A stretch of 64,000 nucleotides of DNA, from NCBI GenBank assembly GCA_033439255.1, contig JAVRDV010000017.1:372001-436000 (forward strand), written 5' to 3'. Below the pieces are notes generated by a model. The model did no database searches and was not told where the DNA came from. It was given only the letters and a program-made list of their open reading frames with translations. Made by a program: the position numbers and the translations under genes. This document shows, piece by piece, positions 1 through 64,000 of this stretch; positions within the stretch are counted from its first letter, which is position 1, and each line of letters opens with the position of its first letter. This stretch comes from Hericium rajendrae (Eukaryota; Basidiomycota; Agaricomycetes; Russulales; Hericiaceae).

Positions 1-1062
1 ACCCTTTCGACTCCCTCAAGCGACGTGCACGGCGATCTCAAGCACGGCCCGCTCATCTGTCATGGCCACCTCGGTCATTCATTCCATCTTCGGCACCCAT
101 CGTCACACGTCGACATCCCGCTGGTCTTCGCGTGGATCGTCCCTCCGTCATCGTCTCATCCTCACCATTGGTTCCGAGTTTGGTCAAGCTCGACACCCCG
201 CCTTTGGACTGGCAGGGTGATCCTCATCTACAGGAGCTTGGTCGAGTGCTTCGAGGGTTAGGTTGGGTTCATGGTTCAGGTTCTTAGGTTGTTCATCAGC
301 GACGCGGACGTCGCTTTTTTCGAGGGGGGCACCTGGACTAGGGAGCCGGAGGCTCCCTGCGTCCATAGGTTCGGAGGTTGCCGAGGCTTAGTCAGCATCT
401 CCTTAGATAGAGTCTGCCTCCTGTATGTAGTTGGCATCCTGCTATCATCATCCCTGGGCTTAGCTCCTGCCCTTGGGCCACTCCAACGGGCTTGTGCGTG
501 AGGCGGCAGCCTGCACGCGAGGCGCAGGGTCTGTGCGCAAGACGCCGAGGGCGTGCGTGAGGTGTCGAGGGTGGCAGGTCCGTGTGCGAAGCGTCGGGCG
601 GCCACGGGCCCGTGCGCGAGGCACTAGACTGCCGTGGGTTCGTGCGTGATGCGGTAACCTGCACGCAGAAAGCGCGAGGCGCGTGGAGGGGCGTGGGCGA
701 GGGTCGAGGGCGGCGGGGCCGTGCACGAGGCGCAGGGCCGGGCACGAAACGTCGGGCTACCGCGAGCCCGTGCGCAACGCGGCAGGCGTGCACGCGAGGC
801 GCGATGGCGTAGACATCGCGAGGACGGACAGGGCCCCGTGTGACGTGCGTGCGCTGGCGTGCCCGTCCCGGGTCGCGGACGACCGTGCGCACTCCGCTGA
901 TCGTGGTCATTGGAGGCGACGCGCTGGGCGCTAGCGACGTGGCAGCGACGCGACGTGGCGGCGAGGCGGCATGGCGGCGAGGTCGGCGGAGGGCAGAGTG
1001 TTGCGGGATAGGCGGCAGTCGGAGGCGAGAGGGGATGAGGGCACGGGAGGACGAAAGAAGTC

Positions 1063-1095
1063 GAGAGTATCGCTCGTCGAACGAGCGATACTCTC
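1063..1095. other. Conserved hairpin of repeat module, copy 1
   Basis: A perfect 15-bp stem with a 3-base loop (arms 1063-1077 and 1081-1095, core AGTATCGCTCGT). Equivalent hairpins of different sequence lie at the same place in the other module copies: 5357-5385, 9291-9318 and 27026-27055. Each lies just upstream, on the plus strand, of a TTAGTACGA-like block (degenerate in copy 2) and the minus-strand splice donor. Confidence 0.7.
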
Positions 1096-1521
1096 TAGAT
1101 TAGTACGAATAGATGAATTGAGACTTTTTTTACTTACCTTTGAGGCCCTCGGCATCTGACTATCCTCCTCCGGTGTTCGATCCGATGGGAGCGAGAAGAG
1201 GGATGGCGAACGGGCGAGACAGGGGAGTGAGGGTGGTAGGGACAAGACTGACTTCGACACGCGTTCAGTGCTTACAGCCACCGAACGAGTGAAGCTACGT
1301 TGTTCGAGCTTTAACAAACCAAGTAAAATCGTAACAATTCAGAGAAAAAGAATACTATGATAGATCATACAGTAAACCAGAATTAATGAGGATTCTATGT
1401 ATCTACTGCACCATGAATTGCTGAGCAGCAGCATCAACATAATAAAGTCTAGCGCCCAGTCTCTGACGCGACGCTCGGCAAGCGCCCAGCAACCACAAAT
1501 CTCGGCTCCGCCCGGGATTCG

Positions 1522-1530
1522 TATATAAGG
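1522..1530 (+). promoter_or_regulatory. TATA box of repeat module copy 1
   Basis: TATATAAGG follows a conserved CCCGGGATTCG block and precedes a C/T-rich leader. The same box is found at 5836-5844 and 9745-9753. A plausible splice donor (AAG then GTAACC) follows about 120 bp downstream. Confidence 0.5.
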
Positions 1531-1650
1531 CTCGTGCGATGCGCGTTGCCTCTTGCTCTTTAACTCCCACTGTCTCTTGCCACGTCGACGCCTTCATCGA
1601 CGTGCTTTGCTTGCTCGTCATCATTCTTTACTTTGCTCGTTGTCTTTAAG

Positions 1651-2345
1651 GTAACCTTTCATTGTTTTTTCTTATTGCTCATACTAATACTAATATCTTT
1701 TAAGTTGTCTTTCAGATTTCGCTTTTTGTTACTTTGGTAAGTTTTCATGTGTTATCTTTATCTTTCAAGACTAATGTTTTTTTTTACCTTTGATTACTTA
1801 TCTTATCTTATCTTATCTTGTACTACTTATCTTATCTTGTACTACTTATCTTATCTTATCTTATTTCTTACTTTCTTACTTTCTTACTTATGTTTTTGCT
1901 TTTTAATTAGTAGTAGTTTTCATGATATCAATATACTCTTAATGCATTGAAATAGTTTATACTTGTGTGATCATATGTTACTAATTCTGATATGACTGTA
2001 AAAAATATTCATAGTTTCAACAGATTTTATTGCTTTAATATGATATTGAATATAGAATATGTAAGACACATATTAAATGTAAGATATATGAGACACATAC
2101 TGAATGTAGAATATATAAGACACATAAGCCTTATAGCTTTAATAGACACTTATAGCTTTCATAGCTAGCTAGACTATTATAGCTACATAGTTAGCTATTA
2201 TAGCTATCATAGCACTTCATAGCATCACCCTTTAGCTTCATAGCACTACATAGCATTCCCCTTTAGCTATGCTGGCTATAGAGAAAAGGGCAGTGCTATG
2301 GAACTATGAAATCTATATAGACTTTATAGAGCTATGTACCACTTA
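1651..2345. repeat. AT-rich module tail: TTATC array and AGCTAT field
   Basis: A (TTATC)n array at about 1793-1865 lies in T-rich, intron-like sequence. From about 2125 the self-complementary word AGCTAT and its shifts (TATAGCT, CATAGCT) recur many times. The same kind of field reappears at 3965-4260, 6390-6460, 7325-7500, 7660-7900, 26590-26760 and 31020-31200. No gene is visible. Confidence 0.55.
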
Positions 2346-2610
2346 CACATTTATCTGATGAGCCAATGACCTCCCACCACATCCAGTGGGCCAGACAATG
2401 ACCCATTGGTACATAGTGAACCAGGCCAGTCAATGATAAATGGACACTACAGATTAAATGACCAGAGGTCAGACAATGACTTATTGGTACATAAGGGGAG
2501 CAGGCCTGTCATTGAGTAACTGCTACATTGTGACCGACGGGCCGGCGTGGGATGACCATTCAACAATGGCACTTTGTCAAGCTCGCCTGGCATTACCTCA
2601 ATGCACTAAG
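2345..2610 (-). repeat. Dispersed repeat, inverted partner of 38703-38960
   Basis: The segment carries repeated CAATGAC/GGCC words and is the reverse complement, with few changes, of 38703-38960, including the blocks reading TGCCAGGCGAACCTGACAAAG and CTCAATGACAGGCCTG on the other copy. It belongs to the same family as the large minisatellite at 38.96-40.32 kb. Confidence 0.7.
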
Positions 2611-3440
2611 TGACTGAACATACTCCTTCATGCACATGCATTGCTATGCGTTCTTCGTGCACCTCTCTTGCTTTCCATGTGTGCATCTCGCTTTCCATGC
2701 ACCCATGTCATTTCCCATCCCTCTCGGGCATCCGACGCGCCTCCACGCCCCTCGACCATGTCTCTCTCAGCCTCCCAGCAGCCCCTAGCAGCCCTCAGCA
2801 GCCCCCAGCAGCCCCCGGCGGCCGTCATGCATGTATGGGGGCCTCCACACACACTGTCCGTGTGCGAAATGCACAGCGTGCAGGCGCGCACAGCACAGCG
2901 TGCCCAGCGCCTGCCTAGGCTATCCAGCACCCCCGGGCATCGCTCAACACCGGCGTCGGAGCCTCAGCACACACGCTCGATGTGCAGCACACATGTGCAA
3001 TGCCCCGATGCCCACGCGCGATGCCCTAGCAATGGCTCGCATGCCTCAGCAACGGGCAGACCCCCAGCAATGGCGCACAGCCCCCAGCACCATGCTGCAT
3101 ACCCAGCATGCACACCACATGCCAGCACCCATGCCGCATGCCCAGCACCCACATGCAGTCCCCCAACAATGGCGCATGTAGCTAACAACAGTGCGTGTGC
3201 ACCCACGCTCGCACCCCACGCCCCGCAGTGCACCCATGCATCGCAGCAGCAATGACGCTGGCAACGCCAATGGCGCTGATGACGTGCATCACAGCAATGT
3301 GCACGCGGGATCAAACAGTGGTGGTGAGAAGTGGCAGTGGGAGGCACGTGCAGAGTAGCGGCAGCGGGGGTGGGAGGCAGGCAGCATGCGCATTCACGTA
3401 GCCGAGGTCGGGGTGCGCATAGCCGAGGCGGGAGGTGGTG
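2611..3440. repeat. GC-rich repeat, diverged copy of the terminal palindrome arm
   Basis: Low-complexity DNA rich in CAGCACCC, CATGCC and GCAGTG words. Several blocks match the right palindrome arm in order (for example GCGCTGATGACGT near 3270 with GCGCTGATAACGT near 63800, and GTGCGCATAGCCGAGG near 3413 with GGGCGCATAGCCGAGG near 63903). I read it as an older copy of the 63.0-63.97 kb sequence. It is open in several frames on both strands because of composition; no gene called. Confidence 0.5.
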
Positions 3441-3631
3441 CCAAGCAGGGGTGGAAACGGTGCCGAGGTGGGGTGGGCACAGTGCCGAGCCAAGCCGATG
3501 TAGTAGGCATGCTAAGCACGCGGGAGTGTGTAGCGTATGGCCCGGTAAGTGGCCCCAAGTGAGATTATAATATGAGTGTATAATAATGAGCATGGTAAGT
3601 TGCCAGCCAGCAAGTTGCTGGGTGTATTGGA

Positions 3632-3970
3632 ATGCACTCTTGGCAATTTGCTGGTCCACAAAATTATTCAAGGGCTGATACTGGTGCGCCGGCACCTGCT
3701 GCATCATCTTCTCAAGTAGGCACCGTGTCGACTGACGGGACGGGGTCAAAGGCCGGCAATGGTGCCGAGAGAGAAACAACCATGCAGGATGAAACCTTGG
3801 GTGGCGAAGGCTTGGATCAGGCTGGCACGGATGGCCTGGGTGAGGGAGACGGTCCAGGTGAGGGAGACAGTCCGGGTGACTGCGAAAAAGAGGGGAACGG
3901 CGAAGGAGAGGGAGATGGCAAAGGAGAGGGAGATGGTGAAGGACATCTGAAAAATCTAATTTTTATATAG
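3632..3970 (+). other. Gly/Glu/Asp-rich open segment, possible terminal exon of module transcript
   Basis: An open frame of about 112 codons whose last third is a GEGDGEGD-type run. A shorter related segment lies at 7520-7646, where TTTTTCAG directly precedes an acidic, then Arg/Lys-rich stretch ending in a TGA, and both are followed by the same ATCTGAGAAATCT-like sequence. The position fits a last exon of a transcript from the TATATAAGG promoter upstream. I recognise no domain; it could equally be a fortuitous frame in repeat DNA. Confidence 0.3.
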
Positions 3971-4265
3971 CAAAAAGTCAAGCTATGAGTCCTATAGGTA
4001 AGCTATGGAGTCTATGACTTTGACTTGTCAAGCTATATAGAGCTATGAGAGCTATTATAGCATTCATAGCAGATAGTGTAAAATATATAGCTTATATAGC
4101 TAGTACTGTCAAATACATAGAGCTATTATACTTAATAAGGGGAGCTATAGCTCCTATCATTACTATGCTGAGCCAGATAGGCATCAAAGACTTGAAATCC
4201 AAAATTTTACACTTCAATTGTCAATAGTACTACAAATCAGTCTACTACATTACAGAAGCTACTAA
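3965..4265. repeat. AGCTAT field, module tail
   Basis: Dense AGCTAT/ATAGCT words, ending in a CTACTAC-type block that also ends the equivalent field at about 7940. No gene is visible. Confidence 0.5.
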
Positions 4266-5950
4266 CTATTTCGAACGGACCTCGCACACGCACAACAGCA
4301 TGCAGTGACGACATAGCGCCTGTCATCGCAGCCGGCCATGCGTAGCCGACGATGTGCGTGTGCCGTCGCCAGCATGCGTGGCGCCATGCGCACAGATGGC
4401 TGCCTGCCACTGTGCGTGCACTGTCGCCAGTGCGCAGGGGCTTGCGCGCATAGACAAGCTGCCCGCAGCTGCTCTGCACGCATGCGTGCGCAACTGCGCT
4501 GGTCACACCATGCGTGGGTGTGTGCATGCACTGGCGCGGCTGTGCGCATGCAGTCGCCGGCCTGCGTGGCCCTGCGTCACAGACCAGGCCGTGCGTGGCA
4601 GCCTACGCACTGGCAGGCCCATGCACGGCTGCCTCGCTGTCACTGCGTACACACACTAGCACGGTCGCCTGCAGCCGTGTGGGGGTGAGGCGGTACCATA
4701 TGCGACAGCTCACACACTGGCGGGACTGTGCACGGCTGCCCATGCCGTGCGTGCATGGTTGCACTGACACGGTCATCCATGGCTGTGTGCGGGCGGGGCG
4801 GGGCAGCGAGAAAGTGCGGGGCCACAGGGCGGGGCCACGAGGTGGCAAGAAAGCAGGGACGGGGCCACAAGGAGGTGAGGGCGGGGCCGCAAGAAGGAGG
4901 ATGGGGCCGCGAGGAGGCAAGGAGGCAAGGACGGGGCTGTGGATGACTGCATGCACATTGGCAAGGCCGGGCGCAGCGGTCTGCATTGCATATGTGCGCA
5001 TACGCACTGATGCGGTCGTCTGCAGTTGTGCGCATGCAGTCGCCGGCGTACGTGGACCCGCTCGTGCAAGCGGGGTCGTGCGCACGCAATCGCCGGCATG
5101 TATGGCCATGCAGACATGGCTGAGGGCACGTGGGGATGCGGGCGTGGGCGCGGTTTGGGGCGTTGAGACGAGGGTGTTGCCTGGGCGTGGTAGAGAGTGA
5201 GTGTGCATCGTACGATGCTTTGTCGAGTCTCATTGCTGTGGCAACGAGGCTCAACGTCGGTGTCATCGACGGCGTTGTCGAGGGAGATGATGGGTGCAGT
5301 GGGTCATGGGCTCGGTGCAGGGATGTGGAGGGGACAGGTTGGTCGTGAAAAGACACGAATATCGTTTGGAAAACAAACAATATTCATGTGATTAGCATAG
5401 AGACAAAAAAGAAAGGACTAATGTACTTACCTAGAGCCCTCGGCACCTCTGCGAGCCCTCCTAACCATCGAAAGATGTCGTCCGTTGCATGCAGAAAGTG
5501 ATTGAGGCAGGGAAGAGAGAGAACGGACTCAGAGGGAGTGATGGACAAAGCTGATTGAATGCACCAAGTCGCACGTCGAGTGCCACAGCAAGCATTCGAC
5601 TTGCGTGGCTTGCGATTTCGAATTCAACAAATTAAATCAAATGTTATAAAATCCAAAAAAAAATGTAGCACATATAAAATTCCTGTATCTAGACTATGAA
5701 TGAGCCAGATACATGTCTACATTACTGTATGTTCTTGAGCAACCTATCTATCTTAGTGAGATCTAAAACAGTAGCCTCTGCCACGGCGCCCGGCAACCAC
5801 CGGCCAGCTGCAATTTGGGCTCCAATGCGCTCACCTATATAAGGCATGCACGACGTGCATCTTCTCTTTCTTCCCTACCATTACCATCTTCCGTCTTTTG
5901 TCGTTCTCTCATCTCTTTGTCTTCAACTCCTTATGTTCGGTAAGTCCTTA
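4266..5950. repeat. Repeat module copy 2
   Basis: A GC-rich block (4270-5200; TGCGTG/GCATGC words, both strands open) is followed by a hairpin at 5225-5252 (arms GAGTCTCATTGC and GCAACGAGGCTC), a second hairpin at 5357-5385, a minus-strand donor signature near 5430, and a TATATAAGG promoter at 5836. The order matches copies 1 and 3. No gene is called. Confidence 0.6.
5836..5844 (+). promoter_or_regulatory. TATA box of repeat module copy 2
   Basis: TATATAAGG with a pyrimidine-rich leader downstream, at the same position relative to the module hairpin as in copies 1 and 3. Several GTAAGT donor-like words follow (near 5940, 6040 and 6130), suggesting an intron-rich leader. Confidence 0.5.
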
Positions 5951-6460
5951 TGTTGTTATGTTGTTGACTAATACTTATACTTATGTATCATCTTTATAGA
6001 CTTGGAAAATTTTCACTTTTTCTTCTCTTTGACAAAGGTAAGTCTTATATTTTGTTCATTCTTTTTGTTGTTTACTTACAACAAGTTGTTGCCTTTAAAG
6101 GTTTCATTTTCGCTTTTTATTGTCTTTGCAGAGTAAGTTTTTGTGTTGTATCTTTTATCTAATCTAGTCTAACTTATGTTTATAACTAAGACTCTCTAAC
6201 TCTATAGTATAGTGTAGTTTTGTTGTATATTAGTATCTCTTGATAAAATGATATATGTTTAAATTTTCGATGTTTTGTTTATCTAAGATATAATAATTGT
6301 GAAGGGTATATAACAATTCAAATAATTCAAATGTTTTTATAGCATTGTTAGGCAATATATTACTTAGAGATAATATAGAATAGATAGCAATCCTATTAAG
6401 CTAGGTATGATATGATAATAGACATATATAGTATAAGTGACATAGTCTTTATAGCTGTTA
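5951..6460. repeat. AT-rich module tail, copy 2, 5' part
   Basis: T-rich, GTAAGT-containing DNA passing into an AGCTAT field at about 6390. The field is interrupted by the element at 6463-7322 and resumes at 7325. No gene is visible. Confidence 0.45.
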
Positions 6461-6462
6461 TA

Positions 6463-7322
6463 CAGTGGAGTGCAAAAAGAATGCACATCCCTCCATCATA
6501 GTCTGTCTCATATTTCTCAATGTTCTGCTTATAAATCATAATTTAAATAATTCTACAATTATTCTCTACATCTCTTCTATCATACTCAATAAGAGTTGAA
6601 AACAAAGCACAAAAAAATGCATGCTACAAAAGTGTGCAAAGTTGGTCAGTTTGGATGACAAATTGTAATTTTTGTTCTTCAATGAAAAAACAATGACTTG
6701 CTCTGAAAATATTTGAGAACACTCTTAGAGATCCTAAGAGCACATGATAAATGTTTGAAGTTATTTTACTAAGCTCAACTGTTAGCTCAACTGTCTGCAA
6801 TTCCTTCTACAAAGTGATCACTTTTTTCTAAACAGTGCTATCTTGCACACAAAATGTTATAAATTGGTCTTTTACATGTTGCAGATGTCAAGTCAAGCCT
6901 AACATTGCATCCTTTTGGCATAGGCATTATATTGTGGTACACCAATCTATGTTAGTTCTTATACAGATTGGCAAAATAATCACTTTGTAGAAGTTATTGC
7001 TGAAGTTTGAGCTTGGTAAAATAACTTCAAACAATTATTCTGTGTTCTTAGAATCTCTGAGAGTGTTCTCAAATATTTTCAGAGCAAGTCATTGTTTTTT
7101 CATTGAAGAACAAAAATTACAATTTGTCATCCAAACTGACCAACTTTGCACACTTTTGTAGCATGCATTTTTTTGTGCTTTGTTTTCAACTCTTATTGAG
7201 TATGATAGAAGAGATGTAGAGAATAATTGTAAAATTATTTAAATTATGATTTATAAGCAGAACATTGAGAAATATGAGACAGGCTATGATGGAGGGATGT
7301 GCATTCTTTTTGCACTCCACTG
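6463..7322. mobile_element. 860-bp inverted-repeat element (Tc1/mariner-like termini) with TA duplication
   Basis: The ends are CAGTGGAGTGCAAAAAG and its complement, flanked on both sides by TA (6461-6462 and 7323-7324). The two halves match as inverted repeats for about 340 bp each, leaving a short centre near 6790-6990. A TA duplication and CAGTGGAGTGC-type termini are typical of Tc1/mariner elements. There is no transposase frame, so this is non-autonomous (MITE-like). Arm divergence is low, for example TCTGTCTCATA against TATGAGACAGG, suggesting fairly recent origin. It sits inside the AGCTAT field of module copy 2. Confidence 0.85.
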
Positions 7323-7324
7323 TA

Positions 7325-7945
7325 GCTACCATAGCTATGTCTTATACTCTGATAGCTATCATAGCTATCATAGCAGGGCATAGCAATCCTATCCAACTAC
7401 ATAGCTTATCATAGACTGCTCTGTAACTATGAAGTTCTATATATAAAAGAGGATTGCTATGGAGCTATGACTTCTATATAGATTATATAGAGCAATATAG
7501 TACTGGTACATTTTTCAGATGGAGAGGGAGATGGTGGGGGCAAGGGAGACGGCAAGCGTGAGCGCAATCGCGAGAAAGAGCCACAGCAGATGCCCGAGGC
7601 TCGTCGCAAGAAGACGGACGAGAAGACAGCCTACGAGTTCATCTGAGAAATCTGTTTTATATATAGCTGCAGGTTATATTATGGGTGCTATGGCTGAGCT
7701 ATCAGTGCTATGAAGTTTACTTATTCACCTATGTAGAGCTATAAGAGCTTCTATAGCTTCCATAGCTAGTAGTGTCAATTATATAATGCTATCATAGCTT
7801 CCATAGCTAGCAGTTTGAGATATATAGCACTATCACACTTAGTAAGATAAGCTATGACTGCTATTAGTACTACTAATACTATGTCAAGTCAACTAGGTAC
7901 TGAGGTATTCAATATTCAAAGTCAAAATTGATTATATTCAATATA
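7325..7945. repeat. AGCTAT field, copy 2, 3' part
   Basis: Continuation of the field interrupted at 6463. It includes the acidic/basic open segment at 7520-7646 described with the 3632-3970 entry, then more AGCTAT words, ending in a CTACTACTAC block. Nothing else is visible. Confidence 0.45.
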
Positions 7946-9744
7946 ACTACTACTACAAACAAGTACGCTACAATAGGAATACCGCAGGCATGCACAGTCG
8001 CGCACGATGTGACAGGTGGGGCCGTGCGCAGACACGCGTGCACTGGCAGTGTACATGCACGCGAGGCGCGGCGTGATGCGGCAGCCATGCACGAGGCGCG
8101 GCGACACGTGTGAGAGGTGCATGGGGGAGGGCGAGGGACGACGAGGCGTCGGTGGGTGGCTAGAGGCACCGCAAGGCGCTCGGGGCAGCAGGGCACGCGC
8201 GAGGCGCGGGGCGTGTGTATAAGGCACAGGGTCGGGCAGGAGGCATCGAAGGGGCAAGGTGAGGGCCAGTGACGGGTCCGTGCACAAGGCACGGGAGGCA
8301 GGCGTGCGGGGCGTGCACGACGTGGCAAACCCGTGCGCTACATGGGATGCCCACGCGTCAGAGGCAAGAGGCGCTGGGAACGTGTGAGGCACGGCGGGCG
8401 TGCGGGAGACGTCAGCATATGACGGGCCCATGAGCAACGTGTCGGCAGGCCGCACGAGACTCGCGGGGTGGCGCAAGGCCCGCAGTGGGTGCATAGGCTC
8501 GCAGGGCATGCGGGAAGTGTCAGGAGCGGGCTCTATGCACGAGGCGCGGGAGACATGCACGACGCCGCAGGCCCGTGAGTGACGCGGAAGGCCCGCATGC
8601 CGGAATCGCAAGGCGCGGGGACGTGCGTGAGGTATGGAGGCATGCGCGAGGCGAAGAGGGCGACGTGTGCGAGTCGTTGAGCTGCTGCGAGCCCGTGCAC
8701 GACGTAGCAAGCCTGCGCACGCAGGATAGCGGCGCAGGGCATGAGATGCAGGGCCCGCGTGCAAGGCATCGGGGTGCGGCGCGCCTGGGTGTTGAACGGG
8801 TGTGTTGGGGCATGGAGTGTGAGAGCGGGACGTTGCATGCATGCGCGCGCATTGTGCGCATGTCCGGGGTGTCGCGTGCGTGTCCGAGGCGAGGTGGGTT
8901 GCGCAAGTGCGGCGAGTGCGCAGGATGTGGCTCTTGGGCGCCGCAGTCGTTCGACATGCTGGTGATACGGCGAGAACGTTGAGGCATGGCTTGTGTGGTG
9001 AGAGCGAAGGGAGTCTCGTTGCCACGGCAACGAGACTCTAGGCACGTGGTGGGCAGTGACGTGGCGAGTGTGCGCACGTCGTTGATGGCACACAGACAGT
9101 GCGGAATGACGTCCGTACATCGTCCGTGGCCGTGTGCGCAAAAGAGGGGATCTGGTTTAGGCGTGGGGTGTTGGGGTTGCACACGCAGGCAGCAGAGGGC
9201 CGCGACGTCGTTGGGAGCGCGGAGGGGGGCAGTTGAAGGCGAAGGGGGAGACGGGGATGCGGGACAGGGATTGGGAGGCGGGGAAAGAACGAGTGTCGCT
9301 TGAAAACGAGCGACACCCTATGTTAGTACGAAAATATCACAAAAAAGCACCTTTTTTACTTACCTGCCACCCTCTCCCGGCTACAAACCCATTCCTACTG
9401 TGTTGATGCTCGATAGATTGACGAAGAAAAGGAAGGGACAGAGGAAACACGGAGGAGCAGAAGGGTGAGTGGTGATGGGAAGCAAGTCTCGACGCATTAA
9501 GTCAGTGCTGCAGCCACCGAATATGCGAAGAGACTCAACAAATCAAGTAAAACAGCTAGAAATACGAAAAAAAGACGTGAACTATATATCGTGTATTGAA
9601 GTACAATACATGAGCTACATTAGTGACAAGCATACTAGATTTTACTAGACGGCAGAGTCAAGACAACAAAATCTAATACCTAGTCTCTGACACGGCGCTC
9701 AGCAACGCCCGGTAGCCATGATTCTCGGCTTCGCCCGGGATTCG

Positions 9745-9753
9745 TATATAAGG
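9745..9753 (+). promoter_or_regulatory. TATA box of repeat module copy 3
   Basis: TATATAAGG, with a leader identical in layout to copy 1 until element 1 interrupts it about 60 bp downstream. Confidence 0.5.
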
Positions 9754-9804
9754 CTCGCACGACGCGCGTTACCTCTTGCTCTTAACCCCCACCACATCTT
9801 GCCC

Positions 9805-9812
9805 ACCAGCTG
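9805..9812. other. Candidate target-site duplication of element 1, left copy
   Basis: ACCAGCTG, repeated exactly at 22701-22708 on the far side of the element. Confidence 0.65.
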
Positions 9813-10313
9813 CATATCATAGGATTAAGCCATCCCATAAGTTGTAAGGGGCTATGGATCAATCTGACCCATGAGTTGTAGGGGGGTTATAGAGGGCATA
9901 GAAATGGAATCTGATACCTTATACATGTAGATACTACTACCATCTGATAGGAATCCAATCCAATCCAATCCGAGTTTGTGCAGAAAAATATCAGGCATAT
10001 GAGGTTAGGACAACCATCAGATTAATCCATTCAAATCTGATGTAATTTGAGTCAATCCTAACTACATACTTAGCATATCGGTTTCAATCCAATCCAATCC
10101 CATCCTTCCCTCAAATCTCAATCCCATGCTCAGATACATAAACCATAAACAATCCATCCGACCCGATCCATGTAGCAATCCGATGGCATGTAATCTTATC
10201 CATACACAATCCACCTTAAGTCTTATCTATCCACCAGTATTGAAATCCTCTTCGGTCTCATTCACCTATGCATAAGGAATCGGTCATCGAATCTGTTGTA
10301 ATCCTAGCAGTAC
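9813..10313. repeat. Left TIR of element 1
   Basis: Matches the reverse complement of 22207-22700 through long blocks such as CCCATGAGTTGTAGGGGGGT and GTGCAGAAAAATATCAGGCA. It contains short tandem AATCC runs (near 9957 and 10086), mirrored as GGATT runs in the right TIR. The transposase stop codon at 10284-10286 lies within it. Confidence 0.85.
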
Positions 10314-13300
10314 ACGTACCTTCAGTTCTTTTGCCTTATCAAGAGCACTCGTATGGAATGAAGCTGCATCTTTAGCCAATTCCCCATACATTGAGCTGTG
10401 CTTGTGCGCGTATGCTGCTGCACCACGCTCCTTCGCCTTCGATGCCAAAGCACTCCAGGCCACGCTCATTGCCGTATGGGAGCATTTAGTGTTGGTAAAC
10501 TCCTGATCGGTTATGTCGATCTCTTCTCGCCAGCGGTGGCAATCTGCCCGGTCGCAGAACCACTTCACACGTTCACCTGTTCAAGTCAATATATAGAGTG
10601 AAACAAAAGAAAATTATACGTACTTTCCATACTCCACTCTGCTTGCTCCTCCTCAGTCAGTGCGGATGGACCAACCACTGTCCAAAACCAAGGATCTTGC
10701 TTTCCCGCATCCCCTGGGTATATGATCAGGACAAGTGACTTATAATGGACATTGCACTTACCTGTCCGTCGAGGTTGAGTAATGTCCTTCATCCAAAGGT
10801 CCTCGTTCTTTAAAGGCTGCAGTACGTGATCATCTTCGGCCATACCCAAACGTACCAAAGCCGCACGAGCACGACGATACTTATCTGCCACGCTTACTTG
10901 GTCACGTTTCAGGTCACGAAGAAAAGCCTGAGCTCGTGTTGTCGGCCCCTGATTGAAGATGTTGCTTTTCTTGAACTTCAGGTTATAGTTGAACATCTTG
11001 ATGGCATGCCGGACATCTCGAAGGGTGTCATGGGCTTGACCAATCCGCAGCCCGCGCTCTATCACAACCACATCATCCAAGCCCTGGGCCTTCCTCATAG
11101 GTTCGTTGAATGATGATGGCAGCAGTAGCTTGATGTTTTCGGGCTCGTCGTCTTCGTCAACAACGAGCATGCGGTGGAGAGCAGGAAATAACATTAATTG
11201 ACGTGACCGCCATGTATCAAGCTCATTCCGAAATTTGAGATGACCAACTTCCAAACGTTCCTGTTCCCCAGGCGTACGTCCTTTGATAGATGCCAATGTC
11301 TGAAGACGAGATCTGCAAAGCATTAGAAACAGGAAAATACCCGCATGACCGATACACTCACTGTTCTGCCTCCATACGCAACCCGTCATTGATAACAGAA
11401 ACCCATCCCGCAGTGCCCTGCTTGCTCAACATCTGCACAGTCTCATCTTGAAGTAGTTCCTGAAGTTTGGAGAACTGTGTTGGTGGTCCTGAACAGGTAT
11501 AAGGGTCACTTCATTGCGCATTGACGGGTAACATGGACCCACCGTGTTTCGCCTTGGACACATAAATGCTTGTTACTTTTCCATTCACGACGACCGGCTT
11601 GCAGTCCATGGCGGACCAATCAGCAATTAAATCTGGTCCATGTCGTGCACACAGTGCGTCAAACGCACTACTTGCCCGACGATACATGGCAACCGCATTT
11701 GTATGATGTTTAAAAAGCAAGCGAGCTGTCATATAAATTCTATTTAATATGTATCCATTATTATGGTGTCAAGACTCACTCATCGAGATGACCTTCTGCC
11801 AATTCCAATAGCCATGAAAATCATCTAAAATATCATGACGATGACCTGCGTTCATCTCTTTTGTGCTTCCCGCAGTCTGGTTTCCTTCTGCCCACGCTGT
11901 TTCAATCGTCTCGCCAAATGTCCTGCCGACATGGGGTGTGGTATTGAATGAGTATTGCAGCTGACAGTCTTCGATGTGTCCCATGATATGCAGCTTGGGC
12001 ACCAGCCCTTTGATTCGAGCGGCGATGTCCTTCATTTCAGGGAAATGTGTTTCCACTCGACTCTGGAACTTTACTTCGTACTGGCAAAATATGTCGTAGC
12101 TGAATTTGATATAGGGAACGTGTGTGGACTCGGTCAACGCAGACATAAGTGCATAGTCAGTATTGCAGAATCTGCGGCGCGAGAATATTAGCATCCAGAA
12201 TCTGATCTCAGTGACGCGGACCTCGTACCTTTCACCTTTCTGCAAGTCAACCATGCCCTGAGGGCAGAACAAACCATGCCGCACGCACTGGATGGCATCC
12301 ACCCCACTCACGGTTGTATGTTTGAACTTGAGAAGGTTTTGTAATCGCACAACATTGAGCCGGGCACAAGTAGATCTCTGTACATATGTCAGTGTTACGA
12401 GTTTGGAACATGGTCATTAGACTGACTTCATCCTCGGTTGCTATTCCCATTTTTTTCAGGTAATCTTTATATCCGCTCCGCTCCACGAAGTATGCGTTGC
12501 CTTTGAGCAACTCCACGTCATCGGGATCGTCGACCTTGATCTTGCGTTGTAGCCTGAAGTTACCATCGGCGGACAGAAATAGGGTATACCTATGCCTGCG
12601 CAAGAGACAAATTAGCACAGTCCATACATGCAAATATGAGATACGAACATATCTTCGGGTGAGATCTTCTCTAACTCGTCCAAGGACACGTTGACACCAG
12701 GCTCAATGCATGCAGGACATCTAACTGCGTACGAGCTGCGCCGTCGAAATGTCAAAACATCATCCATCCCGTGGGCTTGCCCTGCCCGGCGAATCATGGC
12801 AAGAGCGCGCCAAACGCGCCCCACCCGCTGAAACTCCCGACGACGATCCTAACAACGGGTCAGGAACTAGAAAGGTCAATCTCTAATTGTTGTATCTTAC
12901 CGGAACGTTCTGTGGGAATACATTGTCGGTGTGCCGTTGCAACGCAGCATAATGATCGTACACCGACTTCTTTGAAGCAAGCGTGTGGAGGTGGAAATCG
13001 TCCAGGACATGGAAGGTGAAGGCCGTCTGAGGTAGATCCATGGTAGCAGGAAACAGACGGTGCCGCAATAGTTGAAAAGGTTCTGAAGGCGCATCACGGC
13101 AGCAACAAAACTCAATTGCGGACTGATGAATACCCCCCACATCTACGACCACCATAGAACGGCCTACAGAGTTCAAGGCACGGTTCGGACAGCGCTGGCC
13201 ATGATGCCCCAGGCTAATGATAAACCCTACGTCGTTCAGCGAAGACCGATCGAAAAAATGACCATTCCACTTCTGAATTCTGTGGAACGGATGATGTCGG

Positions 13301-13749
13301 TGACTTGCTTTGATGCATTGTCCGCAAGATGGCCGGCACTGCCAACAGTCAAGGCATCGATAGACTGCTGCAGCTGCGTCCCGGTGACAGAGGCAGTCCT
13401 CTTCCACAGCCGGGTCAAATTCGAGACCAATGATCGTGTCCTGAATGCGGGGCATGCTGTCAATGAACGCCTTCATCAACATGCTCGCGCCCTGATCCAT
13501 GGAGTCAGGCTTTTATGACGGAACGAATGGCGATGGACGTACCTGCGGCCGCTTTGACTCCTTTTTCGACGAGCTCTCCAAGAAGTCAGGTGCCGGAATC
13601 GCTGGCGCAGGCGTTGTCTTCGTAACTCTCTGCTTTCTGGGGGATACGACCTGATGGTAGGTCGTTCGGGCGCCGTGATTGCGACTGAAGTTCAGCCCAA
13701 TCTCGATTTCGTTGTCTTCATCCGAGTCGCTATCAATGCAACCAGTCAC
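10284..13749 (-). CDS. KDZ transposase with CxC2 cysteine cluster (element 1)
   Basis: Cut-and-paste transposase of the KDZ superfamily, about 1,000 residues over roughly ten exons with ~50-bp introns; exon 1 ends at 13543 and a 51-bp intron follows. The N-terminus is acidic (SDSDED), then a CxC2 zinc-binding cluster (CLCH, RCLDCW, CGQC, HRHHPFHRIQKW) at about residues 85-150. The RNase H-like core shows SADGNFRL, SYDIFCQY and RTFGETIE, which align with the three acidic catalytic positions of the family, plus VPKLHIMGH and the EMNAGHRHDIL helix. The C-terminal part has the usual LRIGQAHDTLRDVR helix and a PWFWTVVG block, ending in a coiled coil. I found no stop or frameshift in the exons. The start codon is unresolved: no ATG opens the first exon frame (GTG at 13749), so an upstream exon is likely. 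Confidence 0.85.
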
Positions 13750-13849
13750 ACGGGGTCATTTAGACATCGGGATAGAATGCGGAAAGCAGCTCAAAAGTGA
13801 GATATTGCAATAGGATGGGAAGGGGCTGCAACACAGCACAGTACAGGCA

Positions 13850-13856
13850 TTTTATA
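13850..13856 (-). promoter_or_regulatory. TATA box upstream of element 1 transposase
   Basis: TATAAAA on the minus strand, about 100 bp upstream of the first recognisable codon of the transposase. Confidence 0.45.
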
Positions 13857-14205
13857 ATATGGGAATAGATAGAGATCCTGGCGGGATGGAAAAGCGAGGA
13901 AAACGCAACAATACCCGTATGTCAATGCATCCGCCACCTAGCTATTGCACCATCATTATGTGGCCGCAGCGAGAGTGGCCACAACGAGGTGACGCGACTT
14001 GATTTGACGCGACTTGACTTGACGCAACGCGACGACGGTTGTGGCTACGGCATGTGGACCCGCAGATCTCGGTCATTTTCGGTGACTTGTGGACTTAGTA
14101 ACAATGATTTAGTACAGCACAATCGAAATCGAGATGAGACATACCTTCATACGACCGCCAGTCACTTGGGCTTTTCGGGCGAGTGCTCTAGTGGCGGCAG
14201 GATCT

Positions 14206-15293
14206 TCAACGAAGCAAAAAAGCTGAGACCAAGATATTAGGCCGGGAGTATGGGGTTGTGCCAATCAGCAGATCCTCGCGGCGGACAGACATTGCCTGAC
14301 CGCAAGGGAGTCCACTGAAATGACGTAGAGTCGAATCCGGGTGGAGTGTAGTCAAGCAAAAGGAATATGAAACCAAAGGGGTAACGAAACGAGTATGTAA
14401 AAAAGTGCATCCACCCCTACACAGCGTACAGCAAGTCGTGCTCACGAATACCGCGGAGGGTTGGAGCGACAGGTCTGCTATACGCCAGGGCTTCAACATG
14501 AAAAGAAAAAAAAAGCCGAAGCCAAGATATTAGGCCGGAAGAGTGGGGTTGTGCCAATCAGCAGATCCTTGCGACGGACAAACGTTGCCTGACCGCAAGG
14601 GAGTCCACTGAAATGGCGAAGAGTCGGGTCCGGGGAGCGGGTGGGGAGCAAACAGTGTACCTAATATGCCAGTCAGAAGCAAAAAAAAATCAATACTCAC
14701 CTGTATCGAGCACAACGATCGTCTGCGCACGAGCTCCTGGCAATTGATGAAGTCGTTGACACGTACACGCACTGACGGAACTGACAGTCCCGCAACCAAC
14801 CCGCAACTGCCCGGACAGTGGCTTGCTAGTTGCTTATGTCACCATTCTCACGCCTTCGCCTCCCAACCAAACCACACCAACTCTGCCTCCGTGGCAACCA
14901 GCATACTCGAGCGAGAGCTGCGAGTCTCTCTCAAGGTACAGTACCGGTAAGCATATTTATCTCACTCTCTCCATTTCCGTTTGACTTCTTTTTCAGACTC
15001 ATGTCGTGTTTTGTTCCCATTCCTTCCCCGGACCCGACTCTTTGCCATTTCAGTGGACTCCCTTGCGGTCAGGCAACGTTTGTCCGCCGCAAGGATCTGC
15101 TGATTGGCACAACCCCACTCTCCCGGCCTAATATCTTGGCCTCGGCTTTTTTTTTCTTTCGTGTTGAAGCCCTGGCGTATAGCAGACCTGTCGCTCCAAC
15201 CCTCTGCGGTATTCGTGAGCACGACTTGCTGTACGCTGTGTAGGGGTGGATGCACCTTTTTTACATACTCGTTTCGTTACCCCTTTGGTTTCC
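14206..15293. repeat. Inverted repeat cluster upstream of cargo gene B
   Basis: A ~290-bp unit occurs in minus orientation at 14206-14500, partially again at about 14505-14650, and in plus orientation at about 15015-15293. Shared blocks include GTGCCAATCAGCAGATCC, CTGACCGCAAGGGAGTCCAC and TACACAGCGTACAGCAAGTC. The plus copy ends 27 bp before the ATG of gene B, so it supplies the leader or promoter of that gene. The matching frames on both strands are consequences of the repeat, not genes. 13860-14205 shows no gene. Confidence 0.75.
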
Positions 15294-15319
15294 GTACCCC
15301 TGTCATTTCCACCTGGACA

Positions 15320-17381
15320 ATGGCCTCTTCTCGTCCTGCTAAGGTGCGTTCCCTATTCCATTTGGTAGCATGGATATAACATATAATACAACTTTGTTTT
15401 CGTAGGTCTTTTCCTTTCCGTACTCGTCCTGGACACCCCTGCAATCATCCAATGAAGTTATTGCCGCCGCAAATACACGTATGATCCCTGTGCCCTTGGA
15501 CACGTCCGCCACACCTCAACTTCAGCTAGATGGGTTATGGGGAGGATATGAGTGGATGCGCCTACCTCAAGTGTTCGATGTGTCGGCCCCCTACCTAGCC
15601 TATATCCCTGTCGTATTTCTTAATTCAGCCGAACGTCATGCAGTTCTGGGTCGGGCCGTTTCTAAAGAGCTGTGGATCTCACACCCTGAAGATCATCAAA
15701 AACACGTTGCCGAATCCTCCGTCCTCGCTATCTTTCGTCAAGAATGGGAATGGGCCAGCGAAATGACGAGGCGGATCTTTCCCATCGTCCAGGCTACAGC
15801 AGGGATGGAACACATCGCGCTGCCCCACAATGCATGCTCGCGAGCTCTAGATTGCTACGAGATGCTCAAGAACGGTGTCCGAGCCTGGCGCGAATTTGTT
15901 GTGGTTTTCCGTCACCTGCAGCGCGCTCTTCTGGAGCTTGTTGCCTTCGAGGAGTGGTGGTCCGACTGCCAAGTGCCGGAATCTATACGGATGGAGAGTC
16001 TCACTGTTCGGGAGCACCGCGGTAAAACCAGAGGTGTTTATGCACCAGACCTTGTAGTGTACCTTGGTTTGGCCAAGCTGGGTGTATCTGCTTATATCAT
16101 TCTCAAGGCCGATGAATGGATACTAGACTCGGCGAGAATAGTCCAAATGGCTCCACGCGACGTTTGATGCAAGTTGGCTCCATGGCCTGAAGCAACGTTC
16201 AAGCATAATGGACCTCATTGGTGGTACCCTCCCCTTGTGAAGGACGCACGGAATTTTGAGTCTGCAGCGAGGGGATGCGCTCCTTGTGATGACCAATTCA
16301 ACCCAACGGATGAATATAAGGGAGTTCTCAACAAGCGAGAGCGAACGTCCATCGGTATGTTTTTACAAGTCTTGATGCTTTCTGTTGCTTATTGATGTCT
16401 TCAGCGCAGTCACGACATCCTAAGCCAGACATCAAACATAACAAATGGCGGCGCTGGTACAACACATCTGACCCACCCTCATGGATGCGTCGTCCGGTCG
16501 AGATCTATCGCAACGCGATGTATATGGTGGATCCTACCACTATCGCAGATGCAGGCACCTCACGTCTCTTCAAGGTCCCTCCCTTCCATCTCTTTTGGGG
16601 TGTCTCCCCTGACAATCAAACCACGTTTTTTCGTCACGCTCTCCTTCTACGGCATGCCCTTGACAAATTCTCTGTTCGCGGCACTCCTGGGCTCGACACG
16701 CGCGACTGGAAACGTGTTCTCGGCCACGCATACTGGAAGTTACAATGGCCTGTTCTTGGTGACAAGTTCGATCCGGCTGTAGACCCTCAGTATGACGATG
16801 AACGTTTTTGGGTATACGGCGGCAGCACCATCTTCGGACCCGATAACCAGGCTGTCCTTGCAGATCCCGATCTAGCGATCTCGACCTTGGATTGTGGCTG
16901 CGCCATGGACAATGAGGCCGCAAATGACCCTGACATCCGCTACGCATTGTTGTATCATCTTGTCCACCAGACCATCAAAGCAGATCTCGAGTTAATCCAC
17001 ACCAAATATGTCAATCTGTCATCTGCAGACCATAGTGCCGTGACATCCTCTGTCAAGATTTTCCTTGCATGGACAGATGACTGTAGCAAGGCTCTGTATG
17101 AACTCGATTGGGACAGGCGCAGAAAGTGGGTTGGGGCAATGCGGGGTTTCTTGCAGTATTGGCCTGGATTTGATCTGGAGAAATGGCAGAGGGTGATTTA
17201 TATGCGGATTGTGCGCTTGGAAAATCTGGACGAGAAGACGTTCTTGAGCGTGGAGCGACAGTTACTGACGTTCTACATCCAAAGTTTCATTAAGAATCTA
17301 GGTTATCTCCCTCCACCTTTACTTCCTGCACCTCCTACGCAAGGGATTCGCTGTCTCCGTCATCGCTCTGGTTCCAAGTAA
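15320..17381 (+). pseudogene. KDZ-associated conserved protein of unknown function (gene B), interrupted by one in-frame TGA
   Basis: Three exons: 15320-15343, an intron ending TTTTCGTAG, a long exon to about 16351, a 52-bp intron (GTATGT...TCTTCAG), and a final exon to 17381. The protein begins MASSRPAK and would be about 620 residues. Recognisable stretches include AVLGRAVSKELW, FRQEWEWASEMTRR, NGVRAWREFVVVFRHLQR and FHLFWGVSPDNQTTFFRHA; from memory, similar proteins are common beside transposons in mushroom genomes, with no known function. The frame is broken once, by TGA at 16165-16167 (after APRDV). Reading resumes at once in the same frame (APWPEATFKHNG) and runs to the end, so a single CGA-to-TGA transition would explain it. 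No intron of plausible size removes it. Confidence 0.7.
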
Positions 17382-17598
17382 CCCATTATTATCCTTGTTA
17401 CTTTTCGTCGCATTTGCTTGGACCCTGTCGTCATTGCCGTCTTAATCTGTATTTGTCATGATAATCCTTTGTTCGTGTGGCATGTTCTTTCTATCCGGTG
17501 GGCACAAGCCAAGTCAAAGCTAAGTCATTTCAGCCCCACAGGACAATAAGTTTCACTGACTGCACGCCACCTCAGATGATCTACACGAGAATCACAGT

Positions 17599-17606
17599 TA
17601 TATAAA
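17599..17606 (+). promoter_or_regulatory. TATA box of cargo gene C
   Basis: TATATAAA, 38 bp upstream of the gene C ATG at 17644. Confidence 0.5.
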
Positions 17607-17643
17607 CGCTGAATGAGCTTGGAATGAAATCTGTTGCACCGAT

Positions 17644-18935
17644 ATGCCCAGGACTCCCTCTACGCATACTAAGTCTTCTCTTGCTCCTCCATCGACCCCT
17701 TATGCGCGTACGCCCTTGGCAAGTGCACGCAAAGCGGTGCGTCTCAAGGGCCCAAGGACTCCCAAAACCGACGCGGATTCGACCTTGATAGGCACCAAGA
17801 CCGAGAAGCGGAAACAGAATGCGCTTCGAATTCGCGCTGGCCTCGAGCAATTGGCTCCCAAGCAGCCTCCAGTAGATAGAACTAGACACACCCATGCGGG
17901 CTACAGAATCACTGGCCCTTACATGTCGGTGGGAGGAGGAGATATTATGGATGCGGGACGTTGGTACCAAATTGTAAGTCCAGCCCAGCTCTTTTCTCGC
18001 CTTTGCTTACTTTTTCGCAGTGCATACCCGTCGAAGGTAGCGGCGAACGACGATGCTTTCAATGGCTGTCGCCTCGTCTATCACCAGATCTCATTCTCCG
18101 GAGTGAACCACTCACGTCATGGTGGCTCATCAGAGCCGAGCTAGAGCCCAAGGTGCGGAATCAGATTCAACCCTCCCTGGAGAGAGCTGCTACTCCCGGA
18201 AACGCACGCTCAACGGCTACTGGGCCTTCCTCATCCACGCAGGACATTAAAAGTGACTCTGACATTGAATTCTGCGATACGCTGTCTGCTACGCGTGCAA
18301 AGCTAGCACAAAGATGCCATTCTGGTCATGCTACGCTGGAGGACAACTCGATTCCTGGTTCTGATAACGAAGACGAGGTTTCTCGTGCTGAGGGAACCCG
18401 GTCAAACAAGTCAAGAGTTACGGCCCCTCGTGACATGGAGAGTGGGTCCAGTCGTGTTGTCGACGCCCCGAACGATCTCGACAACAACGTCGTCGTGACC
18501 ATCATGGCATGGTATTCCGTTCGTTTACCGCATTATCTCATTCTGTCTATGTCACTGACCCATCCTTAGGATCTCCATCCCCCCTCATATGTCGCCGTCT
18601 CTGCCCGACGGGGGAAACATCTTGTTTTGGATGATCACAAGATGGCTGTGGGGCGGATTGGCCTAGACGGACCGGTGGAACGCTATGCGGAAACCAAGCA
18701 TCAGTGGCTTTCCCTGCGCTGGGATACACCTCTGTCGGTGCGCGATGGCGCTTTAGTGCTCTTGCGCGCCCGCGGTGTCAAGACCATGATTGATTGGGCA
18801 GAGCACACACAGCATGTACTGGATGAAGGATTGCCCCGGGATCTGGGTGCACGCGGTTCGCGCACCCTGCCCGATTTCAGATCGTCGTCCCCACCTTTAC
18901 TATCGTCTCCATTGGATAGAGTATTGCGTCATTAG
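17644..18935 (+). CDS. Element 1 cargo gene C, unknown function, basic N-terminus and acidic middle
   Basis: Starts MPRTPSTHTK at 17644. Exon 1 ends at DAGRWYQI before GTAAGT; the intron ends TTTTTCGCAG near 18020. Exon 2 carries a Ser/Thr-rich region with SDSDIEFCDT and an acidic stretch (GSDNEDEVSRAEG). Exon 3 (from about 18569) reads LDDHKMAVGRIGLDGPVERY, then WDTPLSVRDGALVLLRARG, and ends at 18935. The likely second intron (GTATTCC...CATCCTTAG) does not join the flanking frames in phase, so either another splice site is used or there is a small indel near 18500-18570. I recognise no domain. Lys/Arg-rich ends and the acidic middle suggest a nuclear protein. It lies between genes B and D1 in the same orientation. 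Confidence 0.6.
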
Positions 18936-19661
18936 TAAAATCCTGTATTGTTTCGTTTACATCTGTGCATGTTTGAAAAGTCTTTACATTACATGATGAT
19001 CGGTGCATCTCCCCCCAGAGTGGCTTACTCAAACTGAATGTGTTATGTCTGGCAGATTTGCAGATGTATCATACCCTTTGTCCCGTGCAACCTCAAGACA
19101 TCCATGGATTGATTGGGATTGAGGATTGGGTCTCGGAGATTGGAACGGGTTTCACCCATCAGCGTTCCTAGCCATTGTTATCTCGGATCCACTGAAGCGC
19201 ACCATGGACGGATTGACGTTCACGACGAACAGATCTTCGGACAAAGGTGCGCGGTCATTGTTCTGCCTCGTGTGGACTGATACTTATCTATCGGACTGTC
19301 CACAGCGCTACGCCGCCTCGTGTGTGAACCGATAACCGTTAGCATCACTGACAGATACCTTATTGAACGGATCAGCATTCACGATGAACAGACAAAGGTG
19401 CGTGACTGTTGTCTTGCCTCGTGTAGACTGAATTATCTGCGAGATAGTAGTCCACAGCACCACCCGCCTCATGGACGCATTGACAGTGCCACTGACGCAA
19501 ACTTATTGAATAGAAAGCGATGGTATTTCCAATTGATTTGGGCATTGACTGCAAACAATAACCCGATGGTTTTAGATATAAAGATCGGACGGCGGTACTG
19601 TGTCCGCTTCTCTTCCGCCCTCCCACACCCCCATAAGTCCCTCAGCCAATCCTATCTTGCC
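18936..19661. other. Intergenic region with diverged tandem duplication and gene D1 promoter
   Basis: A block beginning TTCACGA(C/T)GAACAGA, containing GCCTCGTGT(G/A)GACTGA and ending AGTCCACAGC or CTGTCCACAGC occurs twice, at about 19219-19309 and 19378-19459. TATAAAG at 19577-19583 lies about 80 bp before the D1 start codon. No gene is visible. Confidence 0.5.
19577..19583 (+). promoter_or_regulatory. TATA box of gene D1
   Basis: TATAAAG, about 80 bp upstream of the ATG at 19662. Confidence 0.4.
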
Positions 19662-22023
19662 ATGGTTTCAACCAGCGTCGACGAAAGCAGTGTAGTCAAG
19701 GCTGAGACCCTTACCGCGGAGCATAAGGCCTGGCTACAGAAGTACCTCCCCGATTTTCTTGCGTTGCAAGATGGCGAACTTGCGAAGGGCGCCAAGTCTC
19801 AATGGGTGCAAGCTAACGTCCTGGACCAGTTTCAGACGAAGTTCATGGCGAACTCAAGCCGTACAGAAGTCCTGGAGGTACGCGTTTCAGTTGTATCTAT
19901 GTTGATATGACGTGACACTATATCGCACAGAAACTCAAATGCTGGTTCTACAATCAAGCCTCAAAAGCTGGCAAAACCAAGCCGATCGCAATGAAGGCCC
20001 CGAAGAAACCGAAAGCCACGAATGGCGAGTTCCTTTTCGCATTGCAGAAGCCGTCCACATCCGCGAGGAAATGCAGAACGTGCGCCTTGCGACCGGAGAA
20101 CATGACAACCTGAAGTTATGGAGGCAAGTGAGCAAGGAGCAATGGGATGCACTTACAGCTGCGGAAAAAGAAGAATGGCATGCAAAGGCCGCAGTAAAGA
20201 ACGAGGAGCACAACAACCCTCCGCCGGTCAAACATATCTATGAGTAAGTAGCATATTCATTCTTTGTTATTACACTGATTAACAGTTTTCTTCGTGTGAT
20301 AGCAACCAAGATGACATCCTTACAGCTGTCGCAACCACGCTCGCCTCGTTGGGCGGTTACGATTGGAACCAACACGGCGATGTAGCTTTCTTCGTTCAGG
20401 GCGCGTATAGGAATGCCGACGGAAGGGTGAAAACTTTCCAGTACGTGTGCTCAGTTCGTTTCAAGTGTGCAACTCTGATGAATACGTTCGGCAGTACCTC
20501 GGTCCACGACGGCCCGACCGCTTTCGGGGTGGACAAGATCGACAATTACAAGAATGGATTTCGAAAAGTGTTCAAAGAATGGGCGGAGGAGGTCCTTCCA
20601 GGTACGTACATCGGTCATGTTCCAGGCATTATGTTCACAGTGTCGCTAGTCCACCATGTTGAAGATCAAGAAGCTGTGTCGTCGCACACGGTTCAATTCG
20701 ATGAGAGTGGCCGTCCTATCCTTCCTGTGTTAGACATGGACACAATCACTTCTAAGGATCTAGCTAAGGTCATGGAGGAGGTGCTTATAGGGTTATGGGG
20801 TACGTTTTTTCATCATGAGGGTTGTCTATAGATTCTGATACTTCTCACAGCACGTTGCGAAATCCCATCCGTGTCCAAGAACGTGCCTTGGGCACTCATC
20901 AACGACCACCGGGCGGCCTTTCTAGCAAATACGGCGATCTTTCGTCGTTTCAAGAATATCCAGCCCTCTGAAATGATTCCGTGCGACGTATTTGAGTTGG
21001 CTGACCTTGTCCAAGGTGCCCCCACCGACGAGCCATTTCCTATCACGTTCCTTATTGAGAACGAGGGTCGTCAGCTGCTCGGCCTGGGTGGGGGTGATAG
21101 GCATGATATGGGAAGCTCACCACCACGCAACGTCTCACCACCACGCCCTCGCCCTGTCAATGCATCAGCATGCTCCCTGCCACCAGTGACTGCTCAGTCA
21201 CGTGTTCAACCTACAACGCAGGAGCCTCTGCCTCTTGGCAAGACTGGGACGAAACTGGCAGCTTCCTCACCACCTACGGTGCGACGTGGACCTCGTGCCC
21301 GACGTGGACGGTCTGCAAGTGAAGAGATCGCAGGGACTATGACCGACAACCAGTCGGAAGAGTTGGAAGAAGTGGATGGTTTGCTAGACTCCTCGCGCAA
21401 TCAGACCGAGGACCTGATCACGGATGAGCGGGGGGAAGGCGAGGATGAGGGGGCAGAGAACAAGGACAGCGAAGGGGGTGACGATGAAGTACAGGGTGAC
21501 CAGGGCAGTGGGGAGGAAGATGACGCTGCCGACGGTGACGAAGAGGAAGAGGAAGACGATGAAGGGAGCGACCACATCCATCAACCTAGCGTTCAACGCC
21601 CGAAGACCGTGAAGACTGCCACTCGCCCCAGCAAGGATGTCAGCACCTCTACCAGGCGTCAAGCTAAAGCAGCTGCCGCATCACCCAGTGGGCCTTCGAC
21701 AAGTACAAGGGCTGCAAAGCGTAAGGGGAAAGATGTCCAGGATATTGAACCCGCACCACCTGCAAAGAGGACACGATTATCGACGAAGACTTCAAACACG
21801 TATGTATCCTCTTTCGCAGATTTTCGGACCTATGATGATTGACATGCTTCGTTAGCAGAATGACAACCTCGAAACAACCTCGAACGGGTGCTGCAGAGAA
21901 GAAGGGCACGAAAAGTGGAAAGGTCTCTACTCCTCGCCAGTCAACACGGTAAGTGGTACTTTAGCCAATGACATTGAGTTGTGTCTGACAAATGCTCTTC
22001 CTAGGAATGTGAAAAGGGCTTGA
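19662..22023 (+). CDS. Homeodomain-like WF-x-N cargo protein (gene D1), probable frameshift
   Basis: Starts MVSTSVDESS at 19662. The N-terminal ~80 residues (WLQKYLPDFLALQ ... VLEKLKCWFYNQ) form a helical block ending in a WF-x-N signature like the recognition helix of homeodomains. The same architecture is seen in gene D2 at 52904. A middle region (ILTAVATTLASLGGYDW ... FVQGAYRN) parallels D2's LELTGRHLVRQVGKQTG ... FFVGGPD. Then come PPRPRP-rich linker, a long Glu/Asp run near 21415-21570, and Lys/Arg-rich NLS-like segments (RAAKRKGKD, PPAKRTRL). The last exons, joined by GTATGT and GTAAGT introns, end NVKRA at 22023. Between about 20000 and 20090 the frame carrying KLKCWFYNQ meets a stop while the next frame carries REEMQNVRLATGEHDNLKLW, so a frameshift or unusual splice is needed. 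Confidence 0.65.
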
Positions 22024-22206
22024 TAGCTTGTAAAGTTCGTGATACAGAGCGATGACAGCTCAAGGAGTATATCACTGTGCCTTCCTGCCATGTAGTATGT
22101 TCCATATGTGCATATGTGTATGTCGATGCAAATGCCGGGAGTCGTTATCCGATTGGATAGTGGGATTATTCATCGGTTTGTATTACTTAAATTGCCTATA
22201 TATCTG

Positions 22207-22700
22207 CTAGGATTATGACAGATTCAATTACTGATTATCCCTAGATCTAGATGGATGAGATCGGATAGGATTTCGACACCAGTAGATAGATGAGAGTGAT
22301 GGATAAGATTACATGCCATCGGATTGCTACATGGATGGGATCGGATGGATTGTTTATGGTTTATGTATTTGAGCATGGGATTGAGATTTGAGCATGGGAT
22401 TGAGATTTGAGGGAAGGATGGGATTGGATTGGATTGAAACCGATATGCTAAGTATGTAGTTAGGATTGACTCAAATTACATCGGATTTGAATGGATTAAT
22501 CTGATGGTTGTCCTAACCTCATATGCCTGATATTTTTCTGCACAAACTCGGATTGGATTGGATTGGATTCCTATCAGATGGTAGTAGTATCTACATGTAT
22601 AAGGTATCGGATTCCATTTCTATGCCCTCTATAACCCCCCTACAACTCATGGGTCAGATCGATCCATGACCCCTTACAACTTGTGGGATGGATCAAGAAA
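22207..22700. repeat. Right TIR of element 1
   Basis: Inverted partner of 9813-10313, with GGATT tandem runs near 22431 and 22550 and one extra short duplication of GAGCATGGGATTGAGATTT near 22372-22408 that is absent from the left TIR. Confidence 0.85.
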
Positions 22701-22708
22701 ACCAGCTG
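22701..22708. other. Candidate target-site duplication of element 1, right copy
   Basis: ACCAGCTG, identical to 9805-9812. Confidence 0.65.
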
Positions 22709-24790
22709 ACGTCCCTGGTTGTATCCTCATATGGACTTGTATCACAGACAGAGTGCATGTGTACTAATGTATGATGCTGCTTGCATATGCTGCAGCATAA
22801 TTATAGCATATGCTGCAGCTCAGCTCTGGAATGTACAAGAATATGGGCAATGCTACAACCTTATCCAGAAGACCATACCTGATGCCCATAACATTCCCAA
22901 GCAGCCACCTCCCATGATTCTCTACATACCTCTGACTGTCATTCTTTCAGTTGTATGCTTATATGGACTTGTATCTCAATGTACATCAGTATGTACCAAT
23001 GTACTATGCCACCTGTGTATACTGCAGCATACTTTCACCATATGTCATGGTATACTTTTACCATATACTGCAGGCAGCTGAGGACTATGCCATGGCCTAG
23101 ATCTCAAATATGCCATAGCATAGGTGGGAAATATGCTTCTAATACTTGTCTGTCAGATAAATGCCCTGTGACTCCAAACACGTAAACTTATGAAAGTCAT
23201 GTGACATTGTAGGACACAGGTGTCAGTGTGATTGCAATTATGATACCTGATCTGTTATCAACTCCAACATATCTCATGACAATACATGAGCTTGTACACA
23301 TCCAAATATCTCAGTCATTTCTGCAAGGGTGGAGCAGGCACTTTTGCAGATTGTCTCCACCGATGTGGATCTCTAGATGACAGCAGCACAATGGGTATAT
23401 CAGATATATCCTTGACTTATTCATTTTGCTAACTACCACCAAGGTGAAATTATCCCAGGATATTGGGTTGCTGAGACTCCATCAGGCTGATGGGCAGCCT
23501 GATTCATTCTGTATCCATACTCACGTATCCAAAAAATTTTACTGTGCAATGGATGCTCATGCAGACAATGACAGAGAGATTTGAAGATATGTTCTGGTGC
23601 TTCTCACACAGGTAGGTACGAGTCCTCCTTCCATTGAAACACTCAAGCTGAGTCATTCTTAGAGTGGGACATATGCCAAAGGACTGCTCACACCACCCCC
23701 AAACATTCTTGCTGCCTGTGAGAAGATCTTTGACGTGCATGTTATACTATCTTTTGATGTGTCATGAGCAGCTGTTTCTCCATGTCATGAGAATATGATG
23801 CAGTCTGCGGGATGCACATGATTGCAATGCTACTTGGGTGGCAATCGATACTGATCGCCCTTCGCTCAATTACCCACCTTCACTCAATATTGTGCCAAGT
23901 ATTGTGAGCGAACAATGACCACCCTCAATGCTACAGCTGTCTTTACTTTCAGCCCACCTGTTGGATTGCTTGCACAGGCCATACTTAATGAAATTGCATA
24001 GCAAATTCATGATGCAATGCACACAATTTCTACTCTCCCGAGCACATATGAGTACTGGTACACATTTAATGCAGTACAAAATGAACAGGTACATTGTATA
24101 AACCACAAAATACAACAGTATTTGAGGGTGTATTCAAAATGCTGTAGCTGTTATTATTGGATTCACGAAGTTTGCCAAAATGTCAATTATGATTCCTATG
24201 TTGCTATAAGATACTGAGAGCTAGCCTGAATATCACTGGCCGTGCTCTGTCCAAAGGTCAGCATCTAGAGCCTCCATAACCTCCACCATTCCTATAGGAT
24301 GATCCAATTATGAAATATGTGCTACAATGATGGATGCCCCACTTCTAGTAGTGATCAGATGATATAAGGGAGGAGCTCTGCTCGACCACATCTAGGATGG
24401 CTAGTCAATTGCACAGACCTGCACAGACCAGAAGGTGAGCACTGGTATCACACTGCTGACAGAATGTAGGGGTACTGGAGGCCAACAGCAGACCACAGCC
24501 CTGTGTACACCATCTTCTCCTGATATCTTAGGGTCTCTTGCTCTACCTGTACATGCCCATGTGAAATCTGTATGTACATATCATCTGTACCATTGACTAT
24601 TTTGCTGATGCTGCCATAGGTGCAATGTGCAGATCACATCTATCATGCATTGGATCAGGCTGTCTCTGTGGCAGAGAATCTTTCCAATTACATTGATGCA
24701 TAGTATAAGGAGTGTTCTGTCATTCTGGATGATTTGCAACATATGGAGGATTGGATAGAGGATGAAAGTGGGGCCTGGCAAAGCTTGAGT
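22709..24790. other. CpG-poor decayed repeat DNA, no intact gene
   Basis: Few CpG dinucleotides; TpG and CpA are abundant. Two related blocks (TATGGACTTGTATC ... TGCTGCAGCAT near 22731-22797 and TATGGACTTGTATC ... ACTGCAGCAT near 22962-23030) indicate an internal duplication. Coding-like stretches broken by many stops run on both strands. I cannot assign a family. Confidence 0.4.
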
Positions 24791-24879
24791 AGGTCTCTGC
24801 ATGACTGAAGGCTCATTTGAACAGTCTCCACTATGTACATGTACACTAGTCTAGACTATATGTAGAATGTTCATCATCC

Positions 24880-25720
24880 CTTAACACAAACTTGAACATT
24901 GTGTCTGTGTTTCCAGAAAACTCGGTCCACATCACCTTCTGCCATGCACCATATGCTGTATGGCCATGCAGCCTCTCCTCGTAGGCCTTCTTCACCCTGC
25001 TCTTCTACTTATCTGCATGTTTCTGAAATCCTCTCACATTCCAATCCATTTCAAATGAAAGAATGACCATTTTCTCATGCCAACAGTGCATCCTCATGCA
25101 TGCGTGAAGCCACTGAACTCAGTGGACTGAGAAAAGTATGAATTAATCATGTTGCAGCATATCTCTCAGATAGAGAATGAATGTCTAACTTACAGTCTGC
25201 AAGCCATTCACCTTCAAGTGAATCACCAGAGATGTCCATTGTCCAAAACCAAGGCAGGGTTGAGTTGCGTAGACCTCTGACTGATGGATCCAGAACAGTA
25301 GTGCGGACCTTCAGATGCTCTGGAAGAAGAGGTTGGATCCTTTCAAGCATGTCCTTCTTAGTGCCCAGATCTTCCATAGCCTCTTTACATCTTGAATATA
25401 CATGCACCTGGTGCTGGATGGTGCTCTCGATCAAGCTCACATCATTCCATGCTCATGTCTTCTTCCTTTGGCTATTAGCATTCTGCACATCAGTCCTGAA
25501 AATGTAGGCCTTGTATCCCAATGCTAGTCTTAAGCTTTGCAATGCATCATTAGTTTAGTCTTCCCGCAATTCCAGTTTGGCTTCTAGAAGGACTACACCA
25601 GAGATGCACTTAGAAGCTGGCAGTAAGAATGTCAAATGACGAGCTTTGTGAAATCTGTGCTCTGAGGGGAAAAGGGCAGACTCCATTCTAATTCTCCAAG
25701 TCCGTAGCTACGGTACAAAT
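24880..25720 (-). pseudogene. Decayed KDZ transposase relic, C-terminal region
   Basis: On the minus strand the 25147-25440 segment reads SLIESTIQHQVHVYSRCKEA, then LERIQPLLPEHLKVRTTVLD, then RGLRNSTLPWFWTMDISGDS, which is the characteristic C-terminal helical region of KDZ transposases (compare PWFWTVVG in element 1). Upstream sequence near 25440-25550 reads DALQSLRLALGYKAYIFRTD and NANSQRKKT, again family-like. The surrounding frame contains stops (for example before WNDVSL and after the WFW block). Downstream (24880-25100) fragments resemble the following coiled-coil region with stops. The copy is therefore dead. Replacement of CpG by TpG/CpA fits decay of methylated DNA. It belongs to a KDZ lineage distinct from elements 1 and 2. 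Confidence 0.7.
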
Positions 25721-27000
25721 GGGCAAGGCCACCTCAGGCGGCTCGGCACGACTTTCTACAACAACCTTCTGCTGACCGGCCCAATCTCCAATTCCTTCCT
25801 GATTCTGCCTGCTCCAGGTCTCTTGGTGAGTGGAGTCATTGCGGTTCAGCCTGTGCAGGGCAGAAGGTGTAGACGTGGTATGAGTGAATCAAAGGCGCCA
25901 CCTTACAATGTCGCCCGGGGTGTGCATCAGAAACAGCAGGCACGTCAAGCTGGAATGGCTGGGATGATGTCATTAGCGCATTGTCGTGGGCACTGATTGT
26001 GATCTGGAGGCATGTGGGCATTCGAGGGTGCATTGATTGAGCTGCCTGGTTCTCTGGGCATGCTTCTGCTTCTGTGCCGCTGACTCATTTAGCTGGTTGA
26101 TCTCCGGCCCATTTGGTGTATCGGACCATGGGACACCAACTTTAGTCTGACCTGGTAGGTCCCGAACCTGTTGGGCACTTGTTCTGTGCAGAGAGCAATA
26201 TCACGATGGGCAGACTTGGTGTGGCTGAGGTGAAGTTGAGTGGGACAGGCAAGGAAGTGGGGAGTGGGCAATGCCATTGCAAGGCATGCAAAGGGGCACA
26301 TCAGTGCATGCATGCTAATGTCCTTGCCCCTGTGCCAACTCCAATGTACTCACATCAACTCCTGTGCACCCTCGTGGTGTGTGGAAATTGTTTTGCTGCA
26401 GCAAAACATTTCTCATGAGGCATTGGATGCTGTAGGGGCAAAAGGATCTGACCTGAGATATGTACTGCTCCTGTAGTGTACAAGATGTAATTAGCTAGAA
26501 ATATAATAGTTTCCATGATATATTGTTGGGGATATGGTATAAGAGTAACAACTATACCTAACTTTAGGTGAAATAATAGCCAACAGTAACTTCAAATAGC
26601 TACAGTGGCATTGAGTAGCTATAGTAGCATTGAGTAGCTACAGTAAATTTTAGCATATATGTGTCACTATAGACTGCTACAGATTAGCTACAAGTAGCAA
26701 ATATAGGGGCCCACTTGTCACTAAGAGCTACACAATCTATAGAATCTTTTTTAGCTACTATAGATTAACATTATTATTAAAGATTCCTGTAGCATTTACA
26801 CCTTTTCTAGATGAATATGAACATAGACAAAAGGGGTCATTTGATGTATGAGCAGTCAAGTTTGTGTATACATGGCCAAGTCTGCATAGCTATTGGTGAT
26901 GTGTAGAGCATCGAAGCTGCTGACAACATGTTTAAGAAGTGTGCAAGGTACTGACAATATAGCAAAAATAAGACGATGTAGGAGAGAAGGTCAAGGATGG
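25721..27000. other. CpG-poor DNA with AGCTAC field, no gene
   Basis: 25.72-26.48 kb contains short open frames on both strands without recognisable domains. 26.58-26.76 kb holds repeated AGCTAC/AGTAGC words, resembling the AGCTAT fields of the repeat module. No gene is called. Confidence 0.4.
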
Positions 27001-27250
27001 GACATATAGTGGGTATCGAAAAATAAGAGTATCACTCAAAAATGAGCAATACTCTCTTTATTAGTATGAACAATACCAATAAAAAGTAATTTAACTTATC
27101 TATATCACCCCTCTTTGCTCTATCGAGACCCTTCCATGTTTGATCCAAGGAGTGAGTGAGAAGAGGAACAGCTGAAGAGGAAGATGGTGATAAAGATGAT
27201 ATGAAAGTCAAAGTTTGATGCATCTTTGGAGATGTGTTCATGTAATCTTC
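27001..27250. repeat. Decayed repeat module copy 4
   Basis: Contains AGAGTATCACTC...GAGCAATACTCT (27026-27055) followed by TTAGTATGAAC, which matches module copy 1 (AGAGTATCGCTC...GAGCGATACTCT, TTAGTACGAAT) with every CpG in these blocks replaced by CpA or TpG. Downstream GATCCAAGGAGTGAG corresponds to GATCCGATGGGAGCGAG in copy 1. Confidence 0.65.
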
Positions 27251-27588
27251 AAGCTGTTAGAGAAGGTCACCTACTTTATGCCATCATAAACCACAGAGAA
27301 GTTGACTTATGTAGAGTGGTATACCCCTTTTTAGCTCACTGCAAAAAAAAAACATATGATATACAGTGTATCTATAACAGCAAAAAGAGAGAGAAGTAAT
27401 GTATCATTATCTCAAATTTGACAATTGTATCAACTTATCTTACATTTTGCAGAGAAGGTTGACAGATCTTGAGCTTCAAAAAAGGTCCTTGATCAGACTC
27501 ACTCATTCTATGTTAATAATTGGACAAGCATGTATGTGTATCAGACAATTGGATAGCTTAATTTTGAATATATTTTATGTTTCTTCTT
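27251..27588. other. AT-rich spacer, nothing recognised
   Basis: Low-complexity AT-rich DNA with short open frames only. Confidence 0.4.
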
Positions 27589-28012
27589 TTATCAGAAACC
27601 TTGACAATTTTCTGATGAGTCTGACAGTTTTTAACTGTTTTTAACCCTATCTGTAGCTACTGCAGAGTCTGATCTATTTGAAGCCACTTTTCAAATAATC
27701 ATATCTGATTAAGCTTATATATTTGAGAATCAATGCCTATTGTTAGATATAGCAGTCAGTCATCTCTAATTGTATATCATAATAGAATTTCTAATATCTG
27801 AAATTTTTTCAAATCTGAGAGCATTCTGATTTATCTCTAACAGCATCTTGAGGTCCAATAATCTGATGATGTCTGAGAGTGACTTGATCTGTTTAATATC
27901 AACTTATAGCTTTCTGAGACTGTCTGATATATCTAATTTGACTCACACAAGATTCTGTCAAACATAGCAAGTCAATCAAAAAGCTGTCAAGGTTCCTGAT
28001 GTTTCATCAGAG
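27589..28012. mobile_element. Decayed inverted-repeat element, same family as 42212-42792
   Basis: Begins TATCAGAAACCTTGACAATTTTCTGATGAG and ends CTGTCAAGGTTCCTGATG in fragments that match the ends and the internal CTAATATCTGAAATTTTTTC block of the element at 42212-42792. It is diverged and AT-biased. 28013-28349 shows nothing else. Confidence 0.55.
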
Positions 28013-28349
28013 GCTGCACTATAGATGCTATAGTCAAAAGTTTGTTACTACATGTAATGATGAGTGTTAATTAATATCAGAACATTAATTATTATACTTC
28101 ATCAGCAATCTTTCAGTAATACAGGCACAAATTCTATAATAAAATGTAATATAGCGATGACTATGAATCAAAAAACATTTTTTGTCAGATGAGAAAAATG
28201 GAGTGATCTGTACATAAGAAACAAGATAGAAAAAAAAATGACATGATTTATAATAAGAAAGCTAAAAGTGATCAACCAAAATTGTATATAATCTAAACAA
28301 CTTTTTAAGCTAATAGACTTTGATATCAAAAGTGGCTATATAAGAAAAT

Positions 28350-29859
28350 TTACTCTTTATTTTCCAAGTGAACAATAAGACTACTCTTTAAATCAGAAAG
28401 AGCCTTTTCACTAGTTAGACGACAAGCTGCAAAATATTCTCCAAACAAAAGAGGCCCATAACTATCTGTTACTTTGCGTGCAGATCTTCCAGTTGTCATG
28501 GTCCCATTATCAGACCACAAAAATAAAATTTCTTGCCAAGCTTCATAAAGAGGTCGATTTTGTTCTGGAAAAGTATTAAATTAAGTAGCATTAAAAGGAA
28601 GAAAAAAGGCTCACGAGTAACTACACTTTTCCATTTCATATTGAAAACTGCAGGCTGAATCCAACTATAGATTCTCATTTTATTGCTCCATGTTTGAGTA
28701 GACTAACCATAGTGTGTTACCAGCATCTGAATATCAAAGTTGAGCCCTTCATCTGTTATTGCTTGATCGCATGCTGAAGGGTTGCCATCAAGATTGCATG
28801 CTTGAGCAATTGTATACATTGCATGCCACTCGTGATAAAGAAATTGAAGTGTCTTTTGAGATGAAGTTGCTTTGGGTTGAAAATGGGCCATAGCATGTAC
28901 TCCAGGGCTGATGAGAAGAGATTGTAGATAGTGATCAAATGGTAAGTTGGATGAAGAAGAATGATGATCTCCATCACTAAGAGATGATGGTACTGGAGAC
29001 ATAGCTGGTGAAATGTAGGAAGGAGCTAGTATAGCAGCTGTTGATGATGTAGATGCAGATGCATAGTGATCATCTACTGCCATTGGGATGGGTGATATGA
29101 GAGCTATAAATCTACATCAGATAGATCAGAAAAATGAATATATTTTAAGAACATACCAGCATGAGATACAGAGATGCTATCCCATATATAAAATATGAAA
29201 GTTTTTTGTAAGGCTGCAATCGGAACATAATCATTGAGAAAAAGCCGTAGAGAAGGACCAGCTATCGGATGTACTGGAAGATGCTGAAACTGGAGAGGAT
29301 AGCACAGTGTAGCATTGGTAGAAGAGATATTCTGAACTGATCCATGCCATAAAATTGCTGCATCCAGATAAGAGGAAGGGTCCATATTTGGAGATGCTGA
29401 CGATGAACCAGCTATAAGATCATGAGCACTCCCATCAATCAATTGCTGTAGAACAGGCCGAGCAGCTTGTGGAAATCTGTTGGGAATGATGCAGAATTGG
29501 GAAGCGATAGACGAGATCAAAACTGCTGCTGGTATGGTCACCGTGTCATGCATATCGTACTGCAAAGCTGTGGCAGGAGAAAAGAGAAGAGTTCGGATAT
29601 AATCATGAGCATGAAGTGGGTCTTGGAGGAGGAGAGGGGTTCCAGCCATGAAAACTTTGCTAGCACGAGTGACGAGAACACAGGCAATCCAGTCGGACTC
29701 CTGCATCGTCATATTAGAGGTCCGAAGATGATCTAGTAGACATGTTCGACACAACCATAATTCTTAGAATAGAACTATATGCAATATTAGAAGTAACTCA
29801 CCTGATACAGCTTCAATGTTGGCTTCTCTACCACCTATATATCCAGCTTGAGTTTCCAT
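28350..29859 (-). CDS. Orphan multi-exon protein (gene G)
   Basis: I do not recognise a family. The minus-strand model starts with ATG at 29859 (METQAGYIGGREANIEAVS) and has an upstream in-frame TAA. A GTGAGT intron joins it in phase to ELWLCRTCLLDHLRTSN. A second intron (GTATGT ... ATTTATAG) joins VSHA to ALISPIPMAVDDHY in phase. A third region reads FDHYLQSLLISPGVHAMAHF and YHEWHAMYTIAQACNLDG. The last exons include WIQPAVFNMKWKSVV, then after a GTGAGC intron QQNRPLYEAWQEILFLWSDN, and end at 28350. One junction near 28690-28710 does not resolve in phase. About 440 residues, with Ser-rich linkers. The coding exons are open although the region around them is decayed, which suggests selection or recent arrival. 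Confidence 0.6.
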
Positions 29860-29879
29860 CACTTCATGACTCGTCGCAC

Positions 29880-31230
29880 ACTGAGTCAAAGTTCGCGGTT
29901 AATGCTGACTAGCTGGCCTTCAAAATGATTATATGTCAATGTATGTTGCAATACTGTGAGAATACGACTTGGTGGAAGAGGGCCAATGCTGTGCATGGCA
30001 AAACGATTCCTTTTTTTTTATCATCAATGAAGCTATATAAATTACCATCATGTATGGCCATGTACAGGTATACTGACATCTTGCATGCAGGCCTGTACCT
30101 CATGTCTTATACTTGGCATGTAGCATTGTGCTGGGGCCAGTGCCTCATGCATGCCTGCTACACCTCATGCCAGCTCACTATGCCTCATGTTCACTGGTCA
30201 CACCCTATGCTGATCTACCACATCTCGATGTACCTTGTGGATGGGCCAGTGACAGCTTAGAGATGACTACAGCTGAATGTGAGCATGTCAGCCAGCATAA
30301 CTATATACATGCATTGTGTGTTGCTATGTGCAGGTGTGTCACCTGCCTGTACCTTGTGCCTCATGCCTCATACACAGACATACCAAGCCATGCATAGGCT
30401 TAGTGCCTTATGCATGCTCATCATGCTACACTACATCTTGCATACAAGCCACCATCCTATAGATGCTTACTGTACTTCATGTACAGGCCCACAGCATCTT
30501 GACACTCTGCACATGCTTGCAGCATCCTGTGCATGGCCACCACACCCTGTTGATCTCCTGTACAAGCTAGTAGCAGCCTTACATATGGGCCTGTATGCCT
30601 TATGCTCACCCTCTATGCCTCATGCATGGCTCTCAATATCTCACACATCCTCACTGCACATTGCATCTTATATATAGGCCCACTACAGCTTAACATTGGT
30701 GAGCATGGCCACTGGACCTCCTGCACAGCTATGACACTTATCATGCCTTGTGCATGAACCTAGTGCCTTATGCACATATGTACTTTTGTTGTGCCTTACC
30801 AGTGCACACATGCCTGCACATAGCTCTACCTGTACATGATGTGTACCATTGTGCATGTGTGCACTGTTTGAACTTGTAATATACTTGATTGTACTAGTAG
30901 CTATATGAAATATAATTGATTTTGGCTTTATATCTCTTGTACCTGATTGATCTGAGACAGTACTAATAGCAGAGATCATAGTAGGGACCATATAGATCAG
31001 AGCAAGCCTTTGAATTTATATGATTTGTACAACAACTATAGCTATCCTTCAGAAACATGTAACACTATATAGTGTCCAACTACTGTTATGATAGCTATGA
31101 TAGGCCTCATAGTCTTACATAGTTGAGAACTGTGGTGGCATAAATAGTGATAGACCTTATAGTGCTATGATAAAACATATAGATCAATACTGGGCTATAT
31201 GAAATTTCAATTTTTCAGATGATACACACT
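29880..31230. repeat. Low-complexity CATGC/TGCATG-rich DNA and AGCTAT-like field
   Basis: 30.05-30.86 kb is a degenerate array of CATGCCTCATGC, CACATGC and similar words, resembling the GC-rich module block after loss of CpG. 31.02-31.20 kb has ATAGCTATGATAG-type words. Open frames on both strands are compositional. No gene is visible. Confidence 0.45.
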
Positions 31231-33579
31231 ACACCAACTCATATATGCACTCTTGGCTCACATTTTTTGACCTATGCATACTTTTGTTGATTAGCTTACA
31301 CATGTATCAACCTATGAGCATCACAACAAACTTATGTATGCTTCTACTACCTCATACATTTTCTGTTAGCCTGTGTACCTTCTATTGATTTGTATGCATT
31401 GCTGCTAGCACCAAAGGCAGAATTTAATTTCTATATTTGGATTTTTTTTTCTGACTTTTACAAAAAATAACATAAATCATATCAGTTTTTTTTTTAATAG
31501 AGCTTATATCTCTTCAATGTATAATCTAGTCAGTATTTTTCTATTTTACATGCATAAAATACTATAAAAATTGAATTCTTACCTTCAAATCATATTTTGT
31601 ATACTGGCAGAAATTAGTGACCAAATATGGCAACTACTTTCTGGTAAAATTGCCTGTCGATTAGCATGAAGGTTTAGAGTAACAAAAAACTTATACAAAT
31701 GCCTGAGAGCATCAATTGTGCAAACATCACTTTAAGTATATTAGGGTTCAACACAAGTGCACTCGTGGGTGACTTAGATCTGAACTTGCAGGTATTCAAT
31801 CTGTCCAAGGTGCTGACCTGGATCCATGCAGATTTGCACCACTGGGTGATCTGGAGCTGCAGGTCAGGTATCTGTGACATCACAGATCACTTGCAAGTCA
31901 GTTGGTCTTAAAGTTGTATCTCACTTTTACGATGCCCTCCTCTTTGTTTTTTCATCTTAATCCTTCCCTTTTCACCATATCTCCTCAATTCAATGGCAGG
32001 ATGGGTGTTATGGAGATTCGAGAGGCTTCTAGGTGAGTCCAAAAGCCTTTTATTTCATTGTACTGTGCTGATCTCAGGAGTCTCACTCGATAACAGGCAA
32101 GGCTCTCATTTTTCACTGTTCTTCGACAGGTTTCATGATGTTTGATGAGTTTCATGACATTCCACCATTTTTTGACATCATCCACCATATTTCGTGTACC
32201 ATCTGTGCTTCTTCCATCGTCCTCATCAACAGGTCAACCAGCCAACCGGCCCTCACCCATCTTCGACAACCAGCACTCATGTGCACCAGAAATTTAATTC
32301 CCACTCACAACAGTAAGAGCATGCACAGTGCCAGTCTAGCGCTGCAACTGCAAGGCCCACAATGCCTGTCAGGTCTTGTTGCTACAGCATTGTTGCTACA
32401 ACAGCAAGGCTTGACATCTTTTTGCTGATCATCTGAGCAGTGTCTAGCATGCCTCAACAATACGCAGTTGTCTACAAACAGCTTTGCATATCCTTACATG
32501 TCTGAGACAGTGTGCATCTACCAATACATGCCCTGCCAGCATACACATTTTTGACTGCATGCCCCCACCATCCCATAGTCCATTGCTCAAACTACATGTG
32601 TGCATTCATGCCCATGGACATCACACATGCCACTATGCATGCTGTCATATCATTCGTCTGACAGAAGCCCAATGTGAGGCAAGTTTTATATGCCATTAGT
32701 GCTATTCAACAATCAAAATGCACCCTCCCGGTCTCATTCCCAATTTTCATCCAAGCTGGTGATTATCATTTGTGTGTGCATGCCCACAGCTATGCCAGTA
32801 CACCAGCACCCACATATGCTCCCCTTGCACATGTGCCAGCTCATGTGCACACACATACTCAAAGCTGCCCCACCGGCATGCACATGCCCATGTCGATGCC
32901 ACAAGTATGTCGCATGCAGCCTTTTGAATCCATGCCTTGCTTGTAGACTTTATACACTTCATGGGTATGACAAGATATAGTGATAATGGGCATATGTGAT
33001 TGAAGCTGTAAGTTAGTGTTGGCAGATGACATATAGTATGTAGTTAGTTAGGGATCATGACATATAGATTTGAACTTTGCAATATAATATGTTAACCAAA
33101 ATAAAGTTTGGATAGCAGGTTACCCACAGGTCACTCACAGGTCAATGAGTTTGAGCACAACCTTGATCTGGATTTGTATAGGTCTCAGCCACCAGGTGAT
33201 CTGGATCTACAAGTTAGATACCTGCAGGTCAATTTTGTGGGTATACCCATGTTGATCTACAGGTGACTCTGACTCGTGTCGAACCCTAAAGCATATAAAA
33301 AAACACTATTTAATCTAATCTAATCATGAGTAGTTCAGCTCCTACCTCTGATAACTCTACATTTTCTGCTATGTTATATATCTTAGTACCTGATTATATA
33401 TATAATCTGGTATGTAATACAGTACACACTTGTCATATCTTATTATAATCAGCTCGATATATGATATACACTATTATATATGCTTATATTATAAATACTT
33501 GTAATATCTACAAATCAAACAAGATTCAAGATTGAATATATGATCAATGTCAAACATTGTATTGTTGAACAAAGCTAAT
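31231..33579. other. AT-rich and degenerate repeat DNA, no gene called
   Basis: Two diverged relatives in opposite order occur at about 31740-31915 and 33115-33295, sharing GGTTC(A/G)ACAC, CCACTGGGTGATCTGGA or CCACCAGGTGATCTGGA, and GACTTGCAGGT-like words. 32.48-32.96 kb is another CATGCCC-rich low-complexity stretch. A TAATC short tandem run occurs at 33308-33325. Confidence 0.4.
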
Positions 33580-34408
33580 GACCAATCACGTGATCAATAG
33601 CAGACCTTGTTCGGCCGCACAAGGTCTGGTGGCTGTGCTTAGCTTATGTCAGCAGTAGTTGATGTTGCGCTCTCTGCTTTCTCTTCTTTTCTTCAGATAG
33701 CTTTGAAGTCAGTGTGATACTACCAGTAGTGCACACTAACTACAAGGCTTGGACACGCCCAGTTCCCATCTACAGTGAGTTGCGGCTGAGGTGTCCAATG
33801 ATGGTGTAGGGCCATCACCAACTTTTTGGATCTCTTCTGATGATGTGGCATAGAGATTGCACCATGGCCCTCTCAATACCACATGAATCAGAATGAGTGA
33901 AAGCTTGTTGGAATCAGATTTAGAATAGCTTTAGAATAGTGCCATAAACAGCAAGATAGCATGGCAAAATGCTGATCTATTGAACTATATGTCCGTGATG
34001 ATGTGGCAGACTAATTGCTTTATAGCTCTGCTGATACTGCATCAATCATAATGTATGAGGGCTTATTGAAATTGGATTTACAGTAGCTTTCTAACAGTAT
34101 AGTTTACAACATTATAGCACCACTTGTTGTTGAGATAGGAGACAATACTCTTTTGCTGATGTGGCACATAAATCGAGAAATATCTCTGCTTGGAGTGATC
34201 CGATTTTCATATTCTAAATTGGGTTGGAAAGATGTGATCAAACGTATTTGAACACAATTTACCGTTTGTCGATTGATTGCTTCGTTGCAGAGCTATAAAG
34301 CAATCACTGTATACAGTGTATTGGCTCTGTAGGCAACTTATGCTTATGTAAGCGGGCGCTAAGACCTTGTTCGGCCGCACAAGGTCTTGTAGGATCACAT
34401 GACCGACT
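33580..34408. mobile_element. ~830-bp element with self-palindromic ends
   Basis: Each end carries the same 26-bp near-palindrome (GACCTTGT-TCGGCCGC-ACAAGGTC core at 33602-33627 and 34362-34387). The flanking sequence pairs in inverted orientation outside it (ATCACGTGATC with the complement of GATCACATGAC) and inside it (GCTTAGCTTATG with the complement of CTTATGTAAGC). It has TIRs of roughly 75 bp and no coding capacity. Superfamily unknown. Confidence 0.6.
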
Positions 34409-34544
34409 CTCAGGACCCACTGCTACCGATAAATTGCATTTTTTGCTCATTTTATCAATAAGCAGTATGTACATTTGTTTCCTGTGTATCATTTTAGTGG
34501 CTGTATCTTTCTATAAGCAGTAAATTGTGTTAGAGACCAGCTTT

Positions 34545-35077
34545 CTGGTATATTTGGATGCATTTGAGAACAAGTGAATCAGTTGAGTACTGATTAAGTT
34601 AGCTGGAGTTCAAGCATTCTAGGGGAAAATGTAGAAACAATTTGCATTCTGCGAGTTTTGCACCGATCCTAACGCCTAAGGTACCGTCAGAAAGCTATCA
34701 ATAAGTAGATTCTGATGCATTTTAGAACGAGTAAATTGGTTGAGAATTGGCCTAGTTAGCTAGGGTTCAAGCATTTTAGAAGAGGAAAAAAAGAAACACT
34801 TTGCATTCTGTGAGTTCTTAACCGATTTGGATGCATGAAGTATGGTAGCAAAGCTATAAGTGAGTAGATTTAGACGCATTTGAGAACGAGTAAATCGGTG
34901 AAGAATGGACTGAGTTAGCTCAAGTTCAAGTGTCATAGAGGGAAAATGTAGAAATTCATTGCATTCTATGAGTTCTGCACAGATCAGGGTGCAAAAAATA
35001 CTATCAGAAAGCAATAAATGAGCAGATCCAGATGCATTTGAGAACAGGTGAATTGGTTGAGAACTGATCAAGTTACA
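34545..35077. repeat. 158-bp tandem repeat, about 3.3 copies
   Basis: The phrase GATGCATTTGAGAAC or a close variant begins at 34557, 34714, 34873 and 35031, a spacing of 157-159 bp. The units share GTTAGCT, CAAGCATT and GCATTCTGTGAGTTCT blocks and are moderately diverged. Confidence 0.75.
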
Positions 35078-35087
35078 TTAAATCAAG

Positions 35088-35168
35088 AAAGTTTGGCCAG
35101 AGCTGGAGTTGAACCTGCAAACTCGTTAGATTGAAGATATGTGATTATATAAGCCAACTGCCTAATGG
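35088..35168 (-). other. tRNA-like remnant (possible SINE head)
   Basis: On the minus strand TAGGCAGTTGG resembles an A box and GGTTCAACTCC fits a B box, spaced about 50 bp apart as in a tRNA gene, followed by a GCTCTGGCCA acceptor-like end. The 5' acceptor strand and anticodon stem do not pair, so it is not a functional tRNA. Confidence 0.3.
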
Positions 35169-35458
35169 GCATAGTCATCGTTTTGGTGTCGTTTTCACTA
35201 TGAAAAGGCGGTATAGAGTAAACGATTCTAAGGAATCGTAATTGAAACCTCACCTTAAAATCGAACGAGCGAGCGAGCAGACAGCTAGTACTAGTGGAGG
35301 CAAGAAAAGTGATCAGCACAGACTTGATGAAGATTGAACTCGCCCAAGCCAGATTATGTCAGCATGAGATTTTATTGACAGGACTTATCATCCATGTCAT
35401 GTACGAGCGACAACAACGATGCTAAATAACAGATAGAATCTGTATGTAATATGTACTG

Positions 35459-37489
35459 TTAGAATATATGAGGCAGATGCATCTGCATAAATGCTAGGCC
35501 ATGCTGCCACTGAGCGATACGACTCACCTCGTCCGAGTTGCCTGTCCATGGCTGTATCGCATATGCCAATGCTGGAAGCCGATCACTGAAGCCTTGGGGT
35601 TCTTCGGGAGGGTCGACCTCGACAACATTCAGATCGTCCGGTGGTCCAACACGTCCTAACCATGATGTTGTACCTTCGGTATGCCCATTATTGGCCTGTT
35701 GCGAGTGTAAAAGCTGCTCGTCTCGAAGACCCTCCCAATCTACTCCATATACTTCTAGCTCCTCTTCGCTGAGCACATCGTCGGGTATCTGAGCTCCACG
35801 AACTCCACGAACAAGCATGTCAAAGCCGAACATGTCAGCTGGAGAACGATTTGGTCCATCGCGAATCTGCATCTTGTGCTGGTTCCAGCTATCAGCAAAG
35901 AATGCGAGCTCACTGTTGATCTGAGGGAGGAACAGAAAGTGAAAGAGCCAGATGTGGTCGAGATTATTGATGTCAAGATCGAAGCGCAGCTCTAGCTTGG
36001 TAAAGAACTCGTGCCACTTTGCACCGAGTTGGGCTGTAACATCGACCCACAGTCGCTCGATTCGTATATTGTGAATGCTCCTAGGATCCGAAGAAGTTAT
36101 GTCAGGATTTAACAAGTACAGTATTGAGAAGTCATAACACACCTTCCCCAAATATATGATCCACGCCGATCTCCACAGGTGGCATTCATAAACTCGGCGA
36201 CGCCAAGGTTCTCGACACCATGATCACCACGTACACGGGATGGCACACCATACACTCGTGCACCAGAAAGGAAAACTGTGAGAACAGTTGCCGAGTGATT
36301 ATTGTCACTGGCACGCATGGCAGTGATAAGCCGCGAATAGCCATCAATGAAACCATGGATCACAATACGCCAACGAATCAGTCCTGTTCCAGCACAAATC
36401 AGAAATCCCATCCACAAAACATAGGAGACTCCACTCGCCATGTTGGCCATCATGATGCCATAACGAATTAGGTCCTGGTACACTGTAATGGCGACGCCGT
36501 ATCCAGATGCGATCAAAGACCCGGCGGACAGGATCAACCCTAAGCAATGCATGTCGTATCCGATCGCGAGGAACTCTATGGCCAAGATTCCGAAGCATGC
36601 CATGCAGCATTGTAATTCCTGCACGGACATAGTGTGAGCGGAGCTGGATGATAAGTGCATCTAGCACATCATCGGATATCGTTGACAGTGGCCCAGTGTA
36701 TGAGGTGATAGCCTGACTTTCAATCTGGTCTTGAGAATCATGCTGCAATATCCGATGAGTTTATATATATGTACAGTGCAAGTAGTATGGACCCTTACAT
36801 TGGTGCCTGCAATGGCAGTAATATGGCGATCATCAACTGGAACAGTTGGGTCCAGTAGGTCATCCTGACTTGGATGTGAAGCCTGCTCATCGTTTTCAGC
36901 TGGTATCATGTCCAGGCTAGTGTCATTATGACGTGGTGCGAATGGATTGGCCTGGGGATTGGCAATACCATACTCAAGAAGAGCTGAGCGAACGACAGAT
37001 CGGCCAACACCAAGAAAGTCTGTGATGGCTTCGGTTGAGCGATGTCCATATGCCCATCGTAACCAGTCAGCATCGATAACATAACGTGGACGGCCACGAT
37101 TCCCAGTCCAAATCTGCTCGATGATCGTCGGACGACCATGATGTGACGAATCGAGTGCTGCACCGTGGTAGAACCGGATGTCCTGTCGCATCAGGACCAG
37201 GCCTCCCTGAATCATTGCCAGCTCATCCGGAGGAAAGACCCCTACATTCTGCACATAATAATCAGCTCACTTCAGTCACAGCTGCCTCGAATGACACGAC
37301 ATGTGAACATACCTCCGACACCAGCCGACTGAACTCATCAAGGTCATCGCCGAGCCGGGCGAACACAATCGAGTCGGCGAATGTATCGACTGCCTCGTGT
37401 ATTGCAGCCCCATAGTGATGATACCGAGCTCGGAATTCGTCGAGAAGCTGCTGGGCAATGGGACCTGCACCAATGTGAGCTTCGGCCAT
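35459..37489 (-). CDS. DDE integrase-core protein (transposase-like), apparently intact
   Basis: Five exons encoding about 620 residues. Exon 1 starts MAEAHIGAGP at 37489. An intron (GTATGT...TGTGCAG) leads to NVGVFPPDEL; this exon has a helix-turn-helix-like stretch (RPRYVIDADWLRWAYGHRS ... DFLGVGRSVVRSALLEYG). The core carries GPNSLWHHDGQHG (first Asp), VIHGFIDGYSRLI, VPSRVRGDHGVENL (second Asp) and IHNIRIERLWVDV (Glu), the DDE triad of integrase-like cores found in many fungal and animal genomes. The conserved tail WNQHKMQIRDGPNRSPADMF follows. The third intron has a GC donor (CATG/GCGAGT) with a normal AG acceptor and restores the frame to GLIRW. No internal stop was found. I saw no TIRs around it, so whether it is mobile or a resident gene is open. 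Confidence 0.8.
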
Positions 37490-38110
37490 CAATGTACAGC
37501 AAAGCTGATGGTCAGGAGCTCTGAGAGGACCGAGAGAAAAATCCTAACCTACAACTGACTCCTGCTGATGACATCAGCTAAAAGATGAATCACGCAGATG
37601 AACTCAGGAACTATGACTTGGATTCAGGTACGATACAGCAATAAAAAGTAGCAGGTAAGAAGTTGGGAGTAACGAGTTGCAGATTGACGAGGTACGGACT
37701 AGTAAGTGGCGAGTAACGAGTAACGAGTACGGACTACGGACTACGGATGTCAGGTGGAAGCGTGAGAACTTTGCCCTATAAGTATTACTAAGCACACTGC
37801 CACCTCACTGAGGCCCACTGAGGCTAGCCATGACAATATTGCGAGCTGTTCAGAATTTTACTAAGTCGAGAACATGTACGATGTACAGAGTGAGAGTAAT
37901 AACATCGGATAGTGACTTGAAACACTTTGCAAGCGTGTTCGACTTGTGTCTACGGATCAAGACTATCACGCAGCATACGGCCTCGGACTATCGGCACGGT
38001 GCTGGATTTTCTAACGAAAAATGCTTTTATACGTAAGATCACTCTCTAGGCAAAGAAGATAGTATGTCATGTTTTTACTAGGTTTCTAGTATGCTAATTT
38101 TGCTTTACAG
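37490..38110. other. Spacer with short GAGTAACGAGTAACG-type repeats
   Basis: Near 37670-37745 the words GAGTAACGAGT and ACGGACTACGG repeat in tandem. No gene is visible; short open frames only. Confidence 0.4.
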
Positions 38111-38410
38111 TTCTTAAAGGAGGCTACTTTATACCACCTGTCTGCTGTTGCTGACTTCAACCATGTTCCAAAGAAGCCACGTCTCACACCATCTGCTCAT
38201 GCCAACGTGTCCAACATCCCACCAGCCATCCATGTACACCTCCTGACCACGCTCCCCTTCACGAGCGGTCTTGCACAACATGTCAACGTGGCTGCGCCAG
38301 GACCGTCAACACATTCCGAGTCATGGTCTACTCACATGACTTCCCTTATTGACCTTATCCAGAGCGACGGGAGCGATGGCGATGCTCCCACAATCTACAC
38401 CAGATCTTGT
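38111..38410 (+). pseudogene. Isolated terminal exon, unknown protein
   Basis: After TTGCTTTACAG an open frame reads FLKEATLYHLSAVADFNHVP, KKPRLTPSAHANVS and continues through a Ser/Thr/His-rich segment with LIDLIQSDGSDGDAPT. The frame runs on for some 45 codons to a stop near 38545. No convincing upstream exon is seen. KKPRL is NLS-like and LIDLIQSDGSDGD is acidic. It probably belonged to a repeat-associated gene. Confidence 0.35.
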
Positions 38411-38559
38411 AGACCATTTACAACCTATACCAGTAGTAACAGGAGGGAAGGTTCCAAACTGTACCAGTCCAGTATAAGCAGTGTTTTCGGGCTAAATGGA
38501 ATGTTTGGAACCTCAAATGTTTTGCATAAAATATGTTTTACATAAAATAACATATCTGA

Positions 38560-38702
38560 GTATGGCAACAAAAAACATATGATGATCTTAAAAAAAAACA
38601 TATCGGCTGAGATCTTAAGGATCTCAGCCACCATCGCTACTTGCACGCTCACCGGTGCTTCCACGTGCGCTCCCCGGCACTTCCCTTGCATGCTCCCCCA
38701 CA
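38560..38702. repeat. AACATATCGGC hairpin repeat, copy 1
   Basis: A palindromic hairpin at 38605-38629 (GGCTGAGATC...GATCTCAGCC) preceded by A-rich ACATAT sequence. The same arrangement is at 57651-57673 and 61142-61168 within the tail repeat there. Confidence 0.6.
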
Positions 38703-38960
38703 TGAAACAGTCACTAGTGCATTGAGGTAATGCCAGGCGAACCTGACAAAGTGCCATTGTTGATTGGCCATCCCGCGCCGGCCCGTCGGTCACAATGTAG
38801 CAGTTACTCAATGACAGGCCTGCTCCCCTTATGTACCAATAAGTCATTGTCTGGCCTCTGGTCATTTAATCTGTAGTGTCTATTTATCATTGACTGGCCT
38901 GGTTCACTATGTACCAATGGGTCATTGTCTGGCCCACTGGATGTGGTGGGAGGTCATTGG
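38703..38960 (+). repeat. Dispersed repeat, partner of 2345-2610
   Basis: Reverse complement of 2345-2610. It leads directly into the CATTGACCGGCC minisatellite. Confidence 0.7.
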
Positions 38961-40320
38961 CTGGCCCGTACTCATGAAGTATCTACTATCCATTTCCCAT
39001 TGACGGGCCTGTAGTATATACCAATGCATCATTGACGGGCCGGTTCTCTTACAATACCGCTGTACATTCATCATTCACCGGCCTGTCCTCTGACGTCCAT
39101 TGGATCATTGACCGGCCCATTCCATCCTGCGGGTTGTCAATTGCTCGGCCCGTCCTCCAACGTCCATTGGGTCATTGGCCGGCCGGTCCTTCTATAATAC
39201 CACTGTACATTCATCATTGACTGGCCCGTCCTCCAACGTCCATTGGGTCATTGGCTGACCGGTCCTCTTACAACACCGCTGTACATTCATCATTCACCGG
39301 CCTGTCCTCTGACGTCCATTGGATCATTGACCGGCCCATTCCATCCCACGGGTTGTCAATTGCTCGGCCCGTCCTCCAACATCCATTGGGTCATTGGCCG
39401 GCCGGTCCTCTTACAATACCGCTGTACATTCATCATTGACTGGCCCATCCTCCAACGTCCATTGGGTCATTGACAGGCCCATTCCATCCCGCGGGTTGTC
39501 AATTGCTCGGCCCATCCTCCAACATCCATTGGGTCATTGGCCGGCCAGTCCTCTTACAATACCGCTGTACATTCATCATTCACCGGCCCGTCCTCCAACG
39601 TCCATTGGGTCATTGACCGGCCCATCCTCTCACAATTTCTACTATCAATTCCCCATTGACGGGCCTGCAGTATATACAAATGGGTCATTGATGGGCCCGT
39701 CCTCTTAGAATATACCATTGTACATTCATCATTGACCGGCCCACTCGATCCCGCGGCATCACAATTGCTCGGCCCATCCTGTACCGTCCATCGGGTCATT
39801 GACGGGCCCGTCCTCTCACAATAACACTGTACATTGGGTCATTGGCCGGCCCGTCCTTGTACAATGTCTCCTGTACATTCATCATTGACGGGCCCGTCCT
39901 CCACCATCCAATGGGTCATTGGCTAGCCTGTCCTCCTACCATTTTTACCGTTTATTCATCATTGACGGGCCCGTCCTCTACCGTCCATTGGATCATTAAT
40001 GGGCCGGTTCTCTCACAATGTCTACTGTACATTCATCATTCACCGGCCTGTCCTCTGACGTTCATTGGGTCATTGACAGGCCCATTCCATCCCGCGGGTT
40101 GTCAATTGCTCGGCCCGTCCTCCAACATCCATTGGGTCATTGGCCGGCCGGTCCTCTTACAATACCGCTATACATTCATCATTGACTGGCCCATCCTCCA
40201 ACGTCCATTGGATCATTGACCAGCCCATCCTCTCATAACACCACTGTTCATTCATCATTCACCGGCCCGTCCTCCAACGTCCATTGGGTCATTGACAGGC
40301 CAGTTCTCTTATAATACCAC
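38961..40320. repeat. Higher-order minisatellite, ~36-bp subunits in a ~143-bp period
   Basis: Subunits built on TCATTGACCGGCCCGTCCT with variations. The marker CTCTTACAATACC recurs at about 39046, 39189 (variant), 39408 and 39551, spaced 143 bp where consecutive, so four subunits form a higher-order unit. It reads open in one frame over long stretches only because of periodicity. Confidence 0.8.
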
Positions 40321-41250
40321 AGTGCACGCTCGTTACTGGGGTGAAGGTGGGTGATACCGTGTTAATATATTCCATGAGATACAATGGAATTGCATGAATT
40401 TTGGAACCTAACGAGACAAGTGCGACATCATGGAAACATAAATTAGAATGCAGCAGGCTGCTTCTGGTCCGTGGGTAAGGCAGGGACAACCCACCTGCCC
40501 CGGATAAGGCAGGGACAACCCACTTGCCGCCCACCTGCCAAGGCAAGGACAACCCCACCTGCCGCGGGTAAGGCAGGGACAACCCCACCTGCCGCGGGTA
40601 AGGCAGGGACAGCCCACCTCCCGCGGATAAGGCAGGGACAACCCACCTCCCGTGGGTAATCAGCCGCCGCCGGTGATTGATATATCCTGTGAGATACAAT
40701 GGAATCTAATGAGACAAGTGCGACATGATGGAAACATAAATTAGAACGCAGCAGGCTGCTCCTGGTAGGCAGCTGGCTGCTCAAATGCGGGGTCAGCCGC
40801 CTGGTACGCAGGCTCCTCAGCCGCCGCCGGTGATTGATATATCCTGTGAGATACAATGGAACCTAATGAGACAAGTGCGACATGATGGAGACATAAATCA
40901 GAGTGCAGCAGGCTGCTCCTGGTCCGCCGATAAGGCAAGGACAACCCCACCTGCCGTGGGTAAGGGGTGGGTGTAGGTTGGGGAGCTGGCCGTTACCGAG
41001 CACCTTGCTGAATGTGTGCTGCAGCACATCGAAAATTTAGATAATGTCATATCATGCATGGTGGGCTTCTTTGCCTCCAGAGCCACCCCATTCCGCGGGC
41101 CATAGGTTCCGTGGGCCATAGGGTTGGGGGGACAACCCAATTGCCGCGGGTAGGGGAAGGGTGATGTCTGGGTGGGTTCCAGGAAGATTGGGCAGCTGGC
41201 CGTTACCGAGTACCTTGCTGAACCCATGTTGTAGCACACATCACACCAGG
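40321..41250. repeat. Mixed minisatellite region
   Basis: A ~85-bp unit (GATACAATGGAA ... GAGACAAGTGCGAC ... GCAGCAGGCTGCT) occurs three times at about 40377-40455, 40692-40760 and 40851-40922. Between the first two lies a ~30-bp minisatellite (GGTAAGGCAGGGACAACCC) at about 40470-40660. A GGCAGCTGGCCGTTACCGAG block repeats near 40985 and 41191. No gene is called. Confidence 0.7.
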
Positions 41251-41782
41251 ATGGTATTTATCGAAGTTGATTCTGTGGTGCTGCAGACCACCACCAAGAC
41301 CCGAACCCCCTCCATGCTTGCCGACTCGTCCGTGACCGGCAGGGACAAGGCCACAGTGCTTGCAGGTCTTGGGACAAACGAGCCACCATTTGCTTTAGGA
41401 TGTTTTCGTGATGTGCCGCGGCATCACAATTCCGTCCCTTTCCTCAGGCCGCCCGTTTCCGTGCATGTGCAGGGGCAGCGGCAAATGCACGATTCCCCCC
41501 TTGCATGCAGCAACCTCGCCCGTGTTCTTATCTACCAATCCCGGGGTATCTCAAACAAGGGCTGTTTCTGACCTTCATGATTGCCTCTACTCTTATGAGT
41601 CGACCCATAAGCCAAGGGTCATGCCCCAGTCTGGTACACTGCTAAGGACTCATTCATCATTTTCACAATTGGCTCTGGACTGCGATCATGCACAGCGTTT
41701 GGATCGGACAGTGTCTACTACCACCATTTCCTATGATGCTTGAATATTGTCCGTCACAGATCAGGATCCTACAGCACATTGA
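41251..41782. other. CpG-richer spacer, no recognised gene
   Basis: A plus-strand frame of 136 codons (41161-41571) has no recognisable domain and starts in minisatellite DNA. I do not call it. Confidence 0.3.
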
Positions 41783-43502
41783 TTAATGATCCCAACGACG
41801 ATCCTCGCGCCATGCAAAATACTGATCCTTCAAGTGCTCCAATGATTCCTCTACCTTCTGGTGGATGTCAATCATGTCCTGAAACCTCTTGCTGCTTCGC
41901 GCCGCATTGTCCCTCTGGGAAGCCATCAAACTAATGGCGGACTGCATGATGACCGCTGCCGGGTGTCCAACTTCACTGGTATTCAAAAATGGCTGGTCCA
42001 GGGGTGGGAGACTCCTCTCCAGATCTGTCTAGATGGAGAGTGAATGGTCAACCTTCAATCACATAAATCATAATTTACCATCATGGACAACACAGCCTGT
42101 CGGGCCTCTGGATCCCCCTTGGGACCAATATTCGTGGTCCAGAAACCCTAAATGTCTATGAGACCCAATCATCACATAGTCCATATTTTCTTACCGGTGC
42201 ATTGGAGCCTTCATCAGGAAGGTTGACAACTTTCTGATTGACCTGACAATTTCTAACCCTACTGACAGCTTCTGATTGACCTGATCCACCTGAAAGCAAT
42301 CTTGAGAAGCAAATATCTGATCAGACTTTTACATTCAAGAAAAGACATTTATTGTCAGATATATAAGTTTTTAATCTCTAACTAATAGATATATCAAAAT
42401 CTTTGATATCTGAAATTTTTGAAAATCTGAGAGTGTCTGATTTTAAATCTGGAGGTCAAATATCAGTCAGATGGATCAGACAGTGTCAGACACCATCAGA
42501 TGCTCTCAGACAGTTGCAGATAATTTTCAGATATTTGACCTCCAGATTTGAAAAAATTCTCAGATCAGACACTCTCAGATTTAGAAAATTTCAGATATCA
42601 GAGATTTTGTTATATCTATTAGTTAGAGATTACAAACTTATATATCTGACAATGAATGTCTTTACTTAAATGTAAAAGTTTGATCAGATATTTGCCTGTT
42701 AAGATTGCTTTCAGGTAGATCAGGTCAATCAGGAGCTGTCAGTAGGGTTAGAAATTGTCAGGTCAATCAGAAAGTTGTCAACCTTCCTGATGTTGGTCTA
42801 CAGCCTTGCCCTTGCTGTTAGATGGCAACGGATTGCCGCGGCATAAAGATGAGCCCTGTGAGTCAGTGTTAAGACTGATTATGTAGTCTCAATAACGGCC
42901 CCTACTGCTGTGGTATTGCCACCCTTGACCTGAAGGACCTCCATCAGTACGAGGGTCGTCATGATATCCAAACAACCACCTACCGCGGCTTCGCTGCCTG
43001 CTGGAGCAGTCTTCCGCTGTTGAAGACTTTTGGTGCCAGCATGATTGATGAATGCAGGAGACATACCTTTTTCTTTGGCCTGTCTTCATCAGAGTCCAGA
43101 ATGATGATGACTTCTCTCTCCTGACCTGTTGGACGTAAGGGTCCCAGTTTGGAGGCAATGAGCATCCCGCGGGATCTAGTCCTTGGTTGGCCTACCTATG
43201 GACATTGTGTTTGCTGCGGCATTCTGTGGGCCATTGGCGAGCAGTATGTCGAGTTCTTCCATCAAATCGACAGGCTCCTGGGCCTGGTTTTCATTTTTTG
43301 CAGGAGCCCACAACGTGTCCGGGGCATCCTCCAACATCGCCGCCCAATCGTCATCGTCTGGAGCATTCACCCTGCTCGCATTGCTGGTGTCGGGACCACA
43401 AGAAGGTGGCAAGTCGTCTACTGGCATGAAAGGAGACAGGGATTCTTCCTTCGGGATGGTGTACAGCCCGTCGAAGAGAGAGAGATCAAAGTTGGAATTC
43501 AT
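41783..43502 (-). pseudogene. Nuclear-type acidic protein with SIM-like motif, split by a 581-bp element (gene E)
   Basis: Starts MNSNFDLSLFDGLYTI at 43502 with a very acidic N-terminus (APDDDDWAAMLEDA). A GTAGGC intron joins MSIG to QEREVIIILDSDEDRPKKK; the next intron joins KKK to RKTAP, forming PKKKRK, a classical NLS pattern. Further in-phase exons lead to CRGNPLPSNSKGKAVDQ, where the 42212-42792 element interrupts the coding exon. On the far side the frame resumes (SNAPGFWTTNIGPKGDPEAR), then after a GTAAAT intron TDLERSLPPLDQPFLN and a coiled-coil-like C-terminus (MIDIHQKVEESLEHLKDQYF), ending at 41783. VIIILDSDED resembles SUMO-interacting motifs. The gene is divergent to gene F across 188 bp. 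Function unknown. Confidence 0.65.
42212..42792. mobile_element. 581-bp long-TIR non-autonomous element inserted in gene E
   Basis: Ends CATCAGGAAGGTTGACAACT and its complement; the arms pair for about 240-280 bp, with internal CAGATATTTGACCTCCAGAT-type palindromic stretches near the centre. Flanks are TT at 42210-42211 and 42793-42794, a possible 2-bp duplication. Removing the element and one TT restores an open reading frame across the junction. No transposase. A decayed relative is at 27589-28012. Confidence 0.85.
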
Positions 43503-43690
43503 CAACAAGTTGACCAGATTAGGTAGTTCGCGTGTTGACGTGGCGAGCCACGGATTACCCGATCGAGATCACGTGATCAGCTGTCAGAGACGCGGCGCAA
43601 GTCAACATGACGCGGTGAACTCCGTCGCGTCTGATCTCTTCTGTCCACATCCACTCCTCATTGCTATCTGCTCAGTTTGCTCTCTTTACA
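43503..43690. promoter_or_regulatory. Divergent promoter of genes E and F with CACGTG palindrome
   Basis: 188 bp between opposed start codons. The 12-bp palindrome GATCACGTGATC lies at 43567-43578 (E-box core 43570-43575), 68 bp from the gene E start and 116 bp from the gene F start. Confidence 0.55.
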
Positions 43691-44314
43691 ATGTCCACTT
43701 CAGAATGCACTCTGACCCCCTTGCAGATCCAGCACATCGTGCGGGTTGCATACGTGGCACAGGCCATCGCTTGTTACAAGCAACAGGACAACCCAGATGT
43801 GGCCGCTTGGACTGCCCTTCTGGAGAACCACGTTGTATGCTACCTTCAACTGATTTTTTACGACTACTTTCTTCTTACCGTGCGCACACCGACAGCGTGA
43901 GGTACATGCCGGCATGAAAAAGATCATGATTGCCGGTGATCATTGTGGCCTCTCGGCCTTGTTTCTCAGCTATGTGGTCGAAAGCCAAAAAGCCAAGGAA
44001 CAAAATCGTCCCATCCGCATCCGTGATGTCTATGAAGATGATCTGCGTATTGAGCCGCACAAGGCTTGGGTTCGTATTTGGGCCACGATGGAAGAGGCGG
44101 CGGGTCCCGCGGGACAGCCGGATGGCTCAGGTATCTGGTGGGCACACTTAGGTATTTTTCATTCCAGCATATTTCTTTTGTTTTCAACATTTTCTGATAT
44201 CCCTTCTGCCCCACAAGCAGCGCCCCACCATCCACCTGGCCCTGTGGTAGACAGGCCTGTGGTCCCCACCGGTGTCCAAGCCCCCACAGCAACCTCGCCT
44301 CCAGCAACGGCGAG
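43691..44314 (+). pseudogene. Gene F, 5' part, cut by KDZ element 2
   Basis: Starts MSTSECTLTPLQIQHIVRVA at 43691. The first intron (GTTGTATG...CCGACAG) joins LLENH to REVHAGMKKIMIAGDHCG, then ALFLSYVVESQKAKEQNRP and DLRIEPHKAWVRIWATMEE; a second intron (GTATTTTT...CCACAAG) leads to a Pro/Ala-rich segment. The frame then enters element 2 and stops at TAG (44358-44360) inside its TIR. Beyond the element, at 57208, a Pro/Ala/Thr-rich frame of similar composition (RPPPESTNAPTAPAASSAP) is open when joined at the shared GGCGAG, so the gene was probably one unit before insertion. I recognise no domain. Confidence 0.55.
44309..44314. other. Candidate target-site duplication of element 2, left copy
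   Basis: GGCGAG, repeated at 57202-57207. The two adjacent outer bases differ, so an 8-bp duplication is not exact. Confidence 0.4.
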
Positions 44315-44650
44315 ACGAGCTGAGGTGGTTTCAGTAATCACTAAACCCCTAACATATTAGGAAATATCAAGTAAACGTAGCCATTACATAGTAGTGTCCC
44401 ATATAGTTATACTATTGTGTAGGATGTTAGTAGTAATGTGCTGAGGTACAGGGAGTATAGTAATGCATAGTCATAAATATACACAATAGAATGTTAGTAG
44501 TCATACTGGCAGAAGAGCAGTTGTGATTACTATGTCCACTAAGACATCACTACTGATTGTGTACATGATAGAATGTTAGTAGTTATACTTGCAGGAGGGC
44601 AGTTGTGATTACTATGCCTACTGAGATATTACTACAGATTGTAACTGATG
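44315..44650. repeat. Left TIR of element 2
   Basis: Inverted partner of ~56866-57201. The outermost stretch (GAGGTGGTT against GTAGTGGTT) is similar but not identical. Confidence 0.75.
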
Positions 44651-45325
44651 ATCAGATGTTCGTAATCATGATATAGGTGCAAGCAGCATAGTAATGCATA
44701 GTCATAAGCATGCAAAATAGCATGTTAGTAGTTATATCAGCAGAAGCAAAAATGTAGTCATGCATAGTCATAAATATGCCTGATAGCATATTAGTAGTAA
44801 TGTTTATAATAGAATGTTAGTAGTTATAATATAAGTGCAGGTAATATAGTAATGCATAGTTATTAGTCATAAATATGTAGAACAGCATATTAGTAGTAAT
44901 GCTAGTAATAGAATGTTAGTAGTAATGCTAGTAATAGAATGTTAGTAGTTATTGTACAGCTGCAGATAACATAGTTATCCCCAGTTATAGATATGCAAGA
45001 TCACATGTTAGTAGTAATGTGCTGAAATGCAGAGAGTATAGTTATGTGTAGTCAAAAGTATGTGAGTTATAATGTTAGTCATAGTCGTATTAGCAGAAGG
45101 AAGAATATGATTACTATGCCTGCTAAAATATCACTACAGATCACAATTGATAATAGAATGTTAGTAGTCATTGTATATATGTAGGCAGCATAGTAATGTA
45201 TAGTCATAAATATGCAAGAGAGTATGTTAGTAATCATATTTGAAGAGAAAAAATATGATTATTATGCTGTCTACTAAATTTTACTACAGATTATAATATA
45301 TAATAGAAGGCTAGTAGTCATAGTG
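44420..45325. repeat. Subterminal ATGTTAGTAGT array
   Basis: About 14 copies of ATGTTAGTAGTMAT or close variants, irregularly spaced 24-110 bp, between the left TIR and the transposase 3' end. Only about four occur in inverted form at the right end (56.85-57.1 kb). Such arrays commonly serve as transposase-binding sites; here that is inference. Confidence 0.7.
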
Positions 45326-45738
45326 TAAGTGTATCATTCTGAGATATGATAAGAAAGGTAAAATTAGAGTCTATTCTATTGAGAGCAAATCTATCATATT
45401 GATTTTAAGTAGATTCTCACTATATATATACTTGACTATTATTTTTGTTCTGATATATGATTATAAAAGATATGTTTACTACTTTTAAAAGCTGTTTAAC
45501 ATTCTAAAAAGTTGAGCAATACTTCAAGTCAAGCTTGTATTACATATGACTTCAATGTTATATTGCACAGAGTCAAAGTCAAACTTGTATCATATGACTC
45601 TAATCTCTTTTACTGTGTCAAGTTGATTTCTTCCTAAGTTGATTTCTTTGCACATTAGTTACTATATTCTCAAAGTTTCCTTCATAAAATTCCTAGTAGG
45701 AGATAGTAATCATTATAATTAGCAGTGATATATATAGT

Positions 45739-48700
45739 CTACATGTTTTCATCATCAGAATCACTATCAATGTTATTGTCCTCCTCTGAATCTGACTCAT
45801 TTGCATCTGGCAAGACTAAGTTGTCTATGTTGAATGTAAGGGTTGTAACTGCAGCAACAAGATCATCAACACCAGTGAAGCCCATGCTGAGAATGTCTGA
45901 CAGCTCAGAAGTCTCTGGCAGAGATGGTCCAGCAGCAGGTGAAGGTGGCATAGTAGCCTGCACTGAACCTAGTATATATGCATCATCATCTGATGCAATG
46001 GACCAGTATACCTGAAGATGGCACTTTTTGAGCAGAGGATCCCACTGATTTCGGAAGAGCGATGCAAGGCCATCAAACATCTTAGCTTGACGAATGGCAT
46101 ATGCCTGGATGCCCTTCTTGATTTCATCTGGTGCATGCGGACGCAGTTCTCGCGAGCCCGCCACCAACCAGCCTTCCAGCGCAAGAAAAGGAAGGTGCGA
46201 AGCATTTCCTCTTGCACAAACATGACTTCTTCCCTCCACCGATGAACACGTGCACGTGCCTTAGCATAGGTGACACGTAGACCTGCAATTGTGTGAGCAT
46301 TATAGAGGATTGGAAAAAAGAATACTTACCTTCGTGTATCTCATCGGCACTCATCTCCTCATCCCCTGGTACATCTCGCCTGTCATGACTGATGACACGC
46401 CAAATCCACGGCACCTCTTTCTTTCCCTCTCCGAGAGCTTTCTCTCGAGCCTTTGCCTTTGTCATCTTCTCATTGTCACCTTCACCATCATCTCCAGAGG
46501 GATCTATCAGGTCGGTCTTCTTCATCGACAAGAGCCATGTCCACCACTGGGCATTAGGATTGGGGTCTAGTGAGTCGAGAGCACGTCGGGCAGCCATGTA
46601 CTTTTCGAACTGCCGATCACGCTTCTCCATGAGATTCTTGAGGATGTCCTGTGCACGTGTGTTTCGTTGTTGGCTGGGGCCATCGACGTTAATGCTCTTG
46701 TAGTGCCGTATGCCCAATCGGAGGTGAATGATGCGGCGGATCTCATGTAGTGCGTCTTCAGCCTCGGCCTGACGCAACCTTGTCTCCTTAGCTGCTAACC
46801 CAGCATGTAGTCCAGATTCACGTAACGGTGGAGGAACCTCCGAGGGCAACCAGAGCTTCTCGAACTCAGGTTTTGCCCTGTCAGAGGATGACGAGGCATC
46901 TTCTGCAGTGTCTGTCGGAAGCAGAGATGAGATTACTGGCATGTAGATAGCTTGGACAACACGCCAAGTCTTGATGCGATGTTGTAGAGAGTTGCGCTTG
47001 TCTTGAAGAGACACATTCTGCTTGGCTGTATCACTGTCGTTGCTGCCAGCCTTCCAACGTAACACCCGTCTGTGAAGCTACATTAGAACTTGCATATCAC
47101 GCGCAAGAGGTACATAAACACGTACTGTTGCTCCTGAAGCTCTAAACCTGTGCTTAGGAAAGTGCTGAGGGTCATTTCGTGCAGAGATACACCACCTCGT
47201 GCTCGTTCATCGGCCTCCTCGCAAGCAAGCTCAAGGCGAACATCGGCTAACGTTGCTTCTAAGGGCGCAATGAGAAATCCATCACAAAGTAAGCTCAGGA
47301 GAGATACTTACTTATCTCCGGCTCCTCATATGGATTCGGCTGTGACTTGTCGGCATCCCAAGCAGTGATCATTGCATTCCATTGTGTCATAATGTCAGAT
47401 GGGAAGGTTGCCTTTATATCCTCGAATGCGGGTTGTTGCTTCGCCAGGCTAGCCACTGCATCTTTCAATGAACTCACGAGTTGTTTACCTGCGTGGGTAT
47501 GTAGAGTCAATATAGGTATCGGCCCCCAAGATGACGATACTTACCCATGGAAATTGTCTTTCGCCAATTCATTGCCCCGAAAATATCGTTTAGGGTCTCG
47601 TGCCTGGCGCCCGATGACATTTCCCACGTGCTGAGGGCGGCGCCGTTGGTCTCAGACCAATTTGCTTCGATACCCTCGCCGCACGTACGGCCCATGCCTT
47701 CGGTGAAGTTGAATGAATACTTCACCTGGCAACTGGATCCGTGAGCGGGTAGGTGGAATTTTGGGACCAGGAACGTGACTTCCGTCTGCGAGAAGTCGAG
47801 GCGGAGGCTGCGCGGCATGCTGTTGACTCTGCGTTCGAAGTTCTTGGAGTACTGACAGGCTATGTCGTACGATATGACGAGCAGCAACCAAACCTCGGCA
47901 ACTATGATGATAGTCATTAACATGATAAAATCCATGTTGGCATACCTACAGATAGTGTCCGTCGTTAGAAAATTATCATAGATAAGAGATAACGATCGTA
48001 CCGCTCTCCACGTTCCAGATCACAAACCGCACTTGGACGAAAGAATGAATGACGACCGCATATCACTGCGCCTACACCATTGATGGAAAAGCGCTTCTGG
48101 CCAGGAATATTTGCATGGTCTACGGCCGCGAAACTAGAGTCGCAGGATTTCATCTTCGAAACAAACTAAATAAATACGGATACACAAGTAAGCATATAGT
48201 GACTGCAGATACCTCTGCCTGGTCCTTGAAGTTCGAAAGATATTGTTGAAATAGATCTTCGGGAACAAAATAGGCCCAACCGGGGGCAAGCTCTATATCG
48301 TCATATTTATGGTTCTTGAGCTTGAGCTTGAAGTTTGCGTCCGCCGCTAGAAACATTGTGTAGAGGAACCTGTTCTGTTTGGATCAGGCAAATATAAATG
48401 AAAAACAGAGTGACTTACCGAAGGTGCGGTGGTGCGGATTGCCATTGTTCTGGCATGTTCCGACCAGGGTGAGGACAAGCAGGGCATTCGACAACTAAAG
48501 AGCCCAATGACGTCGCGGTAATGCCCATCGGGTCATGGCCATGCCCACCTCGTTTAACCATGCGGATGTGGCGGAAACATCGGACTGCTCTGGTGAACTC
48601 GCTATACCGACTCTAATCCAGCACGTATATGTGAGTTTGACTGTCCCGATGATAAATGATAATCGTACCTTTGGTTGTCTCAGACCGCTGCCATCTGTGA

Positions 48701-49657
48701 CCCGAACCAACCCTTTGTAAAAGTCATACACGCTGATCTTGGCCTGCAGTGATAGCGCATGGTAGAGCTCCAGTGTCCGCAGAGTGATCACAGTCTGAGG
48801 ACGGTCAAATGTAGCTGGCCACCATCGCGCGTGCAACAGCTGCACGTAAGACTTGGAAGCTCCAACACGCGCGCAGTCGCAGAATCTGGCGACCACGACG
48901 TGGATTCCAGATGTGTCTATAACCGTTATATTATTTGTGGAAGGGCGAGGGTGAGGGCATTCAGCTCCATCATGGCCAAGCTGGATGATTAGACCAGCAT
49001 CCTGTAAGCTGCATCGCTCAAAGTACGACCCATGCCATCGCTAGATGAAATAAGGCGTCAATTCCACATACTCGTTAAGGAGGGAAATCTTACCTGAATC
49101 CGATGTAGAGGTTCGTGTGCATGTCTGGAGCAAATGCACGATACGCATTCTAACAGTGAGGTCGTGCAGTCCCGGCAATTAAATTCGGCCTCTTCAGCAC
49201 CGCAGGCTTGACAACTTGAAGAGGTCTGTATGCCGATCCCCTCGTGGCGCAGCATTTCGTCCAGAATCTTCTCTCTTTCGCGCTCAAATTCTTTCAAGTG
49301 ATGAATCTAGTCACATGTCAGAGATTAGAACTACGATAGGAACCATGGAAAAACGACTTACCCTTCGTTTACGCTTACTTGTTCCTTGCTCCCGATGATC
49401 TTGGTCGGGTATGATGGTGACTTCTCCCGCATCGAAGTTCGGCAAGCTTGATGGATCGTGAGGATCGTCGGGATTGTCTACAGCATCCAGTGGTGCGTTG
49501 GAAAGATCTGAAGGACCGGGCTCCACTGGAACGGCTGGTGATTCGGTGGAGACAAGGTTTGCCTGATACCTTGAACACCGTCGACCAACAAGCACGACGG
49601 TATGCCGTGTGCATGCCTCGTCAGAATGTTCGTCGTCGGAGATCTCGATTGTCGCAT
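45739..49657 (-). CDS. KDZ transposase with CxC2 cysteine cluster (element 2), C-terminal frameshift
   Basis: Multi-exon transposase of the same superfamily as element 1 but clearly diverged. The N-terminal acidic region includes ATIEISDDEHSDE, then a CxC2 cluster (CQACGAEEAEFNCRDC, CVSCICSRHAHEPLHRIQ). Core motifs are AADANFKL, SYDIACQY, VPKFHLPAHG and RTCGEGIEANW, the family's presumed catalytic Asp, Asp and Glu, followed by EMSSGARHETLND. The C-terminal part has EAEDALHEIRRIIHLR and VPWIWRVIS, then RVHRWREEVMFVQEEMLR. Near 46140-46175 the frame carrying FLRWKAGWW must shift by one to continue as ELRPHAPDEIKKGIQAYAIR, so a 1-base frameshift or assembly error lies there. The protein ends in a Asp/Ser tail at 45739. 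The start is not resolved; an ATG at 49657 is in a different frame. Confidence 0.8.
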
Positions 49658-49758
49658 TTTTGCGTCGTCATTTCACACCTCGGAGCGTCGACATGTTCGA
49701 TGCGTAGGACAGCGAAAGACTCTGACCTGCGCTTCACGCGGTGCGGAGAACTCGCAAT

Positions 49759-49764
49759 CACGTG
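49759..49764. promoter_or_regulatory. CACGTG E-box upstream of element 2 transposase
   Basis: CACGTG about 100 bp upstream of the transposase 5' end. It matches E-boxes in the promoters at 43570, 52162 and 52674. Confidence 0.45.
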
Positions 49765-49821
49765 ACCCTGTTTACATGTTCTATGGATATTCAATTTCTA
49801 CCTATCCACGCCAGGGCCTCA

Positions 49822-50568
49822 CTACAAACTACAAAGCATACGTGGAGCGAAAAATGGCTTGTCGAAATCTGCAACTTAAATGAGTCAGAAGCCCATGGAA
49901 TCGAGAGTCGCGCGACCTTACCCACATCCCAACAAGACGAGAGCACGATCACCTACGGCCTGCAGGTGCACAGCATGGCCTTGCGGTAGAAATTCCAGTT
50001 CTTGATAAAGCCCGGCAATGAGACGTTTAAGCCCGTGTAGAGCTGCTCTCTCGTCAGCAGCTAATGCGGCACGAGCCTTAGACAAAAGGTCCTCCAACCA
50101 TTCTTGAACGGTCTGAATGTACTGGCCCTCGCATATGACACCCTTGCAGAGTTGCGTGAATAGCTTATTACACTGTTCGAGCAGGGCGCTCTCGTCCTTG
50201 GCCATGTCGGGGGTTCTTGAACTGTCTGGTCGACGATGAGGGAATACCATACTATTGGTATACGATCTGCAAATGCCGATTATATAGGTTAATGCAAAAC
50301 CTTCAAAAGGACATCATGCTTACGGTCTAATACCCTGAAGCTGACCTTTGCGGATGCTCAACTCCACTGCTTTCTCGTCTTTACTGACCTTTCGACGCCC
50401 CATTCGCCTGACGCGATTGTATTTGCATTGGTACTCTAGATGGTCTGCGCGATTTCTGCTGAAGTCCCAAAAGGCTTTAGCAGTTTCAAAACTGGCGAGG
50501 AACTAGTCTTACCGTTCATAGTAAGATGGGTTTTTAGATAGCTTGAGGCGACGAGATGCGGCAGCCAT
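49822..50568 (-). CDS. Small helical protein of unknown function (element 2 cargo)
   Basis: Starts MAAASRRLKLSKNPSYYE at 50568; basic N-terminus (VRRMGRRKVSKDEKAVELS) over two or three short exons, then a helical region (ALLEQCNKLFTQLCKGVI, IQTVQEWLEDLLSKARAAL, LHGLKRLIAGLYQELEFLP). The last intron (GTAAGG...TTGCAG) joins LLGC to DFDKPFFAPRMLCSL in phase, with TAG at 49822-49824. About 190 residues. It lies head-to-tail upstream of the transposase on the same strand; its stop codon is only about 160 bp from the transposase 5' end. No known domain. Rich in Leu/Ala helices, so it may be a partner protein; that is a guess. Confidence 0.6.
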
Positions 50569-51069
50569 GGTGGTGTGCTCGTGGTACCGAGGCTAGTGCA
50601 AGAGAGCAAGACGCGCCGCGCCGCTTATAGACGCGAGATACCAGGACTTCCCCAATACTTGTGACATATACACAAAAGAGCTAATCTGTACATCATTCTA
50701 ACACACCTATAACATGCGGGCATATGTTTTCAAAATCAAGTCGATTCGTTTAGAGATTTAACATTGGGAATGATAGTACAATTCGACTTGCTCGATGTTT
50801 TTTTATGCTATGCCGCCTGTTCATCCCACGTATCCAGGCCGTTAATCACTGCAAAGACATTCCACCCATACCCACTTGCCCTACAACATACATATGTTCA
50901 TTTCCAGTACCTTTTAATTGCTTTCCGAAGATATATTTTGGTTAAGAGGCTGGACAATATATGGAAAAGGTCATTCTGGCCGTCGCCAGGACGCGAGGTA
51001 CTGCATAAAGTAACTGCGCATTACAGTAGACATCCTACTATCCTACTACCCTACTCCGAAGAACTCCAT
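50569..51069. other. Intergenic region in element 2, no gene seen
   Basis: A single 121-codon plus-strand frame (50764-51129) is antisense to the neighbouring gene's 3' end and has no recognisable domain. I reject it as a gene. Confidence 0.4.
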
Positions 51070-52070
51070 TCACACGAGAACCATCTGTTGTTTGAACCAC
51101 TCCACGGCCTCGTCGAGAGTCACAAATGACTGATAGACCCAGGTGCAATCTCGAGCGACATTCCTACGCAAGTCGAAGCTGCACCCAATTTGTTAGTGCA
51201 GCCCACATCGTAAGACGACTGGACAGGACTCACGACGGACGAAGATAGATGCCAGGTTGGTAGCCATTGGCGAGGGCGAACCAAGGCTGCTCCTCGAAAC
51301 GAGGCTCGCTGCGAGAGATGCGCATCTGCGAGACACTAGCGTTGCCCTCGCCATTGTCAGCCGGGAAGGGTCCACTGGTCGCATGCTCGCTGGCTGCGGG
51401 TCCTCTTTGTTTTTGCTAGGTGCTTTGCCTTTGCCCTTTGCTTTGCCTTTGCCTTTGCCACGGCGTGTGCGGCTGTTGACGGCAGCCTTGGTCGCAGCGG
51501 GACTCTGCAGACCCTACGGCATGGTATGAATAACAAACCAACGGAAGATAGAACAGCGAAAGCGTACCTCGATTGCCACATGAACCTTGAGGTCCTTCCC
51601 CGACTGCACTTCTGCAGGGATGACGATGTCGAGGGAGCACTTATCTGTAGATACCACAATATCCTTCAGGCGACTGGCTTCTCTCTCCTCATCGGTATCC
51701 AGTATCTCGATGACATCCCCGGCATTGGCTTTGGGGACGGGCTTGGATTTGGTGGCCTTTCCGGAGTTGTCGACGGACATTGCGTCCTCATCATCGGTGG
51801 TGCTGGCGATGCTGATGACGACGCTCTTGTCGTTGTCCGCGTCACGCTCGGAGAACGGATCTGCACCGTTTTCATGACTGTCCGACTCTTGAGCTGGAGG
51901 CGCGGCATTGGCAGGCTCTGCGATGCGGACCATTAAATTGAACTTCACGACACAAAACGACAACCTTCTTATCTGGTGAGAGCAGATTGTTGATTTTGGA
52001 GATAGCTGTTACGGTCGTGATTCATCAGCCGTGCGCTATCATTGTGAAGACAGCACGTACCTCGAGACAT
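51070..52070 (-). CDS. SIM-like-motif nuclear protein (element 2 cargo)
   Basis: Starts MSR at 52070; a GTACGT intron leads to ISKINNLLSPDKK. The main exon is Asp/Ser-rich and contains DVIEILDTDEEREASRL near 51700, a hydrophobic core followed by acids as in SUMO-interacting motifs. A following exon is Lys/Gly-rich (RTRRGKGKGKAKGKGKAP), NLS-like, then SRLTMARATLVSRRCASLA and a C-terminal segment FDLRRNVARDCTWVYQSF ending VEWFKQQMVLV at 51070. One splice between DKK and AEPANAAPP is not resolved in phase. About 260 residues. It is divergent from the 52349 gene, sharing a promoter with a CACGTG box. Confidence 0.6.
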
Positions 52071-52161
52071 GACAGAACTACTCAACGTCGCAATGGGTTG
52101 AGGATGTGGTGACGAGCGGGTGATGGTGGAAAAAGACGTCGATGAGTCGAGAACGCCGGAT

Positions 52162-52167
52162 CACGTG
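52162..52167. promoter_or_regulatory. CACGTG E-box in divergent promoter
   Basis: 92 bp upstream of the minus-strand start at 52070 and about 190 bp upstream of the plus-strand start at 52349. A duplicated counterpart is at 52674-52679. Confidence 0.45.
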
Positions 52168-52348
52168 TGCTGAGGTTCGATAAGGATCCGACGTCTCTTA
52201 ATGTTAAGTGAAGAAGGTTGACGACTCAGTCATGTTGGAACGTGGGATTTCTGAGCTCGCGAGGAGGTGGCGCTGCGATTGAACGTTCACTCAGCACAAC
52301 CACAACATACCATCAGTGACCATTCGTCTTACCTAGTCCCGTTCCGTT

Positions 52349-52653
52349 ATGAACTCACACATCACACCGAACATGAGGGCTACGTGGACCACCGACGAAC
52401 AACTCGAATATTTGAATGCATGTCTACCTGAGTTCCGGGCGCGACGGTTGGCCGGCTCGCGCAATACAATGTGGGAGGAAATTTTCACAGGATGGTTTGA
52501 GAGGTGGCCTGCTGATTCACCCAAAAAACGTGAGGTAAATGTCTGATAGTGCATCGTGTCGTGAGAAGCTAACCTTACGTTCACCAGCAATTAATCAAGG
52601 CTTGGTTCAGAAATAGAACACGTGGCCTGTGCAGGACGGGGCAGACGCAATGA
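52349..52653 (+). pseudogene. Truncated tandem copy of gene D2 5' end
   Basis: Exon 1 (ATG at 52349 or 52373) reads ATWTTDEQLEYLNACLPEF and IFTGWFERWPADSP; a GTAAAT intron joins KKRE to QLIKAWFRNRTRG, after which the frame drifts and stops at 52653. Promoter and exon sequence match 52670-53180 (for example ATGTTGGAACGTGGGATT at both), so a unit of about 530 bp has been duplicated in tandem. It could encode a short WF-x-N-only peptide or be dead. Confidence 0.6.
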
Positions 52654-52673
52654 GGCTACGAGGAAGCTGGGGT

Positions 52674-52679
52674 CACGTG
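52674..52679. promoter_or_regulatory. CACGTG E-box upstream of gene D2
   Basis: 225 bp before the ATG at 52904; it is in the duplicated promoter. Confidence 0.4.
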
Positions 52680-52903
52680 CGATGGGGTTTGATAACGATC
52701 CAATGCGGACTCTAGCCAATGAATCCAGTTTTGAGTGTGTAGTCGAAAATGTTAGCAACTCAGTAATGTTGGAACGTGGGATTGTTGAAGTCGCGAGGCC
52801 ACCCTACAATTGAACATGGTAGTCAGCAAAACCAGATTCTATCACTACTACTATTCGCCTTACCCAGTCCCATCCTGCTACAAGCTTGTGCGCCACATCG
52901 AAC

Positions 52904-55715
52904 ATGAAGGCGTGGACCACCGACCCGCAGTTTGCGTATCTCATGGGTTATTTACCTGAGTACAAAAAGCGACAGTTAGCCGGATCAACGCATGCGATTT
53001 GGGAGGAAGTCTACGCAGGATGGTTTGAAAAGTGGCCGGACGATCCAAATATCGACTATCGAAGGGTAAGCTTCTCAACTGCTTGACGTTGTAGGAGGAG
53101 ACTCACCTAGTCGTGATCAGCGAATCAAGACCTGGTTTAATAACAAAATGCGCGGCAATGGCGGGACGGGGCGCAAGGCATCCCGCCGGGTGCTCAATCT
53201 CATGGGAAACGCGCGAAGGCCCGCCGACTATCAGATATATCAGAAGCTGTACTGGAAGGAAAAGCGGCTCGACAAGATTATCGACCCCGCATTTAAAGAG
53301 TACCTAAAAGATAACAAAGACAACGCGAAGATCAAGTCCAAGCTTACTTTTCAGAACGACATGTGCAAGGAGTTGTTGAGTAAGGAAACACCTGAGGTCA
53401 AGATGGAGGTCGAGAAGGCAGGGCAGGACGTCGTTATTGACAGCGACTCTGATACTGGCGACGAGGGCGATGACGAGTCTTCTACCCTGGCTGGTGCACC
53501 GAAGAAAGACCGTCGCCTAGCGGAATGGGGCAGGTGAATTCATTCCCTCTATATCTGAGTTCGTGATCGATGACTCACCACCACGGTCGCCTTAGGAATA
53601 TTGAGGCTTTAGAGTTGACGGGGAGGCATCTCGTGCGTCAGGTTGGCAAGCAGACAGGGCTCACATGTTGTTTTTTTGTGGGCGGTCCCGACGTCCGCGA
53701 CGGCGGGAAGATCATGTCAATGTGGTGCGTAATTAGTAATAATTAGACAGCAATTTTCTAACGGCTTACCTGGCTGGCAGTTTTGATACCGACGCGAAGG
53801 GCCAACTCAGCTGGAGGCAGACGTGGAGCGGATTTCACGAAAATGTAGAGAAGGAATGGAATCGACATCTGCACAAAGCATTTCGTGAGTATCGTGTTAT
53901 GCTCTTGTTGTAATGAAGACTGATGCTTACCGAATCTTAGCCAAGGCAGTATGTGACGCTAGGAGCCTTGATGATTCCGTGAGCTCGAAACCATCGCCGG
54001 AACCGGAGACCACGCAGACGCAGGTCCAAGCGACAGAAGTCGAGACTAGACAGGCGACGGAGCCTCAATCTCAGCTGCAGACAGTCGAGGATCCGCCAAA
54101 CAGCGCAGGCATGCCGGAAACCATAGATCCATGACTGTTACTTGCAGACAACCCTCAGGGGAAAAAGCAGTCCGAGAAGAAGAAAGGCAAGAAGCACCGC
54201 GCGGATAGAGACGCCGCGGATGCGAGCACTAGCGAGGAAACCGACGAAGATCAATGGTCTGGAGAATCTTCCGAAAGCGAGGAAGAGACCCCCGTCGACC
54301 CCCGACCAAAGTTCAAGTTGACTCCCTATGAAAAGGAGCGTCAGGACAACATCGCCCGCGGAGATGCGTTGCGGGAGGCTCTTCGAATGGACCTCCGCAT
54401 ACCAAATGAAGACGGCAAGAAAAAGAAGTCCAAACGCGAAAGACGGCAAGAACGGGATAAGAAAGCCAGGGCTGCGAGACGAGTGAGTCCAATCGGTACA
54501 AGGGCGAAGAAGCAGTACGTGCACCTTCATTATTACGGCCATATCGAGACTAACTATGATGCAGGAAGGACGCCGGGCCAGATGAAGGGGAGCTGCAGCC
54601 CGCGGGTACATCCCTATCAACCGCACCTGTGCAACAGGCGTCGGAGCCTTCTGCGCAAGTCGATCCACCTGCAGCCAGTCGCAAGACTCCGAACCAATCT
54701 GGCAGCGCATCTAATACGAATGGTGCCAGGGTTCCTAGCACGACTGCTGCTGAGGGCATTTCAACTGAGGAGGGTCCCGGTCACGCCTCGGTAAGAGAAA
54801 CATCGGAAGGTCAAGACATCGACTCTGACTGCGCGAAAAGGACGGCGGAAACGACGGCGAAAACACCGGCAAGCGGGTCTGAAGCTACGACGGGCACCCC
54901 CGTAGAGAAATCAAGTGTCCCACAGTCCGAACTTGGATCTGCGGACAACGCACCGCCAAGTGATGTAGTGGATGACTCCCCGAACAAAGCAGAGCCAGGA
55001 TGGATGGGCGAAAGTCGGGACTTCTTCAAGACAGGGCCCGACGACAAGGAGTGGAAGAGCTTGATTAAGTTGTGGGGAGAACTGGAATGTCTCCTCGGAT
55101 ATGTAGACGGTGCTGTGAGTTAATTCTTACAATCTGCCTTAGAAATCATCTCACGTACCTTATAGAATCGCAGTCACTGGCTTTCCTCAACCAAGCGGCC
55201 TTCCGACGTTGGTCAATGGATACAGAGTCATCGCGACTTCGATAACGTGCCTGTGTTAGGAGGAAAATGGGCAAATGCGTGGCGCACATGGTGGACGAGC
55301 CTCCAGCCGAGCTGGAGGTATAACGAAGTGGACTGGCCCCTTCGTCGCGGAGATGAAAATCCGGGCGAGGCTTGGGCTGCTCTGAGAAAGGGCGGAAAGA
55401 ACGGATTTTCAATGATCCTCATAACCCTCGTATGGTGGTATCGAAACGCACAAACCGAGGGTGAACACAGCGAGGTGATGTCAGCTGTCGAAGACGTCGA
55501 GTACGTGGCCACGAAAATGGTAGACTCGGTGAAAGGTAGCAGCTCGAGCGGATTGTCGCGGGAGGTGGCAGAGGGGCAAGGCGAGGAGGTGGGAGCAAAA
55601 CGCAAGGTGGCATCGATGGGAAAGGATGGAAGTGTCAAGAAGTGAGTTCGAAACATGTATTCGTGAGAACATCAGTGACTGACCTATTTCCAGACGTCGC
55701 AAGACTCGCAGATAA
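52904..55715 (+). CDS. Homeodomain-like WF-x-N cargo protein (gene D2)
   Basis: Starts MKAWTTDPQFAYLMGYLPEY at 52904. The N-terminal helical block (IWEEVYAGWFEKWPDD) ends, across an intron, in RIKTWFNNKMRG, resembling a homeodomain third helix (WF-x-N-x-R). Next are a linker, VVIDSDSDTGDEGDDE, then LELTGRHLVRQVGKQTGLTC and FFVGGPDVRDGGKIMSM, related to gene D1. A Lys-rich region (GKKKKSKRERRQERDKKARA) and a Ser/Thr/Pro linker follow, then WKSLIKLWGELECLLGY, RPSDVGQWIQSHRDF, WANAWRTWWTSLQPSWR and GFSMILITLVWWYRNAQ, a tryptophan-rich C-terminal domain common in mushroom transposon-associated proteins. It ends KKRRKTRR at 55715. About nine exons. An in-frame TGA at 54132-54134 must be removed by a GC-AG intron (GCATGC...TTGCAG) or is a nonsense mutation. 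Confidence 0.7.
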
Positions 55716-56865
55716 GCGAGCACGTTCTCGTTATGATAGATAGAAAAGCGATGTTATAAAAGCTACCTAGTTATCGTGTCAAATGACTATAAGAGTGTAT
55801 TATGCTCCGCACGTCGGCTTGGACAATATGCTTCCGTCCTCCCTAAGCCATCTCCCCACACAAAATACTTCCGTCATCCAAATCCGGTAAATATCTCGAT
55901 CCAGATCTCCGATCTGAGATCTTTGATGAGATGTCCCGATCGTCGACAACTCGGAGCCTCACCTGTGACTTGTAGTTTTCAGCAATATGACCGTCCTTTT
56001 GTCAACAGTGGGCACATAAAGTATTTGGTGCATTACAAGAAACTGCATGCAGAACTCATCTAAGAAGTACGGGTGATTCTACAAAACATTTCAAAACATG
56101 ACTGAGCGAGTGGGCGATGAGTCCCGAATCTGAACGGACACAAGTGCTCCAAGACGAGAAGGACAAGGCATCATGCAGTGAGTGCGTGAGCGGGGAATGT
56201 GGGGTACGAGTAGGAGCAGAGCATGGAGCAGACGACTAGCGAGGATCAGCACTCAGTGGAAAACGAAGGAGAAACGATGCACGTACTTAAGCTGGTATCT
56301 AACGAGTATGCATCCCATTTCTCAAGGATCATATTGTGCAGGCGTGGCGAGGCAAAAGGGTGATGAGTGCCAGAGAGAAGTACATAGTGACTGAGCAGGA
56401 GCAAGAAGAACAGGAGGGGCCCAGCGATAATCAGCGCCGAGTAGAAAATGAGGGACGAACGGGCACGTACTTAAGGCCAATCGTCCCGTGTCGCGTTCCT
56501 CATGGACAACGAGCAGGCAGCAAGGAAAACGGGTGGATGAGTGCTGAAAGCTGGACAGGATGCGCAGGCAGCGAGGCACATGGGGTGGATGAGTGCTGAA
56601 GGCAGACCAAGAGGTCGCAGAAGTAGGTGGTGGCGGGAGGGAGCCAAAGCGGAACAAAGATTCCATTTAGGGAAGTCCAGGATTCGGACGTCCGAACAAT
56701 GGACGGCGAATGCCGAATTGTTCGTAATCGAGCCGGAATACAGCCTATCCTCGACATTACTACTACTACTAAGATTCCATCATGAAAAAACTGCCACATA
56801 GTAATAGATTGGTGAGATAGTTATACTGTGTACCACTTTTTAGAATTACTACTAACTTTCTGTTA
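55716..56865. other. Gene-free 3' region of element 2 with diverged tandem duplication
   Basis: Two similar blocks at about 56216-56300 and 56398-56484 share AGCGA(G/T)(G/A)ATCAGC, GTGGAAAACGA or GTAGAAAATGA, and GCACGTACTTAAG. A third, shorter repeat, GGGTGGATGAGTGCTGAA, occurs at 56530 and 56582. No gene is visible. Confidence 0.5.
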
Positions 56866-57201
56866 CCAGTCACAATCTGTAGTGATATCTCAGTAGACAT
56901 AGTAATGACAACTGCCCTCCTGCAAGTATAACTACTAACATTCTATCATGTACACAGTTGATCTGTAGTGATGTCTTAGTGGACATAGTAATCACAACTG
57001 CTCTTCTGCCAGTATGACTACTAACATTCTATTGTGTATATTTATGACTATGCATTACTATACTCCCTGCACCTCAGCACATTACTACTAACATCCTACA
57101 CAATAGTATAACTATATGGGACACTACTATGTAATGGCCACGTTCACTTCATACTTCCTAATATATTAGGAGGTTAGTTAACTATAGTAACCACTACAGT
57201 T
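56866..57201. repeat. Right TIR of element 2
   Basis: Inverted partner of 44315-44650. It holds about four inverted copies of the ATGTTAGTAGT motif and CCTAATATATTAGG at 57157-57170. Confidence 0.75.
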
Positions 57202-57298
57202 GGCGAGGCCTCCTCCTGAGAGCACAAATGCACCCACGGCACCCGCGGCATCCTCGGCACCCACAGCACCTGCAGCACCCGCGACACCTGCAGCACCT
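57202..57298 (+). pseudogene. Gene F, 3' remnant beyond element 2
   Basis: Begins with the second GGCGAG and reads as a Pro/Ala/Thr-rich frame (APTAPAASSAPTAPAAPATP). The composition continues the 5' part ending at 44314. It is cut off at about 57299 by the next repeat. Confidence 0.4.
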
Positions 57299-57732
57299 GC
57301 AACTGTATCTACTTACTTTATACTACTAAACCCTATTACATTAAGCAAAGCCATGTAACGACAACAACCATTGTTGTTAAGAGCACTAAAAGGCCAAAGC
57401 TAATAAAGCTGCTTCGTTAGCTATATAGAGGTATTGGCTCTCACGGCCAATGCCTTTGGCCTCAGAGCTACTTATTCCCATGATTTAATACCATTATTCT
57501 TATATATTAATCATTTCGGACAGCACCCGGGTATCTTGGACTTGAGGTCAGACCCTTACTAAGCAACATCGTACATTATATCTAATCTAATCTCAAGGCA
57601 GCACCGGGGGGTGCCGCAAAACATACATATGACATAAAAAAAACATATCAGCCGAGATCATAAGGATCTCGGCCGTGACGCTCGCTAATGCGTGCTGGCC
57701 GGCACTCGCCAGCGCTTCCTCTCGCGAGCCAT
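57299..57732 (+). repeat. Tail repeat R, copy 1 (retroelement 3'-end-like)
   Basis: Begins CAACTGTATCTACTTAC and ends near CTTCCTCTCGCG. Nearly identical to 60793-61207. It contains CCATGTAACGACAAC, a short TAATC run (near 57579-57595) and the hairpin at 57651-57673. TAATC tandem tails are known at the 3' ends of basidiomycete non-LTR retrotransposons, so I infer a retroelement origin; no reverse transcriptase is present. Confidence 0.65.
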
Positions 57733-57986
57733 AGCTACTAAATTTATAACGATACTACTATTGTAATAGCCCAAACCATGTAACGACAATAACTATTATG
57801 CACTAACGGCTCCTATTAGCCTTATGGCTTTATCTAATAGGAATCATTTATATATATTTCATGGGGTGCTTCTTTGTGCTATTTTTAGCACCTTCGTAAT
57901 CAGATCGTGATCCCGATCGCAGCTCTATGCAATCGGGCGCCTAAATTGCATACAGTATGCTAATCTAATCTAATCTAATCTAATCC
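57733..57986 (+). repeat. Second tail repeat ending in (TAATC)n
   Basis: Contains CCATGTAACGACAATAAC like repeat R, followed by a different 3' region and a TAATC run at about 57961-57985. Probably a related element's 3' end. Confidence 0.5.
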
Positions 57987-58934
57987 CCCGCCTCCCGCCC
58001 CACCGACGTCGGCGCTACCCGCTCGCTCGCTCGTTCCGCCCTCGGCTATGCGCCCGCACCTGCCGCCGTCGCTCCTGTCACAGCTCAATTCCCGCCGCCG
58101 TCGCTCGCTCTTAGCCGCCGCTCAGTCTGCGGAACTGTTGCCGTGACGTACGTTATCAGCGCCGCAGGTGCTGCTGCCGTCGTTGTTGCTGCGTGGTCAG
58201 TGTGGTGCTACCCACTGCGCACGGCCGCCGGGGCTCCTGCGCCATTGCTGCACACCATCGCATGCCGTCGTTGGGGCATTCCGCGTGGGCGCTAGGCATC
58301 GCACGCGGGTGCTGGCATTCGGCGTGGGTGCTGGGGCCCGAGCGCGCGTGGGTGGGGGGAGGGACAGCGCACCGTTGTTGCGCTGTGCCAGGATGCTCCA
58401 CATCAGGCTGGAACCGTCACGAGTATTGAGCGATGGTCGCGGGTGTTGAGGGCCACGGGCACATGATGCGTGATGCGTATGGGCCCACCGGCATGCGCGT
58501 CGGGCGTCGTCATGTGGTGGGTGATGGTGCCGCCCACACGCAAGCCTGGGCATTGGCTGTGTGTCCATGTCGTTGTACGCTGGTGCGTACGCATCTAGGG
58601 GCGTGTTGTGCGTGCTTCTGCACGTGTTGGATATGTGTGGAGGTGGGCGGACGGCTGCGGTGGGCCATGGAGGGCGTGGGAGGGCGGCGCAGAGGGTGGC
58701 GGACACGGAGGAGGGCGGGAAAAGGGACGGTGCAGAAGGAGAGACGTGCAAAGAGCGCGGAAGTGTGTGTGTATGCGGAGAGGGAGGAGGACAGGCTGGA
58801 GAGAGGGTGAGAGGCTGGAGAGTGAGCCGTGCACAACCTATGCCGCGGCTCGGAAACGGCCGAGCGGCGGCGGCTGAAAGCCCGAGAAGCCCGATCGTCG
58901 AGGAGAGGAGTACTCCCGCATGACTTTTGCACGG

Positions 58935-59354
58935 TATTGTCCCTACATCTTAAGGAGAATGTGTACTTAGTATGTTCTTAATTGTATATATGATGTTTTA
59001 AGCAATATAGAGCACTTTTCGAGCCAGAATAAGTGATTTATATTAACCCTACAGTAACCCTACCTCGTATTTCCTGTAGTACGGACTTCACTACAGGAAG
59101 TTCTACTTATCTACCTGAGCAAAAAATGTTATGTTCTTGTAAGAAATATAAATGCAAAGTCTGAATTTTTTTGGACTTGATTCCAGAGCTTGAGATCTGA
59201 AATACACACGAAATAACTGTTCATGGACCCGAAAACACATGACTTCGATTAGATCTCAAAGATCCAGGCCACTAAAAATTACCATAAAGTTGTTTTACAT
59301 ACCTAACATATGCCCCAGCTTATCTAAAAAAGCCGATACATGATAGGGACAATA
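58935..59354. mobile_element. ~420-bp AT-rich segment with short inverted ends (mirrored at 62603-63022)
   Basis: Flanked by TATTGTCCCTA at 58935-58945 and TAGGGACAATA at 59344-59354. It is AT-rich between two GC-rich blocks and holds a 10-bp-arm hairpin (TTCCTGTAGT/ACTACAGGAA, 59071-59099). Possibly a small inserted element; no flanking duplication recognised. Confidence 0.35.
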
Positions 59355-59659
59355 TGTGCTGCACAATTGCAGCTCGAATCTGGTGCCCGGCGTTCGCAAC
59401 AGCTCAATTCGAGCTCGACGCGTTGAGCGTCAAGGACAAGCGCCGTACGTTTGGTACGTGCTTATCTGTATCTCGCGAATTTCTCTCCTGCACTTCATTC
59501 GATTTATACAGAACTTTGCATTTGGTTTCATTATCACTATTTACATGTCATGTATTATTCGTAGGTTTTAATCGAATTTACTTGTCCCCGAATATCGACT
59601 TTGACGAACTCGGTGACACGTTCGGCAATTGCCAAGCCATGCCACAAGGCTCGGGTTGA
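59354..59659 (+). CDS. Short spliced open frame in left palindrome arm, unknown
   Basis: Exon reading IAARIWCPAFATAQFELDAL and VKDKRRTFG; a GTACGT...TTCGTAG intron joins in phase to FNRIYLSPNIDFDELGDTFG, ending MPQGSG at 59659. A further intron-like GTAAGT...CCCTCAG follows near 59719-59788. No domain recognised. It could be a fragment of a larger gene. An identical copy lies in the other arm. Confidence 0.35.
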   Translation: MCCTIAARIWCPAFATAQFELDALSVKDKRRTFGTCLSVSREFLSCTSFDLYRTLHLVSLSLFTCHVLFVGFNRIYLSPNIDFDELGDTFGNCQAMPQGSG

Positions 59660-60792
59660 GGCTCACCGTGTCCTCCTCTCATCAACTGGGTGCTCTTCGA
59701 GGCTCAAAAGCCCCTCGTTTGTAAGTTTTTTCTTCTTCTATTTGTTTTCTTACTGTTACTAACTATAGTTTACTTATTTTACCCTCAGAACACGATGACG
59801 TGGCTCGCTGTGAGCTGCACGACGGACGTCACCGCCGTCGATCCCCCCCTTTCCCCGCGCTTCTAACTGCATGCCCGACATCTCCCAGCCCCATGCACGA
59901 AGATTACTAGCGATGCAAGAGCTCGCGCTCGCAAGTGCGTCTGCTTAGGAGCTTCTGAACGCGCATGCAACGACTGCCGCGCCGGGCCATTCCCATCCAC
60001 TGCCCCACCCCCACCACGCCGCATTCACGCCGACGTGTTCTTGTTTGCGTGTGCATCGGCCCATCACCATGCCCCTTCGACATCCTCAAGGCACTCTCCC
60101 CCGCCGGCGCCCGATGCCAGCACCGTGCCCGCGCATTCCAGCCTCATCCGTGCGGATTCTAGCCTCGTCCGTGTGGGTCCCAGCCCCGAAGCCGCATGTT
60201 CTCGTCCCCGCACCCATGCACTCCAGCACCTGCACGCACTCAAGCCCCGTGGCCTGCGCAGTCCCGCCGTTCTCTGCGCGCCCCACGCCGCGCCTCGCGC
60301 CGTGCCCCACGCGTGCCGTGCCCACACGCACCGTGCCCTGCCCTGCGCACCTCGTTCCTCGCGCCGTGCACCTCGTTCCTCGCGCCGTGCCCCCCACACC
60401 TCGCGCCGTGCCCCCCACACCTCGCGCCGTGCCTCGCATGCCTCGTGCCTCGAGCCGTGCCCCGTGCCCCGTGCCGTGTCCCACATGCTTCCGCCGTGCC
60501 CCGCACCGTGTCCTGCATGCTCCCATCGTGTGCCGTGCCCCGCGTGTCTCAATGCCACGCGCCACGTCCTGCACGCTGTCCCAGCGGCACCTGCGTCGGA
60601 TGCGTGGCCAGTGCAATGAAGGGCGGGCACCAGCAGCAAGCCGGCGCGTAGCGCCCCTGCACCAACCAGACTGTAGTGTGTGCGCACTGCAGCGGGCGTG
60701 CGGCAAACAGTGCACGCAACAAGCATGCAGTGCGTGCGTAGCCGCGGAGCGGGAGCGGGAACAGCAGATGAAAGTGCCGGCGAGCGCGAGAG

Positions 60793-61207
60793 CAACTGTA
60801 TCTACTTACTTTATACTACTAAACCCTATTACATTAAGCAAAGCCATGTAACGACAACAACCATTGTTGTTAAGAGCACTAAAAGGCCAAAGCTAATAAA
60901 GCTGCTTCGTTAGCTATATAGAGGTATTGGCTCTCACGGCCAATGCCTTTGGCCTCAGAGCTACTTATTCCCATGATTTAATACCATTATTCTTATATAT
61001 TAATCATTTCGGACAGCACCCGGGTATCTTGGACTTGAGGTCAGACCCTTACTAAGCAACATCGTACATTATATCTAATCTAATCTCAAGGCAGCACCGG
61101 GGGGTGCCGCAAAACATACATATGACATAAAAAAAACATATCGGCCGAGATCATAAGGATCTCGGCCGTTTAGCTAATGCGTGCTGGCCGGCACTCGCCA
61201 GCGCTTC
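60793..61207 (+). repeat. Tail repeat R, copy 2, forming the palindrome spacer
   Basis: Direct repeat of 57299-57732 with very few changes up to the hairpin (61142-61168), then a short deletion (GTTTAGCTAATG against GTGACGCTCGCTAATG). It is not duplicated symmetrically, so it is the true spacer of the inverted duplication. Confidence 0.85.
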
Positions 61208-64000
61208 CTCTCGCGCTCGCCGGCGCTTTCATCTGCTGTTCCCGCTCCCGCTCCGCGGCTACGCACGCACTGCATGCTTGTTGCGTGCACTGTTTGCCGC
61301 ACGCCCGCTGCAGTGCGCACACACTACAGTCTGGTTGGTGCAGGGGCGCTACGCGCCGGCTTGCTGCTGGTGCCCGCCCTTCATTGCACTGGCCACGCAT
61401 CCGACGCAGGTGCCGCTGGGACAGCGTGCGGGACGTGGCGCATGGCATTGAGACACGCGGGGCACGGCACACGATGGGAGCATGCAGGACACGGTGCGGG
61501 GCACGGCGGAAGCATGTGGGACACGGCACGGGGCACGGGGCACGGCTCGAGGCACGAGGCATGCGAGGCACGGCGCGAGGAACGAGGTGCACGGCGCGAG
61601 GAACGAGGTGCGCAGGGCAGGGCACGGTGCGTGTGGGCACGGCACGCGTGGGGCACGGCGCGAGGCGCGGCGTGGGGCGCGCAGAGAACGGCGGGACTGC
61701 GCAGGCCACGGGGCTTGAGTGCGTGCAGGTGCTGGAGTGCATGGGTGCGGGGACGAGAACATGCGGCTTCGGGGCTGGGACCCACACGGACGAGGCTAGA
61801 ATCCGCACGGATGAGGCTGGAATGCGCGGGCACGGTGCTGGCATCGGGCGCCGGCGGGGAGAGTGCCTTGAGGATGTCGAAGGGGCATGGTGATGGGCCG
61901 ATGCACACGCAAACAAGAACACGTCGGCGTGAATGCGGCGTGGTGGGGGTGGGGCAGTGGATGGGAATGGCCCGGCGCGGCAGTCGTTGCATGCGCGTTC
62001 AGAAGCTCCTAAGCAGACGCACTTGCGAGCGCGAGCTCTTGCATCGCTAGTAATCTTCGTGCATGGGGCTGGGAGATGTCGGGCATGCAGTTAGAAGCGC
62101 GGGGAAAGGGGGGGATCGACGGCGGTGACGTCCGTCGTGCAGCTCACAGCGAGCCACGTCATCGTGTTCTGAGGGTAAAATAAGTAAACTATAGTTAGTA
62201 ACAGTAAGAAAACAAATAGAAGAAGAAAAAACTTACAAACGAGGGGCTTTTGAGCCTCGAAGAGCACCCAGTTGATGAGAGGAGGACACGGTGAGCCTCA
62301 ACCCGAGCCTTGTGGCATGGCTTGGCAATTGCCGAACGTGTCACCGAGTTCGTCAAAGTCGATATTCGGGGACAAGTAAATTCGATTAAAACCTACGAAT
62401 AATACATGACATGTAAATAGTGATAATGAAACCAAATGCAAAGTTCTGTATAAATCGAATGAAGTGCAGGAGAGAAATTCGCGAGATACAGATAAGCACG
62501 TACCAAACGTACGGCGCTTGTCCTTGACGCTCAACGCGTCGAGCTCGAATTGAGCTGTTGCGAACGCCGGGCACCAGATTCGAGCTGCAATTGTGCAGCA
62601 CATATTGTCCCTATCATGTATCGGCTTTTTTAGATAAGCTGGGGCATATGTTAGGTATGTAAAACAACTTTATGGTAATTTTTAGTGGCCTGGATCTTTG
62701 AGATCTAATCGAAGTCATGTGTTTTCGGGTCCATGAACAGTTATTTCGTGTGTATTTCAGATCTCAAGCTCTGGAATCAAGTCCAAAAAAATTCAGACTT
62801 TGCATTTATATTTCTTACAAGAACATAACATTTTTTGCTCAGGTAGATAAGTAGAACTTCCTGTAGTGAAGTCCGTACTACAGGAAATACGAGGTAGGGT
62901 TACTGTAGGGTTAATATAAATCACTTATTCTGGCTCGAAAAGTGCTCTATATTGCTTAAAACATCATATATACAATTAAGAACATACTAAGTACACATTC
63001 TCCTTAAGATGTAGGGACAATACCGTGCAAAAGTCATGCGGGAGTACTCCTCTCCTCGACGATCGGGCTTCTCGGGCTTTCAGCCGCCGCCGCTCGGCCG
63101 TTTCCGAGCCGCGGCATAGGTTGTGCACGGCTCACTCTCCAGCCTCTCACCCTCTCTCCAGCCTGTCCTCCTCCCTCTCCGCATACACACACACTTCCGC
63201 GCTCTTTGCACGTCTCTCCTTCTGCACCGTCCCTTTTCCCGCCCTCCTCCGTGTCCGCCACCCTCTGCGCCGCCCTCCCACGCCCTCCACGGCCCACCGC
63301 AGCCGTCCGCCCACCTCCACACATATCCAACACGTGCAGAAGCACGCACAACACGCCCCTAGATGCGTACGCACCAGCGTACAACGACATGGACACACAG
63401 CCAATGCCCAGGCTTGCGTGTGGGCGGCACCATCACCCACCACATGACGACGCCCGACGCGCATGCCGGTGGGCCCATACGCATCACGCATCATGTGCCC
63501 GTGGCCCTCAACACCCGCGACCATCGCTCAATACTCGTGACGGTTCCAGCCTGATGTGGAGCATCCTGGCACAGCGCAACAACGGTGTGCTGTCCCTCCC
63601 CTCACCCACGCGCGCTCGGGCCCCAGCACCCATGCCGAATGCCAGCACCCGCGTGCGATGCCTAGCGCCCACGCGGAATGCCCCAACGACGGCATGCGAT
63701 GGTGTGCAGCAATGGCGCAGGAGCCCCGGCGGCCGTGCGCAGTGGGTAGCACCACACTGACCACGCAGCAACAACGACGGCAGCAGCACCTGCGGCGCTG
63801 ATAACGTACGTCACGGCAACAGTTCCGCAGACTGAGCGGCGGCTAAGAGCGAGCGACGGCGGCGGGAATTGAGCTGTGACGGGAGCAACGGCGGCAGGTG
63901 CGGGCGCATAGCCGAGGGCGGAACGAGCGAGCGAGCAGGTAGCGCCGATGTCGGTGGGGCGGAAGGCGGGGGATTAGATTAGATTAGATTAGATTAGCAT
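61208..64000 (-). repeat. Right arm of ~2.8-kb inverted duplication (runs off window)
   Basis: Reverse complement of 57957-60792. It lacks two 21-bp units present at about 60389-60430 of the left arm. The symmetry continues to the last base of the window (GATTAGCAT), so the arm may extend further. Confidence 0.95.
62298..62603 (-). CDS. Mirror copy of the short spliced open frame at 59354
   Basis: Identical at the protein level to 59354-59659, in inverted orientation. Confidence 0.35.
   Translation of the reverse strand: MCCTIAARIWCPAFATAQFELDALSVKDKRRTFGTCLSVSREFLSCTSFDLYRTLHLVSLSLFTCHVLFVGFNRIYLSPNIDFDELGDTFGNCQAMPQGSG

Follow-up and report, generated by a model that had tools for sequence, protein, structure and literature searches.

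A partly decayed KDZ transposon of Hericium rajendrae and its inverted sister copy probably flank an inverted chromosomal segment

Described systems and identity of the element

In the portions of the literature used here, KDZ elements are described as bearing TET/JBP genes or as mutagenic through insertion. Kojima described the Kyakuja group of KDZ elements, which has 7-bp target-site duplications, CA..TG ends and a KDZ transposase; according to the excerpted text, its two Laccaria families have a TET/JBP gene and no terminal inverted repeats (Kojima 2025, PMC12730594). KDZ1-KDZ3 of Cryptococcus neoformans are 9-11 kb long with inverted repeats of 139-241 bp, and their movement has been demonstrated (PMC12810828, in part). 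Outside this superfamily, Galileo of Drosophila buzzatii has long inverted repeats, and inverted copies of it bound an inverted segment and carry exchanged 7-bp duplications. However, Galileo belongs to the P superfamily with short non-autonomous copies, and its inversion was confirmed by non-inverted chromosomes and chimeric copies (PMC2775673, in the sections used here), whereas the inversion described below is deduced from flanks and empty sites.

We analysed a 64,000-nucleotide stretch of DNA (the window; features in Table 1). It contains a DNA transposon of the KDZ superfamily that has four conserved genes and has partly decayed. The element is 12,914 bp long (9804-22717, plus strand), with limits common to three close copies, and its termini are CACCAGCTG...ACGTCCCTG (5'-CA...TG-3'). 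A Pfam search found the KDZ transposase domain PF18758 between the inverted arms (E = 2.9e-43, 148.6 bits, cut-off 26.6). Beside it lies a CxC2 domain (E = 3.2e-35, 121 bits), the best-scoring CxC; CxC1 was just under its cut-off (24.1 vs 26.9). PF18758 with a linked CxC cysteine cluster and target-site duplications within the 7-8 bp of the superfamily are all present. At least 172 KDZ matches were found in the genome, and KDZ genes in such numbers point to a basidiomycete. An Rfam search gave 0 matches.

The initial annotation had proposed a complete KDZ element that has long inverted repeats and carries additional genes, and both the domain search and the alignment of the arms with each other bore this out. 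The arms are real inverted repeats, 87% identical over 502 columns including gaps; an alignment over 397 columns reached 93% (E = 6e-164, well past chance), and the ungapped core is 311 nt at 97%. These repeats of about 0.5 kb are subterminal: they start about 26 bp inside the ends, and the outermost 25 bp or so of one end do not match those of the other in inverted orientation.

The window element has the 7-bp duplication length and the CA..TG ends of Kyakuja, beside which it is set by description rather than by a transposase tree. Unlike the Laccaria families as excerpted, it has subterminal inverted repeats and no TET/JBP domain in the open reading frames scanned; no such Pfam match was found in ten stretches nor in further stretches of the element (open reading frames, unspliced). 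In the part of PMC12810828 used here, Cryptococcus KDZ1 makes 8-bp duplications and KDZ2 and KDZ3 4-8-bp ones, with a CxC1 domain, in contrast to the 7 bp and CxC2 of this element.

Table 1. Features of the element and its surroundings (window coordinates unless a contig is given)
Feature	Position	Strand	Remark
Related empty site across re-paired junction A	1428..1622	+	81.5% over 195
Left flank 7-mer TCTTGCC	9797..9803	.	partner at far side of C17b
Left (sub)terminal inverted repeat	9830..10310	+	inverted-arm alignment
KDZ transposase gene, about ten exons, CxC2 + KDZ	10284..13767	-	3' limit approximate, splice sites partly solved
Central inverted repeat, left arm, between divergent genes	14369..14654	+	
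Central inverted repeat, right arm	15007..15292	-	
Gene B, two exons, 50-nt intron 16355-16404	15481..17381	+	private stop 16165-16167
Gene C, rough model	17644..18935	+	examined exons of three copies without premature stop
Gene D, rough multi-exon model	19662..21842	+	private 1-nt deletion near 20033
Right (sub)terminal inverted repeat	22204..22691	-	inverted-arm alignment
Right flank 7-mer GTTGTAT	22718..22724	.	partner at inner side of C17b
Related empty site across re-paired junction B	22832..23044	+	75.7% over 214
Segment inferred inverted, 34.5 kb	C17:347313-381803		includes window 1..9803; from flanks and empty sites

Target-site duplications, genes and decay

A search of the genome for further copies found two close ones: C6 (98.5%) and the sister copy C17b (C17:321.9-347.3 kb, 99.0%), which lies 34.5 kb from the window element in inverted orientation. 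The 8-bp repeat ACCAGCTG, taken initially as the target-site duplication, is internal to the element at either end in all three close copies, whose flanks differ, so that reading was wrong. The element also reaches past these repeats, a finding named beforehand as evidence against it: on the right, ACGTCCCTG beyond ACCAGCTG is still element sequence. Nor is an 8-bp length suitable, because the eighth base already belongs to the element: in 12 of 12 ends of this type it is a C preceding ACC, and the left end was accordingly placed at 9804. The real duplications are 7 bp long. A perfect 7-bp pair of its own flanks each of five elements (C6, C10, C3, C4 and C14) among the nine with both ends seen, and these five lie outside the close pairs considered below. 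When the C6 site is re-joined without the element, an open frame of 597 aa results, which is reverse-transcriptase-like as judged from its residues.

The transposase was initially described as having no detected stops. We found that its codon 4 is TGA in the window element (13756-13758) and in C17b, while C6, C7 and C2 have Arg at the same codon and C9 has His. The dN/dS of the transposase against C9 was 0.37 (one comparison, 123 codons).

Genes B, C and D sit across the central inverted repeat from the transposase, and their order is kept in diverged relatives. Their dN/dS values are mostly 0.06-0.19, the synonymous sites behind these figures being saturated (pS as high as 0.75), and for gene D the value was 0.27 against C10 (47 codons) and saturated against C2. 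On these ratios, the three genes are under purifying selection in the relatives. Pfam gave no match above cut-off in the B, C and D stretches. Structure models of the gene B exons had a mean pLDDT of 36, and the C-terminus of gene D is low-complexity, with acidic and basic stretches.

Damage to these genes, as initially proposed, was found in part: B has a stop and D a deletion, while gene C has no premature stop in the exons examined. Both lesions are private to the window element. They are absent from C6, which shows an in-frame stop in gene D in one of four comparisons (with the rough D model), and gene B of C17b bears another lesion. A shared frameshift considered in gene B is in fact the intron. 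Since the lesions are private, the idea that the cargo moved in an already damaged state was rejected; with gene order and purifying selection conserved, the claim that the cargo is dispensable for movement is likewise unsupported.

All 57 private changes of the window element are transitions, and 47 turn CpG into TpG. Together with the codon-4 stop and the lesions in B and D, these changes make it less likely that the element, once called possibly mobile, can still move. It differs from C17b in 120 columns besides a 12.5-kb insertion nested in C17b, and the sisters diverge mostly by CpG decay, with no transversion in 12.9 kb. This CpG-dominated spectrum suggests that the C17 copies were silenced, possibly by methylation.

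Exchanged duplications and rival explanations

No matching pair of its own was found at four of the nine elements (the window element, C17b, C2a and C7); the flanks of C7 are unmatched and no partner was found for it. The flanks of the two C17 copies match each other reciprocally. The window element has TCTTGCC/GTTGTAT and C17b has GTTGTAT/TCTTGCC, with 7/7 and 7/7 matches.

We examined the re-paired flanks for related empty sites, where a join was counted as crossed if an uninterrupted genomic repeat copy spanned it with 20 nt or more to either side. Genome-wide, join A was crossed in 35 of 45 rows (best 40 of 283 candidates scored) and join B in 27 of 33 rows (21 of 21 candidates scored, with several of the rows overlapping because they fall in tandem arrays). 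When the window element's own flanks were joined, 0 of 53 rows crossed (best 40 of 281 candidates). Copies such as those at C13:1610846 and C12:1476697 cross re-paired join A but end at the junction in this own-flank control. The genome-wide control covers the window element, and that for C17b was made on local sequence, where the own flank pairs of both C17 copies gave 0 and the re-paired ones 1 each. From the exchanged 7-mers and empty sites we infer a historical inversion of the segment.

The C2 pair (98.6% identity over 1675 bp compared, 1 transversion) resembles this arrangement by half. CTCTCTA is common to the outer right flank of C2a and the inner flank of C2b, and the re-paired join is crossed in three of five rows at 93%, the remaining two being the halves themselves. 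The test covered one of the two exchanges, since a search for the second end of C2b did not find it.

A misassembly or a collapsed heterozygous inversion, in which each copy still has its own duplication and the assembly shows the 34.5-kb segment in reverse, would give the same exchanged 7-mers. Two 99%-identical inverted repeats of 12.9 kb are a hard case for assembly, and the C2 pair is alike. However, the nested insertion and the 120 differing columns would let long reads tell the copies apart, and the assembly is probably a long-read one since it has 19 contigs for 46.8 Mb; we consider this explanation unlikely. It is much less probable still that there was no inversion and that two unrelated deletions or imprecise events altered the flanks of both copies. 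The unmatched, partnerless flanks of C7 would be in line with such events, but the reciprocal matches and the empty sites over both re-paired junctions would then be coincidences. A simple, possibly active insertion with ACCAGCTG as its duplication and dispensable cargo is hardly credible: ACCAGCTG does occur on both sides and B and D are damaged, but the repeat is internal in three copies, 7-bp duplications suit five other elements, the window element's own flanks fail to join among the matches listed, and the cargo is conserved.

Possible mechanism and significance

We therefore regard it as likely that a pair of KDZ transposons with exchanged 7-bp duplications flanks an inverted segment and has since decayed. 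Movement was presumably by cut-and-paste, and insertions A and B would each have made a 7-bp target duplication. The window element and C17b, lying inverted, would then have flanked the 34.5-kb segment that was turned around, so that each copy came to bear one duplication from A and one from B. The inversion may have arisen by a crossover (ectopic recombination) between the two inverted copies, or by transposition of a hybrid element, a single event that would yield both the inversion and the second copy. Afterwards both copies would have decayed, chiefly via CpG transitions. No significant crossover tract was found in the C17 copies (shuffle test, one third copy for comparison); their longest identical run was reached by 466 of 5000 shuffles, in which CpG targeting was approximate.

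The Ac/Ds elements of maize are hAT elements. In alternative transposition, the ends of two copies produce rearrangements including inversions in one step, but this was studied in the laboratory (PMC8225341, PMC3744419, in the parts used here). Whether this KDZ family routinely inverts DNA in this way, inserting a copy and inverting the intervening DNA, seems doubtful. Such a habit would account for the inverted arrangement of all four close pairs noticed (C17, C2, C9 and C5), the exchanged duplications of C17 and of half of C2, and the sisterhood of paired copies. However, the unlinked sisters C4 and C14 likewise show no transversion (2386 bp), so sisterhood does not single out the hybrid-element mechanism. 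In the subset of relatives compared for interior orientation and central repeats, the interior lying between the inverted repeats flips relative to the termini, as in C4 against C14. The transposase-end repeat of C4 differs mid-length (about columns 60-420) and the other three repeats compared are nearly identical; as these alignments read, a single crossover by itself does not account for that divergent middle.

Exchanged duplications are not mentioned for KDZ1-KDZ3 in the available part of PMC12810828. The portions of PMC9674265 and PMC12510652 used here mention inversions and KDZ or Dileera, and not KDZ-made inversions or exchanged duplications; neither was reported among the literature matches listed, a search with subscription papers mostly outside its scope. 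Inverted copies with exchanged duplications, as in Galileo, are present in the C17 pair, which suggests an element of known KDZ kind with Galileo-like behaviour. If this is confirmed, the conserved genes B, C and D become candidate components of the transposition machinery instead of passengers, and exchanged duplications would be a simple, countable mark of KDZ-driven inversions in fungal assemblies.

Identity and true ends of the KDZ element

The initial annotation described long inverted repeats at the limits of this element, and they proved to be real: the two terminal arms align at 87% over 502 columns, gaps included, with an ungapped core of 311 nt at 97% identity. The arms enclose two recognisable domains, KDZ (E = 2.9e-43) and CxC2 (E = 3.2e-35), and by its sequence the element is assigned to the KDZ superfamily, which has at least 172 matches in this 46.8-Mb, 19-contig genome. 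The window itself corresponds to C17:372001-436000. Using the left repeat and transposase region as the query, we found two close relatives, both in reverse orientation: C6, on contig 6 (98.5% over 12.9 kb), and C17b, on the same contig as this copy (99.0%).

The three copies have a common start (CACCAGCTGCATATC) and a common end (ACCAGCTGACGTCCCTG), with unrelated DNA outside. Because of these shared limits, ACCAGCTG, previously taken for a flanking 8-bp target-site duplication, must be element sequence at both ends of all three copies, and the true right end lies 9 bp outward of the repeat first delimited. A C precedes ACC in 12 of 12 CACC-type ends (the first C was left out of the search pattern); thus the termini are 5'-CA...TG-3' and the duplication is 7 bp. 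Perfect 7-bp pairs flank five of the nine elements with both ends visible (C6, C10, C3, C4, C14, named after their contigs); this copy, C17b, C2a and C7 are without a matched pair. When the C6 flanks were re-joined in silico, a 597-aa open frame spanned the site, and its residues look like reverse transcriptase. GGCAACA is the duplication of two separate insertions, C6:1240711 and C10:48300, whose flanks are otherwise apparently unrelated, a hint of target preference.

The ends and duplication length described for Kyakuja fit our element, a possible member of that group; however, the Kyakuja families are described as lacking inverted repeats and carrying TET/JBP genes (PMC12730594), and here 0.5-kb inverted repeats are present and the stretches scanned gave no TET/JBP match. 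Cryptococcus KDZ1-3 have inverted repeats, as here, with duplications given as 8-bp or 4-8-bp, compared with 7 bp here (PMC12810828).

Coordinates of the element, its relatives and other features (contig positions carry a contig prefix)
Feature	Position	Remarks
This copy	window 9804-22717	12,914 bp
Terminal arms	window 9830-10310 / 22204-22691	second arm compared as reverse complement
Central inverted repeat	window 14369-14654 / 15007-15292	arms between transposase and gene B; kept in relatives
Integrase-core domain	window 35459-36223	rva_4
Direct repeats	window 38952-40965	diverged, in dense array
KDZ transposase match	window 47567-47947	further match
Inverted arms	window 57957-64000	two of 2.8 kb, 98% identical, ~0.4 kb between
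C17b	C17:321.9-347.3 kb	inverted sister of this copy
Nested KDZ-type transposon	C17:333051-345520	12,470 bp, outside the window, inside C17b transposase gene; 0.8-kb inverted repeats, 98.5% identical; 8-bp duplication CGACGACC; stretch holds another KDZ match
C2a / C2b	C2:90.7-103.8 kb / ending 60.7 kb	inverted pair, 30.0 kb apart
C9 pair	C9:1810871+ / 1884613-	related elements within 100 kb, inverted
C5 pair	C5:1505329+ / 1528950-	related elements within 100 kb, inverted
C7 element	C7:591131-608348	flanks ACGTTCC / TAAGATG unmatched; partner not found
Solo terminal repeat	C9:1945150-1945618	element's family; outer end ACCAGCTGG instead of CAGGGACGTCAGCTGG

Exchanged duplications in inverted pairs

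The left flank of this copy is TCTTGCC and its right flank GTTGTAT; in C17b, in the same reading orientation, GTTGTAT stands to the left and TCTTGCC to the right. The two copies are inverted and 34,491 bp apart, and turning the segment between them round would restore matched duplications at both. Since the flanks lie in repeated DNA, the re-paired joins could be compared with uninterrupted repeat copies. The join of a C17b flank with the right flank of this copy was crossed by at least 20 nt in 27 of 33 rows, several of which overlap within tandem arrays; 15 of the 27 were nearly full length at 85-86%. The other re-paired join was crossed in 35 of 45 rows at 71-84% (40 of 283 candidates scored), and two such empty sites lie inside the window itself. 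When this copy's own flanks were joined, none of 53 rows crossed (40 of 281 candidates scored), one extending 12 nt past the junction; at places such as C13:1610846 and C12:1476697 the match crosses the re-paired junction and halts at the own-flank junction. The own-pair join of C17b likewise gave no crossing match in local sequence.

On contig 2, CTCTCTA is common to the outer right flank of C2a and the inner flank of C2b. Three of the five rows for this join were uninterrupted 93% copies crossing it, and two were the halves themselves; the other end of C2b was looked for and not found. As far as these sequences go, the pair shows the C17 exchange pattern in the one testable half. Orientation was inverted in all four close pairs noticed (C17, C2, C9, C5).

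Exchanged duplications are the recognised mark of inversion between inverted copies, as demonstrated for Galileo in Drosophila (PMC2775673); the C17 pair is alike in this respect, and inversion is its likely explanation. No KDZ-driven inversions with exchanged duplications were among the literature matches listed. Misassembly of the C17 segment is possible and is the main rival to inversion. The Galileo paper adds that hybrid-element insertion, in which a faulty transposition employs ends from two copies at one site, leaves a very similar pattern, except that the copies start out identical (PMC2775673). Between the C17 copies there are 111 transitions and not one transversion in 12.9 kb, against 7 transversions separating either of them from C6. 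Derived changes that the two have in common against C6 number 14 when C9 is the outgroup (window 13261-17513) and 11 when C7 is (transposase). This fits the C17 copies being sisters and is compatible with either mechanism. Transversions are likewise absent between C4 and C14, which are sisters but unlinked (32 transitions in 2386 bp), and no crossover tract stands out between the C17 copies (466 of 5000 shuffles).

Interior flips and the central repeat

Element termini are of two types, CACC and CAGGGACG. The transposase end is of the CACC type in the lineage of this copy, in C4 and in C2:3272k, and of the CAGGGACG type in C7, C10, C3, C14 and C2a. C4 and C14, which are 98.7% alike in the transposase and group as sisters with support 1.000 in a tree of eight sequences, are arranged in opposite ways. 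In a position-by-position comparison, the outer ~30 bp of the C4 transposase end match the other end of C14; further in, from around column 560 onward, the match is to the C14 transposase end. The simplest reading is that the interior was turned by a crossover within the 0.5-kb repeats. Between these parts the C4 repeat is unlike the other three, themselves nearly identical, so some conversion must have occurred too. Misassembly is a less likely source of the flips, because the repeats are short enough for long reads to span. In each of the six elements compared, the two arms of the central repeat resemble one another at 85-95%; across lineages the figure is mostly 68-86%. Recurrent conversion or a function in common would be expected to give this pattern.

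Decay of the copies and conservation of their genes

The element has its transposase on the minus strand and, across the central repeat, three further plus-strand genes, B, C and D. The same order is found in relatives on C4, C7, C10, C14, C2, C3 and C5, and partially on C9.

The transposase had been reported without detected stops and the copy as possibly recently active. However, its fourth codon reads as a stop both here and in C17b, where C6, C7 and C2 have Arg and C9 has His. About 2 parallel CpG hits are estimated by chance (57 x 53 / 1606 targets), so the stop probably predates the C17 pair. All private changes are transitions in this copy (57/57; 47 CpG to TpG) and C17b (53/53; 40 CpG to TpG); among the changes assigned to C6, a class including the stem of the C17 pair, 119 of 126 are transitions and 71 CpG to TpG. 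Private lesions in this copy are a stop in B and a 1-nt deletion in D; C17b has a private lesion of its own in B, the loss of 1 nt. The CpG transitions, the codon-4 stop and the lesions in B and D favour silenced, decaying copies over recently active ones.

B, C and D, termed cargo in the initial annotation, fell below every Pfam cut-off, and structure models of B exons were of too poor quality for use. We calculated dN/dS for C6 against C7, C2, C10, C3 and C9, with saturated synonymous sites. The transposase gave 0.10-0.11, apart from a value of 0.37 over a fragment of 123 codons compared with C9; B gave 0.06-0.16, C 0.10-0.19 and D 0.10-0.27, with one D comparison not computable. B, C and D are thus most plausibly conserved components of the element.
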